From Hyphomicrobium sp. (GTDB taxonomy: Bacteria > Pseudomonadota > Alphaproteobacteria > Rhizobiales > Hyphomicrobiaceae): a stretch of 64,000 bases of DNA. The notes beneath the pieces are model-generated. The model was not told where the DNA came from. It did not search any database and was given only the letters and a program-made list of their open reading frames with translations. Below are positions 1-64,000 of the stretch, piece by piece (the stretch's first letter is position 1; each line of letters starts with the position of its first letter). The translations under genes were made by a program, and so were the position numbers. The stretch lies in NCBI RefSeq assembly GCF_003987855.1, contig NZ_RXIZ01000008.1, positions 196,853-260,852 on the forward strand, written 5' to 3'.

Positions 1-145
1 GAAGCTTCTTCAGCTGAGCATCGAAGCTCAGCTGAACGTCTTCCCGGTAGAGCGCATATATTATGTAACCCGCCAGCGGCAGGGCCAGAAGTGTCCATGC
101 TGCCGAAGTCGCAAAGAGGCGAAGAGCAAGTGAATTAAGCCTCAT
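1..145 (-). CDS. feuQ: Sensor histidine kinase N-terminus (FeuQ-like), partial
   Basis: Only the first 48 codons are in the window; the gene continues past position 1. The ATG at 145-143 lies inside the last codons of the response regulator gene, giving a short translational overlap. The peptide has a basic start (MRLNSLALRLF), one hydrophobic segment with Trp and Pro (residues about 10-27) and then a charged stretch, as expected for the first membrane helix of a sensor kinase and the beginning of its periplasmic domain. The order small PepSY protein, OmpR-type regulator, kinase matches the FeuN-FeuP-FeuQ locus of Sinorhizobium. The kinase assignment rests on position and the membrane segment, because no catalytic part is visible. 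Confidence 0.7.
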   Translation of the reverse strand, partial: MRLNSLALRLFATSAAWTLLALPLAGYIIYALYREDVQLSFDAQLKKL

Positions 146-806
146 CCGGTCCTTGGCTCATGCGGTATCCAAGACCGCGGACCGTCTGGATCACGTCGCC
201 TGGAATCTTCTTCCGCAGTCGGCCGATAAATACTTCGATCGTGTTCGAATCGCGATCAAAATCCTGATCATAGAGATGTTCGACCAGCTCGGTCCGCGAG
301 ACCACGCGGCCATTGTGATGCATCAGATAGGCGAGCAGACGGAATTCGTGGGAGGTCAGCTTGACGGGATTGCCCTCGCAGGTGACGCGCGCGGACTTGG
401 TGTCCAGACGGATGGGACCGCATTCAATCTCGGATTTGGCGTGGCCGGACGCCCGGCGCACCTGGGCACGGACGCGGGCCAGCAGCTCTTCCATATGGAA
501 GGGCTTGGCCAGGTAGTCGTCGGCGCCGGCATCCATCCCGGAGACCTTATCGCTCCAGCGGTCGCGCGCGGTCAGAATAATGACGGGCATTTTCCGGTCG
601 CTGCGGCGCCATTGCTCGAGGACCGAGATGCCGTCGATCTTCGGCAAGCCGATATCCAAGATCACGATGTCGTAAGGCTCGGTATCGCCAAGGAAATAGC
701 CTTCCTCACCATCGGCGGCCGTATCGACCGCGAAGCCGGCGTCCGAGAGCGCCGTGGAAAGCTGACGGTTCAAGTCCTTGTCGTCCTCAACTACCAGTGC
801 GCGCAC
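135..806 (-). CDS. feuP: OmpR-family response regulator, FeuP-like
   Basis: A two-domain transcription regulator of 223 residues. The receiver domain (1-115) has the acidic pair E8/D9, the phospho-acceptor D51 in VILDIGLP and the lysine of AKPF. The C-terminal domain (125-220) is an OmpR/PhoB winged helix, with LTSHEFRLLAYLMHHNGRVV and a terminal TVRGLGYRM. Sequence and length closely resemble rhizobial FeuP, which with FeuQ controls export of cyclic glucan and osmotic adaptation. The start is GTG at 806, preceded by a purine-rich GGGAGGG. The next gene downstream, the kinase, overlaps its end, so the two are probably translated together. The PepSY protein gene lies just upstream. Confidence 0.85.
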   Translation of the reverse strand: MRALVVEDDKDLNRQLSTALSDAGFAVDTAADGEEGYFLGDTEPYDIVILDIGLPKIDGISVLEQWRRSDRKMPVIILTARDRWSDKVSGMDAGADDYLAKPFHMEELLARVRAQVRRASGHAKSEIECGPIRLDTKSARVTCEGNPVKLTSHEFRLLAYLMHHNGRVVSRTELVEHLYDQDFDRDSNTIEVFIGRLRKKIPGDVIQTVRGLGYRMSQGPDEA

Positions 807-882
807 GGGATTCCCTCCCCTCGTGAATACGACTGCGGGTTTATAGGATGAACTCCAGCGAATGCTACCCGCAACGAACCGC

Positions 883-1173
883 CTATCGGGTTCTGGCAGT
901 CATAACGGTCGTCCTGAGCTGTCCCGTCGGACTCCGGATCACCAGGCGATAAAAATATCCGTCGTCCGACCGGCAAAGGGTCGTCTTGACGAGTTCGCCG
1001 ATGCCGTCGGCAGCGAGCGATCGGGATACCTCTTCGACCGTGATCAGGTTCTCGCGGCGAACGATCTGCCCCGCCATTCCCCAATCGGACATGCAATCGA
1101 CGGCAAAACCAGGGCTGCATGGCAGCATGACTGCCGCTGCAATCGCAGACCCCGCTGTTCGCAACTCGATCAT
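883..1173 (-). CDS. feuN: Small exported PepSY-domain protein (FeuN-like)
   Basis: A 96-residue protein with a hydrophobic signal-like N-terminus (about 1-25) and a PepSY-like C-terminal half: repeated acidic/hydrophobic alternation, a GIGELVKTTLCRSDDGYFYR stretch and a final strand ending in RTTVMTARTR. It sits 76 bases upstream of the response regulator on the same strand. In Sinorhizobium the small periplasmic protein FeuN lies next to feuP and restrains the kinase FeuQ; the same role here is inferred from position, size and domain type. Two Cys residues near the signal-peptide end and one in the PepSY part could form a disulfide. The start is uncertain because no well-spaced ribosome binding site precedes ATG 1173. 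Confidence 0.6.
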   Translation of the reverse strand: MIELRTAGSAIAAAVMLPCSPGFAVDCMSDWGMAGQIVRRENLITVEEVSRSLAADGIGELVKTTLCRSDDGYFYRLVIRSPTGQLRTTVMTARTR

Positions 1174-1263
1174 ACCTTCATCCGAAAAATCGCGAGGGTT
1201 CTAAGATTATCCGATTGAATGGGCGATGAACACGTGTCTTCGGGGTCTACGAGAGAGGATCGG

Positions 1264-1527
1264 TTAATTTTTCCGCAGACTGATCACCGTGGAAGCCTTG
1301 AACCGGCCGTAGATGGCCAGCGTGGTGCCGAAGAGGCCGGCCACGGCCTGGACGGCGGAAATTGCCTGATCGCCGAACGTCTGGATAACGTCGGCCGGCA
1401 GGCTCACGCCCAGCGCCGGCGTCAGGAGCGGCAGGACCGTCGCCGCGGCCGTTATCAGGGTGCCCCACAGCGTCTTGGACTGGGCCCACCATTTGGCCGA
1501 TTGATCAGTCGTCGTTGTATCGCTCAT
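1264..1527 (-). CDS. Small holin-like membrane protein, internal start
   Basis: The last 87 residues of the chimeric frame look like a separate small phage protein. They begin with MSDTTTTDQSAKWWAQSKTL, continue with hydrophobic segments (LITAAATVLPLLTP and ISAVQAVAGLFGTTLAIYG) and end with a basic GRFKAS tail. An AAAGGA ribosome binding site sits about 9 bases before ATG 1527, so independent translation is plausible even though the upstream frame reads through without a stop. Endolysin genes are often followed by holin or spanin-type membrane proteins, which fits the GH108 neighbour. The function is inferred from size, topology and context only. Confidence 0.45.
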   Translation of the reverse strand: MSDTTTTDQSAKWWAQSKTLWGTLITAAATVLPLLTPALGVSLPADVIQTFGDQAISAVQAVAGLFGTTLAIYGRFKASTVISLRKN

Positions 1528-2253
1528 GGTCGTCGTTCCTTTCGCGTTGAGGGAGGGTTCAATGAGGGCGCGTGTGATGCCGTCAGCAGCCGCCCAGGAC
1601 TTGCCGAGCGCCAGGGTTGCATCGACGCGCTTCAGCCAGCCGCGTCCGAACCGCCAGAAGTGCGGAAGCGCGCGATAACGTCCGCGGCGGATTTCGGCGT
1701 AGGTTTCGATGAGGTCGACGACATCGCGGCTGCCGATCGCACCAAGCGTTTGAGGTCCGATCTCACCATCGACCGTTGCGCCAGCCGCCTGGTGCAGCAT
1801 TCGGATCGCAGCGCCGAGGCCGTGGTTCACGGCGGCATCGAAGTGCATAAGCGCGAGCGGGGCCGTAAAGGCCGAGCAATCCGCGGGATCGAAATAGCGG
1901 CGGCGATAGATGGCAGCGACGGTCTGATCGGAGATCGCCTGCAATTTCGCGATGAGGCTGTCGCGTGAAGCCGCATCGAGCGGCTCGCCTTCGAAGCTTG
2001 CGAAAACTTCGAGCGTGATGCCCTTGTTGGTCGCCCCGCCAGGATCGTACGGGTCATCCGAAAACGTGTTGTCGCCCGGAATGCCGAGCAGCATCGGGGG
2101 CACGCCGATCGCGAGCGCGATCTCGCGCGCGGCGGCGTTCTTGGCCTCGATGAAGTCCATGTCCTTCGGCGTCAGCGAAAGCGGCTTCCAGTCGAGGCCA
2201 CCTTCCAAAAGCAGCGGACGTCCGGCAGCGCGCGCCCTGGAAGTTCGTCTCAA
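1264..2253 (-). pseudogene. Fusion of portal C-terminal part, GH108 endolysin and holin-like tail
   Basis: This open frame is a chimera of phage/GTA parts. Residues about 10-64 are the continuation of the HK97-type portal protein (LTPKDMDFIEAKNAAAREIA, then IPGDNTF). At about position 2060 the sequence changes abruptly to the N-terminal motif of a glycoside hydrolase 108 lysozyme (SDDPYDPGGATNKGIT), followed by its C-terminal peptidoglycan-binding part (about 140-220), and then by a hydrophobic holin-like tail (243-329). The GH108 family normally has a catalytic Glu in an EGG motif immediately before DDPxDPGG; here portal residues occupy that place, so the lysozyme is probably inactive. The simplest explanation is a deletion that removed the end of the portal gene, the capsid and tail genes, and the start of the endolysin. 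Confidence 0.75.
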
Positions 2254-3091
2254 GCTCGCTTTTGAGGCGCGTGAACTGCTCGTCTGTCATCTGGCCGTTC
2301 GACGCCGCATAGACGAGCGCGCCTGATGGCCTGGCGGAATTGTCGAGCAGCGCCTTGTTCCAGCCCGAGGCCGTGTTGTGAATGTCGATCGCGGTGGCCG
2401 CGGCCTCGATCGGGCTCATGCCGTAGTGATCGTTGATTGGATGAAAGAGTTTCAGGTGAAGGATCGGCCGCACGCCTTCGACGGCGTCGTCGATGAAGCG
2501 CACGCTTCGTCCGCAGACGGTGTATTCGTAGCCTTCGGGCCAACCGTCGAGCCCAGGGATCACCTTCATGCGGTCGGGACGCAGGATGTGCAGCTCGCGC
2601 AGCTCGCCGTCGAGCGCGACGGCTTCCGCGTAGGCGTTGCCCGAGACGAGCAGGAAGCCGTACCAGGCTTCGAGGAAATCGGTGCCGGTGTGATCGAGGC
2701 TCGGCCGCCGGAGCAGCCCGATCAGCGGATGATCCTCGATCTCGGTCGTGCCCTCGTAGAGGAGCAAGGGGATCGAGGCGGCGGCCTCCGCTATCATGCG
2801 CACGCAGCGATAGACGATGGCATTCTGCATGAAGCCTTCGCGGGCGAAGGCGGCGTAGTCACGCGGCGCCCACACGGGCTCGCCGAGTGTGTGATAGGCG
2901 ATGAGAGGGCCTACACTGCTTCCCTTCTTTTCCCCGCGAGGCGAATCTTTGATTGTGCCCGGCGACTCTCCTCCGTCGAGCCGACCGCCGGGCACGGGCG
3001 TGTTGAAAGAGTCTTCGAACATATTCGGCGACTCGCGTGGCAACAAGGACTCCGGCAGCCAGCGCGCTAGCGTTTCCGAGATCAGCGACAT
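2054..3091 (-). pseudogene. HK97-type portal protein, frameshifted and truncated
   Basis: The first ~290 residues are a phage/GTA portal protein: LGEPVWAPRDYAAFAREGF, the YRCVRMIAEAAASIPLLLY helix, DHPLIGLLRRPS, SGNAYAEAV, LRPDRMKVIPG and HPINDHYGMSPIEAAATAID are typical. After NFQGAR (about 2226-2236) the reading frame is lost; the homologous continuation (AGRPLLLEGG...) is found in the frame of the next open frame, so one base has been gained or two lost. The far C-terminus is missing because of the fusion to the GH108 gene. The N-terminal 45 residues contain a 41-bp palindrome (2955-2995) translated as a low-complexity Pro/Gly stretch. A portal forms the DNA entry vertex of the capsid; this copy cannot do so. 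Confidence 0.85.
2955..2995. repeat. 41-bp palindromic element, copy A (in portal gene)
   Basis: Perfect 10-bp inverted repeat GTGCCCGGCG / CGCCGGGCAC around a core with GACTC and GAGCC. It shares its exact length and the core GCGACTC...GAGCC(G/A)(G/A)CCGC with four other copies between 4354 and 5040. It lies in frame within the N-terminal region of the portal gene, in a part that carries no conserved portal motif. On the minus strand it is followed by an A-rich tail (AATCAAAGATTC) that other copies partly share. Confidence 0.85.
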
Positions 3092-3277
3092 GAACTGTCC
3101 TTTGAAATTGCGTGGAACGGGCGCGTCGTCTCAGCGCTCCACCGTCGTGCGGACGGAGCGCGGCGAGGCTGTTCGGGGATTCAGCGTAAGAAGCACCTTA
3201 GGCTCACCGGTGCGTCTGCGACGAGTCCTGCGCTGGATCCCCGGCCGTCGCATACGCGCGACCGAGGATGACGAAGA

Positions 3278-4744
3278 TCAAAGCATCCGTACCGATGGCT
3301 TGGTCGTATCGCTCAAGAGCAAGTCAGTGATGGCCCAGACGAGCGCGTCGGCGCGATCGGGGCTGCGGCCGCGCATCGTGCCATCGGCGCCGAACGAACA
3401 CATCTGATCTTCCAGCGCATCGAAGCGCCCGACGTGCGCCACGCGGCCTTCGGCGTAAAGCGCGGCGACCGGCTCGGCGCGAACCCATTTTCCCCGCGTG
3501 GCGCGAACCTTCACGACGGGGAAATTCTCGCGAAATCGCTGCAGCACGGAGATCACGAGATCGCCGCCCTGATTGACTTCCGCCACCATGCGGTCGGCTT
3601 CGAAATCATCGAACGCGCCCAGCGCCGCATGCGCCCAGACTTCCGGCGTTCGTCCCTGGATCGTGCGATCGGCAAGAACGTAGGCTCGTTTGTCGACGCC
3701 CAAACCGGCGACGACAATTCCACACGCGTCCGATGACGCCGTCGCGGTGACGGGCGGATCGAGCGCGACGACGATGCGCTGCATGTCGGGCGTGGTTTCG
3801 ACGCGCGCTTCCTCGATCCAGTGCCGGCGCCAGAGGCCATCGCTGGGGTCCTCGACGATCTCACCCAGGAGTTCCTGGCGGCCGATCGCGGAGCCCGCAT
3901 AGCGGCGCGTCATCTCGGCCAAGAACGATGGCGCGAGGTTCATCGCATTGTCCGCTGTCGCAAGGTTGACGGTCACGGTCGCTTCGTCCGCCATGATCTG
4001 CTTCAACAGCTTCGTCGCGCGCGGCGTCGTCGTCACGCACATGCGCGGCGCATCGCCAAGACGGAGCGCGAACTGCAGCATGTCCCACGCCTTCTCCGCG
4101 CCGCGCCACTTGGCGAGTTCATCGCACCACGCGGCGGTGAACTGCGGACCGCGCAGTGCTTCGGCTTCATCGGCCGAGAACAGCTCCGCGATGGCACCGT
4201 TCGGCCAGGTCAGGCGACGCTTCGAAGGTTTGAACTCGGGCCGCTCGTGCGCCGGATGGATCGCGAGCAGACCGGATTGACCTTCGATCATGACGTTGCG
4301 AACGTCGGCGAGCGTTTTGCCCACGAGCGCTATTCTTGGTGAGTCTTTTGTTTGTGCTCGGCGACTCCGCTCCGCGGAGCCGGCCGCCGAGCACGCGCTT
4401 GCATCTTCGGCACGGGCCACGGAGCGTATCCACTCGGCGCCTGCCCTCGTCTTGCCGGAACCGCGGCCGCCGAGAAGCAGCCAGACTCTCCATGCTTTTG
4501 CGCCTTGCGACTCTGCTTCGCAGAGCCGGCCGCAAGGCGCGGCCTTGTTGGGCGAGTTTTGCGCAACATCGAGCGCACCGGGCGGCTGGCTCCCCGCAGG
4601 GGAGTCGCCGGGTGCAATCGATAAGGGCGCCAGCTGATCGTCGCGGGCCCAGATTTCCCAGTCGTGCGCGATGAAGTGCAGCTCTTCGCGCGTCAACTCA
4701 TTCAGATCGTCGGACAGACGCCCGCTTGCGATTGAGGCGCTCAA
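3278..4744 (-). CDS. Large terminase subunit (TerL, GTA/phage DNA packaging ATPase-nuclease)
   Basis: The packaging motor. The N-terminal ATPase has Walker A LLLGGRGSGKTRAGAEW, an ELFSADEAEALRGPQF segment and Walker B AAWCDELAKWR; the coupling segment CVTTTPRATKLLKQI follows. The C-terminal nuclease carries VVALDPPVT, AEVNQGGD and DRADALVWA, giving the expected Asp residues. The sequence resembles the large terminase of alphaproteobacterial GTAs. Three 41-bp palindromes (4354, 4500, 4575) are translated inside the N-terminal half without breaking the frame, adding Ser/Ala/Arg-rich inserts on both sides of Walker A. TTG 4744 with GGAA eight bases upstream is the chosen start; the frame stays open to 4807, but that would overlap the small terminase gene more. 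The ATPase could still be intact, although the neighbouring portal is broken. Confidence 0.85.
   Translation of the reverse strand: MSASIASGRLSDDLNELTREELHFIAHDWEIWARDDQLAPLSIAPGDSPAGSQPPGALDVAQNSPNKAAPCGRLCEAESQGAKAWRVWLLLGGRGSGKTRAGAEWIRSVARAEDASACSAAGSAERSRRAQTKDSPRIALVGKTLADVRNVMIEGQSGLLAIHPAHERPEFKPSKRRLTWPNGAIAELFSADEAEALRGPQFTAAWCDELAKWRGAEKAWDMLQFALRLGDAPRMCVTTTPRATKLLKQIMADEATVTVNLATADNAMNLAPSFLAEMTRRYAGSAIGRQELLGEIVEDPSDGLWRRHWIEEARVETTPDMQRIVVALDPPVTATASSDACGIVVAGLGVDKRAYVLADRTIQGRTPEVWAHAALGAFDDFEADRMVAEVNQGGDLVISVLQRFRENFPVVKVRATRGKWVRAEPVAALYAEGRVAHVGRFDALEDQMCSFGADGTMRGRSPDRADALVWAITDLLLSDTTKPSVRML
4354..4394. repeat. 41-bp palindromic element, copy B (in terL)
   Basis: Perfect 10-bp ends GTGCTCGGCG / CGCCGAGCAC with the shared core GACTC...GAGCCGGC. 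It lies in frame in terL a short way after Walker A and encodes an Ala/Ser/Arg-rich insert (ACSAAGSAERSRRAQ). The A-rich tail on the minus strand (AAACAAAAGACTC) closely matches that of copy A, so the mobile unit may be about 53 bp. Confidence 0.85.
4500..4540. repeat. 41-bp palindromic element, copy C (in terL)
   Basis: Perfect 10-bp ends GCGCCTTGCG / CGCAAGGCGC, core GACTC...GAGCCGGC, same orientation as copies A, B and E. It lies just before the Walker A region of terL and encodes the segment around KAAPCGRLCEAESQGAK. Only 34 bases separate it from copy D. Confidence 0.85.
4575..4615. repeat. 41-bp palindromic element, copy D (in terL, inverted)
   Basis: Same 41-bp unit in the opposite orientation. 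The ends GCACCGGGCG / CGCCGGGTGC pair with one mismatch, and the core reads GGAGTCGCC on the plus strand. It encodes APGDSPAGSQPPGA near the terL N-terminus. Its presence in either orientation argues for a mobile or copied element rather than chance composition. Confidence 0.8.
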
Positions 4745-5270
4745 GACGTTCCGCAATTTCGCGGCGTAGGTCTTCCGCATGGGCGAGCGCCTCCTTGTTT
4801 TTGGCATCTCCTCCCGATGTCTTCCGCTTCGTCATCTCGCGTTGCATCTCAACGGCTTTCTCCAATGCGTTGACCATCTGCGACAGAGCCCGCGAGGCGC
4901 GCTCGCGATCCTGGGACGTGAGCCCCTTTTGCTTCTCGAGCTTCGTCAGCTCGCCGTCGATCGTGTTGTAGACACGCTGAACGAGGGATTTTTTTGTTGG
5001 CGCTCGGCGACTCGCGTTCCGCGAGCCGGCCGCAGCGCGCGGGCTTGGATCTTCTTCCGTCGGAGCAGCTGATTGTTCGGCCACCTTCGTAGCCTTCGCG
5101 GCTTTCGTCGGCGGCTTCGTTTCCGCGTGATCGTCGCGTGCGGTCTTCGCCGCCGTGCTGGAGCGCGAAGCCGTGCGCCGCGCCGCCGACTTTGCTGCCG
5201 CCGAGCGATCCTCCTTCGTCGAGCCCGTCGCTCGGCGCGCAGAGTTCGCAGCGCGTGGGCTTGCCGCCAT
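4698..5270 (-). CDS. Small terminase subunit-like protein
   Basis: A 190-residue protein directly upstream of terL and overlapping its start. The N-terminal half is Ala/Lys/Thr-rich and low complexity; the C-terminal part (about 110-190) is strongly helical and charged (KSLVQRVYNTIDGELTKLEK, SQDRERASRALSQMVNALEK), as in oligomerising small terminase subunits. ATG 5270 is preceded by GGAAGG at good spacing; the frame is open to GTG 5345, but that codon lies in the putative promoter element. A 41-bp palindrome (5000-5040) is inserted between the two halves. In an alternative frame, bases about 5230-5331 encode a Cys-containing CGSSTIRK...CELC peptide, so an old frameshift near the N-terminus is possible. 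The role is inferred mainly from gene order. Confidence 0.6.
   Translation of the reverse strand: MAASPRAANSARRATGSTKEDRSAAAKSAARRTASRSSTAAKTARDDHAETKPPTKAAKATKVAEQSAAPTEEDPSPRAAAGSRNASRRAPTKKSLVQRVYNTIDGELTKLEKQKGLTSQDRERASRALSQMVNALEKAVEMQREMTKRKTSGGDAKNKEALAHAEDLRREIAERLERLNRKRASVRRSE
5000..5040. repeat. 41-bp palindromic element, copy E (in small terminase gene)
   Basis: Same length and core (GGCGACTC...GAGCCGGCCGC). The outer arms GCGCTCGGCG / CGCAGCGCGC have decayed and pair only partly. The minus-strand tail AACAAAAAAATCCC again is A-rich. It encodes a Pro/Arg/Ala-rich linker (SPRAAAGSRNASRRAPTKKS). Confidence 0.75.
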
Positions 5271-5335
5271 CCGCCGCCACCTTCCGAATTGTGCTGGAGC
5301 CGCAGCGTGCGACGGAGCGGCTGAGCCGCAAATCC

Positions 5336-5363
5336 CGTGTCTCACACTTTCCGCATTATACAG
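5336..5363 (-). promoter_or_regulatory. Promoter-like element upstream of terminase genes, shared with the gafY-like gene
   Basis: On the minus strand this reads CTGTATAATGCGG followed by AAAGTGTGAGACACG, ending 65 bases before the chosen small terminase start. About 23 of 27 positions match the sequence at 14740-14766 in front of the gafY-like gene (CTGCATAGCGG, then GGAAGTGTGAGCCACG). TATAAT resembles a -10 box, but no good -35 is present at normal spacing, as expected for an activator-dependent promoter. The role is an inference. Confidence 0.45.
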
Positions 5364-5481
5364 GAATGATGCCCGAGAAGCGTCGCGCTGTCAACGGGAA
5401 AAACGATCCAACTCATTGAATTTATTTTATAAAATCAAAGGCCGCAGCAAAATCTTTCCATTATAATTTCGCGCAACTCGG

Positions 5482-5498
5482 CGGGGATAAGTTTTTTC
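5482..5498 (-). promoter_or_regulatory. DnaA-box-like motif upstream of terminase genes
   Basis: Plus strand GCGGGGATAAGTTTTTT; minus strand AAAAAACTTATCCCCGC, containing TTATCCCC, close to the DnaA box TTATCCACA. The same 17 bases occur exactly at 14661-14677 and, inverted with one change, at 14717-14731, both just upstream of a gene whose product has a DnaA domain IV. It could be an activator site; the ribosome-distal position (about 210 bases before the start) allows that. Confidence 0.45.
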
Positions 5499-5580
5499 GC
5501 TGCGAACGAGCATGGCGTCGAACACTGGCATCCTCCGCACAAGCCCGGGATGACATCGTTCGGTCGGCTCGCGTTGAGCG

Positions 5581-6066
5581 CTACTCCGCAGCGGGACGGG
5601 CCCGCTCGGCTTCCTCGGGGAGGTCGGGGATGATGTACTTCCAGTAGTTCTCCTGCTTCACGCGGCGTTCGCTCATGGCGAAGCTGCGAACGGAGATTCC
5701 GGCCTGGTGCACGGTTTCGGGCGTTCCCGAGACGAGCGGATGCCACCAGGGGAGATCGCCCCCTTCCCCGACGATGCGATAGGCGCAGGTCTTGGGCAGC
5801 CACGACAGCTCGCGGGCACGCGCTATGTCGATTTCCAGGCAATCGGGCATCTTGAGGAAGCGGTTGGGATAATCCTTGCAGCGGCAGGTGCGCACATCGA
5901 GCATGCCGCAGGAAAGCCGCGTCAGATAAATCTCGGCCGTGTCTTCGTCCTCGAGCTTGACGAGGCAGCAACGCCCGCAGCCGTCGCACAGAGCTTCCCA
6001 CTCCTCGCGGCCCATCTGTTCGAGGGTTTTCGTGCGCCAGAACGGTGGATCGTTGCCGTCCAACAT
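5581..6066 (-). CDS. YcgN-family cysteine cluster protein (UPF0260)
   Basis: A 161-residue protein of the YcgN/YkgJ type, marked by an N-terminal [19 protein letters not shown] and the cluster CDGCGRCC, then [11 protein letters not shown] and DCLEI. These Cys residues probably bind zinc or an iron-sulfur centre; the biochemical role of the family is not known. ATG 6066 is chosen because GGAAGGGAAG lies about 10 bases upstream; the frame is open to 6108. It is a single gene between the terminase promoter region and the divergent PBP gene. Confidence 0.85.
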
Positions 6067-6281
6067 CAGGTGTTGCTCTTCCCTTCCGCCCGCTCTCGGG
6101 ATAACCACAATTTTGTCGACTTGCGACGCCTAACGTCCGCAAACTAACCACGGCGGCGCGTTCGGTGGAGCGCGTCGCAATTGGTGTTGCGAATAAGACT
6201 CGCAGTAAAGGGCTTAAGCCCGCGTCTCACTTGTGACAAGAGCGACTTAATGAGTTCGGCGCGGGCAAGGGGTAGCGCTTT

Positions 6282-8609
6282 TTGAACGACTGGTTCCACA
6301 AGCAGGGCGGCAGGGATCGCTTCATCGACTGGCTGGCGCTTGATTCCAAGATCAACGCGACGCTGGGAGAGGCTTGGTCGCGGACGAAGGATTATTGGAA
6401 CGCTGGCTCGAGCTATTTCGCGCGGTTCCAGCTCGTCGGGTGGCGGCGACTGCTCAACGAGTTCGCCTCAGAAAGTCTGACGATGCTGTTCGGCGGTTTC
6501 GTCGTTCTGTACGGGCTGGCGCTGCCCGCCTTCCAGGAGTTCGACGAAAGCAAGTTCCTGACCGGCCGCTACGCGGTGAAGTTCCTCGACATCAACGGCA
6601 ACGAGATCGGCAAGCGCGGCATCCTTCACAACGACTCCGTCCCCTTGAGCGAGATCCCGGATGTGCTCATCAAGGCGACGCTCGCGACCGAGGATCGCCG
6701 CTTCTTCGAACATTACGGCGTCGACGTGCTGGGCACGATGCGCGCGCTCGTCACCAACGTGCAGGCCAATGAGGTCGTGCAAGGCGGCTCGACGCTGACG
6801 CAGCAGCTGGCAAAGAACCTGTTCCTCTCGTCGGAGCGATCGCTCCAGCGAAAGGTCAAAGAGCTGTTTCTCTCGTTCCTGCTCGAGAGTCGATATTCCA
6901 AGCGCGAAATCCTAAAGCTCTATTTTGACCGCGCGTATATGGGCGGCGGCACGTTCGGAGCGGAAGCTGCCTCGCAGTATTATTTCGGCAAGTCGGTCCG
7001 CGACATCAACATGGCGGAAGCGGCGGTGCTCGCCGGACTGTTCAAGGCGCCGACCAAATATTCGCCGCTCGTCGATCTTGCGGCATCACGGGCGCGCACC
7101 AATCAGGTGCTCGATAACCTCGTCGAGGCGGGCTACTACACCGCCGGCCAGGTGCACGCGGCGCGAATGAACCCGGCGAAGATCGTCGAAGCGCGGGCGT
7201 CGGCCAGCCCAGACTGGTTCCTCGATTGGGCGTACGAGGAAGTGCAGCGCATCGCCGACGGCAAGAACCAATTCGTGCTGACGGCGCGTACCACGGTCGA
7301 CCTCACGCTGCAGCGGCAAGCTGAAGAAGCGCTCGCCGCCGCGCTGCGCAAGGAAGGTCGCGACAATCATTTCAGCTCAGGCGCCATCGTCGTCACCGAG
7401 ACGGACGGACGGGTGAAGGCGATCGTCGGCGGTCCGGATTACGGCGAGAGCCAGTTCAACCGCGCGACGCACGCCAAACGCCAGCCGGGCTCATCGTTCA
7501 AGATCTACGTGTACGCGGCGGCGATGGAGAACGGCTATACGCCCGAGACGATCGTGCGCGACGCATCGCGGTCATGCGGGAACTGGTCGCCCTCGAACTA
7601 TGGCGGCGGTGGCGGCTCGGGCGCGCGCATACCTTTGTGGGAAGCGCTGGCGAAATCCTTGAACACCGTCGCGGCCGAACTTTCCTTCGCGGTCGGCCGC
7701 GAGAAGGTGATCGAGATGACGAAGCGGCTCGGCATCGAAGGCGTGAAGAAGACGTGTTCGATGGCGCTCGGCGACGGCGGCATCACGGTGCTCGAACACA
7801 CGGGCGGCGTGGCGACGTTCGCCAACGGTGGAAAGTACGCCAAGCCTTACGGCATTCTCGACATCACCACATCCAAGGGCGACCTGCTCTATTCCCGCGA
7901 GCGCGATGAGCCTCCGCCGCGCCAGGTCGTGTCGCGGCATGTCGCGGAAGAAATGAACGTCATGCTCAATCGCGTCGTGACGCAGGGCACCGGCGGCATG
8001 GCCAATCTCGATTTCACCAACGTTGCCGGCAAGACGGGAACCTCGACCGGTCCGAAGGACGCTTGGTTCATGGGCTTCACCGGCAAGTACGTGGCCGGCG
8101 TCTGGCTCGGCAACGACGACAACCGGCCGATGCGTGCCGGCGTGACCGGCGGCCATCAAGCAGCGCCGGTTTGGCACGATCTCATGACGGTCGCGCACGC
8201 CGACATGAATATCCCGACGATCCCTGGATTGCCCCCGCATCCGCGTCAGGTGGAAGAGCAGCAGCGCCTGGCCGAGGTTCGGGCGCAGCAGGTCGCCGCG
8301 GGTCTTACGCCGGCGCAGACCGATGCATCCAAGCCGCCGAGTGTGATGCCGTCCAAGACGCGCGACGCCTTGAAGATGCTCGTCAGCGCGCTGCGCAAAG
8401 CCAACGGCGAAGCTCCCGCGGCTGTCACGCCGGCCGGCGGCGGCGAGCCTTCGCGCGTTCCGCAGCCTGACGATCCTAAGCAGGCGCCGCAACCCGCGAC
8501 GCGCCCCGATCGCCGCGCTACGCTCTTCGATACCTCGCACGACGACCTTTCGATGCCGGCAGCCGCGCCGCCGTCCGGTGGGCGGACCTCGGCGACGGCG
8601 GTGCCCTGA
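6282..8609 (+). CDS. Class A penicillin-binding protein (PBP1A type)
   Basis: A bifunctional peptidoglycan synthase. One membrane helix (about 65-85) is followed by a glycosyltransferase 51 domain with the catalytic E137 in TEDRRFFEHYG and GGSTLTQQLAKNLFLS. The transpeptidase domain has the SSFK box (serine near residue 404), an SLN motif and KTGTS (near 584). The C-terminal 130 residues are Pro/Ala/Gln-rich and low complexity. It acts at the periplasmic face of the inner membrane, polymerising and cross-linking glycan strands. The start is TTG 6282, with AAGGGGT upstream and no nearby ATG. 775 residues is within the range for the family. The downstream DUF1214 gene follows after 28 bases. 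Confidence 0.92.
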   Translation: MNDWFHKQGGRDRFIDWLALDSKINATLGEAWSRTKDYWNAGSSYFARFQLVGWRRLLNEFASESLTMLFGGFVVLYGLALPAFQEFDESKFLTGRYAVKFLDINGNEIGKRGILHNDSVPLSEIPDVLIKATLATEDRRFFEHYGVDVLGTMRALVTNVQANEVVQGGSTLTQQLAKNLFLSSERSLQRKVKELFLSFLLESRYSKREILKLYFDRAYMGGGTFGAEAASQYYFGKSVRDINMAEAAVLAGLFKAPTKYSPLVDLAASRARTNQVLDNLVEAGYYTAGQVHAARMNPAKIVEARASASPDWFLDWAYEEVQRIADGKNQFVLTARTTVDLTLQRQAEEALAAALRKEGRDNHFSSGAIVVTETDGRVKAIVGGPDYGESQFNRATHAKRQPGSSFKIYVYAAAMENGYTPETIVRDASRSCGNWSPSNYGGGGGSGARIPLWEALAKSLNTVAAELSFAVGREKVIEMTKRLGIEGVKKTCSMALGDGGITVLEHTGGVATFANGGKYAKPYGILDITTSKGDLLYSRERDEPPPRQVVSRHVAEEMNVMLNRVVTQGTGGMANLDFTNVAGKTGTSTGPKDAWFMGFTGKYVAGVWLGNDDNRPMRAGVTGGHQAAPVWHDLMTVAHADMNIPTIPGLPPHPRQVEEQQRLAEVRAQQVAAGLTPAQTDASKPPSVMPSKTRDALKMLVSALRKANGEAPAAVTPAGGGEPSRVPQPDDPKQAPQPATRPDRRATLFDTSHDDLSMPAAAPPSGGRTSATAVP

Positions 8610-8637
8610 ACACGGATGCGATAGGAACCCAGCGACC

Positions 8638-9294
8638 GTGGCATCGATCGAAGCCAACTCCCCAGTAGCCCCGACGCGATTGAGCGTCGTGCGCGCGATC
8701 ATCGCGATCCTCGTACGCGCCGTCACCGTGCTGATGGTGCTCGCGCTCGCGATCGCGACCGGCCTTTGGACAAGCCGATACATGATCGATCGCGGCTCGC
8801 CGCTTTCCTCCGACATGTACGGTCCGTGGCAGCAATGGCGCGATATCGGCCGCGAGAGCGCCGACCCTTATACGAAGGCGCACATGATCGCCACCGGCAA
8901 GCTTCGCATTTCCGCCGACAGCGCCGGTGTGTTCGAAGCGAAAACGGATTCGCAAGGCGCGCGACTTCACTCGTCGTGCAATTACATCATCGACGGCGCC
9001 AACATGCGCGGACTGTGGTGGAGCCTCGCCGTGTTCGACGCGCGCGGCAACCTCATCCACAACGACGCCGACCGCTACGAGTTCACGGCCGATACCATCG
9101 CGCCCAGTCCGAACGGATCGTTCGTGGTTTCGCTCGGACGCGACGCGAGGCCAGGCAACTGGCTGCCGACGAGCGGTGCGGGCCGTCTCGTCCTCGTCTT
9201 CACGGTGCTCGATCCGGCGACCGGCCTTTCCGCCGAAGAGCGCGCGGAGCGCAACAAGCATCTGCCCATCATCAAGCGCGAGGGCTGCTCATGA
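8638..9294 (+). CDS. DUF1214-domain membrane-anchored protein
   Basis: A 218-residue protein with one N-terminal membrane helix (about 18-42) and a periplasmic DUF1214 domain (YNYIID-like NYIIDGANMRGLWWSLAVFD, SFVVSLGRD, NWLPTSGAGRLVLVF). GTG 8638 is the start, with AGGAA ten bases upstream; the frame itself is open further back into the PBP gene. It overlaps the next gene by ATGA, so the two are coupled. DUF1214 and DUF1254 domains often occur together, fused or adjacent, in proteobacteria; their function is unknown, although cell-envelope location is clear from the signal anchor. Confidence 0.8.
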   Translation: MASIEANSPVAPTRLSVVRAIIAILVRAVTVLMVLALAIATGLWTSRYMIDRGSPLSSDMYGPWQQWRDIGRESADPYTKAHMIATGKLRISADSAGVFEAKTDSQGARLHSSCNYIIDGANMRGLWWSLAVFDARGNLIHNDADRYEFTADTIAPSPNGSFVVSLGRDARPGNWLPTSGAGRLVLVFTVLDPATGLSAEERAERNKHLPIIKREGCS

Positions 9295-9845
9295 AGCCGC
9301 TCAAGGGTTTCGACTGGCGGTTGCTCGCGATCTTCATCCTGCTCGCCGGGATCGTGCATCTCGTCGCCACCTTCCTCGCCGTGAACGACACGCGGCGCTC
9401 GGCCTATTCACGGCTGACGCAGGAATATCCGGCCAACACGATGACGATTGCCGACGCGGTCGCGCCTCAGCATCAGCCGCTGCCCTTCATGGCGCCGGAT
9501 GCGCGCTATGCGTTCTGTCCGTTCGAAACGAAGAACGGGACGATGCGGGTGCGCGCGCTGCTTCCGGATCTCGGTTGGACGGTCGGCGTGTATTCGCCGG
9601 ATGGAACCAACCTTTATTTCGCTGCAGCCTCAGCCGATCGGGAGACGACGATCGATCTGTCGATTGTGCCTTCCGACGATCGCTTCATGGGCCTTCCTGC
9701 GACGAGCGCCGGCGTCGATCCGCAGCAGACGATCGCGGCGGCAAAGGGATTGATCGTCGTGCGGGCTCCCGACAAGGGCGAGCCCTATCGCTCCGACGAA
9801 CTCGTCGCGCTTTCCAAGGCCTCGTGCCGACGCGACGGCGCGTGA
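9291..9845 (+). CDS. DUF1254-like membrane-anchored protein
   Basis: A 184-residue protein whose ATG overlaps the stop of the DUF1214 gene. It has a single membrane helix (about 12-32) and a compact extracytoplasmic domain with PLPFMAPDARYAFCPFETK and LGWTVGVYSPDGTNLYF. Tandem DUF1214/DUF1254 modules are common, so the two products probably form one envelope complex. No catalytic motif is recognised. The operon is PBP1A, DUF1214 and this gene on one strand. Confidence 0.7.
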   Translation: MKPLKGFDWRLLAIFILLAGIVHLVATFLAVNDTRRSAYSRLTQEYPANTMTIADAVAPQHQPLPFMAPDARYAFCPFETKNGTMRVRALLPDLGWTVGVYSPDGTNLYFAAASADRETTIDLSIVPSDDRFMGLPATSAGVDPQQTIAAAKGLIVVRAPDKGEPYRSDELVALSKASCRRDGA

Positions 9846-9955
9846 TTTCGGATTTCCCTTACGAGGCGCTGTATCGCGCTCTCCGTTCGCAACGGCGGCA
9901 GGCGTGAATTGCCTCGACACCCCATGCGAGCTTTAGATTTCAACTCGAGGCGTCG

Positions 9956-10144
9956 TCAGCTCTCGAGGTCGAGCTCGTCGCGATGACGCTTGGCTTTGCG
10001 CTGGTCTTCGACGTCGTCGCTGTGCCGCTCATAACGTACGCCGGGAAAGAAAACGATTTCCGCGGAGGCCGATGCATCGCACGCTGCAAGCACGGATGCG
10101 GCCGTCGGTCTCGGTGCAAATTTGAATTCCAAAATCGTTGCCAT
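9956..10144 (-). CDS. Small hypothetical protein
   Basis: A 62-residue frame beginning MATILEFKFAPRPTAAS, ending in a charged tail rich in Arg, Asp and Lys. ATG 10144 has GGGGG at suitable spacing; the frame is open to 10216. No domain is recognised. It stands alone between the DUF1254 gene and the DUF1491 gene. Whether it is a real gene depends on conservation in relatives. Confidence 0.4.
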   Translation of the reverse strand: MATILEFKFAPRPTAASVLAACDASASAEIVFFPGVRYERHSDDVEDQRKAKRHRDELDLES

Positions 10145-10349
10145 GCGCCATCCCCCAAGGGACGCGAAACTTAGCTCGCGCCGTACGGCATTCCCCGCCA
10201 TCAAGGCTCCCGCCACGGGATCACTGATTGCGAAACGGAGCGTGGCGAGTATGCGCTGCTGCCGTCAGAATCATCGCATCACTATGAATTAAGGTCGGCG
10301 TCGAGTTAATGGTTTGTAAACGCGAGACGAATGTTGGCGCCGACTGTTG

Positions 10350-10694
10350 CTATTTCATCAATTCATCGCCGAGGAAGTGGCGGCCTTCGCGATCCTCGAT
10401 TTCGACGACCCAGATGTCGCTATCGAAACTCGCTTCGCGACTGAGCATCGAATCCGCTTCGGCTTCCGGCACGAACTCGCTCTTGAAGCGCGGCACCCAA
10501 CGCCGGTCGATGTCGACTTCTTCGAGACCTGCGGGCGCCGGTGAAAATACCGCGGCCATTCTGTCTGCGCGCACGATCTTGATGAAGATGGCGCCGGCGT
10601 CGTCGTCGCCATGGCGCGCGATCACGCCATTGGCGCCGTTGTAGAGGCAGCGGCGCAGATAGGCTTTGACCCAGATTTCCGATTTCAGACGCAT
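10350..10694 (-). CDS. DUF1491 family protein
   Basis: A 114-residue cytoplasmic protein with the DUF1491 pattern: MRLKSEIWVKAYLRRC at the start, GANGVIARHGDDDAGAIFIKI in the middle, and a C-terminal WVVEIEDREGRHFLGDEL. The family is widespread in Alphaproteobacteria and has no established function. The gene lies 33 bases beyond the end of the upstream peptidoglycan-binding gene on the same strand, so the two may be cotranscribed. Confidence 0.85.
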   Translation of the reverse strand: MRLKSEIWVKAYLRRCLYNGANGVIARHGDDDAGAIFIKIVRADRMAAVFSPAPAGLEEVDIDRRWVPRFKSEFVPEAEADSMLSREASFDSDIWVVEIEDREGRHFLGDELMK

Positions 10695-10727
10695 CAGGCG
10701 ACGTTAGCAGGCGATGCACAAGAATCG

Positions 10728-11453
10728 CTAGCGCTTCGATGCTTTGGCGATCGCCTCGCGCCGCGCCTTGGGTTCGCTCTGGAGGCGAAGCAGACGGCTT
10801 TCCATCGGACCGGAGATGCGGCCGGTGGGCTTCAATTTCTGGTCCGTCTCGAATTCGCGGATGGCGCGCGAGAACTCCGGCGTCAGGGCTGAGCCCGTCA
10901 CGCCCGTCTGGTAGCCAAGCGCGGAGAGCTGCTGCTTCACCGTGCGAACGAAGCTTTCGCCATCGGGCGACATGGTCTTGCCCGGTCGCGCGGCGTTCGG
11001 CGGCAAGGACGAACTGCCGAGAATGAGCTGGCTCAAGAGCTGATCGCTCGGCTGGCCGGTGAGCACGAGGCCGTTGTCGTATTCGTAGGCGAAGATCGCG
11101 GCACGCGTGACGAGTCCCAGCACGCCGTCGGCAGGACCTGCCTCGTAATTGATGTTGTTGAGTTCGCGCTGGACGCCCTTGGTGATGTCGGCGCGGTCGG
11201 AATCGTCGCTGACGCTCAGCGGTCCGGGCGGTAGAGGCGCGGCATCAGCGGTTTGTGCCGCACCAGGGCCGGGCGCCGTCGGACCGAGTGACAAACCGGG
11301 GCCATCGACCCACGAAGTCCGGTCGGTGATCCCGCCCGTCTCGATCGCGCTGCCTTTGCCGCCGGTGTTCTGGAAGACGAGCATGTTCAGAGCCACGCTT
11401 GTCGTTGCAAGCAACGACAGGATAGCTGCGAGCTTTCGATCCCTTTCGGTCAT
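10728..11453 (-). CDS. Peptidoglycan-binding domain protein, membrane anchored
   Basis: A 241-residue protein with an N-terminal membrane segment (about 9-27), a Pro/Ala/Gly-rich linker and two peptidoglycan-binding type 1 domains: QRELNNINYEAGPADGVLG...TRAAIFAYEYDNGL and QQLSALGYQTGVTGSALTPE...AIREFETDQKL. It probably ties a complex or itself to the cell wall. No enzyme domain is present. It is followed by the DUF1491 gene. Confidence 0.75.
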   Translation of the reverse strand: MTERDRKLAAILSLLATTSVALNMLVFQNTGGKGSAIETGGITDRTSWVDGPGLSLGPTAPGPGAAQTADAAPLPPGPLSVSDDSDRADITKGVQRELNNINYEAGPADGVLGLVTRAAIFAYEYDNGLVLTGQPSDQLLSQLILGSSSLPPNAARPGKTMSPDGESFVRTVKQQLSALGYQTGVTGSALTPEFSRAIREFETDQKLKPTGRISGPMESRLLRLQSEPKARREAIAKASKR

Positions 11454-11713
11454 GCTGCGGCCCGTCCCTCTTTGCCCCCGCCCGCGAGTATCGCGGCCAG
11501 CCGTTAAGACCTCCTTAACTCTCGAAATAAACCAGACGGAATGCGCGCACTAAATCCCGTAAAATTTGAAGTAAATCCGCTTCAAATTGCGGGTCGTGGG
11601 CTAGCTTAACCTTGATGCGCGGCTGGTATGGATGAGCGTAGAGGGAACGGCCTCGTTCAATCCGCTTCACGTGCCGGGGACATGCCCGGCCGTCAGACGC
11701 GAAGGTTTGTGTC

Positions 11714-12106
11714 ATGGGTTTGTTGCGTTTAGCCACCGTCGCCGCGATCGCGATCGCACTGCTTCCTTCCGACAAGGAACAGCAGCAGCGGCTTTATCAG
11801 CGTGCGGGCGACACCGCCGAGTGGGTCGTCACCTTCTGCGATCGAAACGCCACTGTTTGCGCGAAGAGCGCCGAGTTGTGGACCCAATTCGTCGCCAAGG
11901 CGCAGTTTGGCGCTCAGCTCGCCTATGATATGGCGCGCGAGCGTTACGCGAATTCAGGATCTATGAGCAACGCGAGCCTGCGTCTCGACGACACGAACGG
12001 GACGACCGTTGCTCCCGCGGTGCTCGAGCGCGACAGCGGCACTCTGACGCCCTTCGACAAAGCGGCGGACTGGCGCGGCAAACGCGCACCCCACAACGGC
12101 ATCTAA
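11714..12106 (+). CDS. DUF5330 family protein
   Basis: A 130-residue protein starting MGLLRLATVAAIAIALLPSD, with a short hydrophobic N-terminus and a central helix containing WVVTFCDRNATVCAKSAEL. The two Cys residues six apart are typical of this alphaproteobacterial family, of unknown function. The C-terminus ends with PFDKAADWRGK. Single gene, transcribed towards sufE. Confidence 0.7.
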   Translation: MGLLRLATVAAIAIALLPSDKEQQQRLYQRAGDTAEWVVTFCDRNATVCAKSAELWTQFVAKAQFGAQLAYDMARERYANSGSMSNASLRLDDTNGTTVAPAVLERDSGTLTPFDKAADWRGKRAPHNGI

Positions 12107-12211
12107 AGCCAGTTCTGGTCGGGCGCCTGCTCCGGCCTTGCTCTCTCCCCGCCCTGCGACCTATGTGTAAGGTGAACGATCCGCTAACGCGGATCATGCT
12201 GGGCGTTTCGC

Positions 12212-12643
12212 ATGACCATTGAAGATATCCGCGCCGACTTCGCGATGCTCGACGATTGGGAAGATCGTTACCGCTACGTTATCGAGCTCGGCCGCGCGCT
12301 GCCGCCTCTCCCCGCCGAGTTGAAGACCGACGCCAACAAGGTGCGCGGGTGTGCCAGTCAAGTGTGGCTCGCGACGAAGCGCAGCGGCAATCCCGATGAC
12401 CCCAAGCCCAGCGATAAGCTCGAGATGCAGGGCATGAGCGATGCCCACATCGTGCAGGGCCTCATCGCGTTGCTCTTCATCATCTACGAGGGCAAGACGC
12501 TGGACGAGATCCTGAAGACGGATGCCGAGGGAATCTTCGCGAGCCTCGGACTGAAGGAACACCTGACGCCACAGCGATCCAACGGGCTTGCCTCGATGAT
12601 GAAGCGCATCAGGTCCGACGCCTCGGAGATGCTCGCGGCGTAG
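12212..12643 (+). CDS. sufE: Cysteine desulfuration protein SufE
   Basis: A 143-residue sulfur acceptor. SufE takes persulfide sulfur from SufS and passes it to the SufBCD scaffold for iron-sulfur cluster assembly. Typical features are DDWEDRYRYVIELGRALPPL, the active Cys C47 in KVRGCASQVW, and LIALLFIIYEGKTLDEI. The length matches the family. It stands apart from a suf operon here, as is common in rhizobia. Confidence 0.92.
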   Translation: MTIEDIRADFAMLDDWEDRYRYVIELGRALPPLPAELKTDANKVRGCASQVWLATKRSGNPDDPKPSDKLEMQGMSDAHIVQGLIALLFIIYEGKTLDEILKTDAEGIFASLGLKEHLTPQRSNGLASMMKRIRSDASEMLAA

Positions 12644-12664
12644 GGCCCGGCCTTTTTCGAACAC

Positions 12665-12735
12665 GCTGAAGAGGCCGCTTGGTAGAGCTCAGTTTGCGGC
12701 TCTGGATGGCCGCTCGAGGGCGGCCATGGAGTTTT
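12665..12735. repeat. Direct repeat, left copy (relic of a GIY-YIG gene end)
   Basis: Bases 12665-12713 are identical to 13285-13333, exactly 620 bp away, and the match continues with a few differences to 12735/13356. In the right copy the first 21 bases are the last codons and stop of the GIY-YIG gene (AEEAAW, stop). The left copy therefore looks like the 3' end of a lost second copy of that gene. A perfect 8-bp hairpin (ATGGCCGC / GCGGCCAT, 12706-12727) lies inside. The surrounding 12644-13011 holds no other gene. Confidence 0.85.
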
Positions 12736-12890
12736 TTGGCAGGTCAGTGGAAGTCGGCGCCCCAGTGTCTGAGAGCCGCAACGTGAATGATTGTTTCAAC
12801 GTCCCTCGCGGCATTGCTCATTGCCGGTGCGTCTCGGAGCGGCAATCCGGGATTGCTGTCACTTCGCACACTCTCACTCTCACTTCCACT

Positions 12891-12939
12891 TCTCACTTCT
12901 CACTTCTCACTTCTCACTTCTCACTTCTCACTTCTCACT
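12891..12939. repeat. Tandem heptamer repeat (TCTCACT x7)
   Basis: Seven perfect copies of TCTCACT, with imperfect copies on both sides. A degenerate version (TTCTCACTCC) occurs at 13496-13508 after the right-hand direct repeat, so the tract belongs to the larger duplicated block. Such a tract is prone to slippage and lies about 75 bases before the GIY-YIG start. Confidence 0.9.
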
Positions 12940-12974
12940 TCTTGCATTCTCTCCTTCGTGCCTTCCATCACTCC

Positions 12975-12997
12975 ATGGCCGGGCTCGACCCGGCCAT
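12975..12997. repeat. Palindrome in front of GIY-YIG gene
   Basis: Perfect 9-bp stem ATGGCCGGG / CCCGGCCAT with loop CTCGA. Palindromes that would read MAGLDPAI in translation are, from memory, frequent intergenic repeats in Rhizobiales, often near GIY-YIG genes. It lies 14 bases before the GTG start of the nuclease gene and could form a hairpin in its leader. Confidence 0.7.
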
Positions 12998-13011
12998 CCA
13001 GGGCGCACCCC

Positions 13012-13305
13012 GTGAGCGAGCAGTTTTACGTTTACATCATGGCCAACAAGCGCAATGGGACGATCTACATCGGCGTGACCAACAATCTTGCCCGCCGCGT
13101 CTATGAGCACGCCAACAGCCTCGTTCCCGGCTTCACCTCCCGCTACGGACTGAAGATGCTCGTGTACTACGAAGTCTTCGATTCCATTTCTCTGGCGATC
13201 CAGCGCGAAACCAGTCTCAAACGCTGGCCCCGGCGTTGGAAGCTCGAGCTGATTGAAAAGACAAACCCGCAATGGAAGGATTTGGCTGAAGAGGCCGCTT
13301 GGTAG
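13012..13305 (+). CDS. Small GIY-YIG nuclease (UPF0213-like)
   Basis: A 97-residue single-domain GIY-YIG protein. It begins SEQFYVYIMANKRNGTIYIG, giving the two signature strands YVYIM and IYIG, then the conserved Arg in NNLARRVYEHANS and the late Glu in IQRETSLKRWPRRWK. It probably binds and nicks DNA, but no partner domain indicates a target. GTG 13012 is the likely start; the open frame further upstream runs through repeat DNA. The gene is bracketed by direct repeats and preceded by a palindrome and heptamer tract, which suggests copying as a cassette. Confidence 0.85.
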   Translation: MSEQFYVYIMANKRNGTIYIGVTNNLARRVYEHANSLVPGFTSRYGLKMLVYYEVFDSISLAIQRETSLKRWPRRWKLELIEKTNPQWKDLAEEAAW

Positions 13306-13356
13306 AGCTCAGTTTGCGGCTCTGGATGGCCGCCTCAAGGGCGGCCATGGAGTTTT
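13285..13356. repeat. Direct repeat, right copy
   Basis: Right-hand partner of 12665-12735, overlapping the last seven codons of the GIY-YIG gene. Contains hairpin ATGGCCGC / GCGGCCAT at 13326-13348. Weaker similarity to the left flank continues to about 13505 (GTCTCGGA, CACTTCGCACACTC), so the original duplicated block was probably over 200 bp. Confidence 0.85.
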
Positions 13357-13538
13357 GAGGGTAGGCACTATGGGGGATCTCCCCGTCGTGTCTTGAAGTT
13401 CAGCGCCTGCGGTATGCTCCACGCGGCCTGTCTCGGATGGGCATTCCGAGGTTGCTGCCGCTTCACACTTCGCACACTCCATACGTCGTTTTACACTTCT
13501 CACTCCTTACCTCGAGCGCGCGCGGTCTGGAATGCGGT

Positions 13539-14114
13539 TCAACCGGCGCCGTCGATCTCGGGGCGATAGTCGCTCGCGCCCCAGTGGCGGATGCGGACGG
13601 GCTGATCGCGCGTCTCGCTTGCAGCGGGAGGGACCATGCCGTAATGGCGCGCAAGCTGGCGCAGCGCGATCTGCAGAATGATCTTACCGGAACGCTGCGG
13701 CCAGCCGCTTGCCTTCTCGCTCGCCTCCAATCCCTTCAGATGGCAGCACACGTCGATCAGTACACCGGCGAGATCGGGGCCGACCGCCGCAAGCGCCCGC
13801 TTCACGCGCTCTTTCGCAGCAACTACGGAATCGCGAATGTCGGGTCCAATGTCGGGAGCGCCCTTGCCGCCGCCACCACCCGAAAGCAGCAGCGACCAGT
13901 TCGCCGTTGTCCTCGGCGTCATCTGCGCGAACCAGAAGTCGGCACGCAGCTTTTCCCCCGCATCGAACTCGGCGTCGGCGAGCATCGGCTGGCCGTCCTT
14001 GTCCCTGCGGCGCGCAAGCCAGGCGAGCGGACTTTCGGCGAGATTACGGTGCGGCGCTGCTGCTTCCTCGCAGGTGCGCGCGGCTGCGCGGCGGCGAGCG
14101 GATTTCATAGCCAT
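13539..14114 (-). CDS. DUF6456 protein, GafZ-like (putative GTA activator subunit)
   Basis: A 191-residue protein whose middle matches the DUF6456 pattern: ESPLAWLARRRDKDGQPML, AEFDAGEKLRADFWFAQMTP and TANWS, followed by helices with KERVKRALAAVGPDLAGVL and a final QIALRQLARHYG that resembles a sigma-type helix-turn-helix. A Gly-rich loop (LSGGGGGKG) interrupts it. The gene overlaps the end of a DnaA-domain gene. In Caulobacter, GafY (DnaA-like) and GafZ together turn on GTA genes; in Rhodobacter the single protein GafA does this. The pairing, order and domains fit, but the orthology is inferred from memory. ATG 14114 has GGGGAAC upstream; ATG 14108 is an alternative. Confidence 0.65.
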   Translation of the reverse strand: MAMKSARRRAAARTCEEAAAPHRNLAESPLAWLARRRDKDGQPMLADAEFDAGEKLRADFWFAQMTPRTTANWSLLLSGGGGGKGAPDIGPDIRDSVVAAKERVKRALAAVGPDLAGVLIDVCCHLKGLEASEKASGWPQRSGKIILQIALRQLARHYGMVPPAASETRDQPVRIRHWGASDYRPEIDGAG

Positions 14115-14632
14115 TCGTGTTCCCCGGTTCTTGTGGAGGCGCGCAAGCGATCGCGACTGGGCACGCGGAGGACCAACGTCGGCAGAGCCCAACTCAGCAG
14201 GTCGAGTGCACGATCGAAGTTCGGATCGTCGCGGCGATATTCGACCTTGAGACAGGCATGAGAGACCGTCGTCCGGTCACGGCCGAACATCGCGCCGACC
14301 TCGGTCAAGGTCATTCCGCAGCAAACATGCGCAAGGTACATCGCGACCTGGCGTGCTTCGGCGATATCGCGAACACCGCGCGTTCCATGCCAAAGGCCTT
14401 CCGCATCGACACCGAAAACCGTCGATATCGCAAGGTCGATTGCCAGGCGCCTTTCATCCTGACCGAAGTGGGCAGGCGCTTCGGCAGAAGCGGCGGACAA
14501 GTGGCGCATCTTGCGCGCCGCGGATAGCGAAGCACGAAACATCATTCCTTCCCGGAGACCGAGAGCCTCTCGCTCTTTCCGCTTCTCCGCGGCGTGCGCG
14601 CTCTCTCTCATCGTTCGTTGCAGCTGTGACAT
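14105..14632 (-). CDS. DnaA-domain-IV helix-turn-helix protein, GafY-like
   Basis: A 175-residue DNA-binding protein. Residues about 85-150 form a DnaA domain IV: ARQVAMYLAHVCCGMTLTEV, then GAMFGRDRTTVSHACLKVE. In DnaA this segment reads the DnaA box, with the basic RDRTTVxHA helix contacting DNA. The rest is a charged N-terminus without the AAA+ ATPase, so it is not a replication initiator. It forms an overlapping pair with the DUF6456 gene, as in the GafY/GafZ GTA activators. Two TTATCCCC motifs, which resemble DnaA boxes, lie directly upstream (14661-14731), and one lies upstream of the terminase genes, so autoregulation and GTA control are reasonable hypotheses. Confidence 0.75.
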   Translation of the reverse strand: MSQLQRTMRESAHAAEKRKEREALGLREGMMFRASLSAARKMRHLSAASAEAPAHFGQDERRLAIDLAISTVFGVDAEGLWHGTRGVRDIAEARQVAMYLAHVCCGMTLTEVGAMFGRDRTTVSHACLKVEYRRDDPNFDRALDLLSWALPTLVLRVPSRDRLRASTRTGEHEWL

Positions 14633-14660
14633 CGCGGGAAGAATACGGGCGCCTCAAAGG

Positions 14661-14731
14661 GCGGGGATAAGTTTTTTTCCGACGCGCCCGTTCACCTTAG
14701 TCGCGCGGGGCGGCAGAAAAGTTATCCCCGC
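14661..14731. promoter_or_regulatory. Inverted pair of DnaA-box-like motifs before the gafY-like gene
   Basis: GCGGGGATAAGTTTTTT at 14661-14677 and the inverse AAAAGTTATCCCCGC at 14717-14731, facing each other over 39 bases. The first is identical to the motif at 5482-5498. They lie 29-99 bases before the start of the DnaA-domain gene, a good place for an autoregulatory operator. Confidence 0.5.
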
Positions 14732-14739
14732 TCCGGGCG

Positions 14740-14766
14740 CGTGGCTCACACTTCCCCGCTATGCAG
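14740..14766 (-). promoter_or_regulatory. Promoter-like element shared with the terminase operon
   Basis: Plus strand CGTGGCTCACACTTCCCC then GCTATGCAG; about 23 of 27 bases agree with 5336-5363. On the minus strand it lies upstream of both TTATCCCC motifs and 108 bases from the gafY-like start. It may be a promoter or an activator-binding site common to both operons. Confidence 0.4.
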
Positions 14767-14913
14767 AAACGCGTTCCGAAAAGAGACAGAGCAACGCTGA
14801 CGCACGCAGTGCACAGCGATGTTCGCAATTCAGAGTCCAGTTGCTGGCTCGACCTCGTCAGAATTTTACCGGTTTGGCCGAAAGATCTGAGCGATCGCTC
14901 GCCGGCCGGGCGA

Positions 14914-15141
14914 ATGCACCTAATCGCGATCATCGAGCGGGAAGTGCGCAAGGAGCGGCGCCTCGGTAACGCGGGCAGCCATTCGTACGACCTCGCCCGG
15001 CATGCGAAGCTCGCGCGCCTCCTGAAAGGGGAACGTCGCGACCTGGTGGCCCTTCATCGCAAGGAGCAATGCGCAGCAGCCTATCGAGATGCAACAAGAC
15101 GCGCGCGTTCGGTCCGGTTCACCGCACTTCAGAGTGAATAA
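14914..15141 (+). CDS. Hypothetical protein
   Basis: A 75-residue basic frame with MHLIAIIEREVRKERRLGNA and a helical, Arg/Lys-rich remainder ending in ALQSE. The frame is open back to ATG 14761, but that part overlaps the promoter-like element, so the later ATG is preferred. It reads like a small helical DNA-associated or structural protein, but no domain is recognised. The divergent position relative to the gafY-like gene may be chance. Confidence 0.35.
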   Translation: MHLIAIIEREVRKERRLGNAGSHSYDLARHAKLARLLKGERRDLVALHRKEQCAAAYRDATRRARSVRFTALQSE

Positions 15142-15156
15142 GAAAGTGGAGGGCTC

Positions 15157-15564
15157 TCAGCGCTCACGCCGGGTGCCAAGGCCCATCTTCTTGGCGAGCT
15201 GAGAGCGCGCGTTGGCGTAATTCGGAGCCACCATCGGATAGTCGGGCGGCAGGCCCCATTTCTCCCGATACTCTTCCGGCGACAAGTTGTAGTGGGTGCG
15301 CAGGTGCCGCTTCAGCGATTTGAACTTCTTGCCGTCTTCAAGGCAAATGATGAAGTCCGGCATGACGGATTTCTTGACGGCGATCTTGGGTTTGGACTCG
15401 TCGCGCTCGGGCTGGACCGTCCGCCCCGCCGCCCGGCTCAAAGCCGCATGCGTCTCGGCGATGAGGTTTGGAAGCTCGTTCGAAGCGATTGAATTGTTGC
15501 TGACGTAGGCGGCGACGATCGTTGCCGTGATGGTCACGAGCTCAGGCGGTCCCGAACTATCCAT
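15157..15564 (-). CDS. MucR/Ros-family zinc-finger transcription regulator
   Basis: A 135-residue regulator. The N-terminus (ELVTITATIVAAYVSNNSIA, SNELPNLIAETHAAL) is the oligomerising part, and the C-terminal half carries the Ros-type zinc finger C...H-x(3-4)-H in FIICLEDGKKFKSLKRHLRTHY followed by LSPEEYREKWGLPPDYPMVAP. MucR/Ros proteins bind AT-rich DNA with repeated T-A steps and control exopolysaccharide, motility and virulence genes. ATG 15564, with GGAAG nine bases upstream, gives the family's usual length; the frame is open to 15621. Confidence 0.88.
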   Translation of the reverse strand: MDSSGPPELVTITATIVAAYVSNNSIASNELPNLIAETHAALSRAAGRTVQPERDESKPKIAVKKSVMPDFIICLEDGKKFKSLKRHLRTHYNLSPEEYREKWGLPPDYPMVAPNYANARSQLAKKMGLGTRRER

Positions 15565-15903
15565 GCGCTTGTCTTCCGCTTCTTCCGCCGGCCGATAACC
15601 GGCCCCCGACCGTCCGTCCATATCGACATTCCGCCGCTGCGTCTCTTCCGAGAATGGCCGATAGTGATCTTTACGTTACGAGCGCAATTCGAGCGTTCAA
15701 CTCCGCTCCACTTGCGAAAGCTTTGACTACAGGACGCCAGCATTGTCAATCGGACCTCAAAAGTAGATTACGACATTGCTAATTCTTGAGGATAGCCCCA
15801 CTTCATTTGATCATTACTGCGACACTCCCGGCGTGTTGACGCATTTGCTTCGGCGGCCGAGAACCGTCTCGCCCCGTAACCAAGCTTGAAGGTAATCAGC
15901 CCG

Positions 15904-18075
15904 ATGACCGGCTCCATCTCAGCCACGACGAACGCCGCGCAGGCCGCTGAGGAGAGCGCATCTCCTTCGCCGCCGGTCGCCCGACGCGTGCCCGCGGTGT
16001 CCACGCATCATGGGGTAACGCTCAGCGACGACTATGCCTGGATCCGGGCGGACAACTGGCAGGAGGTGATGCGGAACCCTCAGGTGCTCGCCGAGGAGAT
16101 CCGCAGCCATCTCGAAGCGGAGAATGCCTATACGAACGCAACGCTCGCGGACACGGAGCCGCTGCGCGAGACACTTTTCAAGGAGATGAAGGCGCGTCTC
16201 AAGGAAGACGATCAACAGGTGCCGCAGCCGGATGGACCGTTCGAGTATTTCCCCCGGTTCGTCAAAGGTGGGCAGTACGCGCAACTTTGCCGGATCCCTC
16301 GCGGCGGCTCTGTCAGCGCCGCGGAAGTGCTGCTGGACGGCAACAAGGAAGCGGAAGGCAAGAGCTATTGGGATCTCGGCGCGACTTCGCACACCAACGA
16401 TCACAAGCTGCTGGCCTACGCGACCGACGACAAAGGGTCGGAGCTTTACACGGTTCGCATCCGCGACCTCGCGAGCGGGCAAAATCTCGCGGATGAGATT
16501 CCCGATACGCATGGCAGCCTCGAATGGTCGAGCGACGGCCGCACGCTTTTCTACATCAAGGTCGACGAGCACCAGCGTCCGCTGTTCGTCTATAGCCACG
16601 TGCTCGGCACGCCCGTGTCGGAAGACAAGCTGGTCTATGAGGAGAAGGATTCAGGTTTCTTCGTCGGACTTTCGGCGACGCAGTCGCAGAAGTTCATTCT
16701 CATCGACATCCACGATCACGATACGAGCGAAGTTCGCTTGATCGATGCGGATGCTCCAGATGCGGAGCCGAGGCTTGTCGCGCCGCGCCGTGTGCAGCAT
16801 CAGTACAGCGTCGAGCATCATGGCCAGCATCTGATCATCGCCACCAACTCCAACGGCGCGGAGGACTTTCGCGTGGTGATCGCGCCGGTCGCCTCTCCGG
16901 GAGAGGAGAACTGGCGTGAGATCGTCGCCCACAAGCCAGGGCGGCTTATTGTCGATGTCAGCGTGTTCGAGAACTTCGTGACGCGGCTCGAGCGCGAGGA
17001 GAGCTTGCCGCGCATCGTGATCACGCCGATCAAGCCCGGCGCAAGCGCGGAGGATTTCTTCGATCTTGGAGGCGAGCACAGCATTGCCTTCGAGGAAGAA
17101 GCGTACGCGCTTGGCATGAGTTCAGGCTACGAGTTCGATACGACGCGCATCCGCTTCACGTACTCATCGCTCACGACGCCCGCCGAAACCTACGACTACG
17201 ACATGGCCACGCGCGAGCGGACCCTCCGGAAGCGGCAAGAGATTCCGAGCGGGCACAATCCGGCGGACTATGTGACTCGCCGCCTTCTCGCGCCAGCCAA
17301 GGACGGCGCGCTCGTCCCCGTTACGCTGCTCTACAAGAAGACCACGCCACTCGATGGCTCGGCGCCGCTGTTTCTCTACGGATACGGCGCCTACGGCATC
17401 GCGATGCCGGCTTCGTTCTCGACGGCGCGGCTGTCGCTCGTCGATCGCGGTTTCATCTTTGCCATCGCGCATATTCGCGGCGGCAAGGACAAGGGCTATC
17501 GCTGGTACACCGACGGCAAGATGAAGAACAAGAAAAACACCTTCACTGACTTCATCGCGGCCGGCGAGCATCTGATCGCGCAAGGCTTCACGACGCGCGG
17601 GCGTGTCGTTGCGAACGGCGGCTCGGCGGGCGGCATGCTGATGGGCGCGATCGCCAACATGGCGCCAGATCTGTTTCTCGGCATCATCGCCGATGTGCCG
17701 TTCGTCGACGTCTTGAACACAATGCTCGACAAGGATCTGCCGCTGACCCCGCCGGAGTGGCCGGAATGGGGAAATCCGCTGACCAGCAAGGGTGACTTCG
17801 ACTACATCCGCAGTTACTCGCCCTACGACAATGTCGAAGCGAAGGATTATCCGCATATCCTCGCGCTTGCCGGCCTAACCGATCCGCGCGTGACCTATTG
17901 GGAGCCGGCAAAGTGGATCGCGAAAATGCGCGCGCTCAACACGAGCCGTAATCTGGTGCTGCTCAAGACCAACATGGGCGCAGGGCACGGTGGCGCATCG
18001 GGCCGCTTCGACGGCTTGAAGGACACCGCTTTCAACTTCGCCTTCGCTTTGAAGATTGCTGGGTTAGGAGGCTAG
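15904..18075 (+). CDS. ptrB: Oligopeptidase B (serine protease family S9A)
   Basis: A 723-residue prolyl-oligopeptidase-type enzyme that cuts short peptides after Arg and Lys. The N-terminal beta-propeller (about 80-430) begins after DDYAWIRADNWQEVM; the C-terminal alpha/beta hydrolase has the catalytic triad S574 in NGGSAGGM, D660 in GLTDPRVTYWEPAKW and H695 in MGAGHGGASGRF. The AGLTDPRVTYWEPAKW signature points to oligopeptidase B rather than prolyl oligopeptidase. No signal peptide is present, so it is probably cytoplasmic. ATG 15904 has GAAGGT upstream. The gene is isolated, with the MucR gene divergent to it. Confidence 0.93.
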   Translation: MTGSISATTNAAQAAEESASPSPPVARRVPAVSTHHGVTLSDDYAWIRADNWQEVMRNPQVLAEEIRSHLEAENAYTNATLADTEPLRETLFKEMKARLKEDDQQVPQPDGPFEYFPRFVKGGQYAQLCRIPRGGSVSAAEVLLDGNKEAEGKSYWDLGATSHTNDHKLLAYATDDKGSELYTVRIRDLASGQNLADEIPDTHGSLEWSSDGRTLFYIKVDEHQRPLFVYSHVLGTPVSEDKLVYEEKDSGFFVGLSATQSQKFILIDIHDHDTSEVRLIDADAPDAEPRLVAPRRVQHQYSVEHHGQHLIIATNSNGAEDFRVVIAPVASPGEENWREIVAHKPGRLIVDVSVFENFVTRLEREESLPRIVITPIKPGASAEDFFDLGGEHSIAFEEEAYALGMSSGYEFDTTRIRFTYSSLTTPAETYDYDMATRERTLRKRQEIPSGHNPADYVTRRLLAPAKDGALVPVTLLYKKTTPLDGSAPLFLYGYGAYGIAMPASFSTARLSLVDRGFIFAIAHIRGGKDKGYRWYTDGKMKNKKNTFTDFIAAGEHLIAQGFTTRGRVVANGGSAGGMLMGAIANMAPDLFLGIIADVPFVDVLNTMLDKDLPLTPPEWPEWGNPLTSKGDFDYIRSYSPYDNVEAKDYPHILALAGLTDPRVTYWEPAKWIAKMRALNTSRNLVLLKTNMGAGHGGASGRFDGLKDTAFNFAFALKIAGLGG

Positions 18076-18254
18076 AGGGCGCGCGAGCGCTCTCCGCTCC
18101 ATCTGAATTTTAAAGAGAATTTTTCATTTTCTGATGCTCGACAAAATTTCGGATGAGCGTATTCTCCGCGCGCTGATGTTTTCCTGCGACGTCGAAGTTG
18201 ACATTTATTCCACCTCCTCGCCGGGGCCTCCGGCGGCAGAACAGGAGATTTGGC

Positions 18255-18833
18255 ATGTCGCGTCTTTCGACCTTTTCCTTTGTCAATCAGAAGCCGATCT
18301 TAATGATTGCTGCGATCGCGGTTTCGGTCGCGGGGGGTATCGCACTGGCTGCATCTGACAAGTACAGCGTCAAGGTTCCGGGCGGTCTCGCGTTCTCAGA
18401 GTTCAAAGGATACGAGGATTGGCAGAGCGTCGCGGTCAGCCAGACCGAAAGCGCGATGGCGGTCATCCTCGCCAATCCGGTGATGATCGAAGCCTATCGC
18501 TCCGGCGTTCCGGAAAATGGCAAACATTTCCCGGACGGATCAAAGATCGCGAAGATCCATTGGAAGCCGACGCTGAGCAAGGAGTCGCCCTCGCCTGCGA
18601 CCGTGCCGGGCGAGCTTCTCAACGTCGATTTCATCGAGAAGGACAGCAAGCGCTTCGCCGACAGCGGCGGCTGGGGCTATGCCGCATTCATCTACGATCA
18701 GGCGACAGATTCATTCACACCGGCGACGACGTCGGATTCACCACCGCAAGAGAACGACGCCAAGTGCGGGTTCGCCTGCCACACGATCGTGCAGGCGAAG
18801 GATTATATCTTCACCGCGTATCCCCGGAGGTGA
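18255..18833 (+). CDS. Cytochrome P460 family protein
   Basis: A 192-residue exported haem protein. A signal sequence (about 10-34) is followed by a P460 domain with FSEFKGYEDWQSVAVSQTES, a central SKIAKIHWKPT and the C-terminal haem attachment KCGFACHTIVQAKDYIFT. The spacing is C-x3-C-H rather than C-x2-C-H, as I recall for many members of this family. P460 cytochromes of ammonia oxidisers oxidise hydroxylamine with a Lys-haem cross-link; the lysine in IHWK is a candidate, but the activity of this protein is unknown. ATG 18255 has AGGAGA upstream. The 3' end overlaps the convergent PP-loop gene by 23 bases. Confidence 0.85.
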   Translation: MSRLSTFSFVNQKPILMIAAIAVSVAGGIALAASDKYSVKVPGGLAFSEFKGYEDWQSVAVSQTESAMAVILANPVMIEAYRSGVPENGKHFPDGSKIAKIHWKPTLSKESPSPATVPGELLNVDFIEKDSKRFADSGGWGYAAFIYDQATDSFTPATTSDSPPQENDAKCGFACHTIVQAKDYIFTAYPRR

Positions 18834-20067
18834 CGGGCGTGATGGGGCTCAAGGCATTCGTTCGGGGGACTTGGGCAGGCTTGCGTCGCAAGGACCGTGT
18901 GCGCGTACGCAAGCTTTTCACGGCAAGGCGGAGCCGGCTCATCAGCATCGCTGCGCGCCCGGCCCATACCAGATCCAGCCGTCCGTTCTTTGCCGCAATC
19001 GCTATCGTCTGACGCCCGCATAGCCGCTCGTGTGGCGTCAGCCAACGGCACGTCAAAAAGTGATAGGACGAGCGCACTGGCGGAAACGTCTTGAATTTGG
19101 ACAACGCGCCGAGTGCGTCCAGCATCATCATCGTGCGGCGACACTTCGGGCACTGACCGCAATTGTGAAGCGCGTCGGGCTTGGCGTAGCAGATGCGCAT
19201 CATGGCCCGAAGCGGTTCCCAGTCCTTAAGGAGGCTTAGCTTGTCGACCCGCGAATAAAACGCTCCGTCGTGGATTATTTGCGTCTGCTCCGTCGACAGG
19301 AGCGCGTCGATCATAGGGTTGGAGCCCCAGGGCTTGAGGGTCGTGTACGTCATCGACGACGGGACGATGAACCGGCTGACCCCGGCACCCAAGGCAAGGC
19401 CGACGGCGCACAGTGCAATGCCGTGACCTAGATCCCAGTCCGGCACGAAGGCGCGAACGTTGCTTTTCACCCTGACGAGTTCGATGCCGCGATCACGGAA
19501 CATCGCCTCGTAGTTCGCCGCGGCGCACTCGAAGATGTCTTCGTCCTTGAGCGGGATATCGAGTCCGTGAACGAAGACGGCATACTTGGTTTGAAATCCG
19601 GGCGGAAGATCGCGATCGGGAAATTGGCTGAAGAAGGAGTCCACGCCTCCGGAGAATGCCGCGGCAACGTGCGCCGGCGTCGCCGCTTTAGCTACGAGCC
19701 CTTTAGAAACAAGCCGGATAGGCTTGAATTTCTGCGGAGCCCACGTGGTGAATATTTTCCAATACTCCTGCAGGCCGACACTCAGGCGCTCGGAGAATGG
19801 CTCATCAACGCAAATTTCCTCGTCGAGGGTTGAAGCAAGCAAGCTCAGCGCAACCGCAAATGGCTCAATCGCGCGCGAACACAAATGCTCGTACCGCTGC
19901 GGGAAAGTGAACCAAAGTTCATCGGGGAAACTTCCTGCTGATCGGTCGATACTCACCTTCGCCCGGAGCGTAATGAAGCCGCGCTCGGTTGCCAGCTCCG
20001 GGGAGTGAATTCGCATATGCGCAATCTCGACAGCATCGGCCCGACACTGCGTCTCGATGGGCCGCAC
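18811..20067 (-). CDS. Orphan PP-loop ATPase, QueC-like
   Basis: A 418-residue protein with a PP-loop nucleotide-binding motif AAFSGGVDSFFS (near residue 140), a following FVHGLDIPL strand, and a zinc-type Cys cluster HNCGQCPKCRRTMMMLDALG (near 315). This arrangement is that of 7-cyano-7-deazaguanine synthase (QueC) relatives, which activate a carboxylate or tRNA base with ATP. The first 130 residues (FITLRAKVSIDRSAGSFPDE, LWFTFPQRYEHLCSRAI) are not part of QueC and may bind a partner or substrate. No queuosine genes are adjacent. QueC-like proteins also occur in polysaccharide loci and in phage-defence systems; neither context is visible here. Confidence 0.7.
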   Translation of the reverse strand: MRPIETQCRADAVEIAHMRIHSPELATERGFITLRAKVSIDRSAGSFPDELWFTFPQRYEHLCSRAIEPFAVALSLLASTLDEEICVDEPFSERLSVGLQEYWKIFTTWAPQKFKPIRLVSKGLVAKAATPAHVAAAFSGGVDSFFSQFPDRDLPPGFQTKYAVFVHGLDIPLKDEDIFECAAANYEAMFRDRGIELVRVKSNVRAFVPDWDLGHGIALCAVGLALGAGVSRFIVPSSMTYTTLKPWGSNPMIDALLSTEQTQIIHDGAFYSRVDKLSLLKDWEPLRAMMRICYAKPDALHNCGQCPKCRRTMMMLDALGALSKFKTFPPVRSSYHFLTCRWLTPHERLCGRQTIAIAAKNGRLDLVWAGRAAMLMSRLRLAVKSLRTRTRSLRRKPAQVPRTNALSPITPVTSGDTR

Positions 20068-20202
20068 AGGATTTCAATTATTCCAGTTCTTTCAAATCGC
20101 AATTTGGCCTGAACGCAATGCAGCTCAATCCCGGAATATGGAATTGAGCCAAACAGACAGTGCATAACTGGATTTGCGCATATCAATGGCCCCCAAAAAC
20201 AA

Positions 20203-20226
20203 AAAGGCCCGCCGAAGCGGGCCTTT
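20203..20226. terminator. Rho-independent terminator (bidirectional)
   Basis: Perfect stem AAAGGCCCGC / GCGGGCCTTT with loop CGAA, flanked by an A-run on the left and TTTCG on the right. It lies 18 bases after the stop of the 20245-21582 gene in its direction of transcription. Confidence 0.85.
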
Positions 20227-20244
20227 CGTTTCTAGGAGGCAGCG

Positions 20245-21582
20245 CTAGGCTGCGACCGTGCCGAAGGTAGGCGATTTCGTAGCCTCCTCGAGTGCCATGT
20301 CGGATTTGAGTGCGATACCGATATACCGGACTCGGCCGGCGACCTTCTCCTTCTTCACACCAAGTTCTGCAAATTCACGTGCAAAGCTCGGAAGTGCTGC
20401 AGGCTCCTTGTTCTTGGCTTCACACCAAGAGCAGTAGTCTTCATAGAGTTCAGTAGCCGTTACGCTTGATCCGTCGCGGACCTCGATGTTCTCCTTGTAG
20501 AAACGTTCGGTGTTATTCTCGGGGACGAGACGCGCAACCGGCGCCACGACCTTGCTTTCAGCGACCTTGGTCTCAACCTGATGCACTTCCTGTGCGGGCT
20601 GAGCTTCGATCGCCCGCGCCGGGACAACGGGTGCTTCGAGAGCGATCTCGAGCGAACGATTGTCGTTGGCGCCAGAACGCGGCTTCTTCGTCTGAACGGC
20701 GACCGGTGTGAGCACCGGTACCGCCACCGCTGCCGCAGCGGTGCTTACTTCCGTCAGCGCCTTGCTCGGCGAGACGGGGACAGGTTGGCGATCATAGAGA
20801 CGCCACTGACTGAATGCGACGTACATGCCGAATCCAGACCCGATCTCGAGCAGCAGCGCGACGAATAACGTCAACGCCATCTGCACGTTCTCGATCTTCA
20901 CGTTCGGGAAGAACGCGTTCACAAGCTCGGTCAGAACCTTCGCTTGCGGGTCGGCTTCGGACATCGCAGGCGTACCTGCTTTCGCATCGATCTTCGACTT
21001 GATCTCGGAGATGCGCGCGTCGGCCTCCTTGCCAGAGCTTGCGGATGCGAGCTCGGCGTCAAGAGCGGTCAACTGCTGGCAGAAGTTACGCTCGGATTTC
21101 GAGCTCACTTCCTTACAGCCGTTCGACCACTGCCAGGCCTTCTGCATCTTCATGCCGTCGATCTCGCTCTTCACCGTCTCATAGGGACGATGCTGAGGGA
21201 TCCATCCGGCTTGCTCTTCCGCGCGCTTCAGCTCGCCTCTCAGATCCTGATAGGCTTGCGCTTCCTGTGCGCGATGCCCGGTCGTATCGAAGCGATTTAA
21301 CGCTGCGTGACCGAGCGCGGAGGTCATGGAGTAGGCCGTAACGACCGTCCAGACCAATGCGGATGCCGCCGCTTGTGACCACATTCGATTTCGAACTGCG
21401 GCGAAAAAGAAAAACGGTACAAGAGCCTTCATGCAGTCGGCGGCAGCGGATGCTGCACCGTAGATTTGGCCGTCGAGCTCGGTTCGTCCGAGACTGAAGC
21501 CAAAACGCCAGTTCATAGCAGCGGAAACGGCGAGTAATACGCCTGCTGCCAGAACCCCCAACACGCCTAAAACGTGTCTCAT
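20245..21582 (-). CDS. Membrane protein with coiled coil and primase-type winged helix
   Basis: A 445-residue protein of unusual build. Residues 1-110 contain three or four membrane helices (VLGVLGVLAAGVLLAVSAAM, ALVPFFFFAAV, ASALVWTVVTAYSMTS). Residues 110-210 are a charged coiled coil with Cys residues, and a further membrane helix (LTLFVALLLEIGSGFGMYVAF) follows near 240. After an Ala/Pro/Val-rich linker, the C-terminal 90 residues (VTATELYEDYCSWCEAKNKE, LPSFAREFAELGVKKEK, RYIGIAL) resemble the winged-helix end of phage D5/P4-type primase-helicases. No function is known to me. It could tether DNA to the membrane. The gene ends at a strong terminator. Confidence 0.7.
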   Translation of the reverse strand: MRHVLGVLGVLAAGVLLAVSAAMNWRFGFSLGRTELDGQIYGAASAAADCMKALVPFFFFAAVRNRMWSQAAASALVWTVVTAYSMTSALGHAALNRFDTTGHRAQEAQAYQDLRGELKRAEEQAGWIPQHRPYETVKSEIDGMKMQKAWQWSNGCKEVSSKSERNFCQQLTALDAELASASSGKEADARISEIKSKIDAKAGTPAMSEADPQAKVLTELVNAFFPNVKIENVQMALTLFVALLLEIGSGFGMYVAFSQWRLYDRQPVPVSPSKALTEVSTAAAAVAVPVLTPVAVQTKKPRSGANDNRSLEIALEAPVVPARAIEAQPAQEVHQVETKVAESKVVAPVARLVPENNTERFYKENIEVRDGSSVTATELYEDYCSWCEAKNKEPAALPSFAREFAELGVKKEKVAGRVRYIGIALKSDMALEEATKSPTFGTVAA

Positions 21583-22317
21583 CGTGTGCCCTCTCCTGTG
21601 AGGACCGATCGGCTACGCGAAAACGAAGACCGGCCATTTCGTTGTGGCCCTAGCGACCGAGGGAGCCGCCGGCCAAACTCCGGAACGCGAAACGGGCATG
21701 ATTGCGAATGGTGTCGCGATCGATCGGCTGTGAGCTCCGATGACATCCCCATGACATCGGCAGGCGAACGAGGCAGAAACCGCACAATCAAGCAGACCAG
21801 AGCTGCCACACTTGCTTCCGACCGGAAGTTGCCGCCACGATTTCGCCGCAAGAAATCAGGGTGGAAAACTTTGCTTCAGGGCCGGGGCGCGCGTGGAAAA
21901 CTGACTCGAATTAAACTCCCCTCTCCTCCAGCCGTAGCTGAGTCGTGTGGGGATGTTAATCCGAAAGGACAGCGGAATCAGAATTCTAGTAAGCCGTGCT
22001 CAAGGTGACGCGGGCGTCATATGACAGTGTCCACAGAACCGGTGTGGCGGTTGAAAACTTCCGGTTATCAAGAGGTTTTGCACCGAGCCTGCCAGCTTCG
22101 CGCAAGGGTCTGATTGTGGCAATCATGTGCTCCGCCTGCAGTTTAGGCGTTGCAAAGACACGACACCTTGCCGGCCCCGCTCTGCCGAGCATCATGCATT
22201 TGCCATTTACCAAGAGCCTCGACTTAGGGCATTCTCTCTCATGTTGGTCCGGCCTATTTCGCCGCCACTCTTGATGAGTGATGAGAGCGCCAACGGGACG
22301 TTGGTGGAGTTTGGGTC
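21583..22317. other. 735-bp region without a confident gene
   Basis: Short open frames on both strands lack recognisable domains and ribosome binding sites. The stretch 21860-21990 is AT-richer and precedes the 20245-21582 gene start by several hundred bases. The area holds the divergent promoters of that gene and of the 22318 gene. No RNA gene or repeat was recognised. Confidence 0.6.
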
Positions 22318-23493
22318 ATGCCGCGTTCGGGCATATTGCTGCTTCTGTCAGCCGGGATCGCGCTTTCGGCGTACGAGCATCTGCCGCCCTCAGCCGACGC
22401 GCCTCGCGGCCTTGCGGAAATCACACGGATCTCGGTCGCTCCCGACGGCACATATCGCAGCGATGAGGTCATTCGCTCTTTTGCGCCGGCAAAGCCGTCT
22501 GCGCATCGCGAGACGTCGGAAAGCCGGTCCGAGCGCCCCGCGCAAGCCGCACCTCTCGTTCGGCCCGGCACGTGGACCACGGTAGTCACCCCTGGGCAGG
22601 CGATCGTGTCGCCGATCAAGTCCTCGCGTCCTGCCGATGACGCGACCCGTGTACAGCTCGCCCGCGACCTGCAGCAGGAACTTCAACGCGCCGGTTGCTA
22701 CCAAGGCGAGATCACGGGTAGCTGGACCCCAGGCACACGCCGCGCGATGGCCGCGTTCATGGATCGCGCAAATGCCGTGCTTCCCTACGATCAGCCAGAC
22801 TACGTTCTTCTTGCACTCGTCCAAGGTCATCGGGAGATCGCCTGTGCCATGGATTGCCCTTCGGGGCAGATCCTTGAAGACGGCGGTCGCTGTGTTCCAC
22901 GGGCGGTTGTCGCGCAGGCAGCCAAGAAATCGAAGCGGCTCGAAGAACGCCGGGTTGCGCAGCACCGCCTCGCCGAGGATCGCGGGCGCGTTGCGACTTC
23001 GGAGCCCGAAGTCCTGCCATGGCAGAAGCGTGAGCCAGCCGTCGCTCAGGCGGATGATGTCGCGATGGCTTCCCGGCCTGAGCCGTTACCCGGACGCATG
23101 TCGATCGGTGGTCCAGTCGACGTGACTCCGCCGCGCCCCTCTCTATCGAGTGCCGTTCCGCTTGGAGTTGTCTCAACCTCCGAAGGCGCTGAGGTTCCAA
23201 CTCCCGGCGGCAGCGCGGATACGGGTGCTTCGAACAAGGTGGCAGCGCTCCAAGGGTATGACGCCGATACAGATGATCTGTCGGACAGCGCGACGGTTAC
23301 AGGCGCCGATGGGGCGGCTCCCGCAGTCGAGGGTTTTACGGAAGTGCACAAGCCGAGAAAGGCACGGCGCTCCGATCGGGACGCGCGGCCGCGGCGTGAA
23401 TACTATGCGTCGGCGGGCAAGCGGCGCCATGGCGATCCTCGACCGGGAACGGCGCGATTCAATCTCATGCAGTCGCTCGGCGGCATTTATTGA
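22318..23493 (+). CDS. Secreted peptidoglycan-binding-like protein with disordered tail
   Basis: A 391-residue protein with an N-terminal hydrophobic export signal (MPRSGILLLLSAGIALSAYE). Residues about 108-165 form a peptidoglycan-binding-like domain (QLARDLQQELQRAGCYQGEI, then GTRRAMAAFMDRANA), followed by a Cys-containing loop CAMDCPSGQILEDGGRC that could hold a disulfide. The remaining 200 residues are low-complexity, rich in Pro, Ser and charged residues, and end in ARFNLMQSLGGIY. Such proteins are frequent in rhizobia. A cell-wall-associated role is inferred. The gene end overlaps convergent cutA by seven bases. Confidence 0.7.
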   Translation: MPRSGILLLLSAGIALSAYEHLPPSADAPRGLAEITRISVAPDGTYRSDEVIRSFAPAKPSAHRETSESRSERPAQAAPLVRPGTWTTVVTPGQAIVSPIKSSRPADDATRVQLARDLQQELQRAGCYQGEITGSWTPGTRRAMAAFMDRANAVLPYDQPDYVLLALVQGHREIACAMDCPSGQILEDGGRCVPRAVVAQAAKKSKRLEERRVAQHRLAEDRGRVATSEPEVLPWQKREPAVAQADDVAMASRPEPLPGRMSIGGPVDVTPPRPSLSSAVPLGVVSTSEGAEVPTPGGSADTGASNKVAALQGYDADTDDLSDSATVTGADGAAPAVEGFTEVHKPRKARRSDRDARPRREYYASAGKRRHGDPRPGTARFNLMQSLGGIY

Positions 23494-23867
23494 CCGCTGC
23501 TGATGCCCCGAACCCACGCGAGATAGTCACCGCTGCCGCCCAAGACCGGCAGGGTGATGATACCGGGCACCTCGTATGGATGGTGCGCGGCGATGTACTC
23601 AACGGCGGAGGAAGCCGCTTCCGCCGGCAGCTTCACCATCATCAGGACTTCGTCAGCGGTTTCGAGCCTCCCCTTCCACTCGAATACGGACGTGACCGAG
23701 GGAACGAGGTTGACCGCGGCCGCGAGCCGGCGTTCTACGAGGTCACGCGCAACGGCAAGCGCTCCTTCCCGCGTGGGATAGGTGGCGTAAATCATCACGA
23801 CACCATCGGCTGGCGCACCGACGCACTCTCCGCTATCCCGCATAGGGGGCTTGTTGTTTACCGGCAC
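23487..23867 (-). CDS. cutA: Divalent-cation tolerance protein CutA
   Basis: A small trimeric CutA1-type protein. The core motifs are MIYATYPTREGALAVARDLV, RRLAAAVNLVPSVTSVFEWK and TADEVLMMVKLPAE, then HPYEVPGIITLPV. CutA proteins are linked to copper tolerance in Escherichia coli, but their real function remains unclear. The usual core starts near the VVMIYATYP segment, so the first 22 residues of the frame may not be translated. Transcribed convergently to the peptidoglycan-binding gene. Confidence 0.9.
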   Translation of the reverse strand: MPVNNKPPMRDSGECVGAPADGVVMIYATYPTREGALAVARDLVERRLAAAVNLVPSVTSVFEWKGRLETADEVLMMVKLPAEAASSAVEYIAAHHPYEVPGIITLPVLGGSGDYLAWVRGISSGQ

Positions 23868-23923
23868 TTGAGCGAGCTTCCCTGGCTTGCCTGCTGCGAC
23901 CTCTCATGACGTGAAGGCCATTG

Positions 23924-24706
23924 ATGGCGAAAGAAAAGCAGAAGTTCGAACGCATCGCCTTCGTTGCGAGCGACGTACCGGAGGCGGTCGAAGCCCAAGA
24001 AGCCTTGATCAAGCGTTATGGGGAGACGGAGCCTGCTGAGGCGGACGTGATCGTGGCGCTCGGCGGCGACGGCTTCATGTTGCAGACGCTACACCGCTTC
24101 ATCAACGACCGGATCCCGATCTACGGCATGAACCGTGGATCAGTCGGCTTCCTGATGAACGACTACAGGGAAGATCAACTTCTCGAGCGCCTCGCGGCGG
24201 CCGAGACCAGCCGGATCCATCCTCTGGCGATGATCGCGACCGACGCCAACGGCAAGGCGCACAAGAGCCTCGCCATCAACGAGATCTCGCTCTTCCGCCA
24301 GCGCTATCAGGCGGCGAAGCTGCAGATCGCGATCGACGAGAAGGTTCGGCTGGAAGAGCTGATTTGCGACGGCATCCTGGTTTCAACGCCTGCGGGATCG
24401 ACGGCCTATAATCTTTCGGCGCACGGGCCGATTCTGCCGATCAAATCCTCGCTGCTGGCGGTCACGCCGATCAGCCCGTTCCGGCCCCGACGCTGGCGCG
24501 GGGCGATCGTTCCGAACAAGGTGCACATCAAGATTTCCGTGATGGAGCACGAAAAGCGGCCGGTGAGTGCGGTGGCCGACCACTTCGAAACGCGAAACGT
24601 CATCAAGGTCGAGGTGGAGCAGGCGCGTGCCGTCGAGCTGTTCATGATGTTCGATCGCGAGCACGGCCTGGAAGAGCGCGTGCTGGCGGAACAGTTTAGA
24701 TTTTGA
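23924..24706 (+). CDS. nadK: NAD kinase
   Basis: A 260-residue enzyme that phosphorylates NAD to NADP with ATP. The GGDG motif is present in [18 protein letters not shown] (near residue 48), followed by [13 protein letters not shown] and the NAD-binding segment [11 protein letters not shown]. The second conserved block, [20 protein letters not shown], contains the GSTAY signature. ATG 23924 is preferred over the TTG one codon earlier. Single gene; essential for anabolic reducing power. Confidence 0.93.
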
Positions 24707-24940
24707 CGCTTTGCTCGGAAGCGGAAGCAAGACGGGGAACAAGCCCCCAAAAAACCGACTGGCCCCCCGACGCTGCTCTTAGAGCGGGCGCAGAGGGCCA
24801 TGATGTGGTTCCATGTGCTGCGTCCTGATCTCCCTGCCGTCGGTGCTGATCCCGCGGCTCCCCGAATCAAGTTTGCAAACACGCATGCCGAAAGCCTGCC
24901 AGCAGATGGTTAATGCCGTCCTAATACCGGGCGGCGGTGC

Positions 24941-25516
24941 TTAGCCCGGCCAGTGCTTCACCAGGGCTTCGAGCTTGGGACGCTCGCGCTCGTCGGGCTT
25001 CTCCATCGGGGTGCCGATATAGATGAAGCCCGCGACCTTCTCGTGCTCGGCCAAGCCGAAGGCTTCCCGGACGGAGGGGCTGTAGGCGATCCACTCGCTG
25101 AGCCAGGATGTGCCGAAGCCCAGCGCATTGGCGGCGAGGCACAGATTGAAGCAGAGCGCACCGACAGAGAGCACCTGCTCCCATTCCGGCGCGCCGGGCC
25201 GCGACTTCGCCGACGATATGACAGCAATGACCATCGGCGAGCGCATGAAGCGGGCGCGCTCCATGTCGAGCCGGACATGCGAGGGGGGCTCGCGTTCTTC
25301 TTTTTCGCAGGCCTTGGCGAAAATCTCGCCAGCCGCGGCACGCGCCTCGCCCTCGAAAACGATGAAGCGCCACGGCGCGAGCTTCTTATGATCGGGAACG
25401 CGCGTTCCAACGGTAAGAATCTTGTTGAGTTCTTCGGGGGTTGGCGCGGGTGCGGCGAGCCGATCGGGCTTCACCGAGCGTCTTGCCGCAAGAAATTCAA
25501 AAAATGCGGTATTCAT
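24941..25516 (-). CDS. Nitroreductase family flavoprotein
   Basis: A 191-residue FMN oxidoreductase of the nitroreductase superfamily, closest in pattern to the small YdjA type. Features are FLAARRSVKPDRLAAPAPTP (FMN phosphate-binding Arg/Ser), VGTRVPDHKKLAPWRFIVFE, and ANALGFGTSWLSEWIAYSPS with a C-terminal GFIYIGTPMEKPDER. It would use NAD(P)H to reduce nitro or quinone compounds; the physiological substrate is unknown. The gene stands alone between nadK and the divergent VWA gene. Confidence 0.9.
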   Translation of the reverse strand: MNTAFFEFLAARRSVKPDRLAAPAPTPEELNKILTVGTRVPDHKKLAPWRFIVFEGEARAAAGEIFAKACEKEEREPPSHVRLDMERARFMRSPMVIAVISSAKSRPGAPEWEQVLSVGALCFNLCLAANALGFGTSWLSEWIAYSPSVREAFGLAEHEKVAGFIYIGTPMEKPDERERPKLEALVKHWPG

Positions 25517-25633
25517 GCCTCGTTCCGTGCTTTTGCGTGCCCGTTTCGCTATACGAGGCTTCCGGCTGACACAAGCGCTCCGTTACCATCAGAGTCGGAA
25601 TAACGGGCGAGACGGCGACGGCGTGGGGGATCA

Positions 25634-27568
25634 ATGCGCCTCAGGTTTCTGAGACTTATCAGGATTGCCGGGCTCGCCGCGGCTTCGCTCGCGGTAATCG
25701 CGCTCGCAGCGACCGGGGCTGCCCGGAGCGAAGACGCGCCGACCACCATGATAATCCTCGACGGGTCGGGCTCGATGTGGGGACGCCTCGCCCCTGACAA
25801 CCGCGCCAAAATCGACATTGCCCGCGAGAAGCTCGGCGCACTTCTGTCGGCGCCATCGAAAGCGCGCGTGGGCCTGATCGCCTTCGGCCATCGTCGCCGC
25901 GGCGATTGCAACGACGTCGAACTGATCGCTCCTCCTGACGCTGCCCGGCAGGACGTGCTTGATCCGATCGCGAAGCTCAACCCCAAAGGGCCGGGGCCGG
26001 TAACAGCGGCGATCAAGATGGCGGCTGACGCAATTGCCCAGTCCCGTCCGGCGCAGATCATCGTCATCGCCGACAACGCCGACAATTGCCGGCAGGATTC
26101 GTGTGCGGCGGCGCGTGACATCGCCAAGTCTTCTCCCGGCGTCGCCATTCAAGTCATCGGGGTCGGTGTTCCCGCGAACGAGCGCCCGCGTCTCGCATGC
26201 GTGGCGGAAGCCACGGGCGGCCGCTACTACGACATCACCGACTCCAACGGCCTCAACGCCGCGCTCGATGAAACGACGAAGCTCGCCATTCTCTCGCCAG
26301 GAGAAGTCGCCGGCGCGACCGAGCCAACCACGCCTCCGCCGCCGCCAGCCGGAGCATCGCTACGCGCGTCGGCCGCGCTCGTCGAAGGTGGTCCGCTGCT
26401 CAAGGTTCCGTTGACGTGGCGCGTCTACAAAACAGGCGGCACGACCGTGCTCGGCCAAGGGTTCGATAAAGACATCTCCGTAAAGCTGCCTGCAGGCGAG
26501 TACGACATCGAGGCGGAACTTGGCGGCATCAAAGTCCGGCGACCGATCAAAATCGCGGACGGAGAAGCGCAAAGTATCGTTCTGCCGCTCGATGCGGCGC
26601 ATCTTGCCGTGCGCGCGATCGCAGCGAAGGGCGCTACTCCGGCCACAACTGCGGTGCTGACGCTGTCATCATCCGACGCTCCGGTATCCATTCAGCGCGG
26701 CGGCATGCTCGACGTCTACCTCAAGCCAGCCAACTACAGCTTGATAGTCGTTGACGGCACGGCGCGTGTCTCGCAGACGCTGAGCCTCGCAGCTGGAGAC
26801 GACAAGCCCGTCGACATCATGCTCTCCACCGGCACGCTCAAAGTCTCAGCGACGGGCGGCGACGGCAAGCCGCTGAGCGACGTTCTGCTCACGGTCGAAA
26901 CGGACGATCCGGAGAGCCCGAACGGCCGTCGCGAAGTTGCGCGGTCGCGGAGTTCGGACGCGACCTTCTCTCTTACCGAAGGCACGTATTACATCGGCGC
27001 GCATTCGGCGAACGGCAGCGTCAGCAAGCGCGTGGGCATCGGCGCGGGCCAGAGCGTCTCGGAGACGCTCGCTGTGAAGCTCGTGCCGGTCACCATTTCG
27101 GCACTGGTCGCCGGCGCGGCGCCGAAAGCCGATCAAAACATCTTTTATCGCGTCGACCGCATCGATGGCGATCGCGTCAGCATTGCCCGCGCCATCGGCC
27201 CGGCGCTTTCGCTCGACCTGTCGCCGGGGCGCTACCGCGTTACGGCTTCGCTTGCGGTCTCACATCTCTCGGCGTCGCAAGAGATTGCCGTCGAGGATGG
27301 GAAGCCCGCGAAAGCCGTGATCGACATCGCATCGGGACAGGTCAACTTCGTTCCGGCTGCGGGCGCCGTGCCTGCCTTTGGCGACGTCTACTGGGAAGTT
27401 TCCGATACGAGCGGCATGCCGATCTGGCGCGCGACGGGTTCGGAGGCGACCGCGGTTCTCGCTCCGGGCAAATATACCGTACGTTTTGACGTTCGCGACA
27501 AGCACGGCAAGGCGGCCTTCGAGGTTCGCGCGGGCGAGAGCCAAAAGATCGAGATTGGACCAGGATGA
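25634..27568 (+). CDS. Exported VWA-domain protein with repeated beta-sandwich modules
   Basis: A 644-residue protein with a signal peptide (about 1-32) and a von Willebrand factor A domain (36-215) holding a metal-ion site, IILDGSGSMWG, and IIVIADNADNC. After a Pro-rich linker there are several repeated modules that share a pattern W-x-V...G...L-x-PG-x-Y-x-V/I-x-A...G, for example TWRVYKTGG...KLPAGEYDIEAEL and YWEVSDTSG...LAPGKYTVRF. They look like carboxypeptidase-regulatory or PEGA-type beta-sandwiches. The product is periplasmic or surface-exposed and probably binds protein. Its stop overlaps the next gene by ATGA, and that gene encodes the same module type. Confidence 0.75.
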   Translation: MRLRFLRLIRIAGLAAASLAVIALAATGAARSEDAPTTMIILDGSGSMWGRLAPDNRAKIDIAREKLGALLSAPSKARVGLIAFGHRRRGDCNDVELIAPPDAARQDVLDPIAKLNPKGPGPVTAAIKMAADAIAQSRPAQIIVIADNADNCRQDSCAAARDIAKSSPGVAIQVIGVGVPANERPRLACVAEATGGRYYDITDSNGLNAALDETTKLAILSPGEVAGATEPTTPPPPPAGASLRASAALVEGGPLLKVPLTWRVYKTGGTTVLGQGFDKDISVKLPAGEYDIEAELGGIKVRRPIKIADGEAQSIVLPLDAAHLAVRAIAAKGATPATTAVLTLSSSDAPVSIQRGGMLDVYLKPANYSLIVVDGTARVSQTLSLAAGDDKPVDIMLSTGTLKVSATGGDGKPLSDVLLTVETDDPESPNGRREVARSRSSDATFSLTEGTYYIGAHSANGSVSKRVGIGAGQSVSETLAVKLVPVTISALVAGAAPKADQNIFYRVDRIDGDRVSIARAIGPALSLDLSPGRYRVTASLAVSHLSASQEIAVEDGKPAKAVIDIASGQVNFVPAAGAVPAFGDVYWEVSDTSGMPIWRATGSEATAVLAPGKYTVRFDVRDKHGKAAFEVRAGESQKIEIGPG

Positions 27569-28623
27569 TCCACGTGCTGCGTGAATTCCTCGGATATTTG
27601 GCAAAGCGGCTCCACGCGCGTGCGCTCGCTCCTGTGCTGGCTGCGGTGCTGATCTCCTTCGTTGCTTCCGCTTCAGCCATGGCCGAGGAGCCGATCCCCG
27701 ATGGCCCGGCGCCGGGTCCATGGGGGCCGGTCGGTGACAAGCGAAAAAATACAACGACGGTGGAACGGGCGAAGTCGAAAGGTTCCGGCGTGAAGCTCGT
27801 CGCATTGTTGACTGGGGATGGCCAGCAGATCGAGCAAGGCGTGATCTGGCGCGTCTTTCAATCAAACGGGCAGCCGGGGAAATCGAAGCTTTTGCTGCAA
27901 TCGCGGGAGGCGAGCCCTTTCGTCAAGCTTCCGCCAGGCGACTACATGGTCAACGCCTCGTTCGGACGCGCCAACCTCACGCGCAAGATCGCGGTGAAAG
28001 CGGACGGGCCGCCATTCGAGGCTTTCGTTTTGAACGCAGGCGGCTTTCGATTGTCGGCTATGGTCGGGGGAAAGGTCGCGCCTCCTGGAGCGGTCAGTTA
28101 CTCGATCTATTCGGATGATCGCGACGAAGCCGAAGGCACCTCCGCCATCATCAGCGGCGCCAAGCCCAATCTGATCATACGCCTCAATTCCGGCATCTAC
28201 CGACTGGTCTCCCTTTACGGCGATGCCAACGCGAAGATTGAGACCGACGTGACCGTAGAAGCCGGGAAGCTCACCGAAACGACGGTCACTCACACCGGCG
28301 GCAAGGTGACGTTCAAGCTCGTCACGCGGACGGGCGGAGAAGCGATGCCCGATACGCGCTGGACCATCCAAACCGATGACGGCGAGACAGTGAAAGAGAG
28401 CGTCGGTGCCCTGCCGACCCACATACTCGCTCCCGGCGAGTACGTCGTTACGGCGTCTTCAGGTGGACATATCTTCCAGAACAATTTCGAGATCAAAGAC
28501 GGCGACAACATCAGCGTCGAAGTTTTGATGGCTGCGAACAAAGACGCGAGCAGCCGAGTTTCGAGCGGCGCGACGAACATCGCGCCGACCGGCGGCGTAC
28601 CGATGGATTTCAGAAGTCCGTAA
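27565..28623 (+). CDS. Exported beta-sandwich repeat protein
   Basis: A 352-residue protein translated from an ATGA overlap with the VWA gene. A signal peptide (about 1-42) precedes a basic linker and four copies of the module seen in the VWA protein: VIWRVFQSNG...KLPPGDYMVNASF, SYSIYSDDR...LNSGIYRLVSLY, TRWTIQTDDG...LAPGEYVVTASS. It has no VWA domain. The two proteins appear to be paralogous in their repeats and are likely partners in the envelope. The 3' end overlaps the convergent TPR gene by 14 bases. Confidence 0.65.
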   Translation: MIHVLREFLGYLAKRLHARALAPVLAAVLISFVASASAMAEEPIPDGPAPGPWGPVGDKRKNTTTVERAKSKGSGVKLVALLTGDGQQIEQGVIWRVFQSNGQPGKSKLLLQSREASPFVKLPPGDYMVNASFGRANLTRKIAVKADGPPFEAFVLNAGGFRLSAMVGGKVAPPGAVSYSIYSDDRDEAEGTSAIISGAKPNLIIRLNSGIYRLVSLYGDANAKIETDVTVEAGKLTETTVTHTGGKVTFKLVTRTGGEAMPDTRWTIQTDDGETVKESVGALPTHILAPGEYVVTASSGGHIFQNNFEIKDGDNISVEVLMAANKDASSRVSSGATNIAPTGGVPMDFRSP

Positions 28624-29188
28624 GCACCCAATCGGTGGGGCAACCATTGTCCCGCATGCGTTTTTCTACACGCTCGTGTTGCACGTGATCGCCGCCTTCG
28701 AGATAGGCCGCGCGCGCCATCTGCCATTGCTCGCACGCGCTCGTAAGATCGCCGGCTTCGTAGGCCGTTTCGCCCAGCGCGAGCCGGGCCGCGGCGTGAG
28801 CTGACGGCGGCCCGTGCAGCGCTCCGTTTCCGGCGGCCGATCTCAAGGCGGACATCCGCGCGGCGGTGTTGCCGGCCCGATCGTAGGCCGCAGCAAGGTT
28901 GTAGTAGAGACCAGAAAGCGACGTCTTCTCGCCGTTCGCCGTCGCTTGGTCGATCTTGGCCAGCAGCGTTTCGACGCTCTCGATCGGGGTTGGCGGCTCG
29001 GCGCTTGGTCGCGGAGCGAGATCCGCCGTTTTTTCCGCGATGATGCGGTGAGGCTCGCTCGCTAAACCCGGCGGTCCCGGAAGAGCACCGCGCGCACGCC
29101 GATGCTTCGCCCACACTATCCTCAGGACCAGCAGAGCCAGAACAATCGGCGGCAATAGAACGATCAGGTCGAAAAGCGCCGTCGTCAT
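28610..29188 (-). CDS. Membrane-anchored TPR-like protein
   Basis: A 192-residue protein with one N-terminal membrane helix (MTTALFDLIVLLPPIVLALL), a basic cytoplasmic patch, and two helical repeats of TPR character (LSGLYYNLAAAYDRAGNTAA; HAAARLALGETAYEAGDLTS). ATG 29188 is chosen because the hydrophobic segment then forms the N-terminus; the frame is open to 29245. TPR segments usually mediate protein contacts. It faces the VWA locus and could be unrelated to it. Confidence 0.6.
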   Translation of the reverse strand: MTTALFDLIVLLPPIVLALLVLRIVWAKHRRARGALPGPPGLASEPHRIIAEKTADLAPRPSAEPPTPIESVETLLAKIDQATANGEKTSLSGLYYNLAAAYDRAGNTAARMSALRSAAGNGALHGPPSAHAAARLALGETAYEAGDLTSACEQWQMARAAYLEGGDHVQHERVEKRMRDNGCPTDWVLTDF

Positions 29189-29254
29189 GGTCGCCGTGCC
29201 CCCATCCCGCAGCCTCCCCCACAATCGAGGCCCCTCGTCCCGCAATTCAGATTA

Positions 29255-30292
29255 TCAGCGGAACGGCATCGCGTACATCAAGCCGCCTTTGGTCCATAAG
29301 GCATTGAGGCCGCGGTCCAGCTTCAAGGGGGAACTCTGTCCCAGCGTCCGTTCGAAGATCTCGCCGTAATTTCCGACCTGCTTGATGACCTGGTAGACCC
29401 AGTCGCGCGATAGACCGAGCGGCGCACCAAAATCGGCGTCGAGCCCCAGGAAGCGGCGCACCTCATGCGAGGGCGAAGACTTCATGGAATCAATATTGTC
29501 GCTCGTGATGTTGAGCTCTTCAGCAGCGATAAGCGCCATCCCGGTCCAACGCACGATGGCGAACCAGGCATCGTCGCCCAGCCGAACGGCCGGGCCGTAC
29601 GGCTCCTTGCTGATCATCTCCGGCAGCAGCATGTGATCGGCGCCGTTCGACAGCCTGCTCTTCTCGTAGGCCAGGAGCGACATATCGCCGGTCAGAACCG
29701 TGCAGCCGCCGGCGGAATAGGTTTTGACGAGATCGTCCCAGCGCTCGGACTGGACGCGCTGGTAACGCATCTTGCGGGTACCGAAATAGTCGGCGACGGC
29801 CGCTTCGTCGCTGGAATCGGCGAGGACGCAGATCGACGCGCCGGAAAGCTCGAGCACGCTCGCGATAGAATGATTGCGCGGGATGATGAAACCCTGGCCG
29901 TCGTAATAGAGAGCGCCGGTGAAACGCGCACCAAGATCGGTATCGCGGGTGAGGGTCCAAGTCGTGGAGTCGACGAGGACGTCGACTTCGTCCTCCTGCA
30001 AGGACTTGAAGCGATCGCCGGCGCTGATGCTCAAGAACTTCACCGCGTCGCGATTGCCCAGCGTCGCTGCCGCGAGGGCAGAGCAGAATTCGACGTCCAG
30101 GCCTCGCCACGTCCCACGGGGAGAAACTTCGCTAAAGCCCGCTGCATGATCGGTGACGCCGCACACGACCTTTCCCCGCGTCCGGATCGCGTCAAGGATG
30201 TTGATCGGTGCGCTGGACGCTCGCGGGGCCAGACCGATGCCGATGACAAAAAGCGCGAGGGGGGCGAGCGCCACCCGGATTGCCATCTTCAT
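29255..30292 (-). CDS. Amino-acid ABC transporter substrate-binding protein (AapJ-like)
   Basis: A 345-residue periplasmic binding protein. A signal peptide (MKMAIRVALAPLALFVIGI) is followed by ILDAIRTRGKVVCGVTDHAA, GTWRGLDVEFCSALAAATLG and DVLVDSTTWTLTRDTDLGA, typical of the general L-amino-acid binding protein AapJ. No permease or ATPase gene is adjacent, so it must serve a transporter encoded elsewhere or have another role. ATG 30292 has GGAAG upstream at good spacing; the frame extends to 30406. Confidence 0.88.
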   Translation of the reverse strand: MKMAIRVALAPLALFVIGIGLAPRASSAPINILDAIRTRGKVVCGVTDHAAGFSEVSPRGTWRGLDVEFCSALAAATLGNRDAVKFLSISAGDRFKSLQEDEVDVLVDSTTWTLTRDTDLGARFTGALYYDGQGFIIPRNHSIASVLELSGASICVLADSSDEAAVADYFGTRKMRYQRVQSERWDDLVKTYSAGGCTVLTGDMSLLAYEKSRLSNGADHMLLPEMISKEPYGPAVRLGDDAWFAIVRWTGMALIAAEELNITSDNIDSMKSSPSHEVRRFLGLDADFGAPLGLSRDWVYQVIKQVGNYGEIFERTLGQSSPLKLDRGLNALWTKGGLMYAMPFR

Positions 30293-30491
30293 CTGCGCAC
30301 TTCCGACGTATGCATCACCCAACAAGCTCTTCTTTCGCGGCAGCAAGCAGACGATAACTGCGGACCTCGGGTGCGGCCCTGGCGGGACCGAAGCGGTGCC
30401 AGACATCTCGCGTCAGCACGCAATGGTCAAGGCCTTGACCTGCAATCGAAGTTGCGTCACGACGGCCGAACCCCGCCCGGAGTAGTTTAAA

Positions 30492-31676
30492 ATGACTATA
30501 AAAGATGATGGCCACGGAGGCGGAGAGCGCCCCGAGACCGAAGTCGTTCATTTCGGCCGTAAGCCATTTGACCAGCATGGCTTCGTCAATACCCCGGTCT
30601 ATCGGGGATCGACTGTCCTATATCCGACGCTGGAAGCGCTGCATGCACGGACGCAGCCCTATACATACGGGCGGCGCGCGACGCCGACGACGCGCGCGCT
30701 GGAAGACGCGCTCACTCACCTCGCGGGCGGAACTGCGACAGTACTGACCTCCTCGGGCCTTGCCGCGATCTCAACCGCGATCCTGGCGTTTGCGCAGAGC
30801 GGCGACCATATCCTGATGGGCGACAGCATTTATCAGCCAGCGCGGGTGCTCGCCGACAAAATGCTGAAGCGTCTCGGCATCGAGACCAGCTACTACGATC
30901 CTGGCATCGGCGGCGATATCGCCAAACACTTCCGGCCCAATACACGTCTTGTCATGGTCGAAGCGCCGGGCTCGCAGACGTTCGAAATGCAGGACATTCC
31001 GGCAATCGCCGCGGCCGCTCACGCGAGAGATATCTGGGTGCTCGCCGACAACACGTGGGCGACGCCGCTCTATTGCAAGCCGCTGGCGCTCGGCGCCGAC
31101 GTGTCAATCGAAGCTGCCACCAAGTACATCGTCGGGCACGCTGACGCGATGCTTGGCGCAATAACCGGCAACGCGCGCGCGGCTAAATTTCTCGACAATG
31201 CCAAGGAGACGCTCGGGACCTGTCCCGGATCGGAAGAAACGTATCTTGCGCTGCGCGGCCTTCGGACGCTCGCGGTTCGGCTCGAACGCCACCAGCGCTC
31301 CGGGCTTGCCGTCGCTGAGTGGCTCGCTGCGCGGCCGGAAGTCGATCGCATTCTGCATCCGGCGCTTGCGAGCGATCCCGGTCATGCTCTGTGGAAGCGC
31401 GATTTCAGCGGCGCGAGCGGGCTTTTCACCGCCGTGTTGAAGCCGACGTCGGAGAAGGCGCTCGCCGCGTTTCTCGACGGGCTCAAGTTCTTCGGTATGG
31501 GATATTCATGGGGCGGCTATGAAAGCCTCGTGGTGCCGTTCGACCCGACGAGCTACCGGACCGCGACGCGGTGGCAGGGACCAGGTCCCGCGCTTCGGTT
31601 CCACGTCGGGCTCGAGGCCGTCGACGATCTCATCGACGATTTGGCAGCCGGGTTCGATCGAATGAAGGGCGCTTAA
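30492..31676 (+). CDS. metC: Cystathionine beta-lyase
   Basis: A 394-residue PLP enzyme of the Cys/Met metabolism family. It cleaves cystathionine to homocysteine, pyruvate and ammonia in methionine synthesis. Visible motifs are NTPVYRGSTVLYPTLEAL, YTYGRRATPTTRALEDALTH, LADNTWATPLYCKPL and the PLP lysine K211 in IEAATKYIVGHADAM, then YSWGGYESLVVP. The SWGGYESL and STVLYPT signatures favour beta-lyase over gamma-synthase. Divergent from the amino-acid binding protein gene; short convergent spacing to the L,D-transpeptidase gene. Confidence 0.92.
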   Translation: MTIKDDGHGGGERPETEVVHFGRKPFDQHGFVNTPVYRGSTVLYPTLEALHARTQPYTYGRRATPTTRALEDALTHLAGGTATVLTSSGLAAISTAILAFAQSGDHILMGDSIYQPARVLADKMLKRLGIETSYYDPGIGGDIAKHFRPNTRLVMVEAPGSQTFEMQDIPAIAAAAHARDIWVLADNTWATPLYCKPLALGADVSIEAATKYIVGHADAMLGAITGNARAAKFLDNAKETLGTCPGSEETYLALRGLRTLAVRLERHQRSGLAVAEWLAARPEVDRILHPALASDPGHALWKRDFSGASGLFTAVLKPTSEKALAAFLDGLKFFGMGYSWGGYESLVVPFDPTSYRTATRWQGPGPALRFHVGLEAVDDLIDDLAAGFDRMKGA

Positions 31677-31691
31677 GACCAGCGCTCTTCC

Positions 31692-33569
31692 TCAAAAGCC
31701 CAGAACCTGGCGAATGATGTCGCCAACGCCACCATCGTATTTCCGGTACTTGCCGTCGTTGGTCAGGCCCATCGGCGCATCCAGGCTGCTCTCGCTTTTG
31801 GTGAATTTCACTTGCTTCAGGGCTGAAGTGTCGACGGCGGCCAAGTGATCGCGGCCGACATCGATCTGGTCCCATTTGCCGGCAAGCGCGAGCGCGATGC
31901 GCTGCTGATGCCCATACCAATCGCCGTAATAGTGGGCGTCTCCGCTCTCATCCACCCAGACGGTGAAGTAGCCGACGTGTACCGGAATCGGCCGATCAAG
32001 CTTGAACTCGTTATCCATCGGTCCTTTGCGGATCAGCCTCTTCACGTCGGGCGCCGCATCGCCCCGATCGACATTGAAAATCTGCTGGGCGAAGTCCTGC
32101 GGGTTGCGCACGCGCATGCAGCCATGGCTGTAAAGCCGGACAGACTCGTTAAAGAGCGACTTCGATGGCGTATCGTGCAGGTAGACCGAATGCTTATTCG
32201 GGAAGAGTAGCTTGACGAGACCCAGCGCGTTGTCGTCGCCGGCCGGCTGATAGAACGTGTAGGCGCTCAAGTTTGCTTTCGCCCAGTTCACCTTCGTGCT
32301 GTCGATGCGGCGGCCGTTGCGCATCACGATGTAGCCCTGCTGCTCGATCGAACGGCCCGAGAGAAGCATCGACAGCTTGATCGAGTCGGGGATGTTCCAG
32401 CGTGGCTTCAGAACGATCGACGTCATGTCCTTGGAGAAGATCGGCGTCTGCTTGTCCGCCGTGCCGACGACGACGCGATCGTTGAAGAGCGTCTTGCCGT
32501 TCTCCGTGAGCGTGATCGAGAAGGAAGGAACATTGACGAGAATGTGGGTGTCGCCAAGGGAGCGCGGCATCCATCGCCATTCCTCCATGTTGGCGATGAC
32601 AGCCTTGATGTTATCGGCCTTCGATCCAGTATTGTTGCCGGCGAGCGCCGCGCGCGTAGCGGGTCCGACGATGCCGTCGTCGCTCAAGCCTTTCGACGCC
32701 TGAAATTTCTTGACGGCGGCTTCGAGCTTGTCGTCGAAAAGCTGCTCGGAGCCCGTCTCCGACGCGATATCGAAACGCTGCTTGAGGGTCGCGATATCGG
32801 CATCGCGAACCCCGACCGTCAGCATCTTGCCGCGTCTAGGAATGACGAAAGCGTCCGCCTTCTCTGCGGGTCCGCCACGCAGGTCGGCGAGCAGCGCCTT
32901 GAGCTTCAGGAACTGCTCCTGAGAAGGCTGGAACGTGCGCAGGACCTGAGCCGGGTCCGGCTGATCTGCGATCCGCGTAAGAACTTCCGAGGCCGGGGTC
33001 AACGTCGGCATTCGGTCGAGATATGACGACAATTGCCGTTCCGGATCAGGAATGCGGCCGCCCTCGGCCTCATGCGCATAGCGCAACACCGTGCCGGTGA
33101 TCTCAAGTTCGGCGGCGACGAGCTGATCGTTCGACCATTGACCGGGGGCAAGCGCCTGGCGTGCAGCCGTGAGCTGGAAATCCGAGGCGTCGAGGCCCCA
33201 TTCGCCGGCACGGCTCAGCTCGGCCGTTACGAGGTCAGCCAAATGGCTCGGGCCCTGAGCATCGACCCAAAGGGGGCGACACTCCCGCGCTTGATAAAAC
33301 GTTGTGACTTGTGCGCGATCGGCATCCTTGAAAGGTGTCGCAGCGGCATCCGAGAGCTTGGCACAGATGGCCGCGGGTAAACCGGTTAACGGCGCGGGGG
33401 TCGGGGCATCTTCAACACTGGGCGATGGCGCGGGGGCTGTCAAAACTGCTTCCTCCGCCATCGCGGCGGGCGGGAGCAAGGTAGAAAGCGTGAGAGCCGT
33501 TACAGCTGCTACCGAACGCAGGATTATCGAAGCTTGAAGGGGATTTGAACGGAGGAAGAAGAGGACCAT
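31692..33569 (-). CDS. Murein L,D-transpeptidase (YcbB/LdtD type)
   Basis: A 625-residue exported enzyme that makes 3-3 peptidoglycan cross-links. A signal sequence (about 10-40) precedes an N-terminal scaffold domain, a peptidoglycan-binding domain (KKFQASKGLSDDGIVGPATR) and a YkuD catalytic domain with YSHGCMRVRNPQDFAQQIF (Cys near residue 480). This domain order and length match YcbB. ATG 33569 is preferred over GTG 33578. In Rhizobiales L,D-cross-links dominate the wall, so several such genes are usual. Bordered upstream by the tRNA gene. Confidence 0.9.
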   Translation of the reverse strand: MVLFFLRSNPLQASIILRSVAAVTALTLSTLLPPAAMAEEAVLTAPAPSPSVEDAPTPAPLTGLPAAICAKLSDAAATPFKDADRAQVTTFYQARECRPLWVDAQGPSHLADLVTAELSRAGEWGLDASDFQLTAARQALAPGQWSNDQLVAAELEITGTVLRYAHEAEGGRIPDPERQLSSYLDRMPTLTPASEVLTRIADQPDPAQVLRTFQPSQEQFLKLKALLADLRGGPAEKADAFVIPRRGKMLTVGVRDADIATLKQRFDIASETGSEQLFDDKLEAAVKKFQASKGLSDDGIVGPATRAALAGNNTGSKADNIKAVIANMEEWRWMPRSLGDTHILVNVPSFSITLTENGKTLFNDRVVVGTADKQTPIFSKDMTSIVLKPRWNIPDSIKLSMLLSGRSIEQQGYIVMRNGRRIDSTKVNWAKANLSAYTFYQPAGDDNALGLVKLLFPNKHSVYLHDTPSKSLFNESVRLYSHGCMRVRNPQDFAQQIFNVDRGDAAPDVKRLIRKGPMDNEFKLDRPIPVHVGYFTVWVDESGDAHYYGDWYGHQQRIALALAGKWDQIDVGRDHLAAVDTSALKQVKFTKSESSLDAPMGLTNDGKYRKYDGGVGDIIRQVLGF

Positions 33570-33735
33570 GAAACGCACTCACCACAACACGCTCGATTAT
33601 CGCAGATGAAGCGCAGGTTATGCCAGCCTCTTCCGCCTGCGAGACTTAATTTCGAAAATGCGCCTGCTGGTTAAGGGTTGGTGATCGAGCGACCGCAAAT
33701 TCATCTTGAATGAGCGTGCCCCCGATCGATCACAT

Positions 33736-33811
33736 TGGCGATCCCGGCAGGGGTCGAACCTGCAACCTTCGGAGTCGAATTCCGACGCTCTATCCATTGA
33801 GCCACGGGACC
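33736..33811 (-). tRNA. tRNA-Arg (anticodon TCG)
   Basis: A complete cloverleaf of 76 nt: acceptor GGTCCCG / CGGGATC with one G-U pair, D-arm GCTCAATGGATAGAGC, anticodon stem TCGGA / TCCGA around loop ATTCGAC (anticodon TCG, reading CGA), T-arm GCAGGTTCGACCCCTGC, discriminator G and an encoded CCA. No integrase or duplicated 3' end was seen nearby. Confidence 0.95.
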
Positions 33812-34019
33812 GCGATGTGACGCGTGTATGAAACCAACTATCGCCGCTTTCGCATTTCATTATCGGCTTCACGGCGCGACCCGTAAACCGATTCCTATTG
33901 ATGATGGCATATTCTCAGTCGCGGAGAAATGTCTTCGTCAGATCGAAACCTACATGGGAACGCCGAGTTAGTTTCGCCAGCGGGGAATCTGCAGCTTCTC
34001 AGGGGGAGAAGGTCGGGGG

Positions 34020-34367
34020 ATGACTTTCATCGAGCAGGCGTGTCAAGAGCGAGCAGTCGCTCTTTGGCGCCGACGTGCGGACTACATAACTCTTCAATCG
34101 CAGTTTTTCGTCGCGGTACTCCGCTATTCGGAGGCGTACTGCGAGCATCCGACTGCGTCGGCTTTTGTTTTGGCGAGCCGTCAGTTGTCGGCCTGGGGAG
34201 CGCACGCGTACCGGCGTCACGCGCCGAAAGTAGCGCGGCGGGTTGATGCCGTTCTGGCAGAGCCGCAGCTCCTGCCTCGTACGTTAGCGCAGTTCGCGGA
34301 AAAGGCGTTCGACGAAGCCCGCCTGCAACAGCGGATTGTTGCCCGGCTGGTGAAAGTGAACGCTTAG
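34020..34367 (+). CDS. Hypothetical helical protein
   Basis: A 115-residue frame starting MTFIEQACQERAVALWRRRA, rich in Ala, Arg and Leu and predicted mostly helical. GGGGG precedes the ATG closely. There is no recognised domain. A competing frame on the other strand (34027-34506) looks less protein-like. Placed between the tRNA and a small exported protein. Confidence 0.35.
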   Translation: MTFIEQACQERAVALWRRRADYITLQSQFFVAVLRYSEAYCEHPTASAFVLASRQLSAWGAHAYRRHAPKVARRVDAVLAEPQLLPRTLAQFAEKAFDEARLQQRIVARLVKVNA

Positions 34368-34469
34368 AACTGCGCAACCTCACGGCGTTTTCGCACATCG
34401 GACGAGCGGAACTATACGGTTCCGGGGCTCGTTCTCGATATGGAAACGTGTACGAGAGAGGAGACTGCA

Positions 34470-34793
34470 ATGAAATCCTTGAAAATCGGCGCTGCCGCGC
34501 TTGCACTGGCTGTTGCCGGTTCTTTTGGCGCTATGGCGCAATCGTCCGACTCGGGCGTGAGCCCGCAGACGCCGGGATCGCGGCCGACGACGGTCGATCC
34601 GATGCCGAACAATGGTGCTAGCTCGGGTACGACGGGCGCAAACTCGCCGGCTGGCATTCCGGCCGATCCGACTACCAATGAGAACGTCCAGCCGGGCCCG
34701 TCGACGTCGACGCCGACCGATCCGGCTGCAGGTTCCAACCCGAATGCTCGCGCTCCAACTTCGCCGGCTGGTACGGGCACGTCTAGCCCCTGA
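34470..34793 (+). CDS. Small exported Pro/Ser/Thr-rich protein
   Basis: A 107-residue protein with a clear signal peptide (MKSLKIGAAALALAVAGSFG, cleavage after AMA-Q) and a mature part that is low complexity: Pro, Ser, Thr, Gly and Asn, with no Cys. ATG 34470 has GAGAGGAGA upstream. It ends directly before a strong terminator, so it is a single-gene transcript. Similar small disordered exported proteins are common in Hyphomicrobiales and have no known role. Confidence 0.7.
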   Translation: MKSLKIGAAALALAVAGSFGAMAQSSDSGVSPQTPGSRPTTVDPMPNNGASSGTTGANSPAGIPADPTTNENVQPGPSTSTPTDPAAGSNPNARAPTSPAGTGTSSP

Positions 34794-34820
34794 TCGCCGC
34801 TCAATAGCTGAAAGTAAATC

Positions 34821-34849
34821 GGCTCCGGGTTTGACCCGGAGCCTTTTTT
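34821..34849 (+). terminator. Rho-independent terminator
   Basis: Perfect 10-bp stem GGCTCCGGGT / ACCCGGAGCC, 3-base loop and a run of six T. It lies 28 bases after the small exported protein gene and 8 bases before the convergent glycine-rich gene. Confidence 0.92.
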
Positions 34850-34856
34850 GTATTCA

Positions 34857-35450
34857 TCAGTCCGCGCAATCGCGATATCGGCGCCACCAGTACGAACTGC
34901 CCGTACGCACCGCTTTCCGGTAGAGCCATCCGCAATCGCCGCCGTAGGCATAATCGTCGTAATAACCGTCATCGTAATAGCCATACCCACCATAGAAGTA
35001 GGGATAGCCGCGACGATGGTGGCCATGCCGGCCGCCGTGACCGTGATCTCTTCCTCCTCGGAATGCTTCGCCACGATTCCGACCACCGCGGAATGCCTGG
35101 CCACCACGGTCGCCTCGTCCTATTCGGCCGCCGCCATCGCCACGGAATCCGCGTGCGCCGTTGAAGCTGGAGCCACCTCGTGAGGAGTGCGCTCCGAAGC
35201 CACCGCCGCCGCCCATCCGGCCACCGCCGACATGTCCGCCGCCACCGCTGAAGCCGCCACCGCCGTGACCACCTCCGCCTCCGCCAAAACCACTCCCTCC
35301 GCCCCCGCCGTGGCCACCTCCACCGCCACCACCTCCAGCTACTCCGCCGCCGCCGCCTCCTCCGCCACCGCCGTTAGCCGCGTCGACAGATACGCTGCCG
35401 AGCGTCAAAAGCAGCGCCGTTCCCAGCGCCGCCACAGTTTTCAGGTACAT
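34857..35450 (-). CDS. Exported glycine-rich protein
   Basis: A 197-residue protein with a signal peptide (MYLKTVAALGTALLLTLGSV). Residues 26-95 are nearly pure Gly with His, Phe and Ser; then follow Arg/Gly repeats (GGRIGRGDRGGQAFRGG), a His-rich patch, a Tyr/Gly/Asp segment and a C-terminal CGWLYRKAVRTGSSYWWRRY...C that resembles the tail of small rhizobial surface proteins. The two terminal Cys could pair. Structure and function are unknown; a surface or metal-binding role is possible from the His and Asp content. Confidence 0.7.
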   Translation of the reverse strand: MYLKTVAALGTALLLTLGSVSVDAANGGGGGGGGGGVAGGGGGGGGHGGGGGSGFGGGGGGHGGGGFSGGGGHVGGGRMGGGGGFGAHSSRGGSSFNGARGFRGDGGGRIGRGDRGGQAFRGGRNRGEAFRGGRDHGHGGRHGHHRRGYPYFYGGYGYYDDGYYDDYAYGGDCGWLYRKAVRTGSSYWWRRYRDCAD

Positions 35451-35792
35451 CGATGACTCCTTGGTCTCTCCGAGCCGGCTGCCTTCATGGCATCCTTGAA
35501 CTTAGGTAACTGGTGGGCAAAACGCGCAGTTCCAGTACCAGGGCTCGCACGGGACTTTTGAACTACGCTCGTAGAGGGCCCACAGCCGGAAATCGAAGCA
35601 AGGAACCGACCGCCACTCTCGATCATTTGCCTATCAGACGGATGCACCAGCGTACGTCAGGCGCCTTTCAGGGTGTCCGAGGCCGTTCGTGAGCTTCACT
35701 GCTCCGAACGGCTTTGCTTTGTCCCAGCTCTACCCGGCAAGCGGCGTTTGGCCTACATTTGATCGAGCGCTCTAGCGTGCGGACCGCATCGC
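35451..35792. other. 342-bp gap, no gene recognised
   Basis: Divergent promoter region between the glycine-rich gene and the ligD-type gene. Short open frames here show no domain, and no repeat or RNA gene was seen. Confidence 0.6.
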
Positions 35793-37469
35793 ATGACCAA
35801 GAAGAAATTGTCGGAATATCGCGCCAAGCGCGACTTCACCAAAACAGCCGAGCCCAGCGGAGCGGCGGCGGTCCGGCCGGCGAAGCAGTTGCGCTTCGTC
35901 ATCCAGAAACATGCGGCAACACGCTTGCACTACGATTTCCGGCTTGAACTCGATGGCGTGTTCAAATCGTGGGCGGTCACGCGGGGTCCATCGATTGATC
36001 CGCACGATAAGCGTCTGGCCGTGGAGGTGGAGGACCATCCGCTCGACTACGGCGACTTCGAAGGCACGATTCCGAAGGGACAATACGGTGGCGGTACGGT
36101 GATGCTTTGGGATCGCGGGTTCTGGGCGCCTGTCGGCGACAAGAGCCCCGAGCAGCAACTCCGCGACGGCGAGTTGAAATTCGTGCTCGCTGGCGAGAAA
36201 CTGGAAGGCAGTTGGGTGCTCGTCAAGATGAAGAACGGCCGCTTCGGCGGAAAGCGCAACAACTGGCTTCTCATCAAGCACAAGGATGAAGGCGCGCACG
36301 CCGGCGACGCGGACCACATCCTCTCACTTGATCGCTCGGTAGCTTCGAAGCGAACGATGGAGCAGATCGCTGCAGGCAAAGGCCGCAGCCCTGATCCTTT
36401 CATTTTGCAGAAAGGGCGAGGCTCTCGGGCAGATGCTGTCTGGAATTCGTCGGGCCCTGATGACAAGGCCGAACCGGCGGCGGCTAAGAAACCCCTTAAG
36501 CGAATGCCGGTGCGCAAAATGGCCAAGTCTTCTACGAGGCGCGCGAGCGAAACGGCTTCGCCCGATGGTTCGACCGTTCTCGGCATTAGGATTAGCCACC
36601 CAGAAAAAGAGCTTTGGCCAGCCGTGGACAATGAGCCCGCTGTCAGCAAGCTCGACCTCGCGCATTATCTCGAAACGGTCGGGACATGGATGCTGCCGCA
36701 CATTAAGGGCCGACCGTGCTCCGTGATCCGCGCTCCCGATGGGATCGGCGGCGAGACGTTCTTCCAACGACATGCGATGCGCGGCATGTCGAAGGAAATC
36801 GATCTCGTTCGCGTTTCGGGCGATCGCGAGCCCTACATCGAAGTCAACTCCATCGAGGGCCTCGTAGCTCTCGGCCAGATCGCGTCGCTGGAGTTTCATC
36901 CGTGGAATTGCGCGCCCCTCGATCCCAATGTTGCTGGTCGTCTGGTCTTCGATCTCGATCCGGCGCCGGATGTCGAATTCGGCCGCGTCGTTGCCGCCGC
37001 CATCGAGTTGCGGGAACGGCTCGACAAGGTCGGCCTCATCTCATTCTGCAAGACCACTGGCGGCAAAGGCATGCACGTGGTGACCCCGCTCAAAACGCGA
37101 GGAACAGCTGGCGTCGGATGGGATGATGCCAAAGCGTTCGCTGGAGCGTTGTGCGAGCAAATGGCGAATGACAGCCCGGACGCTTACCTCATCAAAATGA
37201 CGAAGAAGCTCAGGAAAGGCCGGATCTTCCTCGATTACCTCAGGAACGATCGCATGTCGACGGCGGTGGCGCCGCTATCGCCACGTGCGCGTCCCGGCGC
37301 GACGGTGTCGATGCCGCTGACATGGGGACAGGTCAAGCAGGGGCTCGATCCGAAGCGCTTCACATTGCGCAGCGTGCCAGCGCTTCTGAAGAAATCTTCA
37401 GCGTGGGAGGATTATTGCGACTCCGAGCGGCCGCTGAAGAGCGCAATCAAAAAGCTGCTCGGATCTTGA
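35793..37469 (+). CDS. LigD-type 3'-phosphoesterase and polymerase/primase (NHEJ)
   Basis: A 558-residue protein with two of the three LigD domains. The 3'-phosphoesterase (about 30-175) has FVIQKHAATRLHYDFRLELD, SWAVTRGPS and FEGTIPKGQYGGG. The archaeo-eukaryotic-primase-type polymerase (about 265-555) has ISHPEKELWPA, GETFFQRHAMRGM and the catalytic Asp pair in RLVFDLDPAPD, then TGGKGMHVV and IFLDYLRNDR. The ligase domain is encoded separately by the next gene, ten bases on. Together they would process and fill broken DNA ends in non-homologous end joining with Ku; no ku gene is in the window. Confidence 0.9.
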   Translation: MTKKKLSEYRAKRDFTKTAEPSGAAAVRPAKQLRFVIQKHAATRLHYDFRLELDGVFKSWAVTRGPSIDPHDKRLAVEVEDHPLDYGDFEGTIPKGQYGGGTVMLWDRGFWAPVGDKSPEQQLRDGELKFVLAGEKLEGSWVLVKMKNGRFGGKRNNWLLIKHKDEGAHAGDADHILSLDRSVASKRTMEQIAAGKGRSPDPFILQKGRGSRADAVWNSSGPDDKAEPAAAKKPLKRMPVRKMAKSSTRRASETASPDGSTVLGIRISHPEKELWPAVDNEPAVSKLDLAHYLETVGTWMLPHIKGRPCSVIRAPDGIGGETFFQRHAMRGMSKEIDLVRVSGDREPYIEVNSIEGLVALGQIASLEFHPWNCAPLDPNVAGRLVFDLDPAPDVEFGRVVAAAIELRERLDKVGLISFCKTTGGKGMHVVTPLKTRGTAGVGWDDAKAFAGALCEQMANDSPDAYLIKMTKKLRKGRIFLDYLRNDRMSTAVAPLSPRARPGATVSMPLTWGQVKQGLDPKRFTLRSVPALLKKSSAWEDYCDSERPLKSAIKKLLGS

Positions 37470-37479
37470 GCCCTTGCGC

Positions 37480-38541
37480 ATGAAAGCCCCGGCGACGCGC
37501 TCGCGCCCCTCTCTCCGAAAGCCTCGCAGCGCTCCACGGCGATCGATGCCTTCCCCTTCTAAAGTTGAGGGAGCGATACCGGGGAAGATGCCCGGGTTCA
37601 TCGAACCTTGTCTCGCGACGCTCGTCTCGAAGCCACCAATTGGCGAAGAGTGGGTGCATGAGATCAAGTTCGATGGGTATCGTATCCAGGCTCATATAAA
37701 CGGGACCCACGTCAAGCTTCTAACCCGCAAGGGGCTCGATTGGACGGCCCGATTTGGCTCGCTACCGAAGCTGCTCGCAGCCTTTCACCCAGGAACCGCG
37801 ATCATCGACTGCGAGCTTGTCGTTGAGGATTCGGACGGGCGCTCGAGTTTTTCGGAACTGGCCTCGGCGCTGAAGAGCGGTTCTGGCGAGAAGTTCGTTC
37901 TGCACTGCTTTGACCTGCTCTACCTCGACGGCTTGAACCTCCTCGGCGCAACGCTGCGGGATCGAAAGCGTCTTCTAGAGAAGCTATTTGCCGGAAGATC
38001 GAAAACGCGGCAGATCCGATACAGCGGTCATCTGGCCGCGGACGGTGCACGCATGCTGTCGGACGCGTGCAGTCTCGGCTTGGAAGGCATTATATCGAAG
38101 CGGATTGATCGCCCGTACCGGTCCGGGCGGCACGACGACTGGTTGAAATCCAAATGTATCCAGGTCGATGAATTCGTGATCATCGGCTACTTGGTCTCAA
38201 GTGCTAGCTCGAATGCAATAGGCGCACTGGTCGTCGGCTACTACGACAAAAAGCGGCTGATCTACGCCGGACGCGTCGGCACGGGGTATACTCAACAAAC
38301 TGCCGCGGACCTCATGCGCAAGCTGAAGCCGCTCAAGATCGAGACAACCCCATCGCACGGCCCGCTGACAAACCTTCAGCGGCGGGATGTGATTTGGGTG
38401 CGCCCTGACCTCGTCGCGCAAATCGAATATCGAGCGTGGACGGGCGACGGACTTCTGCGTCATGCCGCGTTCAAGGGTCTGCGGGAGGACAAGCCCGCGC
38501 GGGAAGTTCGGCGGCCGACGACGAAAGTCGTCGAGCGCTGA
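37480..38541 (+). CDS. ATP-dependent DNA ligase (LigD ligase domain as separate protein)
   Basis: A 353-residue ligase. The adenylation lysine K63 is in HEIKFDGYRIQ; other nucleotidyltransferase motifs are ELVVED, LEGIISKRID and WLKSKC, and the OB-fold with GRVGTGYTQQTAADL and PDLVAQIEYRAWTGDGLLRH completes it. A basic Ser/Arg/Pro-rich N-terminal extension (about 1-35) precedes the domain. This corresponds to the ligase part of LigD, here detached from the PE-polymerase protein encoded just upstream. ATG 37480 is preferred to TTG 37474. Confidence 0.92.
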   Translation: MKAPATRSRPSLRKPRSAPRRSMPSPSKVEGAIPGKMPGFIEPCLATLVSKPPIGEEWVHEIKFDGYRIQAHINGTHVKLLTRKGLDWTARFGSLPKLLAAFHPGTAIIDCELVVEDSDGRSSFSELASALKSGSGEKFVLHCFDLLYLDGLNLLGATLRDRKRLLEKLFAGRSKTRQIRYSGHLAADGARMLSDACSLGLEGIISKRIDRPYRSGRHDDWLKSKCIQVDEFVIIGYLVSSASSNAIGALVVGYYDKKRLIYAGRVGTGYTQQTAADLMRKLKPLKIETTPSHGPLTNLQRRDVIWVRPDLVAQIEYRAWTGDGLLRHAAFKGLREDKPAREVRRPTTKVVER

Positions 38542-38620
38542 CTCTCGCCATTTCAATAGACGCTCGAAAAGAACTTTTGACCGATGCTTTTGCAGTTCGG
38601 AGGATCTAGTTGCTCGCGGT

Positions 38621-38815
38621 TTACTTCGGTGCGCCAGTCGCTACCCAATCGTAAGGATGGGCCAGCTTCCGACGGTATGCTTCGGCGGCCTCGCGGGTTT
38701 CGAAGACCATCGCTTCGTCGCGTGCCTCAGTCCCGTCACCGTCTTGACCGAAATAGATGTCCGGGCGGCCGGCATAGACGACGTCAGGCTTCCGCTCCAC
38801 AAGCATCCATTTCAT
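38621..38815 (-). CDS. Small conserved-looking hypothetical protein
   Basis: A 64-residue protein starting MKWMLVERKPDVVYAGRPDI and ending AHPYDWVATGAPK. It has a balanced composition, with FETREAAEAYRRKLAHPYDW as a probable helix. ATG 38815 follows GGAGAC at good spacing. Convergent with the ligase gene. No family is recognised. Confidence 0.6.
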   Translation of the reverse strand: MKWMLVERKPDVVYAGRPDIYFGQDGDGTEARDEAMVFETREAAEAYRRKLAHPYDWVATGAPK

Positions 38816-38981
38816 TGCTGGTCTCCGTGATGCTCCTGCCGACGTTACCGAAAGAGATTCTATCATGTTGGCAAATTCACTCGTTTATTTGTTGTCAACA
38901 GAAATTCAGCCTTCTCGGCCCTATGCTCTTTGACTTAGGCCGCCCCGCGCCTAGTGTTCCTCGTCAGGGGGAAACTTGGCA

Positions 38982-40097
38982 ATGAGCAAGCAGGCAATTT
39001 TGCACATCGGAGGCGAGAAAACCGGAACGACCACACTCCAACGATTTCTCACCAATAATGCACGAGCCTTGCGCCGCGCCGGTTACTATTATCCCTCCGA
39101 AAAGAACAACATCTGCTTCGATAACAAAGGTCATTTCCCAGTCGCCGGATGCATGCTCGACGCTCCTGTCGAGTTCGTCTCGTCGAAAAAGCGTTCGACA
39201 CTGCCCTTGGTCTTGCAGTCGTTGAAACGTCTATCCGCCGACTCAGATGACTCGCTGATTTTATCGTGCGAGCACTTCTCCTCTCGCCTCACCGAAGCGA
39301 AACAACTTCGAGCGTTGCGCGACGCCATTTCGCGCGATGACATCAAGATCATTTTTTATGCAAGAGAGGCTTCCGAACTGGTTCTGGCTGCTTGGTCCAC
39401 CTGGGTGAAAGGCGGCGTTAGGGACAAACTCGACCTCGACAGCGTCGTTCCTACCAACCGATACTTCAATCATCTCCTTGTGCTGGATCTTTGGTCGGAG
39501 GTTTTCGGTCGCGAGAACCTCATTGTGAGAGAATACAGCCGGGTGAACCTGGTCGAAGGCGACATTCGCCACGACTTCTGCGAGGCTTTGGGAATCAAGC
39601 TGAAGAATCCTCGCCTGGATGAGGACGAAAATCGATCGCTCGATGCCCAGCGCCTCGAAGTTTTACGCCACCTCAACGAAATCCTGCCGATGTTCGAAGA
39701 ATGCGCGAGCGGGTGGGAGCACGCGCAAGATATTCGTCACCTTGTCACGGCGTGCATTCCTGCAGGCGCTCCTCTGACCGCGCTCATGAGCAATGCCGAT
39801 CGAGCGATGATCAAGGCGCGCTTCGCAGATGCAAACCGCGAGCTGAGCGAACGTTACCTTGGCGGGCAACTATCCAGAAAATGGTTTGCCCCCGATGACG
39901 CCTCGACGCCGGACAACCATGCCAGCTCGCGGGAGCAAGCTGAATTGGTCGACGTCTTGCGCGATACGATCGTTCGACTCGCCGAGATAACGCACAGGCA
40001 TCAGAGCCGACGGCCATCGCGTAAGGTGAAGGCGTGGTGGAGAACGGTACGTCAAAAGTTTAGAAGCGGGACCGCTGGTTATCCCGCGTTTCGCTGA
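38982..40097 (+). CDS. Sulfotransferase-family protein
   Basis: A 371-residue protein with the PAPS-binding P-loop at the N-terminus, ILHIGGEKTGTTTLQRFL, followed by IIFYAREASELVLAAWSTWV, the equivalent of the second PAPS-binding region. Such enzymes move sulfate from PAPS to sugars or other acceptors, often in surface polysaccharides. The C-terminal 60 residues are basic and probably disordered. ATG 38982 lies behind GGGGG. The region is poorer in GC than its surroundings, and the neighbours include a broken ABC-ATPase, so transfer is possible. The substrate is unknown. Confidence 0.75.
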   Translation: MSKQAILHIGGEKTGTTTLQRFLTNNARALRRAGYYYPSEKNNICFDNKGHFPVAGCMLDAPVEFVSSKKRSTLPLVLQSLKRLSADSDDSLILSCEHFSSRLTEAKQLRALRDAISRDDIKIIFYAREASELVLAAWSTWVKGGVRDKLDLDSVVPTNRYFNHLLVLDLWSEVFGRENLIVREYSRVNLVEGDIRHDFCEALGIKLKNPRLDEDENRSLDAQRLEVLRHLNEILPMFEECASGWEHAQDIRHLVTACIPAGAPLTALMSNADRAMIKARFADANRELSERYLGGQLSRKWFAPDDASTPDNHASSREQAELVDVLRDTIVRLAEITHRHQSRRPSRKVKAWWRTVRQKFRSGTAGYPAFR

Positions 40098-40109
40098 AGC
40101 GCGGGCTAT
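40083..40109 (+). terminator. Probable rho-independent terminator
   Basis: Stem CCCGCGTTTCGC / GCGCGGG (imperfect), followed by CTATTTT. It overlaps the last codons and stop of the sulfotransferase gene. A second hairpin, GCCGAGG / CCTCGGC at 40113-40139, follows without a T-run. Confidence 0.5.
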
Positions 40110-40440
40110 TTTGCCGAGGCGGAGAGCCTTCACCTCGGCCTACAGAGTTGCTCGGTGAGCACTCCGGCTGGCGAAGACGACTATTCGCGCCGGTCAGGGA
40201 AATCTTCCATCCTCTCGCTTCTTCAGAGGCAAATCAGAAAGGATCGCAAATCGCCTGATGTCCGATAGCTGGCGCGGAGCAGGACAAGTTGAAGGCGATC
40301 CTGGCGGGCGTGCCGTAGAAAGTGAACCTCCTTTATCGATCGTTTCAGAAATATTCTGATATCGCGGCCGGGCGCCCTTCCGCAGGACGCGGCGCGAGCA
40401 GCCCGCACGAGCCACGGGCGCCAACGGGTCGGATTGCGCG
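40110..40440. other. 331-bp gap, degraded sequence
   Basis: No intact gene is seen. The right-hand part (from about 40330) may contain further, heavily damaged remains of the ABC-ATPase relic that follows, because a reading with GRAPFRRTRREQPARATG could correspond to the signature region, but it is interrupted by a stop. Confidence 0.4.
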
Positions 40441-40660
40441 CAGGCGCTTATTAAACTGGCACCGATCATCATTTTCGACGAAGTGACATCCGAACGCGCT
40501 TCCGAGACGAAATTTGCTATTCCGACTGGGATACTGGAAAAGACTGAGGGCTGCGCGGTCATCTCGGTTGCTCACCGGGCAATCGCCGGTCCCAGCTATG
40601 GGGGGGCATTATCTGGTGAAAGCGGAACGGACTAACGAGGCATTGAAATCGCTGGAATGA
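40441..40660 (+). pseudogene. Relic of an ABC-transporter ATPase C-terminal region
   Basis: Translation from 40441 gives QALIKLAPIIIFDEVTSERA and, 20 codons later, CAVISVAHRAIA: a Walker B with D-loop and the switch His (H-loop) of an ABC ATPase, at the normal distance from each other. The frame then shifts at a run of seven G, after which a short stretch (GGHYLVKAERTNE) runs into a stop overlapping the NUDIX start. Walker A and the signature motif are missing. A dead remnant, probably of an exporter-type fusion. Confidence 0.7.
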
Positions 40661-41133
40661 GCAAGAAATCTCGATGGCAGCGCCAAGTCGGCGCGCTCCC
40701 TATAGATATCGCAAGCAACGGCGAGGCCTACGTCCTGCTGGTAACGTCGCGCGAAACGAAGCGATGGGTGATCCCTAAGGGCTGGCCATCGCGCAAAATG
40801 TCGGATTCGAAGGCCGCTGCCCGCGAGGCCGAGCAAGAGGCAGGTGTACTGGGCAAAATCGAACGCAAGCCGATCGGCCGCTACACGTACCGGAAAGTAT
40901 TGCCCGCAGGGTCTCGTATGATCGAGGTCGACGTCTACCCGCTTTGGGTTAGGAAAGAGCTCAAAAAGTGGTCGGAGCAAAGCGAGCGAACTCGAATCTG
41001 GGCCACGTTCGACCAGGCGGCCAAGCTGGTGCGGGAACCTAGTCTTCAACGGCTGTTCTCCAAGATCGCCGACGATCTTCGCAATCATTCAGCCGATGAA
41101 ATCGCCGAGACGCGGGATCAAGGGTCGAAATAG
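40657..41133 (+). CDS. NUDIX hydrolase
   Basis: A 158-residue NUDIX protein. The Nudix box is present with changes: IPKGWPSRKMSDSKAAAREA followed by EQEAGV, where the usual first Glu after the Gly is Met and one metal-binding Glu is Gln. Related rhizobial enzymes of the diphosphoinositol-polyphosphate type also show KGWP. Activity may therefore be reduced or specialised. Substrate is unknown. Its ATG overlaps the end of the ABC relic. Confidence 0.85.
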   Translation: MSKKSRWQRQVGALPIDIASNGEAYVLLVTSRETKRWVIPKGWPSRKMSDSKAAAREAEQEAGVLGKIERKPIGRYTYRKVLPAGSRMIEVDVYPLWVRKELKKWSEQSERTRIWATFDQAAKLVREPSLQRLFSKIADDLRNHSADEIAETRDQGSK

Positions 41134-41305
41134 CTCGACATCCCTATCGACTCTTCGCACCGCTTATTTTTCTGCGCAGACCTTGGAATAAGACTTCGGA
41201 TCAATCCCAATCATGGCCGGGGTTTTCGTTATTGCCAGTCGTTCATCCCGCACATGTCCCGCGAACATGACGGCGTGCCCATGACGGGCTGAGCGCGTGC
41301 GGAGC

Positions 41306-41734
41306 CTATTGGGCCTTATTGACCAACACGGTTGCAACGCGAGTGAAATAGCGGATCAATTCGCTCTTTACTTCGGGCGCAAATCCCACGCGATCAATCG
41401 CGATTGTCATGCACTCCAACCAAGTGTCGCGCGCATGTGGAGTGATCTCGACGTGTTCGTGCATCTTGCGCACATCGGAATGACCGTACCGTTCAACATA
41501 GAGACGCGGGCCACCCAAAAATCCCGATAGAAATCGAAACTGTTCCAGACGGGCGTGCTCTAAACCGTGACCGCGCAGGTGCAAAAGGTGGAGTATTTCT
41601 CCGGGCCGGTCGTGCTCCACAATATCGTAGAATGCCTCCACAAGGGCCCGAACGCCCTTCTCTCCTCCGATTCGATCGTAAAGAGATTGCGGAGCTTTGA
41701 AGCGCACCCCGATCTCGGTTTTAGGTTCTGCCAC
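41306..41734 (-). CDS. Truncated haemoglobin, group II
   Basis: A 142-residue globin with the trHb II pattern: SLYDRIGGEKGVRALVEAFY at the start, LRGHGLEHARLEQFRFLSGF, GGPRLYVERYG, the proximal His in MHEHVEITPHARDTWLECM and a Trp at G8. GTG 41734 with GGAG upstream gives the family's normal length, although the frame is open to 42133. It probably binds oxygen or NO; group II proteins are linked with NO and oxidative stress. A possible inverted repeat (GTGAT...ATCAC, 41931-41950) lies in the intergenic region upstream. Confidence 0.85.
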   Translation of the reverse strand: MAEPKTEIGVRFKAPQSLYDRIGGEKGVRALVEAFYDIVEHDRPGEILHLLHLRGHGLEHARLEQFRFLSGFLGGPRLYVERYGHSDVRKMHEHVEITPHARDTWLECMTIAIDRVGFAPEVKSELIRYFTRVATVLVNKAQ

Positions 41735-42032
41735 GAAAGGGTTGGCTCCACTACGAAATAGGCTTCGAGCGACGCGCACACGCAGCCCGGCAGCGCCAGC
41801 GTGAACACGATTGTCCCGCATGTATCGAGTCCAAGAGAGATTGTCTCTCGCGGACTTCTGTTCTCGAACAAACATTCTCATTTTGGCGCGCGGTTCAGGA
41901 AAGATCAACAGCCCGCGATCTGTTATATCGTGATGCGATGCAATATCACATTTCACATCTAAATGCGTTTTTGCGGGAACGCGCGGTTTCGTCTCCATGT
42001 TTCTCGATGAGGAAAGCAAAGGAGATGTCGTG

Positions 42033-42284
42033 ATGGCATACCAGACAGACCCCCAAACCGGCCGCAGAATTGAGAGACGCGTGCCAACAGCGCCCGAAAG
42101 CCGGGCTGGCACGTGGTTTGGATTGATCGTCATGATCGTATTGGCGGCGGGCGCAGCGCTGTGGGCGCTTGGTTACTTGCCGTCCTTGCAGCAGACGTCC
42201 ACTGGCGCCCCGCCGGTAACGTCGTCGGCAGACAGCAACGCCAGCAACGTTCATCCGGCGCCTTCGCCGAATCCTGGACCCTAA
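42033..42284 (+). CDS. Small single-pass membrane protein
   Basis: An 83-residue protein: a hydrophilic N-terminus (MAYQTDPQTGRRIERRVPTA), one membrane helix (WFGLIVMIVLAAGAALWALG) and a Ser/Pro/Ala-rich outer tail. ATG 42033 follows AAAGGAGA. Function unknown. Similar short proteins occur in many rhizobia. Confidence 0.65.
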   Translation: MAYQTDPQTGRRIERRVPTAPESRAGTWFGLIVMIVLAAGAALWALGYLPSLQQTSTGAPPVTSSADSNASNVHPAPSPNPGP

Positions 42285-42599
42285 CTGGTAGTTAGAACGG
42301 CCGATGGAAGGGCGCGTCGCCGTCGTCAGGAGCGCACGCGCCATTTCGCGTCAGCGTGTACGTCCGCGGCTGTTGGCGATCTCAGTTGACATCGCCAGCG
42401 AGCGTCGCCAGTCCTCGGCGCATTCGCGGCCCATCTTCGCGTGCATTCATCGCAGGTCGGCACAGTCCGGGTCATGGCCCGTTGCCCCACGTTCTGGCCG
42501 GTTCTTCTGCCGACTTCACGCGCCACGGGCGACGCTTCGACAGGTCACACTGCAGACGGTGGGCGAGCGGCTGGTCTCCTTCACTGGTAGCGTTGACTC
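42285..42599. other. 315-bp gap, no gene recognised
   Basis: Open frames on both strands here give Arg/Cys-rich translations without family features. No hairpin, repeat or RNA gene was recognised. It is GC-rich, unlike the following methyltransferase gene. Confidence 0.5.
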
Positions 42600-43574
42600 A
42601 TGCAAAAAACTAGTCGACCACTGGCGCGCGCAATTTGGCGAGAGATCGACGATATGTTTGCAAAAATCTTTCATGCGACCGAACAGTCTCCCCTCACAGC
42701 CGAAGGCTGCAGTCCAGCGGATGTTGATCTTCTTCGGAAATTTCAGGTCGATAGCAAGCCAACGCCGGGCTTTGTCACAGATTTCGTCGGCTCCAAAACC
42801 GATGTGAGGTTTGGAACTCATATGACAAATTTGGCTGGAGCCGTCGAACGCAAATTGCCATTGCCCGGCAGCTTCCACGCCGATGCTATCGAATGGGTTG
42901 GAGTTCTCAGGGCGGTCGAAGATGCCACGAACGAAACATTCGTTATGGCGGAGATCGGTGCGGGCTATGGGCCATGGATTGCGTCCGCGTGGAAAGCGCT
43001 CTGCAAAAAAGTGTCTAACCCTAAGTTCCGGGCAGTAGCGGTTGAAGCTGATACGCAACATTGTGACTGGATTCGCCGACACGCAGAAGCCAATCAGATA
43101 GCGAAAGAAAACTTGAAGATCATAGAGGCCGCCGCCACCGTCGACGGTCGCCCTGTATTCTTCCCAATCATTGATCCCGCAGCAGACTGGGGGGCAGCCG
43201 CCTCGGAGACAGCGGAAAAAACCGACTACAGGGGATTCCAACTCGATCACAGACCCGTCGCCGGGATATCGCTCACGGATGCGCTGAACTCGCACGAAAG
43301 ATACGACCTGGTTCACGTCGACATTCAGGGTAGTGAGCTGTCTGTGATTCCGGCATCGCTCGATTGCCTGAACGCAAAGGTGCAAAGACTAGTTATCGGT
43401 ACTCATTCGCGAAAAATTGAGGGCGATCTACTTACAAGTCTCTCCGCGGTGGGTTGGATACTGGAGAACGAAAAGCCGTGCCAATTTGCTTTCAATGGAT
43501 CCGGCGAGCCTATTACGGAACGCCATGTAAGGATCGATGGAACGCAAGTGTGGCGCAATAGTCGGGTCGTTTAA
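42600..43574 (+). CDS. FkbM-family methyltransferase
   Basis: A 324-residue SAM-dependent methyltransferase. The SAM-binding motif is FVMAEIGAGYGPWIASAWKA (near residue 115), followed by RAVAVEADTQHCDWIRRHAE and the FkbM-type LVHVDIQGSELSVIPASLDC with RLVIGTHSRKIE. FkbM enzymes methylate oxygen atoms in sugars or polyketides. GC content is lower than in the flanking genes, suggesting horizontal origin. ATG 42654 (MFAKIFHATEQ), with GAGAG upstream, is a possible alternative start. Confidence 0.85.
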   Translation: MQKTSRPLARAIWREIDDMFAKIFHATEQSPLTAEGCSPADVDLLRKFQVDSKPTPGFVTDFVGSKTDVRFGTHMTNLAGAVERKLPLPGSFHADAIEWVGVLRAVEDATNETFVMAEIGAGYGPWIASAWKALCKKVSNPKFRAVAVEADTQHCDWIRRHAEANQIAKENLKIIEAAATVDGRPVFFPIIDPAADWGAAASETAEKTDYRGFQLDHRPVAGISLTDALNSHERYDLVHVDIQGSELSVIPASLDCLNAKVQRLVIGTHSRKIEGDLLTSLSAVGWILENEKPCQFAFNGSGEPITERHVRIDGTQVWRNSRVV

Positions 43575-43692
43575 TTTTCACCAACACCTCTGGCGGGCGG
43601 CTTTTGTGGAGCGGCGGTCGTCTTGAAAATCCAGAAACGTGCGGATGAGGTGCTCAATCTTTCTTGTGGCCAGCGGCGGCATTCTTAGACGC

Positions 43693-44328
43693 TTATTTCA
43701 TTCTTAGCTCACGTCGGATTCTCGTCCAGACGGCGGCCATAACTACGCCGGGGATGGTCTTGCTGTCGCGCCGCACGACGTGAAGCAACGGGCGTTCACC
43801 TGTTGCCAAGAGCGCGTCCTGCGCCAGAGCATTCTGTTCGAACTTCGCCCGGCATGCACGCTCCATCAGGTGCCAATGGGCCCAGGTCCCGACCACAACC
43901 TCATCCCCTTTATACATTATTGTTGCCCCATAGGCCCGCCGTCTGCCTTCCCGCAACGCCGTCACACCGTCGTACTTCGCAAGGCGCGCTCTCTCGAGAT
44001 CTGAATCGAATTTTAGTCCCTGCCAGAATGCCTCGACAGAGGCGTAGTACTGCCCATCGAGTTCAAACGGCGTCGGCGCCAAATTGCTTATCAAGCGCGC
44101 AATGGGATTGGCCGAGTCGCTCACGATATTAATAGGCTCGCGGCAGGCATCGACCTTTGCACCGAGATTATAGAGCGTGATCGCACCATGGCCTCTGTCT
44201 CCGCCGGGCATCACGTTAAGAACGTGGTCGAGGTGCGCGGTATGCCAGCCGGTCAACGCTTGCTTCTCTTCATCGCTCTCGGGAAGGAGCACAATAACGC
44301 TTTCTTTGAACAGCACTTTCATCGCCAT
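43693..44328 (-). CDS. NADAR-domain protein (YbiA-like)
   Basis: A 211-residue protein. Residues about 80-205 form a NADAR domain: SNLAPTPFELDGQYYASVEA, then FWQGLKFDSDLERARLAKY and YGATIMYKGDEVVVGTWAHWHLM. The N-terminal 75 residues are specific to this subtype. NADAR proteins hydrolyse N-glycosidic bonds; some act on riboflavin intermediates and others remove ADP-ribose from guanine in DNA, acting as DarT2 antitoxins. No DarT2-like gene is adjacent, so the role here is open. Confidence 0.8.
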   Translation of the reverse strand: MAMKVLFKESVIVLLPESDEEKQALTGWHTAHLDHVLNVMPGGDRGHGAITLYNLGAKVDACREPINIVSDSANPIARLISNLAPTPFELDGQYYASVEAFWQGLKFDSDLERARLAKYDGVTALREGRRRAYGATIMYKGDEVVVGTWAHWHLMERACRAKFEQNALAQDALLATGERPLLHVVRRDSKTIPGVVMAAVWTRIRRELRMK

Positions 44329-44505
44329 CCTCTTCCGCGCCGCAGGTAAGCCCTTGAAGCGAGCTTACATCCCATTTGCAGACGTCGCGACCTTGGGCAG
44401 GGCCGCAATAATTCAAGGATAGTGCGAGGTCCGCTATCCTATGAGCGGCCGACTTTGCTTTCCAATGACCGAGGCGCCGCCGATGACGACGCCTCGGACA
44501 TGCTG

Positions 44506-44844
44506 TTATTTCTGGGCCGTCGTAGCCGGACTGAGGGAGTTCCAGAACGCAGACAGGTTGTCGATGTCGGCATCGCTCAGCGGCTTCGCCATTTCCGCCA
44601 TCGTCGGATTTGTCCGCTCTGTTCCGGCACGATAGGCCTTCAACGCCGAGACGATATAGTCGCGATCCTGGCCGGCAAGATTTGGCACGCCCGGGATTTC
44701 GCTTTTACCTCGCTCTCCGTGACAGGCCATACAGACCTCCGCGCGCTTCCGACCGGCAGCTATGTCCGCAGCATTGGTAGGCGCGCTGATTTGAGTGATC
44801 GTGAAAGCGGCCGCCGTTACGGCCCACCATTTGATATGGATCAT
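44506..44844 (-). CDS. Small exported cytochrome c
   Basis: A 112-residue monohaem cytochrome: signal peptide (1-25), haem motif C38-M-A-C41-H42 in AEVCMACHGERGKS, and a Met ligand candidate in ERTNPTMAEMAKPLSDADI. It is the last gene of a three-gene operon with two CydA-like membrane proteins, starting 18 bases after the second. It would bring electrons to, or take them from, that complex in the periplasm. Confidence 0.88.
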   Translation of the reverse strand: MIHIKWWAVTAAAFTITQISAPTNAADIAAGRKRAEVCMACHGERGKSEIPGVPNLAGQDRDYIVSALKAYRAGTERTNPTMAEMAKPLSDADIDNLSAFWNSLSPATTAQK

Positions 44845-44862
44845 ATTAGGTTTCTCCGAAAG

Positions 44863-46086
44863 CTAAGCGAGGAAGGCATTGCGAAGCCAAATGGCGACGC
44901 CGTAGACGAAAAACACGCCGATCCAGACGACGAGGACGGCAACGGCTGCGGAGCCAAGACGAGAAACTCCAGGGCTCGCCGTGTAGGTGCCTTCGACGCG
45001 GCCCGCGCGGTAAAGCAGCGTCAGATAGTACCCGCCAACGAGACCGCCGACGCCAAGGATGGTTGAGAAAAACAGCACCGTTGATGGCAAGTCGGCGTGG
45101 ATCTTGTAGGCGTCCGCCACGTATCCGAATGGCTTCAGGTAGGCGATACGGATAAGCTCGCGCCAAATCGCGAGGAGCGCGATCATCGCCGCGCCAAGGC
45201 TGAGCAAGATGTAGCCATGCAGTCGCAGAATTCTCTGCGAAGCCAACCACCCGAGCATCGCAAAACCTAGGGGTATGGCCCAGCCCAACGGCTCAGACCT
45301 GAGCCCTGTCGAGGCGGGGAGGTCGAATTGCCACCAAAGAGCCAGCGACGCCGAGATGATGCCACCGCCGGCGGCGATCTTACGACCGAGATTGCGCGAG
45401 AACTCGAGGTATTCGCGTGTCTTATCTTTGCGCACCGACAGATAATCTGCGTAGGCCAGCAGATAAAGGCCGATCGCTGGCGCCGACAGGCTCATGATGA
45501 AGAGGTAGCGCGGCCACTCTATCGCGTGAAGTGTCGTGCCGCTGTTATCGACGATACCTCCTGGCGCGTACCACGACATCCACTTGTCAGGCTGGATCGC
45601 CTGGTAGGTGAGAACGTGCATGATCAAACCGTCGAGCGCGAAAAGCACGAGGCTCATGACGGCGTAGATGCCGACATAACGCTTCGCTCCCTCGTGGTTC
45701 GCCTCATAGAAGACGAACCAGAGGCAATAGCCGACGATCAGCGTAAAGATAAATCCGATCGCCCATGCCGCAGAGAGCACGTTGGATGTGTACCACTGCG
45801 GATCGTAGATGACCTGCGTGAAGAGTAAGGGAGCCACGCCAAGGACAATCAGTAGCGAGACTCCCACTTTCGCGACCTTCGTCATCGCAAGAGAGAGTTG
45901 CTCCCAGAACGGTCCCGCTTCGCGTTTATAAAACGCATAGACGGCAAGCACGCCCGAACCGAGCGTCAGAAATACGAATGCGATATGGAAGACCCACGTC
46001 ACGACGGCGAGGACTTGGAACACGAGCGGAGGCGCGGGAACGCCTGCCGGATCGCGCATGGTATTGAGAACGGTTCCGACATCCAT
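44863..46086 (-). CDS. CydA-like multi-helix membrane protein
   Basis: A 407-residue integral membrane protein with nine or ten helices. The first, FQVLAVVTWVFHIAFVFLTL, carries a His in the place of the haem ligand of cytochrome bd subunit I. Others include VAKVGVSLLIVLGVAPLLF, a TLIVGYCLWFVFYEANHEGA block and MSLVLFALDGLIMHVLTYQA. It resembles CydA in helix pattern but lacks the GRQPW motif. It is not like CydB. Five bases separate it from the upstream CydA-like plus haem c gene, so both are probably subunits of one respiratory complex. Confidence 0.7.
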   Translation of the reverse strand: MDVGTVLNTMRDPAGVPAPPLVFQVLAVVTWVFHIAFVFLTLGSGVLAVYAFYKREAGPFWEQLSLAMTKVAKVGVSLLIVLGVAPLLFTQVIYDPQWYTSNVLSAAWAIGFIFTLIVGYCLWFVFYEANHEGAKRYVGIYAVMSLVLFALDGLIMHVLTYQAIQPDKWMSWYAPGGIVDNSGTTLHAIEWPRYLFIMSLSAPAIGLYLLAYADYLSVRKDKTREYLEFSRNLGRKIAAGGGIISASLALWWQFDLPASTGLRSEPLGWAIPLGFAMLGWLASQRILRLHGYILLSLGAAMIALLAIWRELIRIAYLKPFGYVADAYKIHADLPSTVLFFSTILGVGGLVGGYYLTLLYRAGRVEGTYTASPGVSRLGSAAVAVLVVWIGVFFVYGVAIWLRNAFLA

Positions 46087-46091
46087 GTCTG

Positions 46092-47507
46092 CTATTCCTT
46101 CTTGGTCTCGGAATTGGGGTTGGCTTCTGCAATTGGCGTGGCGTCCTGCTTCAAGGGACCCGCCTTGCCATTCACCGTCGCGATGTAATGGGCGATGGCA
46201 CCGATCTCGTCGTCCGGAAGATCAATGCGCGGCATGTATGCAACGCTGCCGTGCCTGAGAGGCCCCTTGAGGAAGGCGGCTATCAAATCTTCATCTGTTG
46301 AGCGACGGAACTTGTCGGGAAGGCTGCGAAGAGGCGCGCCGGGATTGAGCGAATGGCAATTCGAGCACGCGATCTTGGCAAGGAGTTCGCCAACTTCCAG
46401 CTTATTCTCAGACGTGATCGTCCGCAGCCGATCCGGTATAAAGGGGTGCAGCTTGAGCAGTCCCTTGTCGGCAATGGTGTCGACCTCACCGACAATGCCT
46501 TTGCCGGGGACGTCGCGTGCGATGACCTGATTTCCGTAGATGTATTGGCCGGCGACATAGGGCTTGCGCATGCTTTCGCGCATGCGCTCTTCGGGCCAGA
46601 CCCCGACGATGGCGATAAACAGGAAGAGCGGGACCGCTACCCACAGCCGTATCATCTGGGGCCATAGCATCGCTGAGATCAAATAGATGGCCGTGACGGC
46701 CGCAACGGCGATCATACCTTCCGCGTAAATAGGGAGAAGATGCGCCTCCAACATGACGTGCGCATTCTTCGGGAGCGTCTGCAGGTAGTAGAGGAACATG
46801 ATGACGGAGAAGAGCCCGCCGACTAGCCCCACCGGTGCGATGAGCCGAACGACACTTGCCTTAAGCGCTTCGTCTTTCATGCCGGGCACGACGAGCAAGC
46901 CGACGACCGCAGCCATGACAAGCATCGACCCCGTTCGAACGCCGAGATGGGCAAAGAAGTTGATGTTGTAAAACGCATCGCTCGTCGAGCCGGTCTCGTA
47001 CCAGGACTCGCTTCCCGGCCACATCATGAACGACAGGATGCCGACGATCAGAAGCATCGTCGCCCATGAGGCGAGCGCGAAAGACCACGTCAGTTTGAGA
47101 TGCGAAAGCGGATCGATTTTGCCGACGAGATAGACGAGAGCATAAACGCCGATCACCTCGACGGTGAAGTAGACCCATTCGGCAGCCCATACCCAAACGA
47201 AATTATGGATAAGGCCGCTGACGCCGCGCGGGCTCGCGACCGTGATTGCGTACCAGATACCAGGACCGGTAATCGATCCGATGATGTAGGAGAAGACGAG
47301 GAGAAACAGGCCGTAGCGCTTGATGAAATCGAGCAGTTGCGGTTGGTTGTCCCGGTAAGCTTTCGTTTCGAGCAGCGCGAAGAGAAAGGCTGCGCCGACC
47401 GAAGTATGGGACGCAACGACGTGAATGACGCCGATGATTCCCATGACCCATGCCGTGCCGATGTAGGGCACGTAGAACGTCGGATACATGCCGAGCATGT
47501 TGTCCAT
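46092..47507 (-). CDS. CydA-like membrane protein with C-terminal cytochrome c domain
   Basis: A 471-residue protein. The first ~330 residues form about nine membrane helices with cytochrome bd subunit I features: IGVIHVVASHTSVGAAFLFA (His ligand candidate), SITGPGIWYAITVASPRGVS, and WVYFTVEVIGVYALVYLVGK matching the CydA helix that holds the glutamates near haem. A soluble C-terminal domain has one haem c motif, IACSNCHSLNPGAPL, and a Met candidate in SVAYMPRIDLPD. ATG 47507, with AGGAAA seven bases upstream, is the chosen start; the frame is open to 47639. It would be the first gene of a three-gene operon. Confidence 0.75.
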   Translation of the reverse strand: MDNMLGMYPTFYVPYIGTAWVMGIIGVIHVVASHTSVGAAFLFALLETKAYRDNQPQLLDFIKRYGLFLLVFSYIIGSITGPGIWYAITVASPRGVSGLIHNFVWVWAAEWVYFTVEVIGVYALVYLVGKIDPLSHLKLTWSFALASWATMLLIVGILSFMMWPGSESWYETGSTSDAFYNINFFAHLGVRTGSMLVMAAVVGLLVVPGMKDEALKASVVRLIAPVGLVGGLFSVIMFLYYLQTLPKNAHVMLEAHLLPIYAEGMIAVAAVTAIYLISAMLWPQMIRLWVAVPLFLFIAIVGVWPEERMRESMRKPYVAGQYIYGNQVIARDVPGKGIVGEVDTIADKGLLKLHPFIPDRLRTITSENKLEVGELLAKIACSNCHSLNPGAPLRSLPDKFRRSTDEDLIAAFLKGPLRHGSVAYMPRIDLPDDEIGAIAHYIATVNGKAGPLKQDATPIAEANPNSETKKE

Positions 47508-47610
47508 GAGCGGTTTCCTAATTTTTTTGTCAGGTTTGGTCATCTGCTCGCGTTCAAGCCGAGCCGAATGGCTCGCCGAGCGGCATATGACGCGTGAATC
47601 TTTCGAAGGC

Positions 47611-47985
47611 TCAGACTGTCGGCGGTCCGCGAGCACCAAGCGAGGCTAGGTTTGCCGCCGGCCCGACGCTCGAAATATATTGGTGGGCTATTCGCTCGCC
47701 GGGGTTGGCGAGAACGCTTGGATTGCTTTCACATGGCGCTGGCAATCCCGGCGCTCCAATCAATCTGCAAGCGTCGCAGACACCTTTATGAGCGCCTTTC
47801 TGCCCCGCTCCCTTAGACGGCGACCAGCAGATGACCGGAATGGTGCCATCGGGCAGGGCGAAGGCTGCGAGGTCGATTGGCGCTGGAACGAATTGCGGCT
47901 TGTGAGCAGCACCTATCAGCGCGCTCGCCAGCGCATAAAGCGCTAGCAGAAATGCCCGAAAAGCTGTCGCTGGCCGCAATTTCAT
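47611..47985 (-). CDS. Small exported Cys-rich protein (DUF2946-like)
   Basis: A 124-residue protein with a signal or anchor segment (FRAFLLALYALASALIGAAH) and a Cys/His cluster: VICWSPSKGAGQKGAHKGVC followed by DACRLIGAPGLP. It is clearly related to the protein encoded at 48656-49033 (shared AHKP, DLxAxALPDG, CDAC and APGL). The CxxC with nearby Cys and His suggests metal binding, as proposed for DUF2946 copper-associated proteins. It lies 103 bases upstream of the bd-like operon on the same strand. Confidence 0.65.
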   Translation of the reverse strand: MKLRPATAFRAFLLALYALASALIGAAHKPQFVPAPIDLAAFALPDGTIPVICWSPSKGAGQKGAHKGVCDACRLIGAPGLPAPCESNPSVLANPGERIAHQYISSVGPAANLASLGARGPPTV

Positions 47986-48006
47986 TTTACCCGCTCTGTC
48001 GCTGCC

Positions 48007-48579
48007 TTATGGCGCGTAGGGACCTTGGGTGAAGATCGCCCAGCTCATGGCGGTCTCCGTGACGAGCGATACCGAGTAAGGACGCAACGCTTGCCACAAA
48101 GCGTCGGCAAAAGTTTCTCGTTCGGAAGGTGAGAGATCGCGCGCGATTTCCTCACGCTTGCCCCTCACCGACAGAAAAAGCTGCCGGCATCCAAAGTCCG
48201 GATCGTCAGCTTTGATGAGCTTTGAGCCAAAGCAAGCGATTTCGATTTCGCGGACAGGCCTTCTGAAGGCCGAGCGCCGAATTTTGAGAATGCCGTCCTT
48301 GATGACGATCTCTTCCCTACGCTCGCGCTGGCAGCACCGGAACGCATGAAGCGCGAGTAGAACGCCGGAGAGATCGAGCAGCGAGAATACCGTGACCGGC
48401 CAATAACCCCGCAAAAGAAATGGCAGTTGAACAATGCCGACCGCCGCGCCGAGCACGGCGTAGAGGACATTCGCGCCCCGATCACTCAAGCTTTGGTACG
48501 GCGTTATGACGAATGACGTGCTTAGCTGTGCGCAAGCCGCTGTGGCTTGCGCCTGTGCAATTGCACATGGCGAAGACAT
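48007..48579 (-). CDS. DUF2244 membrane protein
   Basis: A 190-residue protein with two membrane helices (NVLYAVLGAAVGIVQLPFLL; WPVTVFSLLDLSGVLLALHA) and a cytoplasmic beta-rich part with IKDGILKIRR, VREIEIACFGSKLI and LFLSVRGKREEIARDLS, the DUF2244 pattern. Genes of this family are usually found beside cytochrome oxidase genes, consistent with the bd-like operon downstream. ATG 48579 (MSSPCAIAQ) has GTGGGG upstream. It is flanked by two related Cys-rich small genes. Confidence 0.75.
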   Translation of the reverse strand: MSSPCAIAQAQATAACAQLSTSFVITPYQSLSDRGANVLYAVLGAAVGIVQLPFLLRGYWPVTVFSLLDLSGVLLALHAFRCCQRERREEIVIKDGILKIRRSAFRRPVREIEIACFGSKLIKADDPDFGCRQLFLSVRGKREEIARDLSPSERETFADALWQALRPYSVSLVTETAMSWAIFTQGPYAP

Positions 48580-48655
48580 GATTGCCCCACGTTGCTGAAT
48601 CCAACCCAAAACGGCGCGAAGGAACGGCGTTCCATCACGTCCATCGACTTCGGGA

Positions 48656-49033
48656 TCAAGTTTCGAGTTGAGGGGGAGCGCGCGAGCGGAAACTTAGCGG
48701 ACGATCCGATCCCACGTGAGCGCGGTAGTCGTCCGGCCGTGCCTCGGCGAGAATTTTACCGGGCAGTTCTGACGGTGGCTCGTGATCGGATAGAAGTCCA
48801 GGCGCGGCGCTTATTAGGCACGCATCGCATAAGGCACATACGTGCTTACCAGCGGGGCCATTCTTACCCCCGCAGATGAAGGGCAGCGAGCCGTCGGGAA
48901 GCGCGTAGGCCGAAAGGTCGACACTCGAGGCGATAGTGATTGGCTTATGCGCAAAGCCAAAAGTCGCCGCCGACAGCACATAAAGTGCCAGCAGGAAATC
49001 TCGGACCACGATGTTACGGCGCAATTGACGCAT
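48656..49033 (-). CDS. Small exported Cys-rich protein (DUF2946-like), second copy
   Basis: A 125-residue protein with an N-terminal helix (VRDFLLALYVLSAATFGFAH) and a cluster FICGGKNGPAGKHVCALCDA followed by CLISAAPGLL. It shares the layout of the 47611-47985 protein; the two are paralogues lying on each side of the DUF2244 gene. A metal-handling role, for example copper delivery to the oxidase-like complex, is a hypothesis. ATG 49033 is preferred over TTG 49054. Confidence 0.6.
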   Translation of the reverse strand: MRQLRRNIVVRDFLLALYVLSAATFGFAHKPITIASSVDLSAYALPDGSLPFICGGKNGPAGKHVCALCDACLISAAPGLLSDHEPPSELPGKILAEARPDDYRAHVGSDRPLSFRSRAPPQLET

Positions 49034-49190
49034 GTCGGGACGATCACTAGGCAACGGGAACTAAGTCAATTCGTTCAATCGTCGCAACGAACTGCTCCGT
49101 CTCCGAAAGTTTCCCGCAGAACCGGTCGATCAGCGTGTTGTCTTTGACCGAAATCGCGCGACCGCAGCGGGCGTCACCTCAGGCATAGAT

Positions 49191-49388
49191 ATGGGGTTGT
49201 CGCTTGTAGCCAAGCTTCGTGACCAGACATATGCCGAATCTCTTCAGCTCATAGCCGAATACGCGCCAGAGCCACCTTTCAATGCCGGATCACCCCACAC
49301 GGCTTGGAAAGCCGAGGTCGATATGATGCTGGCGATGATCGCACCATTCGCCAGCAAGGCAAAAGACATAGCTAGACAATCTAGGTGA
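49191..49388 (+). pseudogene. Relic of a DJ-1/PfpI-family protein C-terminus
   Basis: A 65-residue frame with SLQLIAEYAPEPPFNAGSPH, which matches the C-terminal segment of DJ-1/PfpI-family glutamine-amidotransferase-like proteins (EYDPxPPFxxGSP). The nucleophile Cys and the whole N-terminal domain are absent upstream. It is probably a fragment left by deletion. No ribosome binding site was found. Confidence 0.55.
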
Positions 49389-49468
49389 ATGCCAATTGGA
49401 CTAAGAGACGCCTCTTACGTGGGCGTAGAGGGACGATCCGCATCTATAGATTGAACGGTATCCGGAAT

Positions 49469-50014
49469 TTATTGAGAGCTTGCTCGCGCGGGCGTAATTT
49501 TCAGATTCAGGTCCGATAGCTTCGAGCTAATGCTAGCCATACCCTCGCGCAGAACGCCGTCGATTGCGGCTCGCGCTTCGCTGTCTGATTTGCCGTCGGC
49601 TGCATCGTAGGAAGCTGACCATATAATATCGAGTTCTTCCCCCTTCGATGCGATGGAGAATGCCGCGTGGTAGTTCTTTACCGGCAAGAGACTATCTACG
49701 ATGGCGTAGTCGTAGCTCAGAGGTGTGGAACTCAGTAGCCGCTCTTTTATCTTGCTGCCATCTTTGAGCGAGAGCGTCCGAAAGGTCGCGCCGCCCTCTT
49801 TGCCTTCCGTGCATGAGAGCACCTCGGGGTGCCACTCAGCGATCTCACAGAACGGTCCGAACCGCTGCCACAATATTTTTGATTGCTGATCGATATCCTG
49901 TCGCCCAACTTTCAATTGGAGCGTTTCCATCGATGAAAGACCCGCGGCGAGAGCTAAGCTGCTCGCCGAGCCCATAAGCAACAACAACAAGATCGCACGC
50001 TGGAGGTGTTTCAT
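49469..50014 (-). CDS. Exported SRPBCC-family protein
   Basis: A 181-residue protein: signal peptide (about 1-23, AILLLLLMGSASSLALA), then a START/polyketide-cyclase-like fold with ILWQRFGPFCEIAEWHPEVL and DGSKIKERLLSSTPLSYDY, then KNYHAAFSIA and a C-terminal helix. SRPBCC proteins bind hydrophobic ligands. Exported versions occur next to PQQ alcohol dehydrogenase clusters. It lies 210 bases downstream of the response regulator gene on the same strand, so cotranscription is uncertain. Confidence 0.7.
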   Translation of the reverse strand: MKHLQRAILLLLLMGSASSLALAAGLSSMETLQLKVGRQDIDQQSKILWQRFGPFCEIAEWHPEVLSCTEGKEGGATFRTLSLKDGSKIKERLLSSTPLSYDYAIVDSLLPVKNYHAAFSIASKGEELDIIWSASYDAADGKSDSEARAAIDGVLREGMASISSKLSDLNLKITPARASSQ

Positions 50015-50224
50015 CTATTGATTAGGAGAGGATCGCTTTTTTTGACTTGCTCGCGCGTGTTCGAAAAAAATGCGGCGGATGGTATGAACCCAGGAGGATC
50101 GTGCGTTCGCACCACCCTACCGCAAGCGTGGCATGCCGACAGTACGGGCCGGCTATTCGCGGCACCACGGGACGACTTCCCGATGTTGAGCTTCCCGCTT
50201 CCCATTGCGAGCTAAGTGAAGCGT

Positions 50225-50845
50225 TCAGGTCTTCCTCATTTCGAGCGCCATGCGAATAAGATCGGCGGTTCGCTCTACGGCAAGCTTTGACTTCATCAAA
50301 CTGCACGCATTGGCCACCGTTTTGTAGGCCACACCAAGCGTGGATGCGATTGCTGAAAGGCTTTTGCCTTCTCCGAGGAGCCTTAGGATCTCGATTTCAC
50401 GCATCGTCAGTCGCTCGAGAAGATCGCCGCCACCCGAAAATTGTTTCATGGCGAGATCGGTCGCTATCTCGCGCTCGACGTAGCGTTTCCCCTCTCCCAC
50501 CCGAAGAACCGCGGCAATGAGTTCCTCTGCCGATGCCGCCTTGGAAATGTAGCCGCGAGCTCCAGCTTGCAGAGCGCGGGCAGCATAAATCGCCTCCGCA
50601 TGCATGCTGAGCATCAGCACTTTCGAATTTGGATTTTCGATAAGGAAACGCTTGAGTAACTCGAGACCGCTCGAGCCAGCAAGGCTGATATCGAGAACGA
50701 CGACGTCAGGATTTTGCTGCCGAAAGACCGTGAGAGCCTGATAGCTCGTCGCTGCTTCGTGAATATCGGCGCCCGGGATGGCGGAAAGCAGGCGCCTTAC
50801 GCCTTCCCGCACCAGCACGTGATCATCTACCAGGAGTATTCTCAT
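50225..50845 (-). CDS. LuxR/NarL-family response regulator
   Basis: A 206-residue regulator with a receiver domain (phospho-acceptor D52 in VVVLDISLAGSSG, lysine in ISKAASAEEL) and a C-terminal LuxR helix-turn-helix (LTMREIEILRLLGEGKSLSA, IASTLGVAYKTVANACSLMK). It resembles the FlhR/AgmR/ErbR regulators that control PQQ-dependent alcohol oxidation and formaldehyde-linked genes. Its ATG overlaps the end of the kinase gene by four bases. Targets are likely to include the cluster upstream. Confidence 0.88.
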   Translation of the reverse strand: MRILLVDDHVLVREGVRRLLSAIPGADIHEAATSYQALTVFRQQNPDVVVLDISLAGSSGLELLKRFLIENPNSKVLMLSMHAEAIYAARALQAGARGYISKAASAEELIAAVLRVGEGKRYVEREIATDLAMKQFSGGGDLLERLTMREIEILRLLGEGKSLSAIASTLGVAYKTVANACSLMKSKLAVERTADLIRMALEMRKT

Positions 50846-52200
50846 AGGGACACCGAACCGGCATGGGAGCCGGCCAAAGAATGATGCTGCTCAGTCGCTT
50901 TTCCAAATCGCGCTTCCACGATGGTTCCCCGCCCGTCGGGACGATTCCTGACATTGAAGCGGCCTCTCTTAGCCATTACTCGCTCTCGCATACCGGTAAG
51001 ACCATGGCCCGCACGGCTTGATTTGAGTCCGCCGCCGTCGTCGACTACGTGAACGCTTAAGCCGCTATCATCGAACTTAACGGCGGCATCGATGGTCGTT
51101 GTCTTCCCATGTCGCACGGCGTTGCTAATGCTCTCCTGGACAATGCGGTAGACGACGGAGTCGAGCTCAACCCCGACGCCACCTTCCGGAATGGTCGTCG
51201 TGATTTCGAGACCGGGTTTGCGGGCGGTCCAAAATTCAACGAGCCTTTGAACGGCTGCTTCGAGGCCAAGGTCTTCGACCGTCCCTGTTCGCAGCCGCCC
51301 AAGGATTTGGAGAACGCGCCTTTGGCTCAGCCCCACAGCTTCGCGAATGGATTCCAACCTATCGGCGGCATCTCCAAGTTGATTGTCGCCTAACGAATTT
51401 TGAACGGCCGCCGCATCTAGGCCGACCGAAAATAAAAGCGGTCCGATCTCGTCGTGAAGGTCGCGTGCCAGTTCGGCCCGCTCTTCTTCCTGCACGCTTG
51501 AGAGCTGCTCCTCGAGCAAAGTCTTCGCAGCTTCAGCTTGCTCGAGCTTGGCCGCCATATGGTTGAATACGCTGGTCACGGCCCGGATATCGCGAGCTCC
51601 GCGTTCTTCGACGCGAGTGCTGAAATCCCCCTCTGCCCCACGCAACAGCGCGTCGCCTAATTGTTCGAGCGGCTTCAACTCCCGGCCGACTGTCCAGTAG
51701 ATGAGCGCACTTACCAATGCCGCCAGAAGCCCTACGAGCAACAGGCTGTTGCCAACATCCTCCCACACTTCCTGCACTTCGTTGCGTGGATCGGTCTCAA
51801 TAAGAAAGGCCGAATAGCCGTGAATTTCAGGAGGCAATTTTACGTGTGCAGATTCGGTGGAACCTGCCAGAAGATTGTAGAACCACTCCGGCGCCGGCTC
51901 GCTCGGCGTTTCTATGTGGGACTGAACCGCGCGCTCGCCGCCCTTATCCACGATTGAGACTTTGAGGTGGCGCGCACTATTGAACTGCTCGATGATCCCA
52001 ATCAAAGCGTGATACGGGTTGGGCGAGCCGTTTAAGCCGTTGACGCCATCTTCCAGTATTTGCTCTCCCACCACGAACGCAGAGTGCAGTTCCGTCTCGA
52101 TCTTGGCCGCCGCCCTCCAGTAGGTCGTCAGAGCGCCGACGATTACGCTGAGAAACAGAACGAGGGCGACATTGATGAGAAGGCGTTGTCTAAGCGACAT
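50842..52200 (-). CDS. Membrane sensor histidine kinase (HisKA_3 type)
   Basis: A 452-residue kinase: membrane helix (about 8-28), periplasmic sensor of about 120 residues, second helix (152-172), HAMP segment (GRELKPLEQLGDALLRGAEG), phospho-acceptor H249 in ELARDLHDEIGPLL, and a GHKL ATPase (IVQESISNAVRHGK, VVDDGGGL, GLTGMRERV). It forms a pair with the LuxR-type regulator and, by relation to FlhS-type kinases, probably senses methanol or formaldehyde metabolism. It starts 18 bases after the YVTN gene, so it belongs to the XoxF-associated operon. Confidence 0.9.
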   Translation of the reverse strand: MSLRQRLLINVALVLFLSVIVGALTTYWRAAAKIETELHSAFVVGEQILEDGVNGLNGSPNPYHALIGIIEQFNSARHLKVSIVDKGGERAVQSHIETPSEPAPEWFYNLLAGSTESAHVKLPPEIHGYSAFLIETDPRNEVQEVWEDVGNSLLLVGLLAALVSALIYWTVGRELKPLEQLGDALLRGAEGDFSTRVEERGARDIRAVTSVFNHMAAKLEQAEAAKTLLEEQLSSVQEEERAELARDLHDEIGPLLFSVGLDAAAVQNSLGDNQLGDAADRLESIREAVGLSQRRVLQILGRLRTGTVEDLGLEAAVQRLVEFWTARKPGLEITTTIPEGGVGVELDSVVYRIVQESISNAVRHGKTTTIDAAVKFDDSGLSVHVVDDGGGLKSSRAGHGLTGMRERVMAKRGRFNVRNRPDGRGTIVEARFGKATEQHHSLAGSHAGSVSL

Positions 52201-52218
52201 GGGAATGATCCGAGGTGC

Positions 52219-53199
52219 TCACGGCTTTATGACCAATCCCCAAGGCAACCGCCCTACGGGAACGGATTTCTCCGCCTTTTCGGAAGCGACATCAATGACG
52301 GTGACATCATTCGACAGACCGTTAGCGGTGAAGAGTTTCGAGCGGTCTGCATTAAAGTCCATGTGCCAAGGACGCTGACCGACGAGAATGTAGTTTGTCG
52401 TTTCATAAGTCCCGGTATCGACCACCGCGACACGGTTCGCGCGCCCCAAGGCCACAAAAGCTTTCTTTCCATCCGCAGAAAACTGCACGCCCATCGGCTG
52501 AATGAGCTCGGATCGCACCCCTGGAATATTGAAAGTCAGACGCCTTTTTATCTTCCGTGCCGACGCATCAATAACCGATACGCTCCCGCCGACTTCAGCG
52601 GTAACCCATACCTCTCTGCCATCGGGGCTGTAACGCGCCACCCGCGGCCGCGTGTCGACGAGGACGTTGGCAACAACCTTCATCGACTTGATGTCGATGA
52701 AGTGGGCCATGCTCGTCGATTCAGATGTGGCGACCACGATGGAATCGTCGGGCGACACCGCCATGCCCTCGGGTTCTACCCCGATCTGAATTTCGCCCCG
52801 CACCGAGCCGTCAGCCGCATTGATAACGGTGACCATGCCATCATCTTCGTTGGCGATGTAAATGAACTTCCCCGCATGGTCGATATCGAGCAGCTCGGGA
52901 TCCGGCCCCGCGGTTTCATGCGTGCTCGTGATCTGGAATGTCGTCGTGTCCATCACGTCCAACCGATTGTCGTCGCCCGCGCAGATGAAGAGCGTCTTAC
53001 GATCGGGGGACAAGACCATGCCACGTGGTCGTTTGCCGACCGGCACGGTCTTGACAACCCTGAGAGCGTCAATGTCCAGGACCGTGATTGTGTTGTCTTT
53101 CTCATTGCTGATGAAAGCGATGCCGGCAGAGGCTTGCCCGCTCAACAGAGCGGTTAAAGAAGCGGACAATGCGGTCGCGACCACAGCGAGTTTCTTCAT
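52219..53199 (-). CDS. YVTN beta-propeller protein, PQQ-dependent catabolism type
   Basis: A 326-residue exported protein with a signal peptide (about 1-25) and a seven-bladed YVTN-type propeller. Repeats are IAFISNEKDNTITVLDIDAL, KTVPVGKRPRGMVLSPDRKT, KFIYIANEDDGMVTVINAAD and VNVIDVASEK-like ends. The length and placement match the propeller family found with PQQ alcohol dehydrogenases. Such proteins may bind a redox partner or substrate. It lies 13 bases from the ABC-type binding protein gene. Confidence 0.85.
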   Translation of the reverse strand: MKKLAVVATALSASLTALLSGQASAGIAFISNEKDNTITVLDIDALRVVKTVPVGKRPRGMVLSPDRKTLFICAGDDNRLDVMDTTTFQITSTHETAGPDPELLDIDHAGKFIYIANEDDGMVTVINAADGSVRGEIQIGVEPEGMAVSPDDSIVVATSESTSMAHFIDIKSMKVVANVLVDTRPRVARYSPDGREVWVTAEVGGSVSVIDASARKIKRRLTFNIPGVRSELIQPMGVQFSADGKKAFVALGRANRVAVVDTGTYETTNYILVGQRPWHMDFNADRSKLFTANGLSNDVTVIDVASEKAEKSVPVGRLPWGLVIKP

Positions 53200-53212
53200 G
53201 TTGCTAAGCTGG

Positions 53213-54481
53213 TCAGCCTCTCTGTTGACATCTCGATTCCGGCTCGTCGAAACCGAGCGTGTCGGTGAGATACTTGGGATGCAGGAAGCCTTCTTGTGGG
53301 GATATCGACACGAGCGCGCGCGGCCCGACGAGCAGAATGGGTTGGCGCAATTGGCGATCCCATCTGCGAAAGTTCATGCCTTGTGATTTAAAGCCGGCCA
53401 CTTCGAACTTATCCGAAATCAGATACTCTCGCAGCGTTCCCGCGTCGGACGAATTTGTCCGCGTGACCGCCTCCCCGAATATCCGCACGGCAAGCCAAGC
53501 CGAATAGTCGCGTTCGGTCATCACGCGGCCCGTTTTTCTCTCGAACCGGTTCTGCATTTGCGTGGCGGCACTCTCTTCGTATGACCGGTGCCACGAAACG
53601 GCGATCAGGCCGTGCGTGCCAGCAACAGGACGCGGCTCAAATGTATTGAATAGAAGATAGTCGCCGAAATTCTCTCCGACATCGGCAACGACGATAACAT
53701 CGTAGTTTCCCAAGTTCTGGGTCAGCACTGGCATCTGTGATTGAATTTGCCGATGCCCGGTATCTGTTCGGCGCGAGCCCGCAACGTACGCATAGAGCTT
53801 TTCGCCGACGATCTCCGCGCCAAACCGCTTGGCTGCACGGTGCAACGCATCGGCGTAGTCTTTGTCCTGAGACTGCGCGCCGGATATGAGTCCCCACCTC
53901 TTCCAACGCTTCCATATCAGGAACTGCGCGAGTGCATCAGCACGCATCGACCAATCAGGTGGGACGTGGAAGATATTGCGGCGGCACTGGTCATTACGCA
54001 GCCGGCCATCGTTCGAACGAATATTCATTATGATCGCGTTATGGGCCTCCGCGATGTCCGCAACTTCCAGGAGATCCGTCGGCTCTAGATCGGCGACGAT
54101 CAGCGATACGCCAGATTTCAGGATGTTGACGGCGGCGGGTCTAATATCCTCGCTCTCGGGAATGATCGCTTCCACTAGCCTGAAGGTTTGCCCGATCAGC
54201 CGCCCCGTCATGTTGTCTTCGACTAGACCTATCCGCGCTCCTTGGATGCCCTTATCAGTGAAGACTTTGTCCACGAGCGACAGAGGCTCGACCTCGGCGT
54301 AAGACTTACCGAGGTAAGCTATTTTTACATCCAACGCCGCCCCGGTACTGCCGGCCGGAGCATCATCGCTCCGTACCGGCAAAGTCAACAGAGGCAAAAA
54401 AAACGCAAGCATCAGAGCAACACCATTCGCACAAGCATGGCGTATCGAACGGCCGCACCAGCTTCGTCCGCGGCGTATCAC
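53213..54481 (-). CDS. Periplasmic ABC-type binding protein, PQQ-alcohol-dehydrogenase associated
   Basis: A 422-residue binding protein of the branched-chain amino-acid receptor fold. Signal peptide (NGVALMLAFFLPLLTLPVRS), then VKIAYLGKSYAEVEPLSLVD, IGLVEDNMTGRLIGQTFRLV and VIVVADVGENFGDYLLFNTF. This family occurs in PQQ-linked alcohol oxidation loci, often with an ABC ATPase and permease, which are absent here. GTG 54481 overlaps the cytochrome stop (GTGA). The ligand is unknown. Confidence 0.8.
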   Translation of the reverse strand: MIRRGRSWCGRSIRHACANGVALMLAFFLPLLTLPVRSDDAPAGSTGAALDVKIAYLGKSYAEVEPLSLVDKVFTDKGIQGARIGLVEDNMTGRLIGQTFRLVEAIIPESEDIRPAAVNILKSGVSLIVADLEPTDLLEVADIAEAHNAIIMNIRSNDGRLRNDQCRRNIFHVPPDWSMRADALAQFLIWKRWKRWGLISGAQSQDKDYADALHRAAKRFGAEIVGEKLYAYVAGSRRTDTGHRQIQSQMPVLTQNLGNYDVIVVADVGENFGDYLLFNTFEPRPVAGTHGLIAVSWHRSYEESAATQMQNRFERKTGRVMTERDYSAWLAVRIFGEAVTRTNSSDAGTLREYLISDKFEVAGFKSQGMNFRRWDRQLRQPILLVGPRALVSISPQEGFLHPKYLTDTLGFDEPESRCQQRG

Positions 54482-55044
54482 CAGTTCCGTCGACCTTTGT
54501 TGAGCGAGTGAACGAACGCGATGATCTTCCAAAGTTCATCGTCGTCCTTGATGATCCCCCCGAACGGCGGCATCGGCCCAACGACGCTCTCCTGCCCCTT
54601 CCGGCTCAAGCCATAGGTCTTCTGGAGTTCCTGGCTTCCATGGGAAACGAGGCGGAACAGAATGTCGTCGTCGCTGCCGTAAACCCAAGTGTCGTTTGTG
54701 AGCGGCGGGCACATGCCGCCACCGCCGCCACCGCCATGGCAGCCGTTGCAGCTATAGGAAAAGTAGAGCTTCTTGCCCTCTTCGATCTTGTCCGCCTGAT
54801 CCGTGTATGGGTTCTTCATGGTGCCGATCGGATTGGCCTTATCGACGTCCAACGGCGGCTTGTGGGTGACTTCCGTCGGTTTCCTGGCCTTGAACTCTTC
54901 GTAGGCTTTCGCAGCGGCAGCCTTTGCTGCGGCTTGCGGGTCATCATCGTCGTCCGCTCGCACGACATGCGTTGAAGCCAGCAGAGCCGCCGCGCACAGC
55001 ATGAGCGCCGCAGTGAACAGAAAAAACCAATTCCGATTTCTCAC
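54478..55044 (-). CDS. Cytochrome c, methanol-metabolism type (four-Cys)
   Basis: A 188-residue exported cytochrome: signal peptide (1-30), charged linker, haem motif C99-N-G-C102-H103 in YSCNGCHGGGGGGGMCPPL with an extra C112, and KGQESVVGPMPPFGGIIKDD with the Met ligand candidate. The CxxCH-Gly-rich-Cys pattern is specific for the methanol-metabolism cytochrome family. It probably accepts electrons from the XoxF dehydrogenase, the place usually held by XoxG, although its sequence differs from typical XoxG. Confidence 0.88.
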   Translation of the reverse strand: MRNRNWFFLFTAALMLCAAALLASTHVVRADDDDDPQAAAKAAAAKAYEEFKARKPTEVTHKPPLDVDKANPIGTMKNPYTDQADKIEEGKKLYFSYSCNGCHGGGGGGGMCPPLTNDTWVYGSDDDILFRLVSHGSQELQKTYGLSRKGQESVVGPMPPFGGIIKDDDELWKIIAFVHSLNKGRRNW

Positions 55045-55172
55045 GAGCCGATCCTTCCATAGCGAATTGGACTAAGCCAAAATTCCAAGCGATTGATTGC
55101 GGTTGACCACCGACAGCATCCATTTAACGTGTTCGCGATTGCCGAAAATTCCCGAAATTCTCTCGGTTCTGC

Positions 55173-57023
55173 TCAGTTGCTTCCGGCCTGCGTCAGGAGG
55201 TTCAGGAGGCTGACGACGGCGGTATTTCCGTTCGATTTCGCCAGATCCTCGGCAGTCAGCCCTTGAGGCGACTTGAAGTTGCGATCGGCCCCCGCTTGAA
55301 CGAGAAGTCCTACGATCGGCGCGTTGTTGTGTGCTGCAGCGAGCAGGAGTGCGGTCACGCCGGTCGAGGAGACGTCATTGACCTTTGCGCCCTTTGCGAT
55401 AAGCGCACGCGCCAATTCGAGGGGGCCAGGGTCTCCGGGATTCACCTTTTCGATCCGCGCGACCCCAGCGCCTAGGGTCAGTTCACGATCTTCGGAGCCT
55501 GCGATCAGCATCAACGGCGTGAGCTTCGCGTCACCGTCGGACGTCTCGACTTCCGCGCCGGCATCGATCAAAGCGATGGCCGCCTTGTACTTACTTTCGA
55601 GTATGGCAAGCGCGAGAGGCGTTACACCCGCAGGCGTTCGCAACTCCAGATCGGCGCCGTTGCCGGCGAGCGCCCGTACCGCTGCTGGTGAATCCCGCAG
55701 CACCGCATGTTGCAGAGCCGTGTAGCCATCGCGATCCTTGATGTTGAGATTGGCCTTGCGTGTGACGAGCGCTTCGATCGCCTTGGCATCTTCATTTCTG
55801 GCGGCAACATGAAGCGGTGCGTATCCTTCAACGTCGGTCTTGTTGACGTCCGCGCCCTTGTCGATGAGGAATGATACGCGCTCAAGGTCGCCCGCAAGAA
55901 CGGCGTTGACCAATTCCTGATTGATATCGGCGCCGCTCTTTAGCCAATCTTCTAGGCGCGCGCGATCGACCTTCTGATCTGGAGCCGCCTTGGCGTAAGC
56001 TGCGCGAGGGTCGTCGATCGGTCGCGTATATGTCCCGTGAGACGGTAGGTCACCGGCCACGATGCACCGACTGCACTGCACGAGCGGAACGCCATAATCG
56101 AGGAGGATCCTCTCGATCTCAGTCCGCTTCGCGTTCAAGGCCAGGTCGAACTTGTATTTCAGAATCCAGTCGATTTTTCGTAAGCCGATTGCGAGGTCAA
56201 ATTCTAAAGGGACGTCATCTTCATCGAGATTGACGGGCTGAACGACAAGCGGTTCCTTTTTTGTCGTCTTCAGCCAACCCGCAAATGGTCCCCACACTGC
56301 AGCGACATCGAGCTTACCGTCGATCACGTCCTGTACTTGGCGCCAAGGCTGGGCTGCCGGATCAAGGTCGGCGTTGTGGCTGACGACGTGGAGCGTAACA
56401 TTTTCCCGGATGCCCCGCTGCGCGAGAGCCATTCGGATTCCCGACGTCTGGTACGTACCGATCGAGAGGGACTGAAGCTGCGGGTCGTCTAGATTTTTGA
56501 TTTTGAGTCCGCGATCGCTTCGGTAGGCAAGGACGTAGGTCGTGCGGTAGATCGGTTCAGTTTCGAGCACCCGTTCGAAACCCGCGGGTAGATCGAGCAG
56601 GACATCGCAATCGCCGGAATCGAAAGTTTGGCGAGTTATTCCCCGTTCGAGATACGGGCGCCAGAAGTAGGTGACATAGGTCCCCATCTCGGCCGCGACG
56701 AGTTCTATGATCTTATTCTCATAGCCTGCGCGGTTGATGTCGGAGAGCGGCAGATTGCCCGGGTCGCCGCAGACGCGCAGACCAGAGACTTGCCGCTGCA
56801 TCGCCGCTTTCTTGAGAGCGTTGTGATCAGCTGAGGTCAGCGGCATCTGCGCCTCCAAATGCGCCAGTGCCGTATCAAGTCGGAGTTTGTCCTTGTCGTT
56901 CGAAGCGTCGTCTGCGGCAAGCGCCCCGCCTGCTACTCCAAGCAAGGCTGCAATGGTTGCCAGACCCATCTCCAGGAACCGCGAGATGGGCGACCGCGCA
57001 GTACAAGCCATTTGCACACTCAT
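55173..57023 (-). CDS. XoxJ-like binding protein fused to ankyrin repeats
   Basis: A 616-residue protein. After a signal peptide (about 15-37), residues 60-320 are the quinoprotein-associated substrate-binding domain (LRVCGDPGNLPLSDINRAGY, ENKIIELVAAEMGTYVTYFW, CDVLLDLPAGFERVLETEPI) equivalent to MxaJ/XoxJ. Residues about 355-610 form seven or so ankyrin repeats: INQELVNAVLAGDLERVSFL, DVNKTDVEGYAPLHVAARNE, KDRDGYTALQHAVLRDSPAA, TPLALAILESKYKAAIALI. XoxJ is thought to help XoxF assemble; the ankyrin half suggests extra protein contacts in the periplasm. It lies 85 bases downstream of xoxF on the same strand. Confidence 0.85.
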   Translation of the reverse strand: MSVQMACTARSPISRFLEMGLATIAALLGVAGGALAADDASNDKDKLRLDTALAHLEAQMPLTSADHNALKKAAMQRQVSGLRVCGDPGNLPLSDINRAGYENKIIELVAAEMGTYVTYFWRPYLERGITRQTFDSGDCDVLLDLPAGFERVLETEPIYRTTYVLAYRSDRGLKIKNLDDPQLQSLSIGTYQTSGIRMALAQRGIRENVTLHVVSHNADLDPAAQPWRQVQDVIDGKLDVAAVWGPFAGWLKTTKKEPLVVQPVNLDEDDVPLEFDLAIGLRKIDWILKYKFDLALNAKRTEIERILLDYGVPLVQCSRCIVAGDLPSHGTYTRPIDDPRAAYAKAAPDQKVDRARLEDWLKSGADINQELVNAVLAGDLERVSFLIDKGADVNKTDVEGYAPLHVAARNEDAKAIEALVTRKANLNIKDRDGYTALQHAVLRDSPAAVRALAGNGADLELRTPAGVTPLALAILESKYKAAIALIDAGAEVETSDGDAKLTPLMLIAGSEDRELTLGAGVARIEKVNPGDPGPLELARALIAKGAKVNDVSSTGVTALLLAAAHNNAPIVGLLVQAGADRNFKSPQGLTAEDLAKSNGNTAVVSLLNLLTQAGSN

Positions 57024-57108
57024 TGAAATCTTGATTCAGCAGTGAAGATCCTGCGAAGCCGAGACGACACACGGCGCGATCCGTGTGTCGTCTCGCCGGG
57101 CGAAACGC

Positions 57109-58989
57109 CTACTCCATCACTCGGAACGTAAAGAGCGTTCCGGCTTGAGGGATCTTGTCGAGATTAGCCGCCTTGGTCATGGCAGTCGCGCCGATCGCAC
57201 CGAACTTATCGTTGAGATCCAGACCCGCCGTAACGGGGACGCCAATCCATCCGCCGATACCCGACAAGATCGAGACATACTGCTTGCCGTTGACCTTGTA
57301 GGTGATCGGATTGCCGATGATGCCCGAGGCGAGCTTGCGCTCCCACAGCACTTTGCCGGAGTTGCGATCTACCGCGCGGAAGTCACCGCCGAGCGAGCCG
57401 TAGAACAGCAGTCCCCCAGCCGTATTTAGCGTGCCGCCCCAATTCGGGTAGGGATCCGGAATTTCCCAGTCTGTCTGGCCGGTAAGCACGTCGAACTTCT
57501 TGATCTTGCCGGTGATGCCCGGCTTCTCTGGGAACATGAAAACGTTGGCAAAGACGTAGACCGTGCCCTGCTGGGTATGGCTGCGTTCCTGCGGTTCAAG
57601 CTCCATGCACCAATTGTTGGTCGGGCAATAGAATTTGTTCGGTTCCGCCGGATCGACCGAGCAAGGCTGCTGATCCTTGCCGCCCATGGCAGACGGGCAT
57701 GCATTCACATTGCGCCCGCGTTCGAGAGGCGAGTGTTCGCGCACCTTCACCGGACGGCCGGTCTTAAGATCAATCTTTTCTGCCCAATTCACGGTTACGA
57801 ACTTGTTGGCACGCAAAAGCGTGCCGTCAGTACGATCGAGAACATAATTGAAGCCATTGCGATCGAAATGGACGAGCGTCTTACGAGCTCTTCCATCGAC
57901 GTTCATATCGACGAGAATGTTTTCATTGACGCCATCATAGTCCCACTGGTCGAACGGGGTCATTTGGTAGGCAAACACGGCCTCCCCCGTATCAACCTTG
58001 CGCCCGAAGATCGTCATCGACCACTTGTTGTCGAACTCGCCCGAGTTGCACTCTTCATGTGTTTTCCTCGAGCAACGATACGATGGGCTCCAAAGACCAG
58101 GATTGCCTGTGGAATAGTAGATCATCTTCAATTCGGGATCGTAACTGAACCAGCCCCATGCGGAGCCGCCGCCGATCTTCCAATCGTTGCCCACGTGGGT
58201 ATGGATGCCGAGGTCTTTGCCCGCGGTCCCAAAGTGAGGATTGGCCTTGTTGGTCTCGGGCGTCAGGCAACCGTCTTTATCAGAGCCGGTTGAATAGCAT
58301 TTCCAGACCTGCTTGCCGGTCTTGAGGTCGTAGGCGTTCACCCGACCCCGCGCTGCAAATTCATCGCCGCCGAAACCGATAATCACCAGGCCATCAGCGA
58401 TGAGCGGCGCGTTGGTAATCGTTTCGCCTTTCTCTGGCCAGGCATGCTTCACGACCCAGACTTCCTTGCCCGTCTGTGCATCAAGCGCCACGACGAAGCC
58501 GTCGAGCGTGCCAAACACTACTTTTCCGTCCGCATATACCGGTCCTCGATTGACGGTATCGCAGCACGCGCGAGGAACTGCTGTTTCATCGCGATCGGTT
58601 TGCTTCACGTAGTTCCAAACTTGCTTGGGATGATCGGGGTCGGAGAGGTCGAGCCCCTGCACGATGTTGCACTTGGACATTTCAGGGCAGCCTGAAACGA
58701 AGAACATCATCGGCTTCCCACCAACGTCACTGATGACGACGGGTTGTCCTTCATGCCCCCGCAGCGCGCCGGTCGATTGCGACCACACCATCTGCAATTT
58801 GGAAACGTTTTCGGTAGTGATGTCTTTGAGTGCGCTGTGACGCGTCAGGGCGTTGTCTCGTCCGGCAGATGGCCATTGGTTTGGGTCCTGCGCGAGCTTG
58901 GTCACCTCGTCATCGGCTAGCGCCGGCACGGATAAGCCGACCAGCGCTGCCAGTATTCCCGCAGCGAGGCGGAACCTGTTCGTCCTCAT
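57109..58989 (-). CDS. xoxF: Lanthanide-dependent PQQ methanol/alcohol dehydrogenase (XoxF type)
   Basis: A 626-residue periplasmic quinoprotein that oxidises methanol or another primary alcohol, passing electrons to cytochrome c. Signal peptide (1-25), eight-bladed propeller with W-motif repeats, and the adjacent disulfide C142-C143 in PRACCDTV over PQQ. Metal ligands are E210 in GGDEFAARG, N296 in STGNPGLW, D350 and the extra D352 in FDQWDYDGVNEN. The second Asp (DYD) marks lanthanide-type enzymes; calcium-type MxaF has Ala there. Several additional Cys residues (231, 241, 306, 314) set it apart from common XoxF. First gene of the cluster, with a 458-base upstream region. Confidence 0.92.
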   Translation of the reverse strand: MRTNRFRLAAGILAALVGLSVPALADDEVTKLAQDPNQWPSAGRDNALTRHSALKDITTENVSKLQMVWSQSTGALRGHEGQPVVISDVGGKPMMFFVSGCPEMSKCNIVQGLDLSDPDHPKQVWNYVKQTDRDETAVPRACCDTVNRGPVYADGKVVFGTLDGFVVALDAQTGKEVWVVKHAWPEKGETITNAPLIADGLVIIGFGGDEFAARGRVNAYDLKTGKQVWKCYSTGSDKDGCLTPETNKANPHFGTAGKDLGIHTHVGNDWKIGGGSAWGWFSYDPELKMIYYSTGNPGLWSPSYRCSRKTHEECNSGEFDNKWSMTIFGRKVDTGEAVFAYQMTPFDQWDYDGVNENILVDMNVDGRARKTLVHFDRNGFNYVLDRTDGTLLRANKFVTVNWAEKIDLKTGRPVKVREHSPLERGRNVNACPSAMGGKDQQPCSVDPAEPNKFYCPTNNWCMELEPQERSHTQQGTVYVFANVFMFPEKPGITGKIKKFDVLTGQTDWEIPDPYPNWGGTLNTAGGLLFYGSLGGDFRAVDRNSGKVLWERKLASGIIGNPITYKVNGKQYVSILSGIGGWIGVPVTAGLDLNDKFGAIGATAMTKAANLDKIPQAGTLFTFRVME

Positions 58990-59221
58990 GGATACTTCCT
59001 CCTAGCCTATTTTTTCTCAGTCTCCGCACCCCGCGAAAACTGAGGTGGCTTTCTCGCCGGCCGGCTTCAGGCAACACTTCTTCACCCTCCACGGCTGTGG
59101 CGGATTTGAAAGAGCTGCACTGCGAAAGATTAGTCCGGTCTCATTCGTTCGGCCGCGACATGAACTTGCGACCGTGCTGATTTCAGCGCGCAGAAATTAG
59201 GGTGCAAAAAATTCCTCAGCC

Positions 59222-59251
59222 ATGGGACGAGTTCCCATAGGTCATAGGAAC
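59222..59251. promoter_or_regulatory. Nested inverted repeats upstream of xoxF (possible operator)
   Basis: ATGGGA-CGAGT-TCCCAT at 59222-59238 is a perfect 6-bp palindrome with a 5-base spacer; GTTCC-N11-GGAAC at 59231-59251 overlaps it. They lie about 235 bases before the xoxF start in a 458-base region without a gene. A further TTCCCGGGAA lies at 59418-59427. A site for the LuxR-type regulator of the cluster is a reasonable guess. Confidence 0.4.
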
Positions 59252-59447
59252 ACTTCCCCTTCACACGCTTGTGATATTGTTACCTTCCGAAATCGCTTCG
59301 TATCGATCCCGCGCGCGCAACCATCGGGTGTTTTCGCTTCGCCCACAGGCATGCTGCGCGATTTCCCACCTGTATTGATTAAGAACACGGAAGGCGCACT
59401 TCCTTCCTGACAAGGCCATTTTCCCGGGAATGCGCGAAGCCCACCCT

Positions 59448-60593
59448 TCAGTGTGCGCGAACGAGCTGCGCGATATGTTCCGCTAGCACATCGATATCCT
59501 GCACGCCGTCACTATCGGCGAGCAACACGACAGATACCCAGTCAGAGTTCTTGGGCTGAACGATCAGATTGAATGAGGTGTAACCCGATACGGTGCCGCT
59601 ATGAAAATAGCGATCGACCTCGTCTTTATGTGAAACGAACCAACCTGCGCCATAATAGGTCCATGCATCCACGCGTCCGCTGTCGGAAAACATGACGGCT
59701 CGCATGCCGGCGCTCAGCGCATTACCCGCCATAAGCTCGGAATTCCATTTAAAGATGTCGATGACGGTCGAAGCCACATCGCCACTGCCCTTGAGCCAGT
59801 CGGGCTGAAAGAAACGAGGACGGCGTCCATAGTGGGGAGTTGCGAGCCCAGCGGCGATATGCGGATCGGCGCGAAATCCGGTGTCACTCAATCCCAAGCG
59901 AACGAAGATCTCGTCTTCAAGGATCTGGTGGTAGCTGCGCGTCGAACCAGCGACTGCGAGCTGTTCCATGATTTCCGAAAGCAAGAAGTAGCTTGTGTTC
60001 GAATATTCAAAAGACCCCGGATACCCGCTCGGTCGATAGCCTTTGATAGCCGTCAGAAGCTGCCGGGCAGGAACCGCGCCCCATGGGTCCAAATCACGCG
60101 GCGGACGCCGTGTGTAGTTCGGAAGATTGGACGTCATGGACAGAAGGTTGCTGATCGTGATGGGTGGTCCACCTTCGAGTTGCCAATCGTGAGCGGCATC
60201 GAGAATGTCAGCGACTGGCGTATCCAATTTGATCGTCTCCGAGCGCCCCCGAATACTCGCCCCTTTGTCGATGAGGCGTAACAATGCCGCCGCTGTGAAT
60301 TGCTTCGTAATAGATCCGACCATGTAGATGGTGCGTGCCGTAGCGGGACGACCTGGCGAGGCGCTGCCGAAGCCATCTGCATACAAGAGCGTTCCTGCGC
60401 GGCCGATCGCAACGCTCATGCCTGAGATGGCGGGAGCGCCAGAGTCGGCAGGAGGATTCATGAAGCTGGTGACCAGCTTGCCGGTCTCGATGGCCAAAGA
60501 GGTATCAGCTTCCAATGCTTCCGCATCAAGCAAGCCGAGAAGCAACAAGCAGAGGGCAACAGATACCGTCTTGGCCAGCGCTAGACGCATCAT
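59448..60593 (-). CDS. Exported serine hydrolase, beta-lactamase class C/EstB family
   Basis: A 381-residue protein with a signal peptide (about 1-26) and a class C beta-lactamase fold. The nucleophile is in MVGSITKQFTAAALLRLIDK (S-x-x-K), the Tyr motif is FEYSNTSYFLLSEI (YSN), and the third motif is HSGTVSG. Such proteins are mostly esterases or D-amino-acid peptidases rather than antibiotic-resistance enzymes. The substrate is unknown. It stands alone between the xoxF promoter region and the divergent SoxYZ gene. Confidence 0.88.
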   Translation of the reverse strand: MMRLALAKTVSVALCLLLLGLLDAEALEADTSLAIETGKLVTSFMNPPADSGAPAISGMSVAIGRAGTLLYADGFGSASPGRPATARTIYMVGSITKQFTAAALLRLIDKGASIRGRSETIKLDTPVADILDAAHDWQLEGGPPITISNLLSMTSNLPNYTRRPPRDLDPWGAVPARQLLTAIKGYRPSGYPGSFEYSNTSYFLLSEIMEQLAVAGSTRSYHQILEDEIFVRLGLSDTGFRADPHIAAGLATPHYGRRPRFFQPDWLKGSGDVASTVIDIFKWNSELMAGNALSAGMRAVMFSDSGRVDAWTYYGAGWFVSHKDEVDRYFHSGTVSGYTSFNLIVQPKNSDWVSVVLLADSDGVQDIDVLAEHIAQLVRAH

Positions 60594-60718
60594 CCCTTTC
60601 CTCGATCCGGCGAGGTCTATTCGAAAACAGGAATATTTCCCTGTCGAAATCGCAATTGCAACCGGGCCGTTCGAGTTATTCTCGATCGTACGCGGTGCAA
60701 GGGGTTTACCCCTAACTC

Positions 60719-61561
60719 ATGGTGTCCGGAATGAATGAGAACGTGCATGGCCGGCGAGTGGTCATTCGAGCGTGTATCGGCCTGATGGCAGCCATTTCGA
60801 TAGCGAGCGCAGCGCGCGCGGATGACGATCCCTGGCCGGGTCTCAGAAAAGAGCTCTTTCAAGACAGGCCCCTCGCCGAAGACGCCACCATTCAGCTGTT
60901 TGCACCCAACCAAGCGGACGATGCTGCCGCAGTACCTGTGGCTATTGCGATTTCGCCCATGATGGTTCCCGGGGCGAAGTCCCTGACATTGATGATCGAC
61001 CGCAACCCAGTTCCGGTCGCGGCACAATTCACGTTTGGAGATGCTTACCGACGCGGCCCCGACATCGGCGAAAGGACAATCGCGACGCGTATCCGTGTTG
61101 ACGCCTTCAGTCGCGTGCGCGCGATCTTGGAGACGACCGATGGACGCCTGCACATGGTCTCCAAATTCGTGATAGGATCCGGAGGATGCTCTGCACCGGC
61201 ATCGAAGGATACTGAAGTCGCGTTGGCGCAACTCGGCAAGGCACGTCTCGTCATACGCCGCGACGACGCCAAGGGCCCGAACTGGCGCGAAGCACGGGTC
61301 ATGATCAAGCATCCGAACTTCACGGGTATGCAAATGAATAGCAGGACCGGTGACTACACCCCGGCCCGCTTTGTCAACGCCATAGAAGTCAAGCAAGGTC
61401 AGGACGTCATCTGGTCTATGGCAGGAGGCATCTCCATTTCCGAGGACCCGAATATTCGCTTCACGTTCGCAGCTGACAGCCTCGCCGATCTCGAGCTCAA
61501 CGCAAGCGATACGTCGGGAGCGAAATTCAAGGCGACCGGCTCGATATCTCCGCCTTCCTGA
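60719..61561 (+). CDS. Quinoprotein-associated SoxYZ-like fused carrier protein
   Basis: A 280-residue exported protein joining a SoxY-like and a SoxZ-like domain. Signal sequence (about 12-35), SoxY part with DATIQLFAPNQADDAAAVPV and a conserved GSGGCSAPASKD (Cys near residue 158), then the SoxZ part with VMIKHPNFTGMQMNSRTGDY and VNAIEVKQGQDVIWSMAGG. Carriers of this fused type occur in alcohol and methanol dehydrogenase loci rather than in thiosulfate oxidation. The partner oxidase is not known. ATG 60731 is a possible alternative start. The end overlaps convergent vwa by 35 bases. Confidence 0.85.
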   Translation: MVSGMNENVHGRRVVIRACIGLMAAISIASAARADDDPWPGLRKELFQDRPLAEDATIQLFAPNQADDAAAVPVAIAISPMMVPGAKSLTLMIDRNPVPVAAQFTFGDAYRRGPDIGERTIATRIRVDAFSRVRAILETTDGRLHMVSKFVIGSGGCSAPASKDTEVALAQLGKARLVIRRDDAKGPNWREARVMIKHPNFTGMQMNSRTGDYTPARFVNAIEVKQGQDVIWSMAGGISISEDPNIRFTFAADSLADLELNASDTSGAKFKATGSISPPS

Positions 61562-62282
61562 CGGGGGTCGATTGTTGCGTATGCGACGCCGCCAGTTGGC
61601 AAGTCAGCGTTCTACGAAGTGCATCGGCGAGCTCATCCTCACTCTCGACGGCAAGGTATAGGCCACCCGTTTGCTCCGCCAGACAACGAGCTCCAAAAAC
61701 CGCCCCGAGACCAGCCGCATCACGATGCCTATAGCCGATGACGTGGATCGTCATATCCGCGGCTTTAGCCTTTAGCGCATCTGCCATCTCGCACGGCTTG
61801 CCCGCGCAGGTCTCCTCCCCGTCCGTCAGAAGAACGATCACAGCCGGGCTACTTCGATAGTCGAGAACTTCCGCTGCGTCTTTGACCGACTGGGTCAGAG
61901 GCGTCCTCCCTGCTGGTTGGACTTTATCGACCTCCGATACGATCAGAGACGCAGCATTCGTCTGCGGCCGAACCTTAAGTTCGATGCTGTCGCACTGATT
62001 ATACGCGCCCTCACCGTAGATGATGAGCCCCATCCGTCGCGAGCGGGGAATCTCCGGAAGTATCCGATGCAGTGCGCGCTTGACGCGCGCGATATGAGGT
62101 TCTTTCGTCGTCAGATCGGTGGTGCCCATCGAACCTGATGCATCGAAGACGAACATCAGATCTTTCATGCATTCGCCGCTCTTGTCTTCGCATCGCGCGA
62201 CAATGGGGACTGCGGCCATCACGCCCGCCAAGAAGGCGATCACCACCTGCTTTCTCCGAGGCAATGCAATCTGATATTTCAT
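61527..62282 (-). CDS. Exported VWA-domain protein
   Basis: A 251-residue protein with a signal segment (about 11-30) and a VWA domain: metal-ion site LMFVFDASGSMGTTDLTTKE, AGRTPLTQSVKDAAEVLDYR and VIVLLTDGEETCAGKPC, ending with MTIHVIGYRHRDAAGLGAV. Several Cys may form disulfides. Its ATG overlaps the stop of the WD40 gene, so the two are translated together. VWA proteins bind partner proteins in a metal-dependent way. Confidence 0.8.
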   Translation of the reverse strand: MKYQIALPRRKQVVIAFLAGVMAAVPIVARCEDKSGECMKDLMFVFDASGSMGTTDLTTKEPHIARVKRALHRILPEIPRSRRMGLIIYGEGAYNQCDSIELKVRPQTNAASLIVSEVDKVQPAGRTPLTQSVKDAAEVLDYRSSPAVIVLLTDGEETCAGKPCEMADALKAKAADMTIHVIGYRHRDAAGLGAVFGARCLAEQTGGLYLAVESEDELADALRRTLTCQLAASHTQQSTPVRKAEISSRSP

Positions 62283-63388
62283 GGTGACGATAACTGCGAC
62301 ACGTCCCAGACTCGGACTTTGCCATCATAGGATGCCGTAACCACCTCCCGTCCGCTCGGCGAAAATTCCGCATCTTCAACCTCCATCAGATGCCCCGCCA
62401 GTGTCAGCAGCAGAGCCCCTGAGCGCGCATCCCAGATACGTGCCGTCTTGTCATGCGAGGCGGTGAGAAGATGGGAGCCATCCGGGCTTAAAGCCAAACG
62501 CATGACATATCGATCGTGGCCAGCGAAGGTCGCGACGGCAGTGCCTGTCGAGATATCCCAAAGTTTCGCAGTTTTGTCCGTCGAAGCTGAATAGACCTTG
62601 TTGCCGGAGCGATCGAAGATGACGCGTAACACGCCGCGCTGGTGTCCTTCGAGCTTTCGGATTAGTTGGCCGGTCGACGCATTCCAGATGCGAACGATCT
62701 TGTCGCTCGACGACGTTGCGATTTTCGATCCATCCGGGCTGAAGGTTGCGCTCGTCACCATGCCGGTATGGTCGCCCAATGCAAATCGCAACGCTCCTGT
62801 CTTTGCGTTCCAAATCCGCGCGCTCCGGTCGTTTGATGCAGTGACGATAAGCGAGCCGTCAGGGCTGAATTCCAAATCGCCAATGTTCCCCTCGTGGCCT
62901 GATAGTTTCAGTAGCTCTTTCCCCGTCGAGGAATCCCATACGCGGGCGGTGGTATCGAGAGAGCCAGTCGCTATACGAGACCCGTCGGGACTGAAGGCAA
63001 GAGCTTCAACCATGGCCGTATGACCAACCAGCTCTCCGATCGAAGCGCCTGTCACGCCATTCCAAATCCGCCCGCTCCCGTCGCGCGCAACGGTCACAAC
63101 AGTTTTGCCATCAGGACTGAACGCCGCATTGCGGACTCCTTCCGCATGCCCCGTTAGCGTTGCGATCTCCACACCCGTCTGCGCATTCCAAAGCTTCGCC
63201 GTCTTATCGTTCGAGGCCGTCAAGATGCGCAATCCATCGGGACTGAACCTTGCCACCCAGACATCGCTGGTGTGACCCGACAGGACAAGTCGCGGTCCGG
63301 TTGCTGTTTGGCCGTCTGCCAGCAAATGAAAAGGACTTGTGAGCAGAAAACCGACAAAGACCAAACTGAAAGAAAGTGGGCGCAGCAT
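62279..63388 (-). CDS. Exported WD40-repeat protein
   Basis: A 369-residue protein with a signal peptide (MLRPLSFSLVFVGFLLTSPF) and eight WD40 units starting GH or DH: GHTSDVWVARFSPDG, GHAEGVRNAAFSPDG, GHTAMVEALAFSPDG, GHEGNIGDLEFSPDG, DHTGMVTSATFSPDG, GHQRGVLRVIFDRSG, GHDRYVMRLALSPDG and GHLMEVEDAEFSPSG. It makes one propeller. ATG 63388, with GGGAG upstream, is chosen; the frame is open to 63487. Coupled to the VWA gene by an ATGA overlap. Confidence 0.85.
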   Translation of the reverse strand: MLRPLSFSLVFVGFLLTSPFHLLADGQTATGPRLVLSGHTSDVWVARFSPDGLRILTASNDKTAKLWNAQTGVEIATLTGHAEGVRNAAFSPDGKTVVTVARDGSGRIWNGVTGASIGELVGHTAMVEALAFSPDGSRIATGSLDTTARVWDSSTGKELLKLSGHEGNIGDLEFSPDGSLIVTASNDRSARIWNAKTGALRFALGDHTGMVTSATFSPDGSKIATSSSDKIVRIWNASTGQLIRKLEGHQRGVLRVIFDRSGNKVYSASTDKTAKLWDISTGTAVATFAGHDRYVMRLALSPDGSHLLTASHDKTARIWDARSGALLLTLAGHLMEVEDAEFSPSGREVVTASYDGKVRVWDVSQLSSP

Positions 63389-63582
63389 TCGCACGGCTCC
63401 CGAGATTGGATCGCGCGGGACAATGAGAAGGTCGACGCACCCTTCACAACGGGAATAATTCCCAAACTTTTCTTCCAGATCATCCAACTATTGCGCCCCG
63501 CAACGCGGCGGCCGTAGAGATCGCTCCTACAAAAGCACGCCATTGACGACGACAAGAACAATGTGCCCGTTGGAGGAATTGA

Positions 63583-64000
63583 ATGCGCGACCTAGGTTGG
63601 CTCTCTGCATCTCTGTTTATTCTCGGCGTGTCCTCAGGACCGACTTTCGGCGACGTGGCTGCAACGACATTGCCTGAGAGAAAAGCGGGCCTTTGGGAAC
63701 TCAAAACCCAAATGGATGAGGGCAATGGCCCGAAAGATCAGGTCATGAAGATGTGCATCGATGCGGATATGGAGAAGAATACAGTCATGGGGAGCATCGC
63801 TGATCACAAGGCAAATTGCTCCGCCTACAACATCAAGACATCGGGCGGCAGCACAATCGTCGATGCCGACTGTGTTTATAATGGCCGCAAGGTGGTCAGC
63901 ACGACCAACATGTCGGGCGATTTCCAGTCCACATTCAAAATCACGATCGACAGCACCACGACGGATCCTAAGCAAACGGCTCAGAGCGTCGTCGTGAAAC
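63583..64000 (+). CDS. DUF3617 family protein, partial
   Basis: The first 139 codons of an exported protein: signal peptide (about 1-23), then LPERKAGLWELKTQMDEGNG, MCIDADMEKN and CSAYNIKTSGGSTIVDADCV, the DUF3617 pattern. The gene runs past the window end. GGAGGAA lies five bases before ATG 63583. The family has no known function and is found in the periplasm of many proteobacteria. Confidence 0.8.
   Translation, partial: MRDLGWLSASLFILGVSSGPTFGDVAATTLPERKAGLWELKTQMDEGNGPKDQVMKMCIDADMEKNTVMGSIADHKANCSAYNIKTSGGSTIVDADCVYNGRKVVSTTNMSGDFQSTFKITIDSTTTDPKQTAQSVVVK

Follow-up and report, generated by a model that had tools for sequence, protein, structure and literature searches.

A DnaA-box-like element in the place of the -35 region at the gafY and terminase promoters of Hyphomicrobium, and GafY as its probable reader

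The gafY locus and the remnant packaging genes

The window, a 64-kb stretch of the Hyphomicrobium genome that was analysed as a whole, carries the genes of a DnaA-domain regulator and its neighbours together with genes for DNA packaging of a gene transfer agent (GTA). The features of the two regions are as follows.

1264..3091, minus strand: remnant of the portal gene running into a GH108 hydrolase gene, with the portal in two frames (2054-3091 and 1264-2253)
3278..4807, minus strand: large terminase gene terL (PF03237, 2.9e-29; PF17289, 5.5e-24)
4698..5345, minus strand: small terminase gene terS (P0003), whose true start is probably near 5270
5336..5395, minus strand: conserved block of the terminase leader, TTGACAGCG...TGTATAATGCGGAAAGTGTGAG, from an alignment of 11 sequences
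12212..12643, plus strand: sufE, conserved neighbour (PF02657, 2.2e-44)
13539..14192, minus strand: gafZ (P0004), DUF6456 protein (PF20057, 3.3e-52), given as the longest frame, true start may be internal
14105..14632, minus strand: gafY (P0001), DnaA domain IV protein (PF08299, 1e-16; synteny)
14761..15141, plus strand: P0002, transcribed divergently from gafY and encoding a small conserved protein, with homologues beside gafY in relatives
15157..15621, minus strand: MucR-type regulator, conserved neighbour (PF05443, 2.2e-51)

The DnaA domain IV ascribed to the regulator in an earlier note was confirmed, as PF08299 matched residues 67-130 of the 175 amino acids of GafY with 61.1 bits against a cut-off of 31.5. 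The protein has the helix-turn-helix of DnaA domain IV without the other DnaA domains, gafZ lies directly downstream and mucR and sufE are nearby, which are traits of the GafY (HdaB) family; gafY/gafZ with mucR and sufE nearby is among the gene orders reported for Hyphomicrobiales (PMC9638019). The divergent P0002 had no Pfam or NCBIfam match and one weak match in PHROGs (E 0.068) to a family of unknown function, and its predicted structure was all-helical, a four-helix model with a mean pLDDT of 82.

The terS gene had no match to curated families and was identified by its location beside terL and its conservation in relatives. In the window and the 14.9 kb to its left there was no complete RcGTA-type cluster (terminase, portal, protease, capsid, tail), and all that is left there is terS, terL and a portion of the portal gene. 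The packaging genes of the window are a deleted remnant, with the capsid and tail genes missing from the cluster. Such deletions were found in five of the 15 genomes compared, with four different junctions, and gafY and the promoter element described below were kept. The packaging genes had been proposed to stand under the regulator; their terminase promoter does carry the element, but the cluster that it precedes is this remnant.

The promoter element and its conservation

Two elements had been described as common to the regions upstream of terS and gafY. The first is GCGGGGATAAGTTTTTT, which reads AAAAAACTTATCCCCGC in the direction of transcription. It occurs exactly at 5481-5497, one base to the left of the 5482-5498 given earlier, and at 14661-14677 as given; the inverted near-copy placed at 14717-14731 is present with two mismatches and spans 14715-14731. 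These three matches at up to three mismatches compare with 0.13 expected in the 64 kb, and three or more were reached in 0 of 100 shuffles. The shorter TTATCC[CT]C has exactly three copies in the window, ahead of the small terminase gene, gafY and the divergent P0002.

5460..5465, minus strand: -10-like TATAAT of the terminase promoter, 19 nt after TTATCC
5483..5490, minus strand: element TTATCCCC of the terminase promoter, A-tract at 5491-5496, conserved in 11/11 aligned genomes
14640..14645, minus strand: -10-like TATTCT of the gafY promoter, with the gafY ATG 7 nt further on
14663..14670, minus strand: element TTATCCCC of the gafY promoter, A-tract immediately upstream
14722..14729, plus strand: element TTATCCCC of the P0002 promoter, from the window sequence
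14747..14752, plus strand: -10-like CACACT of the P0002 promoter, core of the supposed second-element copy at 14740-14766

The distance from TTATCC to the -10-like hexamer was 19 nt at all three promoters; the earlier note had described the order and spacing of its two elements as differing between the promoters. As this distance is fixed, the element covers about -37 to -30, in place of a -35 region, and is not the free upstream operator that had been envisaged. In the relatives the terminase -10 reads TATAAT, TATACT, TATCAT or TAGACT. The gafY mRNA may be leaderless because the ATG follows so closely on its -10. The idea that the element marks the border of a mobile repeat was also rejected, since the gafY, terminase and DUF2793 promoters have nothing but the promoter in common.

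The second element, CGTGTCTCACACTTTCCGCATTATACAG at 5336-5363 and CGTGGCTCACACTTCCCCGCTATGCAG at 14740-14766, did not hold up as a shared feature. Its 23 matching positions need two gaps in a hand alignment, and the gapless core of 15/17 was reached in 0/1000 shuffles of both regions but in 6/2000 random pairs of stretches from the window. The first copy is the end of the minus-strand terminase-leader block, conserved in 11/11 aligned sequences and weaker in the most distant one (L128), and the second comprises the plus-strand -10 of P0002 with its start codon, and 12 relatives share only pieces of it. The leader block itself is perhaps an antitermination signal, a GafZ site or a second promoter.

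The proposed alignment of upstream regions in relatives bore out the first element at both loci. Across Alphaproteobacteria, 55 of 77 gafY loci (three of 80 with less than 300 nt upstream left out) had TTATCCCC upstream against 0.28 expected, 51 of them on the coding strand, and the box was retained in 19/30 after thinning below 65% identity. Of 60 gafY-upstream sites (59 in the logo, one containing N being omitted), 26 had TAnnnT 19 nt further on and 7 had it at 20 nt; it was absent between 15 and 31 nt in 22/60, an observation that speaks against a GafY operator. The element was present at gafY in 30/30 loci of the family (the best 30 of 85 genomes with a match) and was conserved in the window and 12/12 nearest loci of the genus. 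In one set of contexts chosen by patterns containing the element, its identity is partly by construction; there 13/13 offered gafY loci matched. At the P0002 promoter, 13 aligned sequences read TTATCCCCG in five, ATATCCCCG in six, AAATCCCCG in one and TTATCCACG in one, and the low share of TTATCCCCG is another point against such an operator. In the Maricaulis order TTATCC occurred upstream in 16/30 loci, often within a TAGGA...TCCTA palindrome, and is ambiguous there.

At the terminase promoter the element was kept in 11/11 aligned genomes that retain terS. Among 30 terminase loci of other genomes (29/30 genomes matching, one of them twice), TTATCC[CT]C lay on the coding strand within about 1.5 kb in only four, so the code is broad for gafY and for the terminase mainly confined to this family, with few other genomes; this count also weighs against a GafY operator. 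In one 30-genome set G041 and G099 gave an identical match, which leaves 29 distinct genomes.

Targets beyond the gene transfer agent

The composite of element and -10 occurred 20 times in the source genome against one in the reversed-pattern control, 127 times against six in ten genomes of the genus, and not at all in G075 and G065, two contiguous genomes of other genera. The whole-genome search thus gave an enriched motif with about 20 composites, but several stand before genes without an evident GTA role, so the occurrence at unrelated promoters that the earlier note had named as contrary to its proposal was in part encountered.

Several host genes also have the element ahead of them, as do three families of apparently non-coding RNAs that lie between genes. 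The RNA alignments covered 9/12 sites of cluster A, 6/11 of cluster B with two more from G095, and 3/4 of cluster C with one more from G095. Rfam at gathering score, applied to 14 loci, returned three tRNAs and one fluoride riboswitch and no match at the element-linked RNAs, and when one copy of family A was searched by E-value, the outcome was two miRNA matches on the opposite strand that scored far below gathering. The targets found in several genomes of the genus include CysS, DegP, a large secreted protein, a YejA-like protein and a murein endopeptidase. DegP and the endopeptidase were identified by Pfam; the names CysS, YejA-like and alpha-2-macroglobulin-type (for the secreted protein) are our own reading, and the DUF2793 target is presumably a tail fibre. 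The sites at host genes form a class without the A-tract and with an extended -10, and the host-like look of some targets, such as CysS and DegP, counts against a GafY operator.

Two genomes that seemed to hold the box without gafY were set aside. In G095, contig C394 (6,797 nt) stops inside gafZ, and in G097, contig C124 (7,040 nt) carries the MucR sequence and ends about 50 nt past the start of a gafY-type promoter element, so gafY was most likely lost in assembly gaps. The supposed gafY pseudogenes of G081 and G092 were likewise discarded as natural knock-outs, their in-frame TGA codons being upstream of the real start.

Candidate readers of the element and known GafY systems

The likeness of the element to a DnaA box was upheld, as TTATCC is common to both and the domain of the putative reader belongs to the same family. 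The element differs from the DnaA box TTATCCACA in having C instead of A at position 7 and G instead of A at position 9, in its fixed promoter position and in the genes it precedes, and the window copies read TTATCCCCG where a DnaA box would read TTATNCACA. GafY retains most of the base-contact residues of DnaA, with R120 in place of H434, and its recognition helix RDRTT, aligned with DnaA domain IV of 1J1V, was invariant in 26 GafY proteins. The exchange of H434 for R would partly account for a box that reads TTATCCCC instead of TTATCCAC, and TTATCCCCG instead of TTATCCACA, and so offers a possible residue-to-base explanation.

We consider it probable that A-N-TTATCC[CT]CG is the operator of GafY and replaces the -35 region, for autoregulation and activation. 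GafY, a DnaA-domain-IV activator of the gene transfer agent, would bind this sequence, which in most cases lies 19-20 nt ahead of a TAnnnT-type -10 and so stands where a -35 region is otherwise read. TTATCC[CT]C was absent before cysS, a target in this genus, at 30/30 loci elsewhere, which makes the copy at gafY the ancient one, a pattern that autoregulation would predict.

It is rather unlikely that the element serves a wider regulon, as its -35 or class II activator site, and is read by another protein, such as an alternative sigma factor or a regulator of the envelope or of stationary phase, with gafY and the GTA genes as mere members. The host targets shared by several genomes of the genus and their separate promoter class suit such a regulon, but the -10 is of the housekeeping type, the box is kept at gafY in 55/77 loci while the cysS copy is missing from 30/30 loci elsewhere, and G075 and G065 are without any composite site. 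A reading of the box by GafZ, whose DUF6456 domain has a sigma-like helix-turn-helix, appears improbable. The GafZ-like C-terminal half of R. capsulatus GafA, and not the DnaA-like half, is reported to bind its own promoter and mediate autoregulation (PMC9638019), and the GafZ element of Caulobacter is described between -35 and -10 (PMC11150451); the autoregulation through the GafZ-like half also stands against a GafY operator. However, GafZ is credited in Caulobacter with one target and GafY with about 20, so a dispersed box better suits GafY, and the box resembles a DnaA box while the DnaA domain lies in GafY, not GafZ. Host DnaA reading the box as a weak site is very improbable. The W-boxes of Caulobacter, with the consensus TCCCCA and very weak DnaA binding (PMC4285127), offer a precedent, but upstream of gafY the standard boxes TTATNCACA and TTATCCAC occurred in 1/77 and 2/77 loci against 55/77 for TTATCCCC, and host DnaA retains what we read as the usual RDHTTVLHA helix. 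The second element does look like chance similarity; for the first, chance or a general promoter feature that nothing reads specifically is already refuted by the counts (20 against 1, 127 against 6, 55/77 against 0.28 expected).

With GafY as the probable reader, the conserved 8-mer at a fixed promoter position provides a direct, falsifiable predicted binding code and a route to predicting GTA regulons from sequence in Alphaproteobacteria. As gafY and the element outlive the particle genes, the question arises of what use GafY is to the host. Tentatively, GafY, an activator from a domesticated phage, may have become a host regulator in Hyphomicrobium, its operator recruited as a -35 replacement to about 20 promoters, including those of three structured multi-copy RNA families and envelope genes, in a regulon that would have outlived at least four different particle-gene deletions.

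Among the closest known systems is the GafYZ regulon of Caulobacter crescentus (GafY = HdaB; YBE, IBE and ZBE elements), in which a DnaA-domain activator encoded beside GafZ is reported to act at scattered promoters, among them its own and those of the GTA cluster and a tail-fibre gene, and to work together with the housekeeping sigma factor where the -35 region is weak (PMC11150451, PMC9632790). Besides its own promoter and that of the GTA, Caulobacter GafY is described as binding about 18 others and as interacting with RpoD to help at degenerate -35 regions (PMC11150451), and a tail-fibre homologue is assigned to its regulon (PMC9632790). The mapped site lies at -123 to -113 and needs IHF (PMC11150451), so the YBE is far upstream of -35 with an IHF element between, whereas here the conserved 8-mer takes the place of the -35 region, 19 nt from the -10 at the three window promoters; this far-upstream, IHF-dependent site is a literature point against the GafY-operator reading. 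By the accounts given in PMC11150451 and PMC9632790, a GafY binding motif could not be derived in either Caulobacter study. GafA of Rhodobacter capsulatus has the same two domains, autoregulates and activates a GTA (PMC9638019, PMC6363796), but its domains are fused in one protein, it autoregulates through the C-terminal half, and the conserved element reported at its promoter is a CtrA site.

Lambda CI and T4 MotA are activators that bind over the -35 region and contact sigma region 4. Their fold is unrelated to that of GafY, for which a contact with sigma is here only putative, and they share with the proposed arrangement an operator on the -35 region combined with a housekeeping -10.

The promoter element and its conservation upstream of gafY

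In the direction of transcription, the window's first promoter element reads AAAAAACTTATCCCCGC, a DnaA-box-like sequence with the core TTATCC[CT]C. It occurs exactly at 14661-14677, as the earlier note had it, and at 5481-5497, one base to the left of where that note had placed the second copy. The core was found three times only on both strands of the whole 64 kb, each time with a -10-like hexamer exactly 19 nt further on:

5481-5497, exact copy, terminase promoter, hexamer TATAAT
14661-14677, exact copy, gafY promoter, hexamer TATTCT
14715-14731, inverted copy with two mismatches, promoter of P0002 (the small gene divergent from gafY), hexamer CACACT

As the spacing is the same at all three promoters, the remark that it differs between promoters fails for this element. 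With the hexamer as the -10 (-12 to -7), TTATCCCC would span -37 to -30, which is the place of a -35. The start codons of gafY and P0002 lie 7 and 8 nt past the hexamer, which may make both mRNAs leaderless. P0002 (14761-15141) encodes a conserved, predicted all-helical protein that is divergent from gafY in relatives and has no Pfam or NCBIfam match. Between the divergent elements, at 14684-14700, the window and most relatives have a TTCACC-type box, and GTTCAC stands directly 3' of TTATCCYC in 24 family genomes; such boxes could possibly serve a second regulator or form a second half-site.

Upstream of gafY the element is exact in the window and in the 12 nearest loci of its genus (g1). At these 13 loci, whose contexts were selected by the element itself and all matched it, mean pairwise identity was 1.00 for the element, 0.91 for the -10 and 0.33-0.48 for the flanks. 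In each of the 30 best gafY loci of the family, the coding strand carried TTATCC[CT]C no more than 420 nt from the matched domain. Family members of other genera have the form TTATCCYCNCCGTTCAC, which was present in 24 of 99 genomes, as one copy directly upstream of that genome's gafY, with zero matches to the reversed control pattern. Among 80 named alphaproteobacterial gafY loci, the 77 with enough upstream sequence were counted; TTATCCCC stood upstream in 55 of them, 51 with the site on the coding strand, where the rate in other stretches of these loci would give 0.28. Counts for ten one-base variants ranged from 0 to 7 loci, with 0.27 to 1.0 expected. It was kept in 19 of 30 loci after thinning to <65% DnaA-domain identity between any two. 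TAnnnT followed at 19 nt in 26 and at 20 nt in 7 of 60 gafY-upstream sites; other offsets from 15 to 31 nt held at most two sites each, and 22 of the 60 had no TAnnnT in that range. The conservation of the element here is the strongest sign that gafY would be autoregulated. A TAGGAA-type sequence, perhaps a repressor site, adjoins or comes after the gafY element in Stappia, Maricaulis and others (loci L158, L161, L164, L167, L168, L174 and L186).

Element copies and recurrent targets across genomes

In the window's genome GGGGATAAGTTTTT has 12 exact matches and the reversed pattern none; with up to two mismatches allowed, the counts are 29 and 9. AAACTTATCCCCGC was present in 30 of 99 family genomes, with up to 13 copies each, and the reversed control gave one match over all 99. 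The composite pattern of element and spaced -10 (TTATCCYCG-N16-YANNNT) occurred 20 times in the window's genome (control, 1), 127 times in ten g1 genomes (control, 6), and 3, 0, 0 and 3 times in G017, G075, G065 and G050 of other genera (controls 0, 0, 0 and 1). Of 63 exact sites, 59 have A at the one conserved -10 position and 57 have T at the other.

Clustering of 112 composite sites, taken from fetched parts of 17 genomes (16 of g1 and one other), recovered recurrent orthologous targets; the sampled sites were exact-pattern matches, and the genome counts are therefore lower bounds. Besides the window's genome, gafY was a target in at least 14 genomes and the small terminase in at least nine. 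Further targets were a large secreted protein (at least eight genomes), a DUF2793 protein, a 143-149 aa protein, a membrane protein and DegP (at least seven each), P0002 and CysS (at least five each), a YejA-like protein (at least four) and others (two). The DUF2793 protein (PF10983, 7.3e-35 in the window's genome) belongs to a family that we take to be GTA tail fibres. Sites at gafY, DUF2793 and the RNAs described below carry an A-tract, and those at DegP, CysS and the YejA-like protein have little or no A-tract and an extended -10. Upstream of CysS, TTATCC[CT]C was found at none of 30 loci from 29 genomes elsewhere, and 12 of the 14 named genomes of that set had the box at gafY; CysS being without the box there, the host targets appear to be later additions, or targets of another regulator using the same box. 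A Peptidase_M74 penicillin-insensitive murein endopeptidase, a candidate lysis protein, is encoded downstream of the element in the window's genome and G085 (L108:3787-5301).

Another 27 element sites formed clusters of 12, 11 and 4, whose downstream sequences share homology that starts at the element and extends over about 350-440 nt in the better pairs, and over 60-120 nt in the remaining ones. They lie at differing, intergenic places and share no one coding gene (L066, L068, L080, L090, L106 and others). Compensatory changes were seen at 26 of 80 predicted pairs in family B and at 5 of 63 in family A, where sequences are too conserved to judge, and Rfam at gathering level gave no match at the RNAs in the 14 loci searched. 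The three families, of about 300-440 nt, are apparently structured, transcribed non-coding RNAs.

GafY as the predicted reader of the box

GafY (P0001) carries DnaA domain IV (PF08299, 1e-16) and its gene is followed by that of GafZ (DUF6456, 3.3e-52), with MucR and SufE encoded nearby, a neighbourhood that passages of PMC9638019 also describe for gafA-like genes in Hyphomicrobiales. All 26 aligned GafY proteins share the helix start RDRTT, and the profile LTEVGRLF-GRDRTTVAHAC aligns with E. coli DnaA domain IV in 1J1V. For the base-contact residues named in passages of PMC5043019 and PMC7561715, our own count on the alignment gives R432, D433, T435 and H439 as kept in GafY, with T in place of P423, R in place of H434 and A or S in place of L438. 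The element retains TTATCC of the DnaA box and has C for A at position 7 and G for A at position 9; that the residue changes would match these base changes is suggestive rather than proof.

As reported in PMC11150451, Caulobacter GafY binds gafYZ, the GTA promoter and 18 further sites and is thought to assist degenerate -35 regions via RpoD domain 3-4, and gafYZ strongly up-regulates a tail-fibre homologue (PMC9632790); these data fit GafY as the reader of the box. The Caulobacter site is, however, far upstream and IHF-dependent, with no motif derived, whereas here the element would sit at the -35 place; our literature search found no printed GafY binding motif. Most likely, GafY would act at -35 through a DnaA-derived box, with binding, sigma contact and regulation all predicted.

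Packaging genes, the second element and the GTA remnant

The 11 terminase promoters aligned, the window's and those of 10 other genomes, all carry [CG]TTATCC[CT]CG with a -10-like hexamer 19 nt after TTATCC; in the twelfth genome examined, G046, terS and terL are lost and the box is present without the terminase -10. Elsewhere, 4 of 30 terminase loci from 29 other genomes (L202, L203, L205 and L226) had a coding-strand TTATCC[CT]C no further than about 1.5 kb away, so the element at packaging genes appears to be a feature of the window's family. The link that the earlier note drew between the regulator gene and the packaging genes is real; it goes deeper at gafY, and is narrower at the packaging genes, than that note had it.

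The 27-28 bp second element, said to be common to both upstream regions, was rejected as a shared element. The copy at 5336-5363 forms the end of a leader block that 11 of 11 aligned sequences conserve, the most distant more weakly. The copy at 14740-14766 consists of the -10 and start codon of P0002, on the opposite strand, and relatives keep only pieces of it. The similarity was reached by 0 of 1000 shuffles but by 6 of 2000 random pairs of window stretches, and is taken as coincidence. In the strongly conserved terminase leader block (5336-5395), TTGACA is followed by a short palindrome, AGCG-N3-CGCT; as a lead only, the block may serve in antitermination or as a second promoter element. 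In Caulobacter the GafZ site is a palindrome lying between -35 and -10 (PMC11150451).

The particle genes of the window are a remnant. At 1264-3091 portal homology ends at residue 398 of the G085 portal, which has 662 residues, and runs on into residues 169-433 of a GH108 hydrolase; the truncated portal part is split over two frames in the window, but in G094 a single open frame spans that junction. Neither the window nor the 14.9 kb to its left yielded capsid, protease or tail genes. Among 15 g1 genomes compared, ten keep the gene run as far as fetched (G076 only to the contig end) and five have it interrupted, by four different junctions. All five retain an open gafY with the element.

Junctions in the five genomes, with composite sites for four of them
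G000 (the window's genome), junction shared with G094, 20 sites
G094, junction shared with G000, 13 sites
G098, terL 258 to g15 614, 20 sites
G096, terL 359 to g15 226
G046, terS and terL absent, g15 from 1180, 6 sites

An interspersed repeat of about 95 bp (L065:12542-12637) has copies on many contigs of genome G095.
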